DNA of 40,302 bases from Candidatus Zixiibacteriota bacterium (GCA_030605835.1 JAUWHO010000042.1:69732-110033), one strand, 5' to 3'. Counted from the stretch's first letter, positions 1 to 40,302 are shown. Made by a program: numbers and translations. Notes: generated from the sequence alone by a model not told the origin.

Positions 1-294
1 ACCAACCTTGGAGAGGTTGATATGCTTCTCAGCTTCTGGGACGATTTGGAGCCGAACCCCATCTGGAACAACGAGCGCGACACCTACCTGAGGGAGTTTC
101 GCATCCCGGTCTCGGCCCTGGAAATCACTCCCTATTACGGGCAGACGATCTCCTTTCACAACACTCTGGAGTGCGGCAACGACATGATCGAAATGGGAAC
201 AACGGTGGTGCCGGAGCCGGCGACGCTCTTACTTCTGGGAGGCGGCCTTCTCGGTCTGGGAGGTTTTTCAAGATTTCGCAAGAAAAGAAAATAA
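1..294 (+). CDS. PEP-CTERM sorting domain protein, 3' end only
   Basis: The reading frame is open to the left edge, so the true start lies outside the window; the first in-window ATG is at 22. The C-terminus is a textbook PEP-CTERM anchor: VPEPAT, then a Gly/Leu membrane segment (LLLLGGGLLGLGG), then a basic tail ending FRKKRK. In PEP-CTERM families this tail directs export, membrane insertion and processing by an exosortase, usually at the cell surface. The upstream visible part (about 65 residues) has no domain I recognise; a beta-rich secreted domain is the usual partner. The gene is followed by a strong hairpin terminator. The anchor is clear; the function of the rest is unknown. Confidence 0.85.
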   Translation, partial: TNLGEVDMLLSFWDDLEPNPIWNNERDTYLREFRIPVSALEITPYYGQTISFHNTLECGNDMIEMGTTVVPEPATLLLLGGGLLGLGGFSRFRKKRK

Positions 295-760
295 GATATC
301 CGCCAGGAGGCGGTGTTCTCTCCTCACTCCTTGTGGTAGCGCCATAACCCTCCTGATTGCCGTAGCCCGCCAGTGGCGGGGCGCCATGCCGGGGCTTGAC
401 CCCGGCATTTTTTTGTGCCTAATTATCTGATCTCCATAGATTTGGAGGGCTCTGTCGGGCTACTTTCTATGATAATACAAGGTGGACGCACTTCCGGCTG
501 AATTCTGACTGCGAAGGGTGGATTTTAGTCAAGGGCCGATTGACAATCGCCCGCAGTTCCTCTTAATCCAAACCCCAACTTCGAGGGTGCTGATCCCGGG
601 CTTCGGGAACCGTAGCCAACCTCACGTGTTTAGTAAGGAAAACTTAGTTTGCTTGAAGGCTATAGAACTAAAAGAAGAGGTCGACATTTTAGCTGGGGGT
701 AGTCAAATCCCTATACTGCATTTCGGCACCCAAATCGAGTTCTGAGAGAGGCAGAGTGAA
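295..760. other. Intergenic region with a terminator and small hairpins
   Basis: This 466-base gap holds the terminator at 386-414 and two minor hairpins: CCGCC/GGCGG around an AGGA loop at 300-313, and CCCGCC/GGCGGG at 366-380. A GTG-started open frame at 518-745 has no recognisable domain and I do not call it a gene. I see no convincing promoter, although the radical SAM gene at 761 must be transcribed from somewhere here. Confidence 0.5.
386..414 (+). terminator. Rho-independent terminator of the PEP-CTERM gene
   Basis: A perfect 9-bp stem (ATGCCGGGG with CCCCGGCAT) and a 5-base loop lead into a run of seven T. It lies about 90 bases after the PEP-CTERM stop codon and on the same strand. 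Confidence 0.9.
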
Positions 761-1771
761 GTGCCTATGATAAGAATCCTTTCGCCCCGTTGGCTTCGCC
801 GCAAGCTCAAACGTCCTTCGCACCTGCCCACTCTGGCTACCATGGAACCCACGACCAGGTGCAACTGCAGGTGCCTGTATTGCCGGGCACTGATATCAAA
901 GACCGACCTGGATTTGCTGCACGGCCGCGATATGAGTCTGGAGGAGTTCGATATTGTCCTGAGCAAGTTGCCGTTCATTCGGAGATTCGAATTTGTGGGC
1001 TTGGGCGAACCCTTCTTGCACCCTCATCTCTTTGATATGATCGCCAGGATAAGCCGGCGGGGAAAGCGCACCTGTGTAAGCACCAACGGCACCATTCTGG
1101 ATGAAGACGCTTGCGCCAACCTCATCGGGTCCGGTCTCGACTTCCTGCGGGTCTCAATAGACAGCACGGATCCCGATACATTTGCGAAGCTAAGGGTGGG
1201 TGCGGAGCTCGAGAGGGTGAAGGCCGGTGTGAGAAGGTTGGTAAACGCCAAGAAGACAATAAAATCCCAGACTCCTGCCTTGATCCTCAGCGTCGTCGCC
1301 AGCCGCGAGAATCAAAGGGAGCTAAAGGAGATTATCCGACTAGCACATACTCTGGAAATCCCGGTGGTACGCATAAGAAACCTCTATGCCCCTCTGCCGG
1401 AAATGCAGGCAAAAAGGATCCCGGACCTCGAAAACTTACAATTGGTCGAGGAGTTGACAGATTTCGCCAAAACCCTGCAGATTGAGCTGCACACCTTTGT
1501 GGAGGAGTGCTTGAGAGACCTCCGGGGTATTTACGTCACTGTGGACGGTTACGTCACCCCCTGTATTTTTGCATACTATCCGGAGAAGATCGAATTCGGA
1601 AATCTGTTGAAAGAGGGATTCAATTCAATCTGGAACAGTCCCGAATACAAGGAATTCCGGAGGACTTTCCCCGAGAAGACGCCACGCTTCTGTAAGCTCT
1701 GCAAAGGCCTCTCCACCGAGGAGGTAACGACCTCCGTTAAGACGACCTCCACCTCCTCGGTTCGGGTCTAA
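761..1771 (+). CDS. Radical SAM protein with SPASM-like C-terminal domain
   Basis: A 336-residue radical SAM enzyme. The [4Fe-4S] motif CX3CX2C is at C34, C38 and C41, followed by the glycine-rich GLGEPFLHP stretch typical of these folds. The C-terminal part has a GYVTPC motif, FGNLLKEGFNSIWNS and a final CKLC pair, the layout of SPASM domains that carry auxiliary Fe-S clusters. Relatives modify peptides, mature enzymes or act on nucleosides and heme; no substrate is evident and no precursor-peptide gene is visible nearby. The GTG at 761 is chosen because AGAGAGG ends 9 bases upstream; an in-frame ATG follows at 767. The last 20 codons are Thr/Ser/Val-rich and are encoded by an inverted repeat. 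Confidence 0.85.
   Translation: MPMIRILSPRWLRRKLKRPSHLPTLATMEPTTRCNCRCLYCRALISKTDLDLLHGRDMSLEEFDIVLSKLPFIRRFEFVGLGEPFLHPHLFDMIARISRRGKRTCVSTNGTILDEDACANLIGSGLDFLRVSIDSTDPDTFAKLRVGAELERVKAGVRRLVNAKKTIKSQTPALILSVVASRENQRELKEIIRLAHTLEIPVVRIRNLYAPLPEMQAKRIPDLENLQLVEELTDFAKTLQIELHTFVEECLRDLRGIYVTVDGYVTPCIFAYYPEKIEFGNLLKEGFNSIWNSPEYKEFRRTFPEKTPRFCKLCKGLSTEEVTTSVKTTSTSSVRV
1715..1761. repeat. Inverted repeat inside the 3' end of the radical SAM gene
   Basis: Perfect 11-base arms, ACCGAGGAGGT at 1715-1725 and ACCTCCTCGGT at 1751-1761, are separated by 25 bases that also contain ACGACCTCC twice. The repeat makes up the final codons of the gene. There is no T run, so it is not a classic terminator. 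Confidence 0.6.
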
Positions 1772-1859
1772 CAAAGACTCCCACCCTCCGCGAAGTTGCT
1801 CTTGTCTCAGCGAATATCAGATTCTTATGAGTGCCCAGCTGTGGGCTTTCTCCATCGCG

Positions 1860-2273
1860 TCACGACTTAAATATCAATTTCCACTGCCGTGGCGATAGGT
1901 CTTTCTTGAATTTCTTCAGGCAATTCTTCAGCTGAGCTAGGCGATTCGATGAAAGACAACCTATCGGCCTTATCTGCCGTTGGAGACCGGCTTGTATGAG
2001 ACGAGCAACAGAAAACTCAACGATGTGGGGCAACTCGATATAAGTGTCAACGTCGAAAGATTCGTTCCAATCCTTCGGCACATAAAATACCTTTCTAGCA
2101 GGATCACATCCCCTCTTAGACCCGGAATATTTCTTGGATTGAGAAGTCGTTTTCAGAACCAGACAAGGGCTCTGAGTGTCGGCTGCGTTCAACGCCACAA
2201 ATAGCTTATCCTTTTCTGAGCCGTCCTCAAATCTGTACTTTTGATAGAGTAATATATCCCCGGGACTGGGCAT
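1860..2273 (-). CDS. Putative MazF/PemK-like toxin partner of a Panacea antitoxin
   Basis: A 137-residue protein beginning PSPGDILLYQKYRFEDGS...DKLFVAL, which resembles the start of MazF/PemK SH3-like barrels (GDIVLVPFPFSDGS...RPALVL). It continues with CLVLKTTSQ, a FYVPK strand and a basic helical C-terminus. MazF-family toxins are mRNA interferases; catalytic residues cannot be assigned here by eye, so the activity is inferred. The ATG lies 9 bases after the stop of the Panacea-domain gene with no good Shine-Dalgarno sequence, which suggests translational coupling. Antitoxin first, toxin second is the usual order. It could instead be a non-toxic SH3-fold partner. Confidence 0.55.
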   Translation of the reverse strand: MPSPGDILLYQKYRFEDGSEKDKLFVALNAADTQSPCLVLKTTSQSKKYSGSKRGCDPARKVFYVPKDWNESFDVDTYIELPHIVEFSVARLIQAGLQRQIRPIGCLSSNRLAQLKNCLKKFKKDLSPRQWKLIFKS

Positions 2274-2282
2274 GCAAGTGGG

Positions 2283-2891
2283 TCATTCAGTAGGTCGAAG
2301 ACAGAAATTGTCCAAAATCTCAAAATACTCTTTTAGCGATTCCTCTGCCTCTTCAGCTGTGAGCTTCGAGTCCTCATCAATCGCAAGCAAATAATCTATT
2401 GGAGCGTTTAATCCTTCTTGCTTTATGGTTACATCCCACGGTTGATTCTTAAGATGGGAAATCTCCGAAATTTGCCACGCTTTAACATCTTTAAACATAA
2501 GGGCCAAGTTATTAAGAATCTCAATCTCACGAGGAGAAAAAACTGACAGGTCGGGATTCTTTTTCGCCTTAAATTCAATTTCTTTGGACTTTGGGTCAAG
2601 CTCATCTTTCTTTTGGATTAGAGCCAACTTATCCTTAAAATCATCTGGTGGGTTGCCACCTTTTACCTCTAACCAAAATGATTTCGGTACTGGCCCTTTC
2701 TTGAACGCAAAGTATTGAAGTCCTATCGCGGGATATCCGGTCTCTTTAAAATGTTTAAAATCGAAAAAGTATAGAAGCTTCGATATTTTCGTGGTATTTG
2801 CCCATTTTGTTTTCTTGGCGAAAAACAAGACAGCATTAAGCAACTTCAGTCTATAAATATTTGATTCCATTGCGCAATCGCGAACGAACAT
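2283..2891 (-). CDS. Panacea (DUF4065/SocA-like) domain protein, putative antitoxin
   Basis: A 202-residue protein whose first 70 residues match the Panacea/DUF4065 pattern: KLLNAVLFFAKK, TKISKLLYFFDFKHF, then GLQYFAFKKGPVPKSFW. Panacea domains neutralise many unrelated toxins and are also called SocA-like or phage-associated. The C-terminal half is charged and helical (SPREIEILNNLALMFKD, LTAEEAEESLKEYFE). The ATG at 2891 is preceded by AGAGGTG, which favours it over the internal ATG at 2870, which has no ribosome site. A consensus promoter sits 57 bases upstream, so this gene and its downstream toxin-like partner form their own transcription unit next to the terminase gene. Confidence 0.75.
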   Translation of the reverse strand: MFVRDCAMESNIYRLKLLNAVLFFAKKTKWANTTKISKLLYFFDFKHFKETGYPAIGLQYFAFKKGPVPKSFWLEVKGGNPPDDFKDKLALIQKKDELDPKSKEIEFKAKKNPDLSVFSPREIEILNNLALMFKDVKAWQISEISHLKNQPWDVTIKQEGLNAPIDYLLAIDEDSKLTAEEAEESLKEYFEILDNFCLRPTE

Positions 2892-2900
2892 GTCACCTCT

Positions 2901-2930
2901 GGATCTATCTGTAGGAGATTCGACAGATCC
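2901..2930 (-). promoter_or_regulatory. Inverted repeat in the Panacea operon leader, candidate operator
   Basis: ATCTGT at 2907-2912 pairs with ACAGAT at 2923-2928, extended by GGATCT and ATCC on the outside. It lies between the promoter at 2948-2975 and the ATG at 2891, where an autoregulating antitoxin could bind or an RNA hairpin could form. Binding is inferred only. Confidence 0.4.
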
Positions 2931-2947
2931 CCTTCACTCCTTTAGCT

Positions 2948-2975
2948 AATTTAAGACGTTCAGGAGAAATGTCAA
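2948..2975 (-). promoter_or_regulatory. Sigma-70-type promoter of the Panacea cassette
   Basis: On the minus strand, TTGACA (2975-2970), 16 bases, then TAAATT (2953-2948). The same -35/-10 pair occurs upstream of the secretin gene. The predicted start of transcription is about 50 bases before the ATG at 2891. Confidence 0.65.
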
Positions 2976-3063
2976 CGCTTTTTCTCCAAACTATCTTGTG
3001 ATTTTGTAATAGTCCCTCCCGAGCGGCGGTATCAGTTCAAACCTCCAAGACCTCCTTCGCCCA

Positions 3064-4398
3064 CTAAATGTTACGCAGGGCGACGACCTTCGGACTTACG
3101 ATGGTGATACTGTCTTGATAATTCCTCACATTCCATAAAGCCAACGCCAGCGCCATGGCGGCATCGCAGTGGCTGTTATCCTCCCAGGTCAACTCCCGGA
3201 GCTCGTCCTGGAGGGTCCACACCGCTCCCTGGCCAGTGATTTGCTCTACATACGGGCAGGCGACGCCGCCCATCACGAAGGCCTGCTCTAAATTTGCGAG
3301 CAACTCCGCTTTGGCCTTGCCGCCTCTCTCGCCAAAGTTGAATCCTCTGGCGCCTATGTCGGTCAACTCCGAGAGGACCACATCTCCCAGGCCGGTGGAA
3401 TCGATCAGCGTTGGTCCCCGGTATCTCTTGAACCTCTCCCTTATTTTCTCATAGACGTAAGGCCAATCACGCTGAAATCTATCGAAAGCCACCAGTTGGT
3501 AGGGCTTAGCGGTGATGTCGAGGGTTACGCCGACGGTGTATGTCCTCTTGCGCGCCAGATCCCAACCGTGACAGTATATATGACCCGGTATCGGCCCTGA
3601 AAGCCCGGCGGCTTGAGTCAAAGACCTCTGCAAATCTTTTTCCGGGATAATCCGCTCGAGGTCGTCGACGAACATTCCGTATATGTTCTGTTGGACTCTG
3701 GCGGAGGCGGAGGTTTCGATTCTCCTCTCCAAATACTGCTTGCTTATGTATGGATTCTCTCTGGAGTCCCCGGTCTGCACATAGCCTCGGAAAGGGTTCC
3801 TCTCGAGCTCCTGAAATTTGCGGTAGAACCAGTCTTTCCCTTTGGGAGTGGAGGTGAAATCGATCACCCCTTCCCGGTCTGCCAGGCGCATCATGATGAC
3901 ATGTTCGACCACATAGTCGGGATGAGGCTCATATGCCACCTCGTCGAAGTTGATGTAGTCGAAATCGTGCCCCAAGAGGTATTCCCCCCGGTTTTGCGAG
4001 GAGCGCGCCCACAAGACCGCGCCGTTGACGAATTCAATATGCGGGAAGGGGGTCTGGCAAATGTTTCTAACGAAGCTTTCCAGTCTCTTTTTGCCCTGAA
4101 TCAGTCTTACGACTTTGTTGAAGACAATCCCGGCTTGGTCCTGAGTGATGGAGACATTCACCGCAGAGTAATGATCACAGGTGTCCCACTTAAGGGAGCG
4201 GATTTTGAAGAAACAGCGATGCAGAAGTTTTACTGCCTGCACCTGGGATTTTCCCCAGCGGTTGCCGGTGCAAAGCAGGTTTTCAGGCTTGGTCGAGTTT
4301 TGAAGCCAGATCAATTGTCCCGGATGAGGCTCGACCTTTAAGAACTCCCTAGAGAAAAAAACCGGATCAATACAGGCCCGACGCCAGAGGTTCTTCAA
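3064..4398 (-). CDS. Phage terminase large subunit
   Basis: A 444-residue DNA-packaging ATPase/nuclease of the phage terminase type. Walker A is GNRWGKS at 45-51, Walker B is YINFDE with D152 and E153, and the coupling motif TSTPKGK is at 182-188. The RNase H-like nuclease half has its acidic triad in place: D280 (HGWDLARK), D333 (LIDSTGLGD) and D412 (HCDAAMALAL). Both domains therefore look intact, which argues against simple decay. The gene lies downstream of a RelE-like toxin gene and upstream of the Panacea cassette, whereas in phages a portal gene usually follows directly. The expected small terminase partner is not obvious. It could serve a degraded prophage, a satellite or a gene-transfer particle. 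Confidence 0.92.
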   Translation of the reverse strand: MKNLWRRACIDPVFFSREFLKVEPHPGQLIWLQNSTKPENLLCTGNRWGKSQVQAVKLLHRCFFKIRSLKWDTCDHYSAVNVSITQDQAGIVFNKVVRLIQGKKRLESFVRNICQTPFPHIEFVNGAVLWARSSQNRGEYLLGHDFDYINFDEVAYEPHPDYVVEHVIMMRLADREGVIDFTSTPKGKDWFYRKFQELERNPFRGYVQTGDSRENPYISKQYLERRIETSASARVQQNIYGMFVDDLERIIPEKDLQRSLTQAAGLSGPIPGHIYCHGWDLARKRTYTVGVTLDITAKPYQLVAFDRFQRDWPYVYEKIRERFKRYRGPTLIDSTGLGDVVLSELTDIGARGFNFGERGGKAKAELLANLEQAFVMGGVACPYVEQITGQGAVWTLQDELRELTWEDNSHCDAAMALALALWNVRNYQDSITIVSPKVVALRNI

Positions 4399-4423
4399 TC
4401 TACGAGACCCCGCAATGATGCTG

Positions 4424-4440
4424 TCACAATTGAATTGTGA
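4424..4440 (-). promoter_or_regulatory. Perfect palindrome upstream of the terminase gene
   Basis: TCACAATT-G-AATTGTGA, perfect 8-base arms around one base, lies in the 53-base gap between the RelE-like toxin stop and the terminase ATG. It could be a protein operator or a small intercistronic hairpin. No T run or obvious promoter accompanies it. Confidence 0.45.
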
Positions 4441-4451
4441 TCAGAGATTAG

Positions 4452-4847
4452 TCACTTGCTTTGGAATTGCCACTCTTGAAAACTATTCATATTCCCAGAA
4501 ATCAAGTCCTCGTGGATTTGCTCAGCGATCTCCAACCATGGAAACTTGTTGTAATCAAACTTCGAACGCTGTTCTGGTGAGACAAAGATGCCGAAGACAC
4601 AGGATTTTTCGCGGTTCACCATATAGATATATCTGAAGCCTCTTCTACCCCTCACCCGCAGTCGAAACAGTTTTCCCTGCAGATGCTGCGGGAGATTGCG
4701 CATCATCTGCCCTGCGCCATAAGGGTCGGCTTGAGACTTCTGCAACTGCTTTCGGAGGCTCCTGTATGCTTCCGGATGCGACTTCTCGAAATCTTCTATC
4801 TGGGATATGAATTCCTTGTGAGCAAGAAACCTAAATGAGCTTGACAA
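4452..4847 (-). CDS. RelE/ParE-like toxin
   Basis: A 131-residue protein with the layout of the RelE/ParE fold: an opening strand (FRFLAHKEFISQI), a helical hairpin (EKSHPEAYRSLRKQLQ), the L-x-G-x-L-F-R-L-R-V strand, then RGRRGFRYIYMVN and CVFGIFVSPEQR. RelE toxins cut ribosome-bound mRNA and ParE toxins block gyrase; which applies cannot be told here. Its TTG start lies inside the end of the preceding gene (17-base overlap), a strong sign of coupled expression. AAAGAAGG stands directly before the TTG, which is too close for a normal ribosome site. The C-terminus (about 30 residues past the fold) is acidic and longer than in minimal RelE proteins. Confidence 0.65.
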   Translation of the reverse strand: MSSSFRFLAHKEFISQIEDFEKSHPEAYRSLRKQLQKSQADPYGAGQMMRNLPQHLQGKLFRLRVRGRRGFRYIYMVNREKSCVFGIFVSPEQRSKFDYNKFPWLEIAEQIHEDLISGNMNSFQEWQFQSK

Positions 4848-5454
4848 CCTTCTTTACCTTATCCAAGTCAATCCTTGACCGCTCCAAGCCCCTGTCAATT
4901 AAGGTCATCGCTTGGATGAAGTCGGGGTTAAGGCTTAACTCCAGGTCCTCACAATCATCCTCGGACAAGTTCACCTTGAACTCGTCAGGGAGCCTCTCTC
5001 GCAGTATTATCTCTCCTTCGCTTGCCTTCTGCAGAGTCGGGTCCTCGTATGCGCGTTGTAGCAACTTGGGCCATTGCAGATATCCCATCTCATCCACGGC
5101 CTGGTCTACCTTGGTCAGGTCGTTCTTCAGGATATGGCTTATTGGTACCTGATAAAACCCTAGTACCCTCGGGTCTGAAAGATAATATCTGTTTCCGCGA
5201 TTACCCTCCTCCGTCTCGAATCTTGAAATGGATAGATGTCCCATGGAGAGTAGAAGATCGTTCTCGTCCCGAAGCTGCTCGCTAAACTGCCCGAAGTTCG
5301 ACTTCTGGAATTCGAAGGGCACGTACTTCAGCTCCTTTGTACTGAAATAGACCACCTTATTCAACCTTGTAGCACCCCACACACCGTCTTTGAATCGGCC
5401 TATCAGATACAGAAGAAAGAGTCTCCGATACGTGTTCTTTGAGATAGTTCCCAT
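4831..5454 (-). CDS. Putative Panacea/YwgA-like antitoxin paired with the RelE-like toxin
   Basis: A 207-residue protein. Residues about 8-75 resemble the winged-helix start of Panacea/DUF4065 and YwgA-type proteins: ATRLNKVVYFSTKEL, an aromatic strand FEFQKSNFGQFSEQL (compare the YGPYS..L motif), then DLLLSMGHL. The similarity is weaker than for the protein at 2283-2891. The C-terminal part is acidic (LSEDDCEDLELSLNPDF) and ends in a basic segment that overlaps the toxin gene by 17 bases. Gene order, overlap and the toxin-like partner support an antitoxin role. The ATG at 5454 has GGAG about 9 bases upstream and follows the zinc-ribbon gene by 14 bases. Confidence 0.5.
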   Translation of the reverse strand: MGTISKNTYRRLFLLYLIGRFKDGVWGATRLNKVVYFSTKELKYVPFEFQKSNFGQFSEQLRDENDLLLSMGHLSISRFETEEGNRGNRYYLSDPRVLGFYQVPISHILKNDLTKVDQAVDEMGYLQWPKLLQRAYEDPTLQKASEGEIILRERLPDEFKVNLSEDDCEDLELSLNPDFIQAMTLIDRGLERSRIDLDKVKKVVKLI

Positions 5455-5468
5455 GGGTTACACTCCGC

Positions 5469-5897
5469 TTAGTCGCTCTGTTTCCACAAGGACTCCAGCA
5501 TAGACAATTGCCCAGTCTTCATCGCAGTCTCGATTCTCCTGCGCAGATACCACGCAGTCTTATATGGGAGATTCAAGTTCCGGCTCAATTCAACTGCGCG
5601 GACTCTGCTTGCGGTAGCAAACATCAAGTAGATTGCAAGAAACCATTTAGACAGAGGAATATAGCTTTTATGAAATATCGTCCCGGAGGTGGCCGAGAAT
5701 TGATAGCGGCAACTCGAGCATTCGAACTTGTCAACTGCCTTGAGCCTGTAAACTTTCTTAGCCTTGCACCTGGGACACACCGGTCCGTTGGGCCAACGCC
5801 TATCCTCCAGGAATCTGAGGCATTGGCCGTCGTCACCATAACTTTTTATGATCTCTAACAGGCTCACGTCAACGCTACTGGATACCACTATTAACAA
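5469..5897 (-). CDS. Stand-alone IS1595-type zinc-ribbon/HTH protein
   Basis: A 142-residue protein matching the N-terminal part of IS1595-family transposases: a zinc ribbon with CPRC and CSSC pairs, the SGTIFHKSYIPLSKWF motif, then an HTH region (ELSRNLNLPYKTAWYLRRRIETAM). The DDE catalytic domain is absent, and no remnant follows because the next gene starts 14 bases later. It is therefore either a domesticated DNA-binding protein or a truncated transposase. It heads a minus-strand run containing the Panacea-like and RelE-like genes and sits behind a consensus promoter, so a regulatory role is plausible. The start is uncertain: TTG at 5897, or a GTG at 5888 better spaced from AAGAAG. Confidence 0.7.
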   Translation of the reverse strand: MLIVVSSSVDVSLLEIIKSYGDDGQCLRFLEDRRWPNGPVCPRCKAKKVYRLKAVDKFECSSCRYQFSATSGTIFHKSYIPLSKWFLAIYLMFATASRVRAVELSRNLNLPYKTAWYLRRRIETAMKTGQLSMLESLWKQSD

Positions 5898-5918
5898 TCT
5901 TCTTATTAGTTGTACCCG

Positions 5919-5947
5919 AATATAGATCGGTTAGTTCCTGCTGTCAA
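5919..5947 (-). promoter_or_regulatory. Strong sigma-70-type promoter of the zinc-ribbon/toxin-antitoxin operon
   Basis: On the minus strand, TTGACA (5947-5942), exactly 17 bases, then TATATT (5924-5919). The predicted transcript starts near 5912, only about 15-24 bases before the possible start codons of the zinc-ribbon gene. Confidence 0.75.
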
Positions 5948-6071
5948 GTAATTTTTTTGAAAAAGATTTGAGGTCTCATCCGTACGTACGCCTCTAACTT
6001 GTTGCTAATACGAGAGCAGTCAAATATTCCACCTGCTTTAGCGTTATAAGCATTCTTGCCAACCTGGCTTT

Positions 6072-6506
6072 TCACTCTTCGTATTCCTTGAGTGCCTCTT
6101 TTCTAATCTCCTCTAAGAGTTCCTTGAGCACCCCCTGATAATCTGTTCCCCCGCAAATTTTGTTCTTCAGTTCCACCGCCCTCAAGCCGTCGGTGATTTT
6201 CAGTTCCATCTCGCCCTGGTTCAACTTCTCGAGAACATTGTCGCGGATGGTGTTCAAAAGGACTTCATCGGCTGTGATCTCTCTCTGGCGGGCTGCAGGT
6301 GTGTCGGCGGTCGAAATCCTGCTCTTTCGAGTGGAGAGGCGGACATCATTCTCGCTGACCGATTTGCCCTTCAGGCCGGAGACGACCCTCTTGGCGGAAC
6401 TTTTCGCTCTCCTGCGAGCTACCTTCTTCACCGGCTCGATAACCGCGGGTCTCTCCGCGATCGCCGAAAGAGAATCCTCCGATACTACCGCTTCCACTCT
6501 GGACAA
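6072..6506 (-). CDS. Small phage protein downstream of portal, unknown function
   Basis: About 144 residues. The N-terminal half is basic and low in complexity (VKKVARRRAKSSAKRVV), and the C-terminal half is acidic and helical (VLLNTIRDNVLEKLNQGE, ITDGLRAVELKNKI, ending EEIRKEALKEYEE). The IxDGLxAxxLK pattern followed by a helical tail recalls some phage small terminase or head proteins, but I cannot assign a family. I take TTG at 6506 because GGAGGG lies 6 bases upstream; a TTG at 6512 overlaps the portal stop, and a GTG lies at 6497. The frame is open further upstream, but there it overlaps the portal gene. Position right after portal, with tight spacing, indicates one transcript. Confidence 0.55.
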   Translation of the reverse strand: MSRVEAVVSEDSLSAIAERPAVIEPVKKVARRRAKSSAKRVVSGLKGKSVSENDVRLSTRKSRISTADTPAARQREITADEVLLNTIRDNVLEKLNQGEMELKITDGLRAVELKNKICGGTDYQGVLKELLEEIRKEALKEYEE

Positions 6507-6508
6507 AA

Positions 6509-7795
6509 TCAACCCTCCAACTCTCTCTTTGCCTCTTCGACAGTTATGAGACCGGCCTCCTTCTTCTTGACGATGTTTTCGAGCTGAATCTTCTCCGCCT
6601 GTCTCTGCTGCAAAAGACCGAAGGTCTTGCGGTTGTCGAAGTGATACTCGCTCTCTAACTCGAAGCCGTGAAGTGCCAACTCGATCGAGTGCAACCACTC
6701 CATAAACCGCTTGGCCGCCCTCTGAACCGAGACGACGTTTCTCAAGACGATGTCGTATTTGAATTGGGCCCAGGTCTGGGTAGTGCCGTAAGAGTAGCCG
6801 AGCATAAAAGGGTCCAGATGACAGCCGGCACAGATGTCCTCGACCATGGCGCGATGAGTCAAATACCAGGAGGAGGTGTTTCCGCCGTGGCTGCTTGGCC
6901 CGATATATTTTATCTCGACATCGCTCCAGGTGATGGGGTTGTCGTCCGGCTCTAAGTTCTTAATCATCTCCACGGTGTCATCGAAGTACTTGTTGGCCCT
7001 CTCGATATACCCTTCCTCGGTCTCGGTGGAAAGACGCTCCGGAGGTTTTATGGAGATCTGCAGGCGATAGTAACCGGCATTGTGGGCCGCCTTCTGCATA
7101 TCGTCGACCAGTCGCTGTTCGATGCGGGCGACGAAGGGGATCGATTGCAATATGGAACGCCCCCGAGGGTCGGAGGCCTCACTGTCCAGACCGTGGTAGA
7201 AGGTGGAGGTGGGATTGAGCTTGATCTTTCTGTCTTCAATCACCTGGTAGATGTCCCATTCCCGGTCGCGGTTGGGAAAAAGCCTCAGGGTCTTTGCGTC
7301 AAGCAGGTAAAAGCGGTCTATCCGATCTCTGGCGGGAGTGAGCACTACCTCCCCACAAAATGCCCCATCGGTGAAAAGCGAGTTAAAGAACGCGCTCAAA
7401 AGCGAATCCCCGCCCCCAAACTTCTGGAAACTGTAAGGGAAGAGGCGACGATCTAAACCTTTAAGAACTCCGGTGGCCTCTTGCAACAGTCCCTGGTCAT
7501 CGCTCCCCTTCAGGGTGAAATACGTCGGTGCCGTCGCCAATCGAGCCCAGGTCCAGATGGCGGAGTTTAAGACCGGAATGTTGTTCCTCAAGAACCGATA
7601 TAGACCGATTCGGAAGCTGTGCCCATCTATCCCCTTGGGATTATAGTAATACCCCTCATCCAGATCGGGCTGGAAGCTTTCCCTGGAGACCGGCTTATTG
7701 GGGTATACTCGCCTGACAGATGGTGTGGTTCGCCCACTGACGGCCTCTTTAGAAAGGGCAATTCTTTTTTTGAGACTTGAAAGGAATCCTCTCAT
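6509..7795 (-). CDS. Phage portal protein
   Basis: A 428-residue protein with portal features: an N-terminal region with FLRNNIPVLNSAIWTWARLA, a central part with VVLTPARDRIDRFYLLDAKTL followed by FYHGLDSEASDPRGRS (the conserved portal region around the clip and stem), and a C-terminal helix ending KKKEAGLITVEEAKREL, the usual portal tail. Portals form the dodecameric ring at the capsid vertex and dock the terminase. The ATG at 7795 has GGAG five bases upstream. Portal and terminase are separated here by about 2.1 kb carrying a small phage gene and a toxin-antitoxin cassette instead of being adjacent. No protease, capsid or tail gene follows. Confidence 0.85.
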   Translation of the reverse strand: MRGFLSSLKKRIALSKEAVSGRTTPSVRRVYPNKPVSRESFQPDLDEGYYYNPKGIDGHSFRIGLYRFLRNNIPVLNSAIWTWARLATAPTYFTLKGSDDQGLLQEATGVLKGLDRRLFPYSFQKFGGGDSLLSAFFNSLFTDGAFCGEVVLTPARDRIDRFYLLDAKTLRLFPNRDREWDIYQVIEDRKIKLNPTSTFYHGLDSEASDPRGRSILQSIPFVARIEQRLVDDMQKAAHNAGYYRLQISIKPPERLSTETEEGYIERANKYFDDTVEMIKNLEPDDNPITWSDVEIKYIGPSSHGGNTSSWYLTHRAMVEDICAGCHLDPFMLGYSYGTTQTWAQFKYDIVLRNVVSVQRAAKRFMEWLHSIELALHGFELESEYHFDNRKTFGLLQQRQAEKIQLENIVKKKEAGLITVEEAKRELEG

Positions 7796-8022
7796 ATTTG
7801 CTCCAGATATGTGGATTTACAGCCTACGATCAGCCGCTGAGAAATTCTTATATGGATTTTGAAGCTTCGCAACCGTTCCGGTCTACTCTTCCCTCTCCCA
7901 TAAATGCCTCTCCCTTCAGAAACACCATCGATTGTATATTCCTTCATGAAGTCGTCGCTGAGTGGTGGCCGTTGACCAGTTCATCGTGATCCCCCGCGTT
8001 TTTCAAGGAGACAGGGGACCGG

Positions 8023-8050
8023 AAAGAATAGCCGGGGCATTCTTGCCCCG
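8023..8050. repeat. Dispersed hairpin repeat, copy 1 (AAAGAATAGC-CGGGGCA type)
   Basis: AAAGAATAGC is followed by a perfect stem CGGGGCA/TGCCCCG with loop TTCT. A nearly identical copy, with loop TTCC and an 8-bp stem, is at 31756-31784. It has no T run and belongs to the tetraloop hairpins scattered through this window. Confidence 0.6.
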
Positions 8051-8194
8051 ATCCCGGTGTCTTGAGGCCCTGATCCAAGTGCGGTCAGGTATTCCCCGTA
8101 CGGGTCATACTAGCATGAGGATGAGGTCATCTCCACCCCTTTCGTCATCGCTCTCGCCATCTTCGGAAAAGCAGTCGCCAGGACGATTTTTCCC

Positions 8195-8223
8195 TTGACA
8201 ACGGGCTGGCAGTTCAGTAAATT
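8195..8223 (+). promoter_or_regulatory. Sigma-70-type promoter of the secretin unit
   Basis: TTGACA, 17 bases, TAAATT. It precedes the secretin gene by about 290 bases. The -35/-10 pair is the same as in the Panacea promoter at 2948-2975. Confidence 0.6.
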
Positions 8224-8409
8224 AAGAGTGAAACAGTTGGTTTAGCGGGCAGAGGGATTGTCAAATAGTCCAACACCAGAACCGCTAACGTGGGGTTTGT
8301 TGCTGATGGAGTTCTCTTTTTCTGCGCGCAGAGTACGGATTTCGTTAGAGCTTCAGGGTCGTCGAGGCATCTCCAGGTTGTCAGAAAATGAAGGCGGCGA
8401 GAATTGTCA

Positions 8410-8517
8410 ATGGGAAGACTTATAGAAGTGCCGGGCAAGATCGCCCGGTTAGCTGAACTGCTTATAACCAAAAATCCAGAGCTCATCAGGGATAGCGAGC
8501 TGAATCTCGATGTTTGA
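8410..8517 (+). CDS. Possible 35-residue leader ORF overlapping the secretin start
   Basis: Reads MGRLIEVPGKIARLAELL and ends ELNLDV, with a balanced protein-like composition. Its TGA stop overlaps the TTG start of the secretin gene (TTGA), a layout repeated at dinB. There is no clear ribosome site. It may be a coupling peptide or the tail of a decayed gene; the in-frame stop upstream is near 8387. Confidence 0.3.
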   Translation: MGRLIEVPGKIARLAELLITKNPELIRDSELNLDV

Positions 8518-10148
8518 AGGAATCGCAACACGAAAACGCGCCCATGGCTTGGTCATCTTGTCACCGTAGATTTGCCGGCTTAATTCTCGCTATCTGTATG
8601 TCGGTCTTACTCATCAGCTCCGAAAGAGTCCTCTCACAACTTGCAACTTTCGAGTGCAATACTCGTTACGAAACCTGCAAGTCGCTGTATAAAGAAAAGA
8701 GATTCAGCGAAAGCGCCGCCCTCCTGGGGAGAACCCTACAGCTTCATCCGGAGTGCGAAAACGGCGAAATGCACCTCCTCCTGGGACGATGCTATCTTTC
8801 TCTGTCGAAGATAGATGAAGCCGAGGATGAATTCCGCATTGTCACCCTGAGCTTCCCGTCAACGAAGGCTGCGGCTTCTGCTCTGGAGGAGCTTTTCCTT
8901 CTAAGACAGCGCGAGGAAAAGACAACCTCATCTGACTCGTTAGCTCTTCAAGCCCAAGTCTTTCTTGACAGCAGTAGTCTTATCTCCCAGGAGATCGAAC
9001 AGCCCCTGGTGAGCAACATCTTCTTCGAGACCGACATCCGCCAGGTCTTAACCGACATCTCCCAGCAGACCGCCATCCCCATCATCCCGGACAACACCGT
9101 TCAGGGATTAGTGACTTATGAGGCCATTGACGTCCCTCTGGAGGAGGCTCTGCTGGCGGTTCTCACTCCCTTAGGTTTTTCCTACAGATGGACCGGCACT
9201 TATTATCTTGTGGGCACTGCTTCCCCGGATCAGCCCTCTTTTGTGGCTTTGAGTGAGACCAGAGTCTATAAGCCCAACTACCTGAAGGTAACCGAGGTCA
9301 AAGATCTGCTCTCCTCCTTTTACGAGCCATACATCAGCCTGAGCAAAGAGGTCAACAGCATGACCGTCACCGGCTCCCCCCAGCTTCTGGCCCGCTTTGA
9401 GGAAGACGTTGCCAAAATCGACTGCCCCCCGGGGCAGGTGATGATCGAGGCCGTGATCATGGAGATCTCCCACGAGGTCCTGGTTAAGATGGGCATAGAT
9501 TGGAGCGCCATCGGGACTGCCGGCAAACAGGCTTTGAGCGTTGTCACCGACCATACGAATGTCCTTGACAAGTCCCTGGGAATTGATTATAGTGAGACTG
9601 ACTTCAAACTTGGCAAGTATCGCTTCGATCTCACTGCTACACTTGAGGCTTTAGTGCAGACTGGCGACGCCGACATTCGGGCAAACCCGAGCATCAGCAC
9701 CCTTGACGGTCAGAAAGCCACCATCGACATTGGCCGCGAGGAGTGGTTCGAGCTTATCACTACCGGATATATGGGATACCAGTACGCCAACCTTCAGTCA
9801 ATCAAGTCCGGCATAATCCTTAACATCACCCCATACATCGCAGAGGGAGGCGAGATAACGGTTATGATCGAGCCGGAGGTTTCGGATGTTACCTCCCGGG
9901 GCGCCACCGGATATCCGGTCATCAGCAAAAGGTCGGTCTCGACCACGGTGCGGGTGCGCGATGGAGAGACCATTACCATCGGTGGTCTGGCATTTCATAG
10001 CAAAACGGTGATCCGAAAAAAGATTCCCTTACTTGGGAGTATTCCTTTTTTGGGATATATTTTTCGATACAATGAGGAGGAGAAAGAAGAGCGTGAGGTG
10101 GTGGTTTTCATCACTCCGCACATTTTGGAGATGGGGGTTTCTCGATAA
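8514..10148 (+). CDS. Secretin (type II/IV pilus outer-membrane channel family)
   Basis: A 544-residue secretin. An N-terminal signal segment (LILAICMSVLLISS) is followed by a short TPR-like region (about 45-120), an N0/STN-like domain (IFFETDIRQVLTDISQQ to TYYLVGT), one N1-like domain with VKDLLSSFYEPYISL, and the secretin core with VMIEAVIMEIS, ANPSISTLDGQKATIDIG and the C-terminal VRVRDGETITIGGL...IPLLGSIPFLGYIFR...VVVFITPHI signature. Secretins form multimeric outer-membrane gates. TTG at 8514 overlaps a small ORF stop; ATG at 8544 is an alternative. No GspE-like ATPase, inner-membrane platform or pseudopilin gene is adjacent, so it either serves a distant machine or works with the secreted proteins downstream. 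Confidence 0.93.
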   Translation: MKESQHENAPMAWSSCHRRFAGLILAICMSVLLISSERVLSQLATFECNTRYETCKSLYKEKRFSESAALLGRTLQLHPECENGEMHLLLGRCYLSLSKIDEAEDEFRIVTLSFPSTKAAASALEELFLLRQREEKTTSSDSLALQAQVFLDSSSLISQEIEQPLVSNIFFETDIRQVLTDISQQTAIPIIPDNTVQGLVTYEAIDVPLEEALLAVLTPLGFSYRWTGTYYLVGTASPDQPSFVALSETRVYKPNYLKVTEVKDLLSSFYEPYISLSKEVNSMTVTGSPQLLARFEEDVAKIDCPPGQVMIEAVIMEISHEVLVKMGIDWSAIGTAGKQALSVVTDHTNVLDKSLGIDYSETDFKLGKYRFDLTATLEALVQTGDADIRANPSISTLDGQKATIDIGREEWFELITTGYMGYQYANLQSIKSGIILNITPYIAEGGEITVMIEPEVSDVTSRGATGYPVISKRSVSTTVRVRDGETITIGGLAFHSKTVIRKKIPLLGSIPFLGYIFRYNEEEKEEREVVVFITPHILEMGVSR

Positions 10149-10509
10149 AAAACGAGCCGGGTGCTTGGCCGCGCACAGACCGAGGGCACTCGACTCGTCC
10201 CAACCGGACCCTCCGTTCGGAAGGCCCAGCGGTATTGTCAAGATACTGCTGGTGAAATCTATTGGCAAGGGAAATCTCGGGGTTGAATAAAAGGTATGTT
10301 CGTCCCGGGGTTCCCTCCCAATAGATCTATCGGGACAATCCCAAATAGTTTAACGATAGATTGCGGGGCAAAGTTCCACTTTTGAGAATGTTTTTTGCCT
10401 CGCAGGTTGAACCGGAGGAAGATGACCTCCACGGCATCTTGCTCAGGCGATTGAGTAACTGAAAAGATGATAACACTTCAAAGATTTTCTTCCCTACCAG
10501 GCCGGGCGT
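10149..10509 (+). other. Gap after the secretin gene
   Basis: I see no gene and no convincing promoter. A GTCCCG/CGGGAC inverted repeat spans about 10303-10337. This gap and the structured segment that follows separate the secretin from the secreted-protein genes by 541 bases. Confidence 0.4.
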
Positions 10510-10682
10510 CCGGTGAGCTTGAATTATTTGGGCTCACTGGCCGGGCACGTTTTGGCACGGGAGGAAAAAACGGAACCGCCCCGGGGGTTACTTCTTGGAA
10601 CACGCCCCCGGGTGCGGCGCCTGTGGACTGTGACGGCCGCGCCACAGCCACATAAAAATTAAACTACGGAAGAAAGGAGGTG
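10510..10682 (+). promoter_or_regulatory. Structured 5' leader with three hairpins and a full-length Shine-Dalgarno sequence
   Basis: Three hairpins follow one another: CCGGTGAGC (10510-10518) with GCTCACTGG (10532-10540); a GC-rich stem CCGCcCCGGGGG (10576-10587) with CCCCCGGgtGCGG (10605-10617); and CTGTGG (10621-10626) with CCACAG (10642-10647). Then comes AGAAAGGAGGTG at 10671-10682, a 12-base match to the 3' end of 16S rRNA, 7 bases before the ATG. It matches no riboswitch class I can recall. The next gene is probably highly expressed, and the leader may stabilise or control its mRNA. Confidence 0.45.
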
Positions 10683-10689
10683 TTCCAAG

Positions 10690-11358
10690 ATGAAAAACAT
10701 TCTTGTATTCGCGCTTATGCTGGCATTTCCGCTAACGAGTGCTGTGGCCGACCCGGTCCAAGGCCCGTTACCTCCAGGGGGATGGGGGACGGACTGCGAC
10801 AACTGGATCCAGTATACCGACCCGTGGGCCAGTGGACACTTGATCTACGACCCTCTTTACTCGGGTGGCGACGGTTGGATGGTGTGTCCCGGGTGCGACC
10901 CAGTTGTATGGCCAGCGTTGGACATCGAAATGTGGATTGAGATGGAGTGCATTCTGACGTGGGCTGAGACACACGCGAAGATCCACCGTTTCTCTGACTA
11001 CAACGATTTTTACCTCTATTTCCACGGGACCAGCGCTTGCAACAACGGACAGTACATCATTACCACCCCGCCGGATTCCATCGGGAGTCTGAACTACTTG
11101 CCCTTCTATGTGGACATGTTTGGACGCACCGGTCCCAGCTACGGAACGGACATTCCTCTGACGTGGGAAGCCAGCGTGGACGGGGGTGCCTACGCCCTGA
11201 TGGTAGACGGTACCGCAGGCGCCAAGCAGTTCCTGGTTGACGCTTGTGACCACTATTTCACCATTAGGATTCTTGTTGACGTGGAGTACCACCAGGAAGA
11301 CGGTTATTACTACCTTGGTGGTCCGGGCTGCACCATCTGTCCAGCAGTGCCGCTGTAA
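10690..11358 (+). CDS. Secreted protein, putative major subunit of a secretin-linked locus
   Basis: 222 residues with a clear Sec signal peptide (MKNILVFALMLAFPLTSAVA, cleavage expected after A20) and a mature, aromatic, Cys-containing, beta-rich chain. Its C-terminal 80 residues align with those of the protein at 13184-13858: both share Y..DIPLTWE.S..GG and end in a GYY.L strand, so the two are paralogous domains. The 12-base ribosome site and structured leader suggest strong expression, as expected for a structural subunit. I do not recognise the family. An attenuator-like hairpin follows the stop codon. Neighbours are the secretin upstream and a chaperone-like protein downstream. Confidence 0.8.
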   Translation: MKNILVFALMLAFPLTSAVADPVQGPLPPGGWGTDCDNWIQYTDPWASGHLIYDPLYSGGDGWMVCPGCDPVVWPALDIEMWIEMECILTWAETHAKIHRFSDYNDFYLYFHGTSACNNGQYIITTPPDSIGSLNYLPFYVDMFGRTGPSYGTDIPLTWEASVDGGAYALMVDGTAGAKQFLVDACDHYFTIRILVDVEYHQEDGYYYLGGPGCTICPAVPL

Positions 11359-11380
11359 GTCGACTTGACTGACCCTAATT

Positions 11381-11414
11381 CCGGCCAAGGCCCGGTTGGC
11401 TGGAATGGGGTTTT
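11381..11414 (+). terminator. Possible attenuator hairpin between secreted-protein genes
   Basis: CC-G-GCCAA (11381-11388) pairs with TTGGC-T-GG (11396-11403) across a GGCCCGG loop, followed ten bases later by TTTT. A partial terminator here would raise the level of the upstream subunit relative to the downstream chaperone-like gene. Confidence 0.4.
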
Positions 11415-11476
11415 ATGAGCTGAAGGCGCACCAAGAATTGGAATATGCTGAGGCGCTTTTAACAAGAGTTAGTGAG

Positions 11477-13153
11477 ATGAATGGCAAAAGATATCCTTCT
11501 CATTTGCGTTGGTCATGGTGTTGTTTTCTTACGGTTGCATTGCATCTGGTTTTGGCCTCAAGCGTATTAGGACAAGCCTCCATCATCCCGCTACTACAGG
11601 AAATATCCATGAGCCGGGGTGGAAGAACTCGTTTTCAACTTAGAATGGGCAACCGCACGGCCGAGGCCCTGACCTTTTCGATGCACGCTTATGACTTTGA
11701 TATCAATGAGAACGGGATGCCTTTTGCAAGCGTGGAGGAGACCGAGTGGAGTTGTGCTGATTGGATAACTTTTACCCCGCAAACTTTTGAACTGCAAGGG
11801 GATGGAACGCAAATAGTCGAGGGTCTGGTTCGCGCCCCGAAAGACGCGCAGGGGGCTTACTATGCATTCATAACTTCTGATTTCCGGACCCCCACGAAAC
11901 CATTGAGTTTCGGTGAAGGGGATGAGTCTCAAATTCAGCTGCAGTTGGGACGGGCAGTGTCTTCGGTTCTGATGGTAACCCTACGGTCGAGCAAGAATTA
12001 CGTCCAGTTGGAACCTGACACCCTTATTCTGACGTCGGGCCAGAGCGCTTCTTTTGATGTTGCGCTGGACCCGGCTGTGCAGGGCAGTGCTAACGTCTGG
12101 GAGGTTACCTTGCTGGTGGCGAACACCGGCAACGTCCACACTGTGGCCCGGGGAGATGTGAGCATCTGGACTGAGGACATGCGAGTCGTGGAAAGGGCGA
12201 AGTTATTGGCCGGTAAGGGCTATGTCCTACCCGGGAAAAGCCGACTCTTCAACGCTCAGGGCACGAAGGCTCTGGACGATGGAATCTATATGGTCAAGGT
12301 CTCGATCCGAACCCGGGAAGGGAAGTTCGTCCAGGGATCGTTTCCATATTCGATCATTCACGGCAAGTCGATTCCAGGGGCCGCATCAGAAGCCATTCGG
12401 GCACTCGTTCAAGCGTCGATGCCCCGCTTTTCGATTTCAGAACGCCTGATAGATTTCAAGGTCAGCCCCAAGAGCACCAGAACAAGAGGCATCAGGCTCG
12501 CCAATCATCTATCAGACACTCTATCAATTTACGCAAAGGTAGTATCTTGGTCCATAAGTGACAGTGGTAAGGTTGTTCTCAACCCCGATGAATCGGACGT
12601 GGTCAAACCCTGTGTATCTTGGATAAGCGTATCGCCTAGCCCAATTTTGCTACCGCCCAAAAGGTCTGGAACGGCAAAAGTAAGGGTGACTGCTCCGGAA
12701 CAACTCGACGGTGAATATTATGCAGCTGTTATCTTTCAAACCTCGAATTCTGAACCTGCGCTCCCGACAGAATTGCTGTTAGGTCGAACTGCTCTGGTAA
12801 CGGTTTCATCCTCAAGGAACCTGGAATATAGGGCCGATATAGAATCCGTTACTTACCAGCTAATTAGTCCCATGCTGCGAGGATTCGTTGTCAATGTTGC
12901 AAATAACGGCAATGTACATTGTTTCGTCTCGGGAAAATTGGAACTTTATGATAGACAGTGGAATCTTGTCATGGAACCCATCACTTTTGGCGGGACACGC
13001 CATTATATTCTACCTCAAAGGGTCCGGGGCTATTTCGTAGCGTGCCCCGGTGCATTGGAGCCGGGAAGGTACGAGGCAGTTGTAAAAGTGGAGTACCATG
13101 AGGAGGCCGCTCCTCTCATCTCCAAAGTCTATTTCGAGTCAAAAGGGAAATGA
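11477..13153 (+). CDS. Secreted protein with duplicated PapD/DUF916-like beta-sandwich regions
   Basis: About 558 residues from ATG 11477, which begins a plausible signal peptide (basic start, then CCFLTVALHLVLASSVLGQA). In-frame starts at 11396 and 11405 lie in or next to a hairpin and would put 24-27 hydrophilic residues before the signal. The mature chain has two similar halves: IIPLLQEISMSRGG..FQLRMGNRTAEALTF with WITFTPQTFELQGDGTQ, and FSISERLIDFKVSPKS...WISVSPSPILLPPKRSG. The pattern of a conserved strand, then 'W-I-x-x-x-P' and a G-x-Y-Y-A strand, recalls periplasmic pilus chaperones and DUF916 surface proteins. A role in handling or displaying the neighbouring subunits is inferred. 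Confidence 0.7.
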   Translation: MNGKRYPSHLRWSWCCFLTVALHLVLASSVLGQASIIPLLQEISMSRGGRTRFQLRMGNRTAEALTFSMHAYDFDINENGMPFASVEETEWSCADWITFTPQTFELQGDGTQIVEGLVRAPKDAQGAYYAFITSDFRTPTKPLSFGEGDESQIQLQLGRAVSSVLMVTLRSSKNYVQLEPDTLILTSGQSASFDVALDPAVQGSANVWEVTLLVANTGNVHTVARGDVSIWTEDMRVVERAKLLAGKGYVLPGKSRLFNAQGTKALDDGIYMVKVSIRTREGKFVQGSFPYSIIHGKSIPGAASEAIRALVQASMPRFSISERLIDFKVSPKSTRTRGIRLANHLSDTLSIYAKVVSWSISDSGKVVLNPDESDVVKPCVSWISVSPSPILLPPKRSGTAKVRVTAPEQLDGEYYAAVIFQTSNSEPALPTELLLGRTALVTVSSSRNLEYRADIESVTYQLISPMLRGFVVNVANNGNVHCFVSGKLELYDRQWNLVMEPITFGGTRHYILPQRVRGYFVACPGALEPGRYEAVVKVEYHEEAAPLISKVYFESKGK

Positions 13154-13183
13154 AGCGGATCACTCCAATTCAGATGACCAAGA

Positions 13184-13858
13184 ATGGAACGGATGAGGAA
13201 CAATACTGAGTTAGCTTTCTCGATCTTCCTAACGAGAATCTTCCTTTTTTTGACGGTCGTACTGGTTTGCATGCTGCTCACCTCGCCCCAGCAAGCGATC
13301 TCCGGGCAGAAGATCAAAAAAGCAGAAGGAGTGGGTATTAAGGCAGCAAAGAACATCTCCAAAGTAACCCACTTCACCCCCGCATCCTCAACCTGGGGAA
13401 CTCAGACTCCTCCATTGGTCGATTTCCCTTACGAAGTCGATAAACCCGCCTCGATGGAATTCAACCTGGACTGGACGAACTATCAGATTCATCAGGTCAC
13501 CAATGATTCTGAGATCGAAATCATTCTATCCGGTAATGTAACTTCATCAAATAGTCTATTCTGGACTCTCACTACTGCCTCTCCTCAACCTGGCGCCCCG
13601 CCCAGTCTATTCTTCATCGAACAGGCATTTGCCGGAACTGGGTCGGAGTACAGCGCGGATATTCCCCTGACCTGGGAAATCTCTCTGAATGGCGGTCCCT
13701 TCAGCCCAATGACCATTCAGCCGGATAACAGCCTGTCGGTTACCTTCCCCAGCGGCTCTCATAGCTTCAAGGTGCGCATCACCGGCGCCCCCCAGCATCA
13801 GCAGGCGAATGGCTACTATCAGCTTGTCTTGTCGCAAAGCCTTATCCCATCGCTATAG
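13184..13858 (+). CDS. Secreted protein paralogous to the subunit at 10690
   Basis: 224 residues with an N-terminal hydrophobic export signal (IFLFLTVVLVCMLLTS). The C-terminal domain (EYSADIPLTWEISLNGG to NGYYQL) is homologous by eye to the domain ending the 10690 protein. The middle holds a strand-rich segment (IEIILSGNVTSSNSLFWTLTT). There is no cysteine pattern like that of its paralogue. It follows the chaperone-like gene by 30 bases and precedes a strong terminator, so it is the last gene of the unit and might be a minor or tip component. ATG 13184 or 13193 may be the start; ribosome sites are weak. Confidence 0.75.
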   Translation: MERMRNNTELAFSIFLTRIFLFLTVVLVCMLLTSPQQAISGQKIKKAEGVGIKAAKNISKVTHFTPASSTWGTQTPPLVDFPYEVDKPASMEFNLDWTNYQIHQVTNDSEIEIILSGNVTSSNSLFWTLTTASPQPGAPPSLFFIEQAFAGTGSEYSADIPLTWEISLNGGPFSPMTIQPDNSLSVTFPSGSHSFKVRITGAPQHQQANGYYQLVLSQSLIPSL

Positions 13859-13885
13859 TGAAGACCCATAAGGGGTTGGCTTAAG

Positions 13886-13910
13886 CCGGGGAAGGCGCCC
13901 CGGTTTTTTT
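13886..13910 (+). terminator. Rho-independent terminator of the secretin-linked unit
   Basis: CCGGGG/CCCCGG stem with loop AAGGCG, followed by seven T, 28 bases after the last gene of the locus. Confidence 0.9.
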
Positions 13911-13942
13911 ATCCCCACAAAGAAAAAAACAGAAGATTTCCC

Positions 13943-13971
13943 TTGACAACTGCACTAATGTGCAGTATATT
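13943..13971 (+). promoter_or_regulatory. Promoter with LexA-type operator in its spacer, upstream of the dinB pair
   Basis: TTGACA (13943-13948), a 17-base spacer and TATATT (13966-13971) form a near-ideal promoter. The spacer holds the perfect palindrome CTGCACTAATGTGCAG (13950-13965), ending directly at the -10 box. It fits TGCNC-N4-GTGCA, which I recall as the LexA box reported for Fibrobacter succinogenes. Because the unit encodes DNA polymerase IV, SOS control by LexA is the natural reading. No lexA gene is in the window. Confidence 0.8.
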
Positions 13972-14040
13972 ATTGCCGAGGATATAGATGTCAGAGGGCT
14001 CAAGCTTCCGAGTCCTTTCCAGGACTCAGGTCTGTTTCCT

Positions 14041-14289
14041 ATGGCAACGAGGATAAATCAAATCGTGAGCGTCGGGGCGATATTTGAGAAAGGTAAAATC
14101 AAGCCGGCCTGGATAAAGTGGAACGGCCGAGTCTTTAAAATAGACCAGATCCCCTACCGCTGGCTCACAAACGAGGGGGCAGCCGAGATCATAAATTTCT
14201 CGGTCGTCTCCGGAGCGAACCTGTTCCATCTAACTTACAACCTCAGAAACCAGCAGTGGACCCTGATGGAGGTGGAGGATTACATTTGA
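14041..14289 (+). CDS. Small DUF6504-like protein encoded ahead of DNA polymerase IV
   Basis: 82 residues from ATG 14041; an open frame reaches 13960, but that lies in the promoter. The sequence has the pattern of small proteins linked to translesion polymerases (DUF6504-like): PAWIKWNGRVFKIDQIPYRW in the first half and FHLTYNLRNQQWTLMEVED at the end, i.e. a 'W-x-G-R' strand and a late 'x-W-x-L-x-x-V-x-D' strand. Its stop codon overlaps the TTG start of dinB, so the two are translationally coupled under the SOS-type promoter. The function of the family is unknown; a role in modulating the polymerase is inferred from linkage alone. Confidence 0.6.
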   Translation: MATRINQIVSVGAIFEKGKIKPAWIKWNGRVFKIDQIPYRWLTNEGAAEIINFSVVSGANLFHLTYNLRNQQWTLMEVEDYI

Positions 14290-15548
14290 TAAGACGAACC
14301 ATCTTCCACATAGACATTAATGCCTTCTTTGCCTCCGTGGAGCAGACCGCCAACCCCTCCCTGAAAGGCAAGCCGATCGCCACCATCGGCAGGGCCAAGC
14401 GCACCGTGGTGACTGCCCCCTCCTATGAGGCCAGAAGATCGGGGGTCAAAACCGGTATGAACGTATGGGAGGCGAAAAAGGCCTGCCCCTCCCTTATTTT
14501 AGTGGTCTCCAAAAACTCCCTCTATGTGGACGTCAGCAAAAAATTGGTTAAGCTCTATGAATCGGTCACTCCCCTGGTGGAGGTCTTCTCCATCGATGAG
14601 GCTTTCTTAGATGTCACCGAGGTCTTAGGGCGCTATCAGCCTGAGGCTCTTCCGCCTGGGGCGGGCAACTCCCCGGAGGCGTTAGCCCGCGAGATAAAAA
14701 GACGGATAAGGAACCAGTTCGATATAACCTGTTCGGTCGGGATTGCTTCCAATAAACTTCTGGCCAAATTGGGGAGCGAACTTCAAAAGCCCGACGGTCT
14801 GGTGCACCTCCGACCAGACCAAGTTCCGCAGGTGTTGGAAAATCTGCCGGTGGATGAACTCTGCGGCATCGGTCGTCGCTTAAAGCAGGATTTAGCCAAT
14901 CTGGGGATATATACCTGTGGACAACTGGCGCGCTATCCGGTTGAAATTTTAAAGAGGCGATATGGTGTCCGCGGGATCTGGCTCCACGACATGGCAAACG
15001 GAGTTGACAACTCCGAGGTGATTCCCCCCTGGTCTCTGCCGGCGGATAAATCCGTGGGGCACAGCATGACTCTCCCCGAAGACATAAATGACCGGGAGAG
15101 AATCTGCTGGTATATCTCTCAGTTAAGCGAGCAGGTTGCCCGGCGGATGCGAAGAGGCCACTATCAAGGCAAGACTGTCAGTTTAATCCTGCGTTATTCC
15201 GACTTCGAGACTTTTTCGAAAGATCACACCATAAAAAAATTCATCGACAGCGGCTATCGTATTGCCCAGGTCGCCATCCACACTCTGGATACCATCAAGC
15301 TCAAGCAGGCCATCCGCTTGGTGGGGGTGAGCGTCTCCAATCTGATTCAGGGGACTTACCAATTGCCGCTCTTCGAGAGGGAGAAAAAAGAGAGAGCGGT
15401 AACCGAAACTATGGACCGAATCAACGACAAATGGGGGGAGCTGACTCTTCATCCGGCGGTGTTGCTCCACCGCCATCCTCACAAAGGCGTGATAGCTCCC
15501 GCCTGGAGACCCCACGGGATCAAGTACATCACTTATCCGAATAACTGA
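14286..15548 (+). CDS. dinB: DNA polymerase IV (Y-family translesion polymerase)
   Basis: 420 residues. The catalytic carboxylates are present: D10 in HIDINAFFASVE and D104/E105 in FSIDEAFLD. F15 is at the steric-gate position that excludes ribonucleotides. The fingers/thumb signature CSVGIASNKLLAKLGSE is followed by the helix-hairpin-helix part (VDELCGIGRRLKQDLANLGI), and the little-finger domain ends in PLFE-type residues (QLPLFERE) that may bind the sliding clamp. TTG at 14286 is chosen because GGAGG lies 7 bases upstream and upstream codons overlap the preceding gene. It copies past lesions and mismatched ends at low fidelity, usually after SOS induction. Confidence 0.95.
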   Translation: MIRRTIFHIDINAFFASVEQTANPSLKGKPIATIGRAKRTVVTAPSYEARRSGVKTGMNVWEAKKACPSLILVVSKNSLYVDVSKKLVKLYESVTPLVEVFSIDEAFLDVTEVLGRYQPEALPPGAGNSPEALAREIKRRIRNQFDITCSVGIASNKLLAKLGSELQKPDGLVHLRPDQVPQVLENLPVDELCGIGRRLKQDLANLGIYTCGQLARYPVEILKRRYGVRGIWLHDMANGVDNSEVIPPWSLPADKSVGHSMTLPEDINDRERICWYISQLSEQVARRMRRGHYQGKTVSLILRYSDFETFSKDHTIKKFIDSGYRIAQVAIHTLDTIKLKQAIRLVGVSVSNLIQGTYQLPLFEREKKERAVTETMDRINDKWGELTLHPAVLLHRHPHKGVIAPAWRPHGIKYITYPNN

Positions 15549-15603
15549 TGTTGGTTCACAGTTCACAGTCCCCTCCTCACACCTAACGATCCGTGTGACC
15601 ATC

Positions 15604-15742
15604 CGTTTAATCTGTTTAATCTGCTGTGAATCGCCCCGTTGGTATCAGACGCCCTCGTCCGATACCCAGAACAAAAGCCGGTGATGAATTCACCACCCTA
15701 CCGGAATGCGTAGAAGACTTGGTGTCAGATGCCAGCGTCTGA
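15604..15742. repeat. Composite intergenic repeat block A
   Basis: In order: TTAATCTGTTTAATCTGCTGTGAATC; then a hairpin with 11-base arms (GGTATCAGACG and CGTCCGATACC, one G-T-type mismatch) and loop CCCT at 15641-15666; then an imperfect palindrome GGTGATGAATTCACCACC at 15680-15697; then a hairpin TCAGATG/CGTCTGA with loop CCAG at 15725-15742. The same modules recur in the same order at 17030-17192, and in reverse orientation near 31797-31918. The last hairpin overlaps the 3' end of the lipoprotein gene and supplies its stop codon. Confidence 0.7.
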
Positions 15743-16900
15743 GGCATGGCCAGACCAGCCGACCACGCCCCACTCAACGGCGGTGAAACCATCGCGGACG
15801 AAAGGACCTGACATCGGAGGTGCAGGAATCGACAGCGGACGTTGCAGGGGCCGTATGAAAAACAGTGCTCTCAGGAGACTTCTGGGAGCAGGTGCTATCT
15901 CTAGCCTGATCATCGAGTCAGCTTTCTGAGGATAAACAGCGTAGTACGGAGAGCCCTCCAGAAGAGGCACCCAGTAATCCACGAAGTCGTCGACCTCTCT
16001 TCCTACAAAGCCGAGTCTCTCCAACAGCCTTCGGAGTTCTCCTTCAACGTCATCACCGTTCAAGAGCCACCCACTCTCGCACTCTAGGGGCACCGACACA
16101 AGCGCCTCGTAGAAGAGGTACTCATAGCGTCCGTTGATGATACCCTCGGGACTGACGCGAACGTGCCAACCACCTCCGTAAGGAGGCTCCGACTCGGTGA
16201 TAAGCCCGGCAGCTGGGAAGCTCACTTTCACGGTCACATCCGTTTCAGCTTCGGGATACAGATACAGGTTGGGAGCATACATCCTGTGTGGTTCGTCAAA
16301 GGAGAGTTCTGTGTAATCCGTTCCGCCGCTGTTCGTGATGTCGAATGAGGAACAGATACCGTAATGCCAGATACTTAGCCTGTATGCACCCTGGGGCATC
16401 TCCTGCAAACCGTACCGTCCCTGCTGGTCGGTTCTGATCGTCGTGACAATCCCTTCAGGCCCGAACACCTTGACATTTCCACTGGCATAATAGCAGTCGG
16501 CAAAGAAGTCCCAGAGGACGAATATCGTACCGGTTATGGCGTTGCGGCAGTGGGGGACCCCGTCAAGGTCGAGGATGATTGTCTCCCCCTTCTGACACGT
16601 GTAAAGCTCTGTGTAGAAGCTGTCTGCACACGCATAGATGTAATATCGTGGCGGGTTAGAGTACGGGTTCTGCTCTTCGATGTCAATGGTCACTGGCCCC
16701 TCCCTGGCGACTCTTCTTGTCTCCAGAAGCGTCCCCCACCCGTCGGAGTAAATGGAGAGCGTGATATCCGTCGCGACCCTGTCCAGCGGATCCGGGAATG
16801 TGGGTTGTCTGCTCGGGGATGTAGACTTACTGCACGATAATAGCACAAGCAAGCCGAGGACCCCGAGGACCAGCCAAGGGAGCTTCTTGATGCTTTTCAT
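15725..16900 (-). CDS. Surface or periplasmic lipoprotein of unknown function
   Basis: 391 residues from ATG 16900, preceded by AGGAGG at 8-base spacing. The signal ends in a lipobox LLSC with C23 as the lipidated residue. A short carboxypeptidase-regulatory-like beta domain (GNVKVFGPEG, TDQQGRYGLQEMPQG) follows around residues 140-180. The last 200 residues, starting YAPNLYLYPEAETDVTVKV, resemble a widespread uncharacterised family I know by its 'KPVIYLYPE' opening, with FYEALV, VDYWVPLL and a TAVEWG motif near the end. The final residues (HASDAGI) are encoded by an intergenic hairpin repeat. No enzymatic function can be assigned. Confidence 0.85.
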   Translation of the reverse strand: MKSIKKLPWLVLGVLGLLVLLSCSKSTSPSRQPTFPDPLDRVATDITLSIYSDGWGTLLETRRVAREGPVTIDIEEQNPYSNPPRYYIYACADSFYTELYTCQKGETIILDLDGVPHCRNAITGTIFVLWDFFADCYYASGNVKVFGPEGIVTTIRTDQQGRYGLQEMPQGAYRLSIWHYGICSSFDITNSGGTDYTELSFDEPHRMYAPNLYLYPEAETDVTVKVSFPAAGLITESEPPYGGGWHVRVSPEGIINGRYEYLFYEALVSVPLECESGWLLNGDDVEGELRRLLERLGFVGREVDDFVDYWVPLLEGSPYYAVYPQKADSMIRLEIAPAPRSLLRALFFIRPLQRPLSIPAPPMSGPFVRDGFTAVEWGVVGWSGHASDAGI

Positions 16901-17029
16901 TTCTACCACCTCCTGTCGAATTCCTTACTCTCCATGTATCATAACGTCCGAGTGAAGCATATGGAACTCTTGCCAAGAAATAGAAAGCCGGGAGACCAGC
17001 TCCCGCCTAGGGCGCTAAATACAAAGATC

Positions 17030-17192
17030 TGTTCAATCCGTCTAATCTGCTGTGAATTTTCCCTGTTGGTATTGGACGCCCTCGTCCGATACCCAAAAGA
17101 AAGAGCGGTGATGAATTCACCGCCCTACCAGAACGTGTGGCGTCAGATGCCCACATCTGACGCAAGTTCTGTCGAATGTGGGCATTCGACAG
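17030..17192. repeat. Composite intergenic repeat block B
   Basis: Same module order as block A: CTAATCTGCTGTGAATT; hairpin GGTATTGGACG/CGTCCGATACC with loop CCCT (17068-17093); palindrome GCGGTGATGAATTCACCGC (17105-17123); a perfect 10-bp hairpin GCGTCAGATG/CATCTGACGC with loop CCCA (17140-17163); and a second perfect 10-bp hairpin CTGTCGAATG/CATTCGACAG with loop TGGG, the complement of CCCA (17169-17192). It lies between the C25 peptidase stop and the lipoprotein gene. Confidence 0.75.
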
Positions 17193-17202
17193 CACAGGCA
17201 AG

Positions 17203-20200
17203 CTACTTCACCACCATCATCCTCCTGGTCTCGGTGAAATCCCCGGCGGTCAACTTGTAGAAGTACAGACCGGAGGACACTTCTGAAGCATCCCAGGAGA
17301 CTGACCTGTATCCTGCCTGCTGTTTCTCATCAACAACAGTCGCCACTTTCTGTCCGAGGACATTGTAAACCTCCAGCTTGACCTGACTGCTCACTGGCAG
17401 CTGGTAACTGATGGTCGTCCTGGCATTGAATGGATTGGGGAAACTCTGGGCCAGGTAATAGTCTTCAGGAATAGCCAGTGAAGCTAAAGCCTCACCCTCC
17501 TCCCAACCAATCACGGTCCATTCGGTAAAGCGCGACAGACCGGTGAAATCGCCCGGCTCCTTGGTGAACAGGAAGCTGTCTTCGGTCTCGACCGAGGAGG
17601 GATAATCACCGAGATGCCCCCAGTAGGTGTATTCTCCAGAGGGAGCACGGCCGGGAACGTATTGGGTAACGGTGCGCTCGGTCACAGAGGAAGGCGGGAG
17701 CGTCTTCCCGGTGCGGAGAAGCAGAGGACCAAAGGGCGTGCCGTTAGGGGCGATCACATCAGTCCAGATATCGATATCGATAGGAAGTGGCCCCAAGTTG
17801 TCGATGACAACCGAATATTCGAAGTATCCTCCCTCCGGGGGAATTACAACCGGCGGATCCAACGGCGTCATTGTGAGCACCAGGTTGCTGACCCCGTCGG
17901 CCACAGTCGTGAATCTGATAGCGCAGGGAGTCTCAATCGGCATGGCGTGCTGGCTATAGGAATCATTAAACAGATACTGGAGTCCGATTTCACCGTTGTG
18001 GTTCTCCATTCCCACGCTGCACATTGCGAGATTTGCCAGCTCCTGATAGTTCAGGATAATCTCCCCGTCCCCGCTGGGAGTCGGGTAGTATGCGGGGTCA
18101 AGCAGCATTATCTGGAAGGTGTTGGGCCCGATGTTGGTGTAGTGAGGCACCTGATACCACTCCACGATGCACCTGTGATTGGTGGTATCATAATAGCAGC
18201 AGATCTGCCCGCCGTTGTCCGGATTCAAATTACACCAGCAAGCAGCGATGATGTTATTGGGGTCCCAGCTGGTAGGTATCGGGGAGTTCCAGCGAGAGGT
18301 GTTCGTGGTGTAACCTATCTTGATCCAGCCGTTAGAGCAGATGCTGATTCTGTTGAAGTCCCGGCCGTAATATCGGAAGGTGAAGGGCAGGCCTACCCGG
18401 GCGGTTTGATCATCAGCAAGGTCTATGACTGTTCCGTTTCCTCCCGCCATCGGCGCGATCTCCAGCCAGTCGTATTCCGGGGCTCCGAAGGTCTCCCACA
18501 TGTCATAGGCGCGGTAACCATACCCGTCGGGACCCGTAGGCAGGAAGCGGAGATCCCCCACGAGCACGGTGAAGTCGTCGCTGTGAGTATATCCGCCCCG
18601 GGCAGAGAAGTCGAGGGTAAACCACACTTCTGATCCGTTCGGGGTATAAAGGTCGGCTGAGACTCCGGAGAAGACAACCACCACTTCTTCACCGCTGGCA
18701 AGGGAGGGGATAAACGCAGGGTCCCCGGGAACGGTTATGTCCGGGTGGTCGCAGCCCAGCTCTACCCAGATATCGAAGGCATCACTGGTTCCCTTGTTCT
18801 TCACGGTGACGTGGAAATCGACAGTTTCGCCGGGATCTAAGTTGCCGTTGTTGTTGCCAGCGGAATCGGCAATCGCCACACTCTCGAACTCAGTTGTGGG
18901 CGAATGTGCGAGGATGTTGAAATGCGAAGTCCAGACCCCGTCGTCAGAGGTGGCGGTCTGAGCGAAGGTGATGACGTGCAGATCAGGAATAAGGGGGGAG
19001 GCCTCGATTTCGAATCCATCGGTCACCACTTTGGTCGAACCCGCAGGGATGTCACCGTAGTTCTCAAGGCTGTCGAGTATGGTGGCATAGCTATCATCGG
19101 TGGAGATGAAGACGTTCACGTTGTTGGCAGTGGCGGTACCTATGTTCTTCACGGTGATGGACAAGTAAACGTCTTCTGCGTAGTCGAGCAGGCCGTTGTT
19201 GTTGCCGCTGGAGTCGTTGATCTCAAGAGAGTCGTAGACTACATGGGCGCCAGTGGCGGGAACAATCGGCACCTCCTCGGTGTAGCGGTGGTAATTCATC
19301 TTCGTGACGGTGACCACCATTGTGTTGCCGGCTTGCTGAGGCGCAATCTGAATCGGGAATGGCAGCCCGGTGCCCTCCGCCACCCCGATGATCTCGCCAT
19401 TGACCGTCAGGGCAATAATGGCTCCGACATCGGCCGTCACGGTGAACTCCTTCACCCCGCTGTACATTACGGGATCGTGTGAGACCGTGAGATTTTGCGG
19501 CACCTCCGAAAACAGAGTGATGAAGGCGTCCCCGTGATGATGGAACAGGTGGTAGGTGTGAACCTTGTTGCTGGTGTTATAGGGCCAGCCCGAAGCCTCC
19601 AGATAATACTTGCCGTAAGCGCTGGCGAAACAGACCCGGGAATTGCTCGGCCCTATGGGATCGTAACCGTAGCCGGGATCGAAATCGGGCCAGATGCAGT
19701 CGTACATCCCCCAGGTGTAAGTATCGTTCACAAAGGAATACGACACTTCACTGGCAGCCGTCACCCCCAGGGCGCGGTGCTCCTCCCGATGGAACGCCTC
19801 CGCGAAACACTCGCTGTAATGATTGAATTTCCCCGTCAAGCAGTTCATGGAAAATACAAAGGGATAATCATCGTTATGCAGTCCGGCGAGGTCTGGTATG
19901 AGGTAATGAGGCTCTGACCAGCCGTCGATGTCTCCGTGGTCGCGATGCTGCACGATGAAGGCGCCGCTGTTGATGGCAGCGTTTATGCCATCGGCGTTGC
20001 CATTCCAGTTGGTCAGGTGAGAGGGTGTCTCCGGGATGTAACCCAATCCCTCAGGTCCGAAATAGTCGATTATCATCCAGGTGTTCTGGTTGGTGGACCA
20101 TTCTGGCGGGGCTCCCCCGGAATAACCAGCGTATTGTCGGACCGGGTGTTTCCCCAGCCGATGTTCTAAGAAGCCGTGTATGACTTCACAGCAGAGAATA

Positions 20201-21396
20201 AACCATCTGTCAGTCTGCCAGCCGCCGGCGATCAAGGGCTCGTCGTAGAAGTTAGCAGCAGTAGGGGGAGTGCGCTCGTAATCCAAGAACTTATTAATCG
20301 TCGTCGCCAGATGGGCAGCATCCTGAGCGGTGATGCGAGCGATCGCTATGTCTGGAAGATCATCGTTGCCTTCGATGTCGGCGTAGATGTTGTCCGAAAC
20401 GCAGTAGTTGTTCCAGGTGGGAGAGGTAATTCCGTAGCCCTCTCCGGACATCTGATAGTCCGAAAGCAGAAGGACTGCAACCGGGGGAATCTCCCAGTTA
20501 TAGTAAGCGTTACCAATGTACTGCTCTATCAAAAAGGAGAAATTGCCCCCGATCTCCGATAGAGTGACGACGCCGGTTCTGATTCCCTGAAGATTCCGCC
20601 AATTCTTGATGGTGTCAGCCCAGGCGATGAAATCGGAATCATCAGGAACGATGATTACATATTCGAAGTTCTCGTCTTCGGACACCACCTCTGGGAAGCG
20701 GTTGAAGTCAAGCTCCGGCAGGGAGGCGTAGTTCAAGAGATTCCCCTGCAGAATCGGCTCCCAGTAGCGGCTGCGCAGCCGATCCTCTCCGAAATCGCTG
20801 CTGCCACCGATGAAATCGATCTGCACTCTGAGGTCTCTGTAGACCAGTAGCTCCCTGGTGACGGGGTTATACTGGAAGGGGGTTATCCCTAAAATGACAT
20901 AATCCACACCCCTCATCTTGGAGGGTTCGGACAGCTTCACGGGGCTGTCGGGATAATAAGCATTGCGAGAGTAAATGCTCATATCCTTGTGGTAGACCGG
21001 AGGCGAATCATCAGTCTCCAGGGGGATCGGCGGAGCCGGTGCAATCTCGATGTCCTCGATCACTTCAACCCGAGAGCTCAGAATCTGAACATTCGCGGTC
21101 GCTCCCTGGGGAATGGCAATGAATCGTCCGGTTCCGGGCAGATTCGGTGCCCCCGCATCGTTGGGCAGAAAAACGCCGGGGAGTTGAACCACCTTCATGG
21201 TCTGGCCGTCAACCATCAAATCCTCAATGGCCATTCTCCGGATGGAGAAGACCACCTCCACTCCAGAGGGACTCTGGCTTATGAGGTTGAAGCCGGCTTC
21301 ACTCCAGCTATCATCGTAGGTGACAACCTCCGAGAAAGCCGAGGAAAAGGCGGCAACGGCAAAAACCACTGTGAGAACAAAAACGAGATGCTTCAT
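17203..21396 (-). CDS. Gingipain-like C25 cysteine peptidase with Por/type IX sorting domain
   Basis: 1397 residues from ATG 21396 (AAAGG 9 bases upstream). Order: signal peptide (HLVFVLTVVFAVAAFSSAFS), an N-terminal prodomain-like region, then a C25 peptidase domain (about 245-640) with catalytic His487 in QHRDHGDIDGW and Cys519 in SMNCLTGKF. Next come an Ig-like segment, two CARDB-like repeats (both with DSxGNNNGxLDxxE), a GLPFTFRYYG beta domain with ICSNGWIKIG, an Ig-like domain, and the type A sorting tail (SFPNPFN, VYNVLGQKVATV, SGLYFYKL, ending RRMMVVK). Members are exported through the outer membrane by the type IX system and attached or released outside. It is one of two proteins here with this tail. 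Confidence 0.92.
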   Translation of the reverse strand: MKHLVFVLTVVFAVAAFSSAFSEVVTYDDSWSEAGFNLISQSPSGVEVVFSIRRMAIEDLMVDGQTMKVVQLPGVFLPNDAGAPNLPGTGRFIAIPQGATANVQILSSRVEVIEDIEIAPAPPIPLETDDSPPVYHKDMSIYSRNAYYPDSPVKLSEPSKMRGVDYVILGITPFQYNPVTRELLVYRDLRVQIDFIGGSSDFGEDRLRSRYWEPILQGNLLNYASLPELDFNRFPEVVSEDENFEYVIIVPDDSDFIAWADTIKNWRNLQGIRTGVVTLSEIGGNFSFLIEQYIGNAYYNWEIPPVAVLLLSDYQMSGEGYGITSPTWNNYCVSDNIYADIEGNDDLPDIAIARITAQDAAHLATTINKFLDYERTPPTAANFYDEPLIAGGWQTDRWFILCCEVIHGFLEHRLGKHPVRQYAGYSGGAPPEWSTNQNTWMIIDYFGPEGLGYIPETPSHLTNWNGNADGINAAINSGAFIVQHRDHGDIDGWSEPHYLIPDLAGLHNDDYPFVFSMNCLTGKFNHYSECFAEAFHREEHRALGVTAASEVSYSFVNDTYTWGMYDCIWPDFDPGYGYDPIGPSNSRVCFASAYGKYYLEASGWPYNTSNKVHTYHLFHHHGDAFITLFSEVPQNLTVSHDPVMYSGVKEFTVTADVGAIIALTVNGEIIGVAEGTGLPFPIQIAPQQAGNTMVVTVTKMNYHRYTEEVPIVPATGAHVVYDSLEINDSSGNNNGLLDYAEDVYLSITVKNIGTATANNVNVFISTDDSYATILDSLENYGDIPAGSTKVVTDGFEIEASPLIPDLHVITFAQTATSDDGVWTSHFNILAHSPTTEFESVAIADSAGNNNGNLDPGETVDFHVTVKNKGTSDAFDIWVELGCDHPDITVPGDPAFIPSLASGEEVVVVFSGVSADLYTPNGSEVWFTLDFSARGGYTHSDDFTVLVGDLRFLPTGPDGYGYRAYDMWETFGAPEYDWLEIAPMAGGNGTVIDLADDQTARVGLPFTFRYYGRDFNRISICSNGWIKIGYTTNTSRWNSPIPTSWDPNNIIAACWCNLNPDNGGQICCYYDTTNHRCIVEWYQVPHYTNIGPNTFQIMLLDPAYYPTPSGDGEIILNYQELANLAMCSVGMENHNGEIGLQYLFNDSYSQHAMPIETPCAIRFTTVADGVSNLVLTMTPLDPPVVIPPEGGYFEYSVVIDNLGPLPIDIDIWTDVIAPNGTPFGPLLLRTGKTLPPSSVTERTVTQYVPGRAPSGEYTYWGHLGDYPSSVETEDSFLFTKEPGDFTGLSRFTEWTVIGWEEGEALASLAIPEDYYLAQSFPNPFNARTTISYQLPVSSQVKLEVYNVLGQKVATVVDEKQQAGYRSVSWDASEVSSGLYFYKLTAGDFTETRRMMVVK

Positions 21397-21845
21397 GACA
21401 AACACCCTTTCGTTAATGATTTGTTTAACAGTAAATTACGAGACAACTTCTGCGTTATGTGCTGGGAAGCAATTAAAGGGATTTTGCTGGTGACCCGGGC
21501 TGGGTATGCTCCGAAAAGGACAGTTTCAGGGGACGGTTGCATAGCGTCTGCCAGTAGAACTGTGCTGATACCGTGAAAGAAGATTTCCCGATGTAAGATA
21601 CAACCTTTGCCCCCTTTCGTCAAGCTGAAAAGGGCCCGGATTTTCTGTAAATACATGACTTGGACGGTCAACTTGTTCAAGCAGAGAATTCTCTTGGTAC
21701 GAAGTTGACGGAATTGCCTACTACTGTTGGTATCGGACGCCCTCGTCCGATACCCAGAAGATCACGGATGAGGGAATCTCGTACGAGCCGTATGGCCGTG
21801 ACCAACAGGTGATTACGGGTGCCCTCGCAAAAGGCAAATTGGCAC
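21397..21845. other. Gap upstream of the C25 peptidase, with one hairpin repeat
   Basis: The segment holds the leader of the C25 gene (no convincing -35/-10 pair found) and one dispersed hairpin at 21729-21754. Short open frames on both strands have no recognisable domains. The C25 and TIR genes diverge from here. Confidence 0.45.
21729..21754. repeat. Dispersed hairpin repeat, GGTATCGGACG type
   Basis: Perfect 11-base arms GGTATCGGACG and CGTCCGATACC around loop CCCT. The same unit is found at 15641, 17068 and, inverted, 31828. Confidence 0.75.
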
Positions 21846-21873
21846 TTGACTTGACGCCACGCTTGGCTATATT
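21846..21873 (+). promoter_or_regulatory. Promoter candidate upstream of the TIR gene
   Basis: TTGACT, 16 bases, TATATT. The -10 box is identical to those of the dinB and lysS promoters. It lies about 200 bases before the TIR start, leaving room for a short upstream gene now apparently broken. Confidence 0.5.
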
Positions 21874-21916
21874 GTTCTCGTTGCTTTCAATGACGTTTCC
21901 CGAGAAGGCGGGACGA

Positions 21917-22083
21917 ATGACGAAGTGGCTGACGCTGAGGGAAGAAGCGGAGTACCATAATAGGTCCTGTAACATCTTACGCCTGAGCGGCGGAAGACCG
22001 AGGAGTTTTATGCAGAAGCAAACAGTGTGCTTTGGCGAGTTTATGGAGACTCTGTAATCACTGCTGGCAAAAGGGAAATATGA
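21917..22083 (+). pseudogene. Possible decayed or frameshifted small gene ahead of the TIR gene
   Basis: Two protein-like stretches lie in different frames: MTKWLTLREEAEYHN from 21917, and from about 21985 a stretch reading RKTEEFYAEANSVLWRVYGD and ending AGKREI. The second ends in TGA at 22081-22083, overlapping the TIR ATG (ATGA), the layout of coupled genes. One frameshift near 21980 would join them into about 55 residues. No family is recognised. Confidence 0.25.
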
Positions 22084-22886
22084 AAAGAGACAAAAAGTAC
22101 CCCCGCGTGGTTTTCGATGTTCCATCGCTGGAAAGAATCCTGTCAGAATTCCAAGCTATCGTCGCTGATCCGGGGAAGACCACGTTCAATACGCTCAAGA
22201 TCGCAAAGGGTGAAGAAACATGGGATTACGACACACCCGAGGAATTCTTGGCCGAGTATAGAGAGAAATTTAGCTACGCCACGGCCTGGATCGACAATTC
22301 AGATCTGGACTTGGATATTGTCGTTTGGGGACCTCATAACCCTTCAGCTCAAGTCACGATACAAGCCGAGTCTCGTCAGAAGATCATCCGATTGGGAAAC
22401 GTCGTGGACAGCTGCGCTGATGACTGCTTTATACCGCCACCGCAGGAACCTGAGAAAGCGCCTCCCAAGCCGAAGATCTTCATTGGTCATGGGGGCTCAT
22501 CTAAGTGGCGAGACCTGAAGGACCACCTTCAAGACCAACATGGGTATGAGATTATCTCGTACGAGAGCGGTTCTCGCGCGGGTCACGCAATTCGTGACGT
22601 CATCGCAGAACTACTTGAGAAGAGCTCATTTGCCATTCTGGTGATGACGGGTGAAGACAAGATGGATGATGGTTCAGTCAGAGCACGTCAAAACGTCATC
22701 CACGAACTCGGGCTCTTCCAAGGCAGACTCGGGTTCACCAAAGCGGTCGTCCTGAAGGAAGAAAGCACGGAGGAGTTCTCCAACATACACGGCGTTAACC
22801 AGATTCGGTATTCTAAAGGAAACATCAGAGAGACGTTTGGGGAGGTGCTGGCGGTTCTCCGGCGGGAATTCGGAGAGCGTCGCTAG
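22080..22886 (+). CDS. TIR-domain protein (CAP12/PF10137-type), putative defence effector
   Basis: 268 residues from ATG 22080. The C-terminal half (from about residue 132) is a TIR-like domain of the predicted nucleotide-binding type: KIFIGHGGSSKWRDLKDHL, then SFAILVMTGED and the hallmark RARQNVIHELGLFQGRLG, ending with a 'IHGVNQIRY' strand. In CBASS and Pycsar systems such domains are NADases triggered by cyclic nucleotides. By my unaided alignment the acidic residue often found as 'IIE' reads IRD here. The N-terminal 115 residues (VVFDVPSLERILSEF to DSCADDCF) match nothing I know; a Pro-rich linker (PPPQEPEKAPPKPK) joins the halves. No cyclase gene is adjacent. Start chosen over 22032 for AAAGGG upstream and the ATGA overlap. 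Confidence 0.8.
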   Translation: MKRDKKYPRVVFDVPSLERILSEFQAIVADPGKTTFNTLKIAKGEETWDYDTPEEFLAEYREKFSYATAWIDNSDLDLDIVVWGPHNPSAQVTIQAESRQKIIRLGNVVDSCADDCFIPPPQEPEKAPPKPKIFIGHGGSSKWRDLKDHLQDQHGYEIISYESGSRAGHAIRDVIAELLEKSSFAILVMTGEDKMDDGSVRARQNVIHELGLFQGRLGFTKAVVLKEESTEEFSNIHGVNQIRYSKGNIRETFGEVLAVLRREFGERR

Positions 22887-22955
22887 GGAGGGGATTCAGG
22901 TGATGCTTTTTCGGGTTCTGTCGGGACCGGAAAGCAGTGAGTCCCTACAGACATA

Positions 22956-22998
22956 GCGTCAGGACACGTCCACACGAGGCGGAATTCGGTCCTGACGC
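22956..22998. repeat. Inverted repeat after the TIR gene, shared with 31.7 kb
   Basis: GCGTCAGGAC (22956-22965) and GTCCTGACGC (22989-22998) are perfect arms. The 16-mer GCGTCAGGACACGTCC at 22956-22971 recurs inverted at 31739-31754. It sits between the convergent TIR and helicase genes, where a bidirectional terminator would be useful, but there is no T run. Confidence 0.6.
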
Positions 22999-23016
22999 AA
23001 CTGGAGGTTGATGCGG

Positions 23017-25188
23017 TCAATGCCCCAGAATTTCCATATTTGCGTACTTGACCATGATCTTCTTTTTCAGGTAACCTTCGAAGAGGACGGTCACGGTCAG
23101 ATTCTCGCCGGCGCCCTTCTTCTCGATGATTTTGCCGACCCCGAAGCTGTCGTGATAAACTCTGATTCCGATCTCGAGTAACTGTTCCGCCGCTGCATAC
23201 TTCTTTAGCTCCTGTTGAGAGTAGACCTCGGCAAGCCTTTCCGGCTTCTGCTCCTCCACCAGCTCTTGGGGAATCTCCTCCAAAAACTGCGACCTGAGAC
23301 TGCCAACGTCATCAAAGCGCCGACGACGAAAAGCATAAGAGAGAAACACCCGCTCCTTCGCACGGGTTAAGCCCACATAGAAAAGCCGCCTCTCCTCCTC
23401 CAACTCCTCGCGAGACTCCATACACCGGGACAGCGGGAAAAGCCCCTCCTCTAACCCGGTGATGAAAACCACCGGAAACTCTAAGCCCTTGGCGGAATGA
23501 AGGGTCATCAGGGTGACCTTGTCAGATTCGGGATCCCAGCGGTCGATGTCGGTCAAAAGTGAAACTTCCTCCAAGAAAGCCTCCAGAGTGGGAGTCTCGG
23601 ACCTCTCGGAAAACTCCTGCACTGCGGAGACGAGCTCCTTGACGTTGTCGATCCTGCTTTCAGCTTCTTCTCGGGGAAAAGCCTCCTCCAGGTGGTGAAG
23701 GTAATTTGTCTTCTCTATCACCTCCGAGGCCAACTTCTCGGGCAAAAGCTCCCCAGCTTTTTTCTTGAAGGATTCCGCCAATTTTCCGAAGTCGGCCAGC
23801 TTCTTCTTGACGTTCTGGGAGAGTTCCGGATTATCCTCCGAGAGTATCAGAGCCTCGTAAAAGGAGATCTTCTCACTATCAGCCCATTTCTGTAACTTGG
23901 ATATGGTCTGCGGCCCGATTCCCCGTTTGGGGACATTGATGATTCTTAAGAGGCTGACACTATCACTGGGATTGACAATCACTCGGAGATAAGCGAGAAC
24001 ATCTTTGATCTCCATCCTCTCGTAGAATCTGACGCCGCCCACGATCTCGTAAGGAATTCCGGTGCGCCTTAAAGCCTCCTCTAAGGAGCGCGACTGGGCG
24101 TTGGTGCGATAGAGAATCACAAAATCGGAGAGCGTCAAAAAATCGGTGCTGCGCAATCCGGAGAGCTTCTCCACTACTGCGATGGCCTCCCGGCTCTCAT
24201 CTTCAGTCGGCAGAATGGTGAGCTTCTCGCCGACCTCACCTTCAGTCCAGAGCTTTTTTGGGCTGCGACCGACATTTTTCACCACCACCGCGGAGGCCGC
24301 CGTAAGGATGGTCTGGGTGGAGCGGTAGTTCTGCTCCAACCTGACAACCTTAGCCCCCGGGAAGTCTTTCTCGAAGTTGAGGATATTAGAGATATCGGCG
24401 CCCCTCCAGCCGTAGATAGACTGATCGTCGTCCCCGACCACACAGAGGTTTTTGTGTTCCGCCGCCAGGAGGTTGACCAACACGTACTGGGCGTGATTGG
24501 TGTCCTGATACTCGTCCACCAGGATGTGCAGAAATCTCTGGCGGTATTTGTCCAAGATCTCCGAAAACTTCCTGAAAAGCTCCACCGCCTTCATTATAAG
24601 GTCATCGAAGTCGAGAGCGTTGGAGGCCAGCAACTCTTCCTGATATCTCTCGTAAACTCTGGCAACGTTTCTCTCGATCAGATTGGAGGCCGAGCTCTTG
24701 TATTCGTCCGGATAGATCAGGCGGTCCTTGGCGCGTGAGATTTTGACGGCACAAATCCCGGGAGCGGGATTGGCATCCTGCATGCCCAATTCCTTGTAGC
24801 ATCTCTTAATCAAAGAGAGACTGTCGTCCTGGTCGTAGATGCTGAAATTCTTTTTGTATCCCAACACTTCCCCGTCGAACCTCAAGATGCGGGCGCACAG
24901 AGAGTGAAAAGTGGAAACCCACAAGCCCTGGAACTGCCGACCCAGGAGCTTTTCCAGTCTCTGGTTCATCTCGCCGGCGGCTTTGTTCGTGAAGGTCACT
25001 GCCAGGATGTTGTAGGGATCAACTCTCAGTGTTTCTACCAGGTGTGCAATTCGATTGGTCAGGACCCTAGTTTTCCCGGAGCCTGCGCCGGCAAAGATCA
25101 GAAGCGGTCCCTGAGGATGTGTGACGGCCTCGTATTGGGCGGGATTCAGCTGATTCTTCAGATTCTGCGCGAAGTCTAGTTTATCCAT
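23017..25188 (-). CDS. pcrA: ATP-dependent DNA helicase PcrA/UvrD
   Basis: A full-length 723-residue superfamily 1A 3'-5' helicase. Motifs in order: Q-motif region LNPAQYEAV, Walker A GAGSGKT (34-40), Ia VTFTNKAAGEM, Walker B DEYQDT, motif III GDDDQSIYGWRGAD, motif IV LEQNYRST, motif V TLHSAKGLEFPVVF, and motif VI YVGLTRAKE. The C-terminus carries the Tudor-like PcrA/UvrD tail (GIRVYHDSFGVGKIIEKKG) that contacts RNA polymerase in relatives. It unwinds DNA in nucleotide excision and mismatch repair and clears replication blocks. No ribosome site precedes the ATG, and the promoter lies so close that the transcript may be leaderless. Confidence 0.95.
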   Translation of the reverse strand: MDKLDFAQNLKNQLNPAQYEAVTHPQGPLLIFAGAGSGKTRVLTNRIAHLVETLRVDPYNILAVTFTNKAAGEMNQRLEKLLGRQFQGLWVSTFHSLCARILRFDGEVLGYKKNFSIYDQDDSLSLIKRCYKELGMQDANPAPGICAVKISRAKDRLIYPDEYKSSASNLIERNVARVYERYQEELLASNALDFDDLIMKAVELFRKFSEILDKYRQRFLHILVDEYQDTNHAQYVLVNLLAAEHKNLCVVGDDDQSIYGWRGADISNILNFEKDFPGAKVVRLEQNYRSTQTILTAASAVVVKNVGRSPKKLWTEGEVGEKLTILPTEDESREAIAVVEKLSGLRSTDFLTLSDFVILYRTNAQSRSLEEALRRTGIPYEIVGGVRFYERMEIKDVLAYLRVIVNPSDSVSLLRIINVPKRGIGPQTISKLQKWADSEKISFYEALILSEDNPELSQNVKKKLADFGKLAESFKKKAGELLPEKLASEVIEKTNYLHHLEEAFPREEAESRIDNVKELVSAVQEFSERSETPTLEAFLEEVSLLTDIDRWDPESDKVTLMTLHSAKGLEFPVVFITGLEEGLFPLSRCMESREELEEERRLFYVGLTRAKERVFLSYAFRRRRFDDVGSLRSQFLEEIPQELVEEQKPERLAEVYSQQELKKYAAAEQLLEIGIRVYHDSFGVGKIIEKKGAGENLTVTVLFEGYLKKKIMVKYANMEILGH

Positions 25189-25197
25189 GCAGAAGCT

Positions 25198-25226
25198 CTA
25201 ATAAACTTCAAGGATGATTTTGTCAA
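25198..25226 (-). promoter_or_regulatory. Promoter of pcrA, placed for a near-leaderless transcript
   Basis: On the minus strand, TTGACA (25226-25221), 17 bases, TATTAG (25203-25198). Transcription would start about 25191, 2-4 bases before the ATG at 25188. Confidence 0.55.
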
Positions 25227-25324
25227 GAGGATTCGAACGCAGGCAACGCAGTGAGCTTAGAGGTGTCTACCCTGGTAATTGTAACGAGAGGGATTTTGTG
25301 TAAACTGTAATCAGAGGCTATGAC

Positions 25325-25387
25325 TCACAGCAGATGAAGCAGATGAAACGGAGCAGCATTTGCTTAATCTGTTTAATCTGGTGTGAA
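25325..25387. repeat. Inverted pair of the TTAATCTGCTGTGA motif
   Basis: CACAGCAGATGAAGCAGATGAA on the left and TTAATCTGTTTAATCTGGTGTGA on the right are related inverted copies of the motif that opens repeat blocks A and B. It lies directly after the beta-helix gene stop (minus strand). Confidence 0.5.
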
Positions 25388-25389
25388 AC

Positions 25390-27246
25390 TTACTTCACCA
25401 GCATCATCCTCCTGGTCTCGGTGAAATCACCGGCGGTCAACTTGTAGAAGTAAAGGCCGGAGGAGACCTCAGAAGCATCCCACACAACTGACTTGTACCC
25501 TATCTGCTGTTTGCTGTCTACTAATGTCGCCACCTTCTGCCCGAGGAGATTGCAAACCTCTAGCTTCACATGAGCATTAACCGGCAATTGGTAGTTAATC
25601 CTCGTGGTAGCGTTGAAGGGATTAGGATAATTCTGGAAGAGGGCATAATCAGCGGGAAGATTACCCTCTGCCCACTCCCCGGTCACACCTGTATACTCAC
25701 TCTTAGCGAAATAAAAATATGAGGAGTCTATTATGGTGCCGGGATACTGGCCAACATAAGCGACAAATACGTAGTCTCCTTCAGGTGCAACCTCAGGAAC
25801 ATGGCGACTGATCTGGTTCAGGCCGAGGCTATCAGTGGGAACCCTGACGTTATAGAGGTCCAATGGACCGTACCGCCCTATCTCCGGAGCGAAGAGATAA
25901 CTCCAAATGTCAACCCTGCCCGCTTGGCCGGAGAAATTGAAAACCCAACCATCGAACGACAGCTCTCCACCTTGACGAGGGATGACAATCGGGGTGTCAT
26001 GAGGATACAGCTCCACAATCCCCACGACATCCTGATTGAAGTAGAAAGCACCCATATCGGAGCGTGTCCCGTCTGGGTCAAGCGAATCGGGCACACCAGC
26101 GTCAATGCAAGGGGAATGCCACCTGAGTTGGAAATCTTCTCTCTCCGGACCGACAAAAATAGGGTCAGCATCAATGTTGCCCTCTCCCGGCCAACCTCCT
26201 TCAACATCGCAATACGTGACAGTTGCACCACTGCCCTCCCACATACGGATCTGGAAACGACGATTTCCCCATACGATGCTATTTGTTACTGTGACAGAGG
26301 AATACCAACAGAGAATGCCGTCATCGGAGTTAGCACTTATGGTACTGCTTACAACCGTTGGCGCGGAGTAGTCGACACAGTAAATGCCCACGTTACTGTT
26401 GTGGCTGATGACATTATTCGTGATGAGCGGGTAGGCCCCCCAGCACATAATCCCACCACCACCTCCGCGCGCCGAGTTGGCCTTGATTACATTCGCAATT
26501 ATCACTGGACTTGAGTACTCACAGTAGATCCCGCCGCCATGCGAGCTGGCAGAGTTGCCGACGATTATGTTTCCAGTGATCGTCCCGCCACAGGAGGAAA
26601 TCCCACCGCCGGAACTGCCCCGATTGTCGCTGATGATGTTGTTCTCTATCACAGCGCCAGCACTCCCACCTGCGATTGCGCCCCCGCCCATGGAGGCTGT
26701 ATTCCCTGTAATGGTATTACAGCGTATTGTCGGAGCGGAGTGCGAGCAAAAAACCGCACCGCCTGGTCCCCAGTGATCCGCGGCTGAGTTGCGTCTGATG
26801 TTGCTGTGGGTTATGGTTGGGCTTGAGTAATAGCAGTAGACTGCGCCACCACATGCATCCGGGTCCGGCCATTCTCCACTGGCTTTTCCATATTCTAACC
26901 GACAATAGCTTATCTGGGAGTTACTATCGGCATAGATGAAGCGTATCCCGTGCCAGCCGGTAGCAGTGTCCTCAGTCGTGAAGAAAATGGAATCCGTCTC
27001 TGTCCCAATTGCCAGAAGCATCGCGAGGCTGTCGACGATGAACTTGTAGTGCCCTTTGAAATCGACCAGAATCCCCGGCTCAATCACCAGAGTTGAACCC
27101 GATGGCACCCGAACCTCTCCGATAACATTATAAGGGCTATTCTCCCTCGTCCAGGTGCCCCAGACATCGCCTTCGACGTCGGTAGCATTAGCAGTCAACG
27201 GAAGGAACACGACTGCTGCCAAAAGAGTTGCCAAAAAAGCGCGCAT
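25390..27246 (-). CDS. Secreted right-handed parallel beta-helix protein with type IX-type sorting domain
   Basis: 618 residues. A signal peptide (MRAFLATLLAAVVFLPLTANA) is followed by a strand-rich start (VPSGSTLVIEPGILVDF), then about ten parallel beta-helix coils (about 100-350) with repeated 'GGGI..YSSP.I..N.I..N.A' turns, as in pectate-lyase-like and autotransporter-like folds. Next come an Ig-like domain (IVIPRQGGELSF) related to the one before the tail of the C25 peptidase, and a sorting tail (NYPNPFN, CNLLGQKVATLV, SGLYFYKL, RRMMLVK) almost identical to that peptidase's. Such proteins may bind or cleave polysaccharide, or be adhesins; no catalytic residues can be assigned. GAGGGGG 5 bases upstream supports the ATG. 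Confidence 0.9.
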   Translation of the reverse strand: MRAFLATLLAAVVFLPLTANATDVEGDVWGTWTRENSPYNVIGEVRVPSGSTLVIEPGILVDFKGHYKFIVDSLAMLLAIGTETDSIFFTTEDTATGWHGIRFIYADSNSQISYCRLEYGKASGEWPDPDACGGAVYCYYSSPTITHSNIRRNSAADHWGPGGAVFCSHSAPTIRCNTITGNTASMGGGAIAGGSAGAVIENNIISDNRGSSGGGISSCGGTITGNIIVGNSASSHGGGIYCEYSSPVIIANVIKANSARGGGGGIMCWGAYPLITNNVISHNSNVGIYCVDYSAPTVVSSTISANSDDGILCWYSSVTVTNSIVWGNRRFQIRMWEGSGATVTYCDVEGGWPGEGNIDADPIFVGPEREDFQLRWHSPCIDAGVPDSLDPDGTRSDMGAFYFNQDVVGIVELYPHDTPIVIPRQGGELSFDGWVFNFSGQAGRVDIWSYLFAPEIGRYGPLDLYNVRVPTDSLGLNQISRHVPEVAPEGDYVFVAYVGQYPGTIIDSSYFYFAKSEYTGVTGEWAEGNLPADYALFQNYPNPFNATTRINYQLPVNAHVKLEVCNLLGQKVATLVDSKQQIGYKSVVWDASEVSSGLYFYKLTAGDFTETRRMMLVK

Positions 27247-27303
27247 CGCTACCCCCTCGCTTTACATCTACATAGCCTAATGACTACACGTCCTTCAAAA
27301 GTA

Positions 27304-27331
27304 ATTATAGCTTGTATTGACAGGATGTCAA
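27304..27331 (-). promoter_or_regulatory. Consensus sigma-70 promoter of the beta-helix gene
   Basis: On the minus strand, TTGACA (27331-27326), 16 bases, TATAAT (27309-27304). Both hexamers match the E. coli consensus exactly. It lies 57 bases before the ATG. Confidence 0.8.
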
Positions 27332-27439
27332 GAGAAAACGGAGAGGGACAAGCCCCCCCTGTGGGCTTATGGTTGCTTCAGGAGAACCCCGTGGCAGAGG
27401 GCACTGGACTACCTCTCGGTGAGGGCGGAGTAGGAAGTG

Positions 27440-28192
27440 TCAATAAAGATAGATCGTTCCAATCTTGAGCAACCCCTGATTGAGCTTTATCTCCTGGTCA
27501 TCCCCGAGGTAGAAATCCATTCTCGCCTTGGACAACAGGTACTCACCCTGGACTATCAATCCCCAGCGGGGCGAGAACTTATAGACTCCACCAGCGACAA
27601 ATCCGGCTCCGAAGGCTATCTTGGTTCGGCGGGCACTGCTGCCGCCATAAGGGTAACCGTCTACCGCCACATCTATAAGCTCATCAAGGTAAAACGATGC
27701 GAGTCCGATTCCAGCCCCCAAGAAGGGCCAGAAGCGTGTCTCCACCTTGAGGGTCGGATTCAAAAGGAAGTTCAGCCCGAATGTAGCTCCCCCAAACCTC
27801 AGCTCCTGACGGTGGCTGACAGTGTCACCTCGGTCATTGACATAATTGAAACTCGCCTCGGTCTGGAAAGAATAGATGTTGACGCCAAACTGATAGCTGA
27901 AGTGCCGGGAGAGCGAAGCGCAAACCCCTAGACCCAAACAGAAGTTGGGACCGAAATCCTCAATCCGATCCGAAGAGCCCCAGGAGGCGAAGGTGTCATT
28001 CAGCCTGTCAGTGTAAGAGGAGACCGAAGGGCCGGCAATTGCCCCCAATTGGACCGTGACGTAGCGGAACTTCCCGGCTGCCGGAGATCGGCCCACCTCC
28101 GGGCGAGAGCGCCTCTGCCCGTAAGTCGGCTCAACCAACAGGAGCAGGAGAAGAAAAAGGCTCAAGTGGTTTCTTAAAGCAATTCCATGCAC
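27440..28192 (-). CDS. Outer-membrane beta-barrel protein
   Basis: 250 residues with a signal peptide (LSLFLLLLLLVEPTYGQ) and a mature chain of alternating amphipathic strands separated by short turns and loops (FRYVTVQLGAIAGPSV, FSYQFGVNIYSFQ, ATFGLNFLLNP, WPFLGAGIGLASFYL, KIAFGAGFVAGGVYKF, WGLIVQGEYLL), ending in an aromatic residue (TIYLY) as expected for BAM-dependent barrels. The size suggests 8-10 strands, like OmpA/OmpW-type small barrels. It is the last gene of the TIGR03960-PASTA-barrel unit, 15 bases after the PASTA gene. Cargo or role is unknown. Confidence 0.75.
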   Translation of the reverse strand: MHGIALRNHLSLFLLLLLLVEPTYGQRRSRPEVGRSPAAGKFRYVTVQLGAIAGPSVSSYTDRLNDTFASWGSSDRIEDFGPNFCLGLGVCASLSRHFSYQFGVNIYSFQTEASFNYVNDRGDTVSHRQELRFGGATFGLNFLLNPTLKVETRFWPFLGAGIGLASFYLDELIDVAVDGYPYGGSSARRTKIAFGAGFVAGGVYKFSPRWGLIVQGEYLLSKARMDFYLGDDQEIKLNQGLLKIGTIYLY

Positions 28193-28207
28193 GTCACGTC
28201 TCTCTTT

Positions 28208-28987
28208 CTATTCGGTCACGCTCACCACGAAATCGATCTCGGTACCGTCATCGACCTCTATCCCCGGAATCAGAGATTGTGAGATTATGGTTTCGGGGAG
28301 AAATCTATCCTCCACCCGATAGGTTATGTGCCTGATTACAAGCCCCAACGTTTCAACCAACTTCAGACCTCGCTCCAGATCTTTGCCCACGAAATCCAGC
28401 ACCAGAATAGTCCCGGTGTCGCTCTTGCGATTGACCACCAGGGAGACCTCGCTCTTCAAGTCCATCAGAGTTCCAGCGGGAGGCTGGGTCTCAATTACCA
28501 CCCCCTCCGGCAAAGAATCATCCCAGGAGCTGAGAATCATTCCCTGAGCCAATCCCTTCTCCTGCAGGATCAGCTGTGCCTGCCTGAGCGCCAGCCCTCG
28601 CACTTCCGGGACCTCGGTAGTGGCTCTCCCCCGACTCACGATCACCTTTATGGTGCGTCCGGCCTTCGACACCGTCCCCGGCTCCGGAGATTGAAAGAGG
28701 ACTTTTCCCATCGGCTTGTCGGGGCTGTATTCCTGGCCCGTGACCGCAAAGCCAAACCCTAAGTCTCTGACCCTGCGTTGGGCCGCCTCTCGCGATAGGC
28801 CAACCACGGTGGGGACAACTTCCTCTTTGCGGTGTCTGGTGATCGCCGGCATTATGAGGTTATCCAGGACGAGCACAACGATGAGAACTGAGACGCAGGC
28901 GACGGGGAGAAGAATGACCCATTTCATAAGAGGCCTTCCACCGGTTGCTTTGGCCCTTCTCCGAGATTTCGTGTATCTGTAAGACAT
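28208..28987 (-). CDS. Membrane-anchored PASTA-domain protein
   Basis: 259 residues: a basic cytoplasmic start (YRYTKSRRRAKATGG), one transmembrane helix (WVILLPVACVSVLIVVLVLDNLI), then three PASTA domains, recognisable by VPTVVGLSREAAQRRVRDLG, VPEVRGLALRQAQLILQEKG and VLDFVGKDLERGLKLVETLG, each followed by a 'Q-S/P-x-P-G' turn and a strand. PASTA domains bind muropeptides or beta-lactams in kinases and penicillin-binding proteins, but no kinase or transpeptidase domain is fused here. It starts 4 bases after the radical SAM gene stop, so it is co-transcribed. A cell-envelope sensing or scaffolding role is inferred. Confidence 0.85.
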   Translation of the reverse strand: MSYRYTKSRRRAKATGGRPLMKWVILLPVACVSVLIVVLVLDNLIMPAITRHRKEEVVPTVVGLSREAAQRRVRDLGFGFAVTGQEYSPDKPMGKVLFQSPEPGTVSKAGRTIKVIVSRGRATTEVPEVRGLALRQAQLILQEKGLAQGMILSSWDDSLPEGVVIETQPPAGTLMDLKSEVSLVVNRKSDTGTILVLDFVGKDLERGLKLVETLGLVIRHITYRVEDRFLPETIISQSLIPGIEVDDGTEIDFVVSVTE

Positions 28988-28991
28988 CTCT

Positions 28992-31559
28992 TCAGCTCAC
29001 CTCAAACGGGGTGAAGAATCTCTGACCTCTTCTCACAAAGAGTCCGGTGCGACAAACCTCCGAGAGTAGAACCTCCTCCGAGCTCATTTTTAAGCCGTCG
29101 GAGAGGATCTCCTGAACTCTGAGATAACCGCCCTCCCCAAGAGCGAGAGTCATATTGAGAAGGGTTCCGCTCTCCACTTTCAACGCCTCCAGAGTGAAAA
29201 TATGAGGACGCCCCTCAATCTCTTCCACCTTCTCCTTTCTAGTCCTCTTCACCTGCAGACTTTCGGAATTCAGAATCGACTCGGTTTTCTTCAGGGCAAC
29301 CTCCAAAGGAAAAGAGGTCTTCACCTGATAGCTGGCGGCATTGATGATCTTGCTCAGTGATTCGGCCCCGCTCCAGAGGAGATGGAATTCCTCCACCGAA
29401 AATCCGGGAGGCAAAGCCTGATTGAGACGCTCGAATATTTTCGGTTCGTAAGGAGCGGTCAACTGTATATCCAGGTATTCGGCCTCGGAGCTGAACCCCA
29501 GAGCCAGGGGGGGACCGTACGCAACTCTCTGGTGAGGGTGAAATCCATGAGAGTATGCCACCGGGATATCGGCACGTCTGATGGCTCTCTCGAAGACCCG
29601 CATGTTCTCCAGATGGGCGGTGTATTTAGCTTCCTCTCCCTTCGACCATTTCACCCGCAGTAAGCTCCGGGGGACACTTTGAGAATGGACCGGGCTCTTT
29701 CTCTTTCGAGACCTTCCGTAGGAGGAACTCGCCGGCACTTGAGATTCCGCCAGGCCAGAGTCTAAATCGGAAGCCGAGGCCTTTCGGTGACCGATTCTGA
29801 GAGGGACACCTTTGTGAGACTTCTCTCTCTCCTCCTTCAGGAAATCAGGCGGAACCCCCTTGTCGATATGTTGCCACGGTAAAGGCTCCTCCGGGCAACG
29901 GGACGAGGTGTAAACGTTTGGGTCTATCCCCACTTGCTCGAAAGCCCTCTTCCAGAACTCGTAGTTGAAGTGCTCGCTCCAGCTATCGAGCCTGGCTCCA
30001 TTCCGGAAGGCAGACTCTATCACCCTGCCGAGCCTTCTATCTCCTCTGGATAGAACCCCCTCGAGAAAGGAGATCCGGGCATCCCGGAATTTGACCTCTA
30101 AGTTGCGCAACCGAAGCCTGCTGTGCAGAAATCGATTCTTTTCATCGATCTTCTCAACCGACGCTTGAGCCTCCCACTGGAAGGGAGTGTGAGGCTTGGG
30201 GGTGAAGGGAGAGATGGTGACGTTGACGCGGTTTCGACCTCTGTATCTTTTGCCGCAATCGACAACCTTTCGAACCAGATCCACAATTCCCAGGAGGTCA
30301 TCTTCACTCTCGGTGGGGAGTCCGATCATGAAATAGAGTTTAACCAGGTTCCAACCGCTGCGGTAAGCAATCTCCACCGAGGAAAGCAGGTCCTCTTCGG
30401 TCACCTCCTTGTTTATGACCCCGCGCAGCCTCTCAGTTCCGGCTTCGGGAGCAAAGGTCAATCCGGTCTTCTTGCGTTTGGAGAGAGACTCCGCCAGCCG
30501 TGGAGAGAAAGTCCCCGGGGGCATCGAGGGCAGGGAGATGGAGACCTGTTGTGGAGACGCAATCTGTGTCAGTCTATCAACAAGTTCCTCCAATCTGCTG
30601 TAATCGGTGACGGAAAGAGAAAGAAGCGAGAGCTCCTCCCAACCGCAGGATCTGATGCCCGATTGAGCTTCTGAGACGATATCCTCCAACGGCCGCTCCC
30701 TTTTGGGACGATAAGTGTAGCCCGCCTGACAGAAGCGACAGCCCCGAACGCAACCTCGCATTATCTCAATCGTCAACCGGTCGTGCACCGTCTCCACGAA
30801 AGGGACAAGAGGTTTTTCAGGATAGTATTCGCTTCTAAGCTTGGACACCGTGCGGAATCTGACCTTCTGCGGCAAATCTAAAACCAGGGGGATTAGCTCC
30901 TTGAAACTGCCGTTGGAATACCTCGCTTCGTAAAAGGAGGGGATATAGACGCCGGGAATGTTAGAGAGATTCAAAAGGGTTTCGCGCCGGTTTAGCCCCT
31001 TCTCCTTTGCGGATTTGACCGTATCAATTATCTCGGTCACAGCCTCCTCACCATCTCCGATGACAAATAGGTCGAAGAAGTCAGCCATCGGTTCCGGGTT
31101 GGCGACCGAGCCTCCACCGGCGATGACCAGCGGGTGAGTTTCGTCTCGCTCTGAAGCTCTCAGAGGAATACCCGACAGATCCAGGAGGTTTAACGCCCCG
31201 GTGTAGTTCAGTTCATAGGTGAGCGAGATCCCCACGATGTCAAATTCCCGCAAGAGGGTACGAGACTCCAGCGAGAAAAGCGGAATCTTTTTGTCTCGGA
31301 GGATTTTCTCGCAGTCCGGGTGAGGACAGAAAACCCGTTCGCATAAAGCCTCCGGGTGCTGATTGATTATATGATAGAGAATTGAGAGCCCAAGATAGGA
31401 CATCCCGATCTCATAGACGTCGGGAAAGGTCAGAGCGAATTTGATCTTCCCGGAGTGGTCTTTCTTTATAGCGTGGAGCTCGTTTCCTATATAGCGCCCC
31501 GGCTTCTCGACGAAGGGGAGGAGCTCCTTTTCTATTCTATGACCGATTACGGCTTCCAA
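28992..31559 (-). CDS. TIGR03960-type radical SAM protein fused to DUF2344
   Basis: 855 residues from TTG 31559. The N-terminus carries the family opening KPGRYIGNELHAIKK and FPDVYEIGMSYLGL, then a B12-binding-like region (VGISLTYELNYTGAL, VIAGGGSVANPEP). The radical SAM motif C270-X3-C274-X2-C277 lies in MRGCVRGCRFCQAG, with the GLTFAPEAGTERLRG and LVKLYFMIGLPTE motifs after it. A basic linker leads to a DUF2344 domain (RVKWSKGEEAKYTAHLE, YSHGFHPHQRVAYGPPLALG). The fused pair is common in anaerobic and candidate-phylum genomes; its substrate is not established to my knowledge, though tRNA modification is suspected. GAGAGGG precedes the TTG by 5 bases; an in-frame start at 31652 would lie upstream of the promoter. 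Confidence 0.88.
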   Translation of the reverse strand: MEAVIGHRIEKELLPFVEKPGRYIGNELHAIKKDHSGKIKFALTFPDVYEIGMSYLGLSILYHIINQHPEALCERVFCPHPDCEKILRDKKIPLFSLESRTLLREFDIVGISLTYELNYTGALNLLDLSGIPLRASERDETHPLVIAGGGSVANPEPMADFFDLFVIGDGEEAVTEIIDTVKSAKEKGLNRRETLLNLSNIPGVYIPSFYEARYSNGSFKELIPLVLDLPQKVRFRTVSKLRSEYYPEKPLVPFVETVHDRLTIEIMRGCVRGCRFCQAGYTYRPKRERPLEDIVSEAQSGIRSCGWEELSLLSLSVTDYSRLEELVDRLTQIASPQQVSISLPSMPPGTFSPRLAESLSKRKKTGLTFAPEAGTERLRGVINKEVTEEDLLSSVEIAYRSGWNLVKLYFMIGLPTESEDDLLGIVDLVRKVVDCGKRYRGRNRVNVTISPFTPKPHTPFQWEAQASVEKIDEKNRFLHSRLRLRNLEVKFRDARISFLEGVLSRGDRRLGRVIESAFRNGARLDSWSEHFNYEFWKRAFEQVGIDPNVYTSSRCPEEPLPWQHIDKGVPPDFLKEEREKSHKGVPLRIGHRKASASDLDSGLAESQVPASSSYGRSRKRKSPVHSQSVPRSLLRVKWSKGEEAKYTAHLENMRVFERAIRRADIPVAYSHGFHPHQRVAYGPPLALGFSSEAEYLDIQLTAPYEPKIFERLNQALPPGFSVEEFHLLWSGAESLSKIINAASYQVKTSFPLEVALKKTESILNSESLQVKRTRKEKVEEIEGRPHIFTLEALKVESGTLLNMTLALGEGGYLRVQEILSDGLKMSSEEVLLSEVCRTGLFVRRGQRFFTPFEVS

Positions 31560-31605
31560 GTCTGCCCTCTCAAACGAAAAATACCACCTTGCCCACCGAT
31601 TTGTG

Positions 31606-31634
31606 AAAATAATAGCTCCTCTGAGCGTAGTCAA
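31606..31634 (-). promoter_or_regulatory. Promoter of the radical SAM-PASTA-barrel operon
   Basis: On the minus strand, TTGACT (31634-31629), 17 bases, TATTTT (31611-31606). It predicts a transcript starting near 31599, about 40 bases before TTG 31559. Confidence 0.5.
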
Positions 31635-31721
31635 ATGAAACCTCGACAACAACCGTATCGTTGCGCTGTGAAGCGCGGCCCATTCGGTATCGGAGACACC
31701 CTCAGTTGCGTCAAGACCGAA

Positions 31722-31957
31722 GTCCCCGCCTCAGGCGGGGACGTGTCCTGACGCCAAAGAATAGCCGGGGCATTCCTGCCCCGGAACCCACCTGTTGGTC
31801 ATGGATGCCCTCATCCGTGACCCTTTAGGTATCGGACGAGGGCGTCCGATACCAACAGAGGAGATTCACAGCAGATTAAGCAGATTGGGCACCCGCAGGG
31901 CGGTGAATTCATCACCGCCTTTTCTTTCGCGACTCTTGCCGGGCTAGAAAGCCCGGC
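31722..31957. repeat. Dense cluster of hairpin repeats (block C)
   Basis: Within 236 bases: stem GTCCCCGCCT/AGGCGGGGAC (31722-31742); the 16-mer shared with 22956 (31739-31754); CCGGGGCA/TGCCCCGG with loop TTCC (31765-31784); GGTCATGGATG/CATCCGTGACC with loop CCCT (31797-31822); GGTATCGGACG/CGTCCGATACC inverted, loop AGGG (31828-31853); an inverted TTCACAGCAGATTAAGCAGATT motif (31865-31886); palindrome GGCGGTGAATTCATCACCGCC; and GCCGGGCT/AGCCCGGC with loop AGAA (31938-31957). It lies between divergent transcription units and no gene is present. Confidence 0.75.
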
Positions 31958-32000
31958 CTATTCACAATGAACCATGAACCACCGACGAAGTCGGTAAGGC

Positions 32001-32030
32001 TTGACATCGTTTCAAAATCTCCCTTATATT
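32001..32030 (+). promoter_or_regulatory. Promoter of the lysS operon
   Basis: TTGACA (32001-32006), 18 bases, TATATT (32025-32030), 38 bases before the lysS TTG. Confidence 0.75.
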
Positions 32031-32067
32031 GACTTTCCCTTGAAACTATAACAAGGAAGAGGACAGT

Positions 32068-33525
32068 TTGGAGGAACTAAGAGACCATCTCAGACACCGA
32101 AGGGAGAAGCTCCAGAAGCTGAAAGAGCTGGGGATAAATCCGTATCCTTATAAGTTCGAGAAGACCCACGACAGCCGCGAGATTCTAAGCAATTTCGAAG
32201 CTTTGGAGGGTTCTAAGCAGAGGGTGAAAGTCGCGGGCAGGATGGTGAGTTGCAGACCCCACGGCAAGACCATCTTCGCTCACCTTCAGGACGGCCACGG
32301 AAAAATCCAGATCTATCTGAGAAAGGATGATCTCGGGGAGGAGAAGTTCAAGCTTTTCGAGCTTACAGACCTCGGGGATTTCCTGGGCGTCACCGGGGAG
32401 GTCTTCAAGACTAAAGCCGGGGAGGTGACGGTCATGGTCTCAGACTGGCAATTTCTCACCAAATCGCTTCAACCCCTGCCGGAGAAGTGGCACGGTCTGG
32501 CGGACAAGGAGCTGCGCTACCGCAAAAGATACTTAGACCTCATTGCCAACGACGAAGTGAGAGAGGTTTTCATAAGGCGGAACCGGATTATATCCACCAT
32601 TCGCAGCTTCCTCGATTCGAGGGGCTTCTTAGAGGTCGAGACCCCGATTCTGCAACCCCTTTACGGAGGTGCTTTTGCGGAGCCGTTTGAAACACATCAC
32701 AACGCTTTAGACATGAAGCTCTATCTGCGGATCGCTGACGAGCTTTACTTAAAAAGACTTCTGGTCGGCGGCTACGAGAGGGTCTATGAGTTCTGCAAGG
32801 ATTTTAGAAACGAGGGGCTGGATCGCTTTCACAATCCCGAGTTCTCCATGGTGGAACTCTACCAGGCTTACGCCGATTATAACGATATAATGGAACTTCT
32901 CGAGGGGATGTTGGTAAAGGTTGCTGAGGAGGTTTTGGGAACGACCAGTTTTCAATACCGGGAACACCAAGTAGATCTTTCGCCTCCGTTTAAGCGAATG
33001 CCCTTCTTCGACGCCATCGAACAGGCAACTGGCATCAAGGCTAAGAACCTGAGCCTCGAGGAATTGAAGAGAGCCGCCGAAGAGGCCGGAGTCGATACCG
33101 AGCAGAAGAAAACCTGGGGGAAGATGTTAGAAACAATCTTCGACAGCCTGGTGCAACCGACTTTAATCCGGCCCACCTTCATCATCGACTATCCGGTGGA
33201 GCTCTCCCCGCTGGCGAAGAGGAATCGCCAGGATGAGAGCGTCAGCGAACGCTTCGAGCTTTTCATTGCGACGCTGGAGATCGGAAACGCCTTCTCGGAG
33301 CTGAATGACCCTTTGGAGCAGAGGGCCCGTTTGGAACAGCAGAGAGAGTTGAGCGGAACCGATGAGGCTTTGGATGAGGATTTCATTCAGGCTTTAGAGG
33401 TGGGGATGCCCCCCTGTGGCGGGCTCGGATTTGGGGTAGACCGCCTGGTGATGCTTTTCACCAACAGCCGCTCCATTCGCGATGTCATCTTCTTCCCCAC
33501 CATGCGTCCCGAAAGCAGAAGTTGA
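32068..33525 (+). CDS. lysS: Lysyl-tRNA synthetase, class II
   Basis: 485 residues, the usual length. An N-terminal OB-fold anticodon-binding domain (VKVAGRMVSCRPHGKTIFAHLQDG) precedes the class II catalytic core. Motif 1 region is RSFLDSRGFLEVETPIL, motif 2 is FRNEGLDRFHNPEFSMVE, and motif 3 is GFGVDRLVMLFTNS, followed by the typical end IRDVIFFPTMRPE. It charges tRNA-Lys. It starts with TTG at 32068, with AAGGAAGAGG just upstream, and is the first gene of a run continuing through the Lol transporter to clpC. The lolC/E ATG follows 6 bases after its stop. Confidence 0.97.
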   Translation: MEELRDHLRHRREKLQKLKELGINPYPYKFEKTHDSREILSNFEALEGSKQRVKVAGRMVSCRPHGKTIFAHLQDGHGKIQIYLRKDDLGEEKFKLFELTDLGDFLGVTGEVFKTKAGEVTVMVSDWQFLTKSLQPLPEKWHGLADKELRYRKRYLDLIANDEVREVFIRRNRIISTIRSFLDSRGFLEVETPILQPLYGGAFAEPFETHHNALDMKLYLRIADELYLKRLLVGGYERVYEFCKDFRNEGLDRFHNPEFSMVELYQAYADYNDIMELLEGMLVKVAEEVLGTTSFQYREHQVDLSPPFKRMPFFDAIEQATGIKAKNLSLEELKRAAEEAGVDTEQKKTWGKMLETIFDSLVQPTLIRPTFIIDYPVELSPLAKRNRQDESVSERFELFIATLEIGNAFSELNDPLEQRARLEQQRELSGTDEALDEDFIQALEVGMPPCGGLGFGVDRLVMLFTNSRSIRDVIFFPTMRPESRS

Positions 33526-33531
33526 CCTCCC

Positions 33532-34755
33532 ATGGGTTACGAGCTCTTCATCGCCAAAAGGTATCTGCGCTCGAAGCGAAAGAACCGCTTCGTCTCGGTG
33601 ATAACGGCCATCTCCGCCGGGGGAGTGTTAATCGGCGTGGCGGCGCTCATAATCGTCCTCTCGGTGATGAACGGCTTCGAGTCGGAGGTGAGGTCCCGAA
33701 TCATCGGGACCACCGCCCACATAACCGTCAGCAGCTTCCAGAAGGAGGGGCTTTCGGACTATCAGGACCTCCTCGCTGAAATCGAGTCTCTCCCGGAGGT
33801 GATAGCGGCCTCCCCGACTATTCAATACAAGGTTGCGGTCGCCTCCAAGACCGCCTCCGACGGAATCGTCCTGAGGGGGATCGACCCCGAGCTTGAATCC
33901 AGGGTCACGGAACTGGACAGAAATCTGGTATACGGTGACCTCAGCTTCGAGAGCAGCAAAAGTCGCGGCATAATTCTGGGAAGAGATCTGGCGGATCATT
34001 TGGGAGTCACGATCGGTGAGCAATTGACCGTCTTTTCGCTCAGGGAACCGGAGATCGCCATGACCGGGCTTATGCCCAAAATCTCCCGTTTCACCGTGAG
34101 CGGTCTTTTCCAGACCGGGATGTATGAGTACGATGCCACTCTGGGATACATCTCCCTTCAGGATGCCCAGAAGCTCTTCAACATGGGCGCGACCGTCTCG
34201 GCCATCGGGGTTAAGATCAAGGATGTATATTCTGCCAGAAGGGTCGCCAGACAGATCGAGCAGAAGATCGGCTACCCTTACTATGCCATGGACTGGATGA
34301 GCCTCCACAAAAACCTCTTCTCCTGGATGACCCTGGAGAAGTGGGCGATGTTTCTGACCCTCTCTCTGATCGTGGCGGTGGCGGCCTTCAACATCATCAG
34401 CGCCCTGATCATGGCGGTCACCGAAAAGAGGAGGGATATCGGCATCTTGAAATCGATGGGGGCCACCTCCGGGGGCATCATGAGGATATTCATACTGCAG
34501 GGGATTGTGGCCGGAGTTGTGGGAACTGTCTCAGGAGGCCTTGTGGGCCTGGGGCTCTGCTATCTTCAGGAGAAATTTAGAATAATCTCTTTGCCTGCGG
34601 AGATCTATTTTATCAGCTCTCTGCCGGTTCAGGTTCAAGCCCTCGATGTATTGTTGGTCAGCCTGGCGACTTTGGCCCTCACCTTTTTGGCGACCATCTA
34701 TCCCGCCAGAAGGGCCGCCCGGCTCTCCCCGGTGGAGGTCATCCGATATGAGTAG
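33532..34755 (+). CDS. lolE: Lipoprotein-releasing ABC transporter permease (LolC/LolE family)
   Basis: 407 residues with LolC/E topology: a first transmembrane helix near residues 22-47 (VITAISAGGVLIGVAALIIVLSVMNGFE), a periplasmic MacB-like domain of about 210 residues, and three C-terminal helices of the FtsX type (WAMFLTLSLIVAVAAFNIIS, LQGIVAGVVGTVSGG, LDVLLVSLATLALTFLATI) ending in YPARRAARLSPVEVIRYE. With LolD it extracts outer-membrane lipoproteins from the inner membrane and passes them to LolA. Only one permease gene is present, so it may work as a homodimer (sometimes called LolF); LolC or LolE cannot be told apart here. Confidence 0.9.
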   Translation: MGYELFIAKRYLRSKRKNRFVSVITAISAGGVLIGVAALIIVLSVMNGFESEVRSRIIGTTAHITVSSFQKEGLSDYQDLLAEIESLPEVIAASPTIQYKVAVASKTASDGIVLRGIDPELESRVTELDRNLVYGDLSFESSKSRGIILGRDLADHLGVTIGEQLTVFSLREPEIAMTGLMPKISRFTVSGLFQTGMYEYDATLGYISLQDAQKLFNMGATVSAIGVKIKDVYSARRVARQIEQKIGYPYYAMDWMSLHKNLFSWMTLEKWAMFLTLSLIVAVAAFNIISALIMAVTEKRRDIGILKSMGATSGGIMRIFILQGIVAGVVGTVSGGLVGLGLCYLQEKFRIISLPAEIYFISSLPVQVQALDVLLVSLATLALTFLATIYPARRAARLSPVEVIRYE

Positions 34756-34843
34756 GGAATGTTGTTCTTTTATGGAACTGCAAATGAGACTCAGCCGTTT
34801 ACTACTTCTGGTGTGAGGTTCTACTCGGACGTCGGGAGGAGAC

Positions 34844-35527
34844 ATGGTGCCGTATCAACAATCGATATTATCTGCCGAAAATATCATTAGGAATTATCCA
34901 ACTTCCGCCGGGGAACTGCGGGTTCTGCGCGGCTTGAATCTGAAAGTGGAGGAGGGTGAGATTGTGGCTCTGGTGGGTGCCTCCGGGGTGGGAAAAAGCA
35001 CACTGCTTCACATCTTCGGTGCCTTGGACCGTCCCACCTCCGGTGTGGTCTATTATCGGGGGACGGACATCTTCTCTCTCTCCGATAAGAACCTGGCGCC
35101 TTTCAGGAACCGGGCGGTCGGTTTCATCTTCCAGTTCCACCACCTTCTGAGAGAGTTCAGCGCCCTGGAGAACGTTATGATGCCGGCTCTGATTGCCGGC
35201 ACCAACAACGGCAAAGCTCAAAAACGCGCCAGCGAGCTATTGGAGAGGGTGGGATTAAACGAAAGGTTAAACCACCGTCCCGGAGAGCTCTCCGGGGGCG
35301 AACAGCAGAAGGTGGCGTTAGCCCGCGCCCTGGTCAACACTCCCCAGATAGTCCTGGCCGACGAGCCCTCCGGAAATCTGGACAAAGAGGGTGGGGAGAT
35401 GCTTTACAGTCTGTTTTTGGAATTGAACCGGGATATGGATCAGACTTTCATCATCGCCACTCACAACCTGGAGTTGGCGGGGAAGGCGAAGCGGGTTCTG
35501 AGATTGGAGGAGGGGGTTTTGAATTGA
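34844..35527 (+). CDS. lolD: Lipoprotein-releasing ABC transporter ATPase LolD
   Basis: 227 residues of a MacB/LolD-type ATPase: Walker A GASGVGKST (45-53), the Q-loop in FIFQFHHLLREFSALENVMMP, which is diagnostic for LolD-type proteins, signature LSGGEQQKVALARAL, Walker B IVLADEPSGNLD and the H-loop ATHN. It powers lipoprotein release together with the permease encoded 88 bases upstream. ATG 34844 follows GGAGG by 4 bases and GTG 34847 by 7, so either may be used. Confidence 0.93.
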   Translation: MVPYQQSILSAENIIRNYPTSAGELRVLRGLNLKVEEGEIVALVGASGVGKSTLLHIFGALDRPTSGVVYYRGTDIFSLSDKNLAPFRNRAVGFIFQFHHLLREFSALENVMMPALIAGTNNGKAQKRASELLERVGLNERLNHRPGELSGGEQQKVALARALVNTPQIVLADEPSGNLDKEGGEMLYSLFLELNRDMDQTFIIATHNLELAGKAKRVLRLEEGVLN

Positions 35528-35613
35528 GCGACAGGCGGAGTCGCCTCCAGACAAGGGAACGCTCGAACCGGTTGACCTTGATCTGGAAAACAGTATATTA
35601 AATTCGAGGGATT

Positions 35614-36111
35614 ATGCTCTGTCAAGATTGTAAAAAGAACGAGGCCAACATCTACTTCACCCAGGTGGTGGGGAATAAGAAGATCACCTTGAACCTCTGC
35701 CGGGAGTGCGCCGACAGGAGGGGGTTTCACAGCCCCCTGGAGAACGCTCCCTTCCCTTTGAAGGAGTTCATCTCTGGAATGATCGAAGAGCCTCAAAAGA
35801 AAAAAGAGCTCCAGCCGGAGTTGGCCTGTCCTCAGTGTCAGATGGGATTCGCCGATTTCAGCAAGAGGGGGAGGATCGGCTGCGGCAAATGCTACGAGAC
35901 CTTCAGGCCCCAGCTCCGGGATCTGTTGAGGAAGATCCACGGCGCCAGCGAGCACAAGGGAAAAACCCCCCAGACCCGGACCGAGGAGCTGATCCCCCTT
36001 CGAGAGGAGAGACGGCTGCGAAGCGAACTGAAGCTGGCAATCGAAGATGAGAACTTCGAGTCGGCCGCCAAAATCAGGGACCATATAAAGGAACTGCTTG
36101 AGGGAAGGTGA
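35614..36111 (+). CDS. mcsA: McsA-type zinc protein with UVR motif
   Basis: 165 residues with four CXXC pairs (CQDC, CREC, CPQC, CGKC) that make two zinc sites, and a C-terminal UVR motif (LREERRLRSELKLAIEDENF, then ESAAKIRDHIKEL). In Bacillus, McsA binds and activates the arginine kinase McsB and links it to ClpC. The gene lies directly before mcsB with an 8-base gap, as in Firmicutes. No ctsR gene precedes it; lolD does instead. Confidence 0.93.
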   Translation: MLCQDCKKNEANIYFTQVVGNKKITLNLCRECADRRGFHSPLENAPFPLKEFISGMIEEPQKKKELQPELACPQCQMGFADFSKRGRIGCGKCYETFRPQLRDLLRKIHGASEHKGKTPQTRTEELIPLREERRLRSELKLAIEDENFESAAKIRDHIKELLEGR

Positions 36112-36118
36112 ATCCCGG

Positions 36119-37198
36119 ATGTTCGAACAGATGCTGAAATCCGAAAGCGTGTGGCTCTCCGGGGAGGGGCCGGAACACGGCGTGGTCTTGAGCTCCCGGG
36201 TGAGGTTGGCTCGCAATGTTAAGGGGTTCGCTTACCCTCCCAACTCCAAGAGTGAGAGCAAAGGGGAAATTCTGGAGATAGTCAAAGCCGCCATCGAGAA
36301 GAGCAAGAGCCTCAAGGAGGGCAAGTTCTATTTCGCCAAGCCGATCGACGAGCTGGATCGCTCCTTTTTGATCGAGCGGCATCTGGTCTCCCCGGAGTTT
36401 TTGGGCGACAAAGCCAACCAGGGGATTTTCATCGGCGACGGGGAGAATATCTCCATAATGATCAACGAGGAGGACCACCTCCGAATTCAGTCGATTCAAT
36501 CGGGACTCTCGGTGGAGTCCGCCTGTGAGCTGGCGGAGAGGGTTGACGAGGACTTGGGAAGGGTTTTGGAGTTTGACTTCGATCGGGAGTTCGGTTACCT
36601 GACCTCTTGCCCCACCAACGTCGGCACCGGGATGCGGGCCTCGGTCCTGATTCACCTGCCAGGTTTAGCATTGACCCGGGAGATGGACAACCTCATCTCG
36701 AGTATTACGAAATTTGGGCTGGCGGTTCGGGGTTTCTATGGAGAGGGCTCCGACGTCTTAGGGAACCTCTTCCAGGTCTCCAACCAGACCACCCTGGGTC
36801 GTTCCGAGGACGACATCATCGACAGCCTCCTCCGGGTCACCAAGCAGATGATCGAATACGAGGGGAAGGCCCGCGAGACTCTGCTGGCGGATGCCAAAGA
36901 CCAGATAGAGGACAAGATCTGGCGTGCTTACGGGATTCTGAAGTACGCCCGGGTTTTGACCTCCGCGGAGGTGATGAACTTACTCTCGGCGGTCCGGCTG
37001 GGAATCGGGATGGGAATGATCAAGGAGCTGCCCGTCGCCTCCGTAAACAGCATGCTGCTTCTGACGCAGCCGGCGCACCTCCAGAAATACCTCCAGAGGA
37101 GGATGACCTCAAGCCAGAGGGACGAGGCTCGGGCAGAGTTGGTCAGGAAGATGTTTCAAAACGGTTCCGAAACCTTCTCTCAGGAGGAAACGTTATAA
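36119..37198 (+). CDS. mcsB: Protein arginine kinase McsB
   Basis: 359 residues from ATG 36119, with GGAAGGTG 8 bases upstream; an in-frame TTG at 36098 overlaps mcsA. It belongs to the phosphagen-kinase fold: VVLSSRVRLARNVKGFAYP near the start, INEEDHLRIQSIQSG, and the catalytic-loop equivalent TSCPTNVGTGMRASVLIHLP. McsB phosphorylates arginines on damaged proteins and so marks them for ClpCP. The UVR protein upstream and ClpC 41 bases downstream complete the module. Confidence 0.95.
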   Translation: MFEQMLKSESVWLSGEGPEHGVVLSSRVRLARNVKGFAYPPNSKSESKGEILEIVKAAIEKSKSLKEGKFYFAKPIDELDRSFLIERHLVSPEFLGDKANQGIFIGDGENISIMINEEDHLRIQSIQSGLSVESACELAERVDEDLGRVLEFDFDREFGYLTSCPTNVGTGMRASVLIHLPGLALTREMDNLISSITKFGLAVRGFYGEGSDVLGNLFQVSNQTTLGRSEDDIIDSLLRVTKQMIEYEGKARETLLADAKDQIEDKIWRAYGILKYARVLTSAEVMNLLSAVRLGIGMGMIKELPVASVNSMLLLTQPAHLQKYLQRRMTSSQRDEARAELVRKMFQNGSETFSQEETL

Positions 37199-37239
37199 AT
37201 AGGAGGGGCGGAGACGAGGTAAGAAAGCGGGAGAGTTAG

Positions 37240-39708
<2,469 letters not shown>

Positions 39709-39749
39709 ACAGCAACTCCGGTTAGAGACCTCGAAGGAAGACTTTTCGC

Positions 39750-39803
39750 TTGACAGCCCCGAGGGGCATTTCTATTTTGGTGCAATTGTGAAACTGTTCA
39801 CAA
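39750..39803 (+). promoter_or_regulatory. rex promoter with Rex operator over the transcription start
   Basis: TTGACA (39750-39755), 17 bases, TATTTT (39773-39778). The 18-base perfect palindrome TTGTGAAACTGTTCACAA (39786-39803) matches the Rex consensus TTGTGAA-N4-TTCACAA and covers about +1 to +18. The spacer also contains GCCCCGAGGGGC, which may help end clpC transcription. Rex binding here would give NADH-relieved autorepression. Confidence 0.85.
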
Positions 39804-39818
39804 ACGGAACTTCACAGC

Positions 39819-40302
39819 ATGCTTATGTATAGAAGCAAAAGGATTTCGGATTCAACCATCCATCGTCTCTCCCTCTACTACCGCAGCCTCTCGGAGCTGG
39901 AGAAGAGTGGACACCAAACGGTTTGCTCCAAAGAGCTGGGGAAAAGGGAGAAGCTGACTCCGGCACAGGTCCGGAAAGACCTCTCCTTTTTCGGAAGCTT
40001 CGGCACCCGGGGACTGGGTTATCCGGTGAGGGAGCTGAAAGACAAGATCGCTGAAATCTTGGGGATAAATCGCTCCTGGAATGTCGCCATTGTTGGGGTG
40101 GGGAATATCGGCTCCGCCCTCATCGCCTACAAGGAGTTTCAAAAGCAGGGTTTTCACATAAAGCTGGCCTTCGACAACGACCAGAGGAAGATCGGCTCTC
40201 GCCATAAGGGGATTGTCATCTCCGACGTCAAGGACCTTAAGCCCCTTCTGCGAAAGGACGGTATTCAAATGGTCATCGTGGCAGTTCCGGCTCGCTGTGC
40301 CC
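39819..40302 (+). CDS. rex: Redox-sensing transcriptional repressor Rex, 5' part
   Basis: 161 codons are visible before the window ends; Rex is usually 205-225 residues. The N-terminal winged helix has STIHRLSLYYRSLSELE and the recognition region LTPAQVRKDLSFFGSFGTRGLGYPV. The Rossmann NADH-binding part begins with VAIVGVGNIGSALIAY, followed by FDNDQRKIG, and is cut at VIVAVPARCA. Rex senses the NADH/NAD+ ratio and represses fermentation and respiration genes when NADH is low. The Rex operator just upstream shows autoregulation. Start at 39819 or 39825. Confidence 0.96.
   Translation, partial: MLMYRSKRISDSTIHRLSLYYRSLSELEKSGHQTVCSKELGKREKLTPAQVRKDLSFFGSFGTRGLGYPVRELKDKIAEILGINRSWNVAIVGVGNIGSALIAYKEFQKQGFHIKLAFDNDQRKIGSRHKGIVISDVKDLKPLLRKDGIQMVIVAVPARCA

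What the first reader, a model, noticed from the sequence alone, without database searches (positions are those of the whole stretch)
8195..13910. Secretin-centred locus with two paralogous secreted proteins and a chaperone-like protein
A full secretin is followed by a signal-peptide protein with exceptional translation signals, a protein built of two PapD/DUF916-like halves, and a second secreted protein sharing the DIPLTWE domain with the first. The unit runs from a promoter to a strong terminator and lacks the ATPase, platform and pseudopilins of type II secretion or type IV pili. It may be an undescribed secretion or surface-fibre system in which a chaperone-like protein feeds subunits to a secretin.
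Basis: partly seen in the sequence, partly recalled or inferred. Interest (0 to 1): 0.66.

Follow-up and report, generated by a model that had tools for sequence, protein, structure and literature searches.

The report
Chaperone–secretin system for exporting surface subunits
Four neighbouring genes in a Zixibacteria genome encode an outer-membrane ring (a secretin), a double-length chaperone-like protein and two related secreted proteins, and the same set recurs in distant bacterial groups, so it looks like an undescribed export or fibre-assembly system that uses a secretin where others use an usher.

Summary
The window (a Zixibacteria genome related to DG_27) carries a secretin (SEC), a secreted protein (DIP1), a two-half Ig-like protein (CHAP) and a second secreted protein sharing the DIPLTWE core (DIP2). 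It is a conserved system. Of 33 assessable loci with a full-length CHAP (10 Zixibacteria, 2 of a second phylum, 21 of a third, probably Thermotogota), 32 have this secretin within 1.3 kb on the same strand. The secretins form one branch (moderate support). No ATPase, platform or pseudopilin is present; the genome's other three secretins each have their own type II or type IV machine. Subunits from distant loci are homologous by profile comparison. Single-length CHAP relatives sit instead beside usher-like proteins. CHAP's halves match those chaperones, which match PapD; CHAP also matches the Gram-positive WxL-interacting family. Best reading: a 'chaperone–secretin' pathway, in which Sec-exported β-sandwich subunits are held by a tandem chaperone and exported or assembled through a dedicated secretin. 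Genes and association are shown; chaperoning, export and any fibre are inferred. AlphaFold models were too poor to help. I found no description in the open literature.

The parts
8195..8223 (+). promoter-like site TTGACA-17-TAAATT
   Evidence: 10 of 12 consensus match; such sites are not in clear excess over shuffles; weak
8514..10148 (+). SEC: secretin with TPR N-terminus, N0/N1 and secretin domain (possible ATG start at 8544)
   Evidence: Pfam Secretin E 6.6e-44, Secretin_N, TPR_19; one branch with the secretins of CHAP loci elsewhere
10674..10682 (+). ribosome-binding site AAGGAGGTG, 7 nt before DIP1 ATG
   Evidence: read directly in sequence
10690..11358 (+). DIP1: secreted subunit-like protein with DIPLTWE core
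   Evidence: paralogue of DIP2, E 6e-14; linked by profiles to subunits of other loci
11396..13153 (+). CHAP: tandem chaperone-like protein, two halves each of two predicted Ig-like domains (likely ATG start at 11477)
   Evidence: halves 27% identical; hhalign 98.1 to single-length chaperones of usher-like loci; WxLIP_PGBD in 8 of 10 family members
13184..13858 (+). DIP2: second secreted subunit-like protein with DIPLTWE core
   Evidence: paralogue of DIP1; 47% identity over its core to proteins beside CHAP and SEC in L023 and L024
13883..13906 (+). intrinsic terminator followed by a T run
   Evidence: 9-pair stem; folds as a hairpin

Best explanation
The locus encodes a dedicated 'chaperone–secretin' export or assembly pathway. 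Shown: a conserved gene set of secreted subunits, a tandem chaperone-like protein (CHAP) and one branch of secretins, with no secretion ATPase, platform or pseudopilin nearby. Inferred: (1) subunits and CHAP cross the inner membrane by Sec. (2) CHAP, built of two chaperone-like halves, binds one or two subunits in the periplasm, probably by lending a β-strand. (3) It delivers them to the secretin ring, the outer-membrane channel, which here takes the place of an usher. (4) The subunits end up on the surface as a fibre or a stalked complex. Folding and strand exchange, rather than ATP hydrolysis, would drive export.
For: 32 of 33 assessable full-length CHAP loci in three phyla have SEC within 1.3 kb on the same strand, and the 33rd has it 2.5 kb away. 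The CHAP-locus secretins form one group, 88% of bootstrap trees. CHAP matches single-length chaperones over 246 columns (98.1); those match PapD_N in 5 of 9 members and E. coli PapD-family chaperones (93.2), and sit beside a protein matching E. coli ushers (90.1) or its relatives. Subunit families are linked: DIP to bridging set 87.5, bridging set to SUBB 97.4, SUBC to SUBB 99.6, reversed controls 1 or less. The genome's three other secretins each have their own machine.
Against: No experiment and no confident structure. CHAP matches PapD directly only weakly (4.7), while its direct Pfam match is the surface protein family WxLIP. Direct DIP-SUBB similarity is weak (3.4). Monophyly of the secretins has only moderate support (88/61). 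Known secretin systems use an ATP-driven inner-membrane machine, and none is seen here. In the window SEC is 541 bp from DIP1 and may be transcribed separately.
Confidence: 0.6

Rival explanations
1. CHAP is not a periplasmic chaperone but a surface scaffold like the Gram-positive WxL-interacting protein. CHAP and the secreted proteins form a surface complex, and the secretin only exports them.
For: WxLIP_PGBD matches 8 of 10 CHAP family members, best E 6.4e-7, above cut-off in L182, and rings in Thermotoga maritima. WxLIP proteins are predicted to complete the WxL β-sandwich with a strand (PMC10599100).
Against: The close relatives of CHAP's halves in Zixibacteria lie beside usher-like proteins and DUF4402 subunits, where a chaperone is expected. 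No WxL domain match in any subunit tested.
Confidence: 0.25
2. The secretin belongs to a type II secretion system or type IV pilus encoded elsewhere in the genome and is only a neighbour of the other genes.
For: ATPase and platform genes exist on contigs C14, C17 and C30. The nearest outside relatives of SEC in the tree lie in T2SS/T4P-type clusters.
Against: Each of the other machines encodes its own secretin. Linkage of SEC to CHAP is kept across three phyla. SEC scores far below the GspD and PilQ model cut-offs.
Confidence: 0.07
3. The secretin is a PilQ for DNA uptake, as both Thermotoga maritima secretins were labelled by homology.
For: PMC5637354 lists TM1117 and TM0088 as pilQ.
Against: Homology label only. 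Representative genomes of the probable Thermotogota carry a second, much longer secretin that groups apart, and the short one lies with CHAP and secreted subunits. That TM1117 is this secretin is itself an inference.
Confidence: 0.03
4. The genes are neighbours by chance or were carried in by the adjacent phage module.
For: A phage terminase and portal module lies just upstream.
Against: The association is kept in 33 assessable loci of three phyla. CHAP has no convincing match in viral contigs or phage records.
Confidence: 0.01

Closest known systems
Chaperone–usher pathway (FimC/FimD, PapD/PapC)
   Same: β-rich secreted subunits beside a periplasmic-chaperone-like Ig protein and an outer-membrane channel, with no ATPase; CHAP halves are homologous to chaperones of usher-like loci
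   Different: No usher in the locus; a secretin is there instead; the chaperone is double-length; subunits match no pilin family
DUF4402–chaperone–usher-like clusters of Zixibacteria (L075-L081, L083)
   Same: Same chaperone superfamily beside several small secreted subunits and a large outer-membrane protein
   Different: Single-length chaperone, usher-like barrel rather than secretin, DUF4402 subunits unrelated to DIP or SUBB by profile
WxL / WxL-interacting protein clusters of Gram-positive bacteria
   Same: CHAP family members match WxLIP_PGBD (DUF916); a two-domain Ig-like protein is encoded with small secreted β-rich proteins (PMC10599100)
   Different: Diderm hosts, a secretin, two halves in tandem, no WxL domain detected
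Type II secretion system and type IV pilus secretins (GspD, PilQ)
   Same: Secretin with N0/N1-like domains
   Different: No ATPase, platform or pseudopilins; scores well under the equivalog cut-offs (190 against 351 for GspD; 167 against 284 for PilQ)
Filamentous phage secretin pIV
   Same: Secretin outside T2SS/T4P; PHROG_1012 match E 5e-54
   Different: No filamentous-phage genes recognised beside it; no convincing CHAP or DIP match in viral or phage collections

Membership tests
Chaperone–usher pathway | outer-membrane usher | tested here: not met
   No usher in the locus; a secretin occupies the place; usher-like profile finds nothing beside full-length CHAPs (L127 is half-coverage)
Chaperone–usher pathway | PapD-like periplasmic chaperone | tested here: inconclusive
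   CHAP to single-length chaperones 98.1, those to PapD family 93.2, but CHAP to PapD directly 4.7
Chaperone–usher pathway | subunits assembled by donor-strand exchange | not testable with these tools
   Only low-confidence models; complexes cannot be predicted here
Type II secretion system / type IV pilus | secretion ATPase, platform and pseudopilins with the secretin | tested here: not met
   None in the locus; the genome's copies lie elsewhere, and each machine has its own secretin
Type II secretion system / type IV pilus | secretin reaching GspD or PilQ model cut-off | tested here: not met
   190.5 of 351.35 bits and 167.3 of 284.35 bits
WxL cluster | WxL-interacting protein domain (DUF916, PF06030) | tested here: inconclusive
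   16.3 bits in the window protein, below the 27.3 cut-off, but 8 of 10 family members match and L182 exceeds it
WxL cluster | WxL-domain partner proteins | tested here: not met
   No WxL Pfam match in any subunit tested
Filamentous phage | coat and assembly genes beside the secretin | tested here: not met
   None recognised by Pfam or PHROGs; the phage genes upstream are terminase and portal of a tailed-phage type

The most novel reading that the evidence does not exclude
A secretion or assembly pathway outside all numbered types: a secretin ring loaded from the periplasm by a tandem β-sandwich chaperone, without any ATPase, in at least three diderm phyla. It may be the missing protein export system of Thermotogota, reported as the one diderm clade lacking all the protein secretion systems searched for in PMC4793230.
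Probability: 0.45. Interest if true: 0.88.

Novelty: new variant of a known kind. Interest (0 to 1): 0.72.

Why it matters
Secretins are thought to need an ATP-driven inner-membrane machine, and chaperone-assembled fibres to need an usher. A conserved set pairing a chaperone-like protein with a secretin and no motor would join the two, suggest that outer-membrane channels can be exchanged in evolution, and give Thermotogota a candidate protein export system. It also offers a diderm view of the WxL-interacting family, and its probable presence in cultured Thermotogota makes it testable.

Tried and rejected
PDB sequence searches found nothing for CHAP, no credible match for a probable Thermotogota subunit, and only known secretins for its SEC. 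Viral-contig scans: none for CHAP or DIP, two distant secretins for SEC. Phage and plasmid tblastn for CHAP gave only weak hits; the two Deinococcus plasmid hits lie next to large hypothetical or carboxypeptidase-regulatory-like proteins, not annotated secretins. DIP or SUBB versus DUF4402: no similarity. A GspD or PilQ assignment fails the model cut-offs. The genome-contig scan gave only the DG_27 relative, whose contig ends inside SEC. No Rfam family in the locus. Literature searches found no chaperone–secretin system, but subscription papers and preprints are not held. G395d was first labelled a non-CHAP secretin; its neighbourhood showed a second CHAP locus, so the tree was rerun with the corrected label and three rows dropped (two long branches and one short, poorly filled row). 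L126 and L127 have long ORFs but cover only about half of the CHAP profile and were not counted as full-length. One search of the phylum of G164 gave no second locus to replace L120, whose contig ends after CHAP.

Full report
WHAT IS THERE. The window is part of a Zixibacteria genome (nearest named relative: candidate division Zixibacteria bacterium DG_27). On the + strand lie a secretin (SEC, 8514-10148), a secreted protein (DIP1, 10690-11358), a two-half Ig-like protein (CHAP, 11396-13153, likely start 11477) and a second secreted protein (DIP2, 13184-13858), closed by a good terminator. DIP1 and DIP2 are paralogues (29% identity, E 6e-14) and are the only two convincing copies in the genome. 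The two halves of CHAP are 27% identical.

IT IS A CONSERVED SYSTEM. Searching relatives with SEC found seven close homologues (43-48%) apart from the same-genus copy, well separated in score from all other secretins. Each of the seven lies beside a CHAP homologue, with small secreted proteins in the same cluster. A CHAP profile search of 132 genomes of the phylum found ten with a CHAP that is full-length or cut only by a contig end, all in these loci, the window or two more. Searching further found full-length CHAP in three genomes that share only the domain with ours; the phylum of one of them holds 103 genomes, 44 with a hit at E <= 1e-15. Neighbourhoods were read for 34 loci. One (L120) is cut by a contig end right after CHAP. 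In 32 of the other 33, SEC is on the same strand within 1.3 kb, usually overlapping or touching CHAP; in L185 it is 2.5 kb away on the other strand. Gene order varies: SEC-DIP1-CHAP-DIP2 in the window, subunits-CHAP-SEC in most others. Many loci have a further protein after SEC with a secretin-like N-terminus or a barrel-like C-terminus (barrel by inspection), and in L025 SEC itself has an N-terminal stretch weakly like FadL barrels.

ONE BRANCH OF SECRETINS. In a maximum-likelihood tree, all CHAP-locus secretins form one group (88/61; 88% of bootstrap trees) inside a larger supported group (98/95) whose other three members come from clusters with pseudopilin-like genes. Support for the group itself is moderate.

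SUBUNITS. The small secreted proteins look different between groups, but profile comparisons link them. Window DIP to a bridging set from L183, L184 and L188: 87.5 over 125 columns; bridging set to the widespread SUBB family: 97.4; SUBC to SUBB: 99.6; reversed-sequence controls: 1 or less. Direct DIP to SUBB is weak (3.4), so the link depends on the bridging set. No Pfam family matches convincingly. Several end in a GxYxGxIxxT-like strand, as pilus subunits do (by inspection).

CHAPERONE LIKENESS. Single-length relatives of CHAP (~300 aa) sit in other Zixibacteria beside DUF4402 subunits and a ~860-aa protein, and in more distant genomes beside similar large proteins. They match PapD_N in 5 of 9 members (best E 2e-5) and E. 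coli K-12 PapD-family chaperones (93.2); the large partner matches E. coli ushers over 586 columns (90.1). CHAP matches these chaperones across both domains (98.1, E 8e-14), though hardly PapD itself (4.7). CHAP also matches WxLIP_PGBD in 8 of 10 members. So double-length CHAP goes with a secretin, and single-length relatives go with an usher-like protein in 15 loci, and with a secretin only in two loci that also hold a full-length CHAP; eight single-length proteins have neither neighbour by these profiles. Eight of the 15 usher-like pairs are Zixibacteria loci, seven of them used to build the usher profile; the other seven, from more distant genomes, are independent of it.

NOT PART OF A KNOWN MACHINE. 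The host genome has three other secretins. Their surroundings show two T2SS-like clusters with ATPase, platform and pseudopilin-like genes (L029, L031) and a pilMNOPQ-like cluster (L030, by inspection), each with its own secretin. The window's secretin is therefore a fourth with no such machine beside it.

MECHANISM. Shown: conserved co-occurrence, secretin phylogeny, homology of CHAP to chaperones of usher-like loci, signal peptides by inspection. Inferred: Sec export, capture of subunits by CHAP, delivery through SEC, surface fibre or complex. The best rival is that CHAP is itself exported as a WxLIP-like scaffold. A WxLIP strand is predicted to complete the WxL β-sandwich in Gram-positives (PMC10599100), so strand complementation would be consistent with either.

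KNOWN OR NEW. It meets neither the chaperone–usher definition (no usher) nor the T2SS/T4P definition (no ATPase, platform or pseudopilins). Open-literature searches found no chaperone–secretin system. A survey of secretion systems reported Thermotogae as the only diderm clade without any of the systems searched (PMC4793230), and a Thermotoga genome paper labels both T. maritima secretins pilQ by homology (PMC5637354). I rate it a new variant of a known kind because its parts are recognisable in a new combination; if function is shown, it would be a new pathway.

LIMITS.

Noticed in passing
window 1860-7795 (- strand): Phage-like module immediately upstream: terminase large subunit (3064-4398) and portal protein (6509-7795) by PHROGs, with small unknown genes; the same terminase and portal order precedes SEC in the DG_27 contig (L021).
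   Followed up: partly
window 13943-13971: A promoter-like site (TTGACA-17-TATATT) overlaps the perfect palindrome ACTGCACTAATGTGCAGT upstream of ORF 13960-14289 and a Y-family DNA polymerase (14256-15548): possibly an SOS-type operator.
   Followed up: no
window 17203-21405 and 25390-27246 (- strand): A C25 (gingipain-like) peptidase and a beta-helix protein both end in Por_Secre_tail domains, so a type IX-like sorting system may operate in this organism.
   Followed up: no
L075-L083 (Zixibacteria); L122, L123, L125, L127, L129, L133, L134 (more distant genomes): A divergent chaperone–usher-like cluster: DUF4402-type or other small subunits, a ~300-aa chaperone and an 800-1000-aa usher-like protein that Pfam's Usher model does not recognise; profile comparison links it to E. 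coli ushers.
   Followed up: partly
L118 4682-6484 (-), L170 10070-11170 (+): A second protein follows SEC: secretin N-domains or a divergent N-terminus with a C-terminus that looks like an outer-membrane barrel by inspection. It may be a partner or pilot for the secretin.
   Followed up: partly
L118 and L187 (11400-13300): In the second phylum the locus also holds a single-length CHAP relative and a 312-313-aa secreted protein, as if a second chaperone had been added.
   Followed up: no
window 10560-10690: Strong predicted RNA hairpins just upstream of DIP1 (z -2.8, none of 200 shuffles as stable), possibly regulatory or an mRNA processing site; no Rfam match.
   Followed up: no
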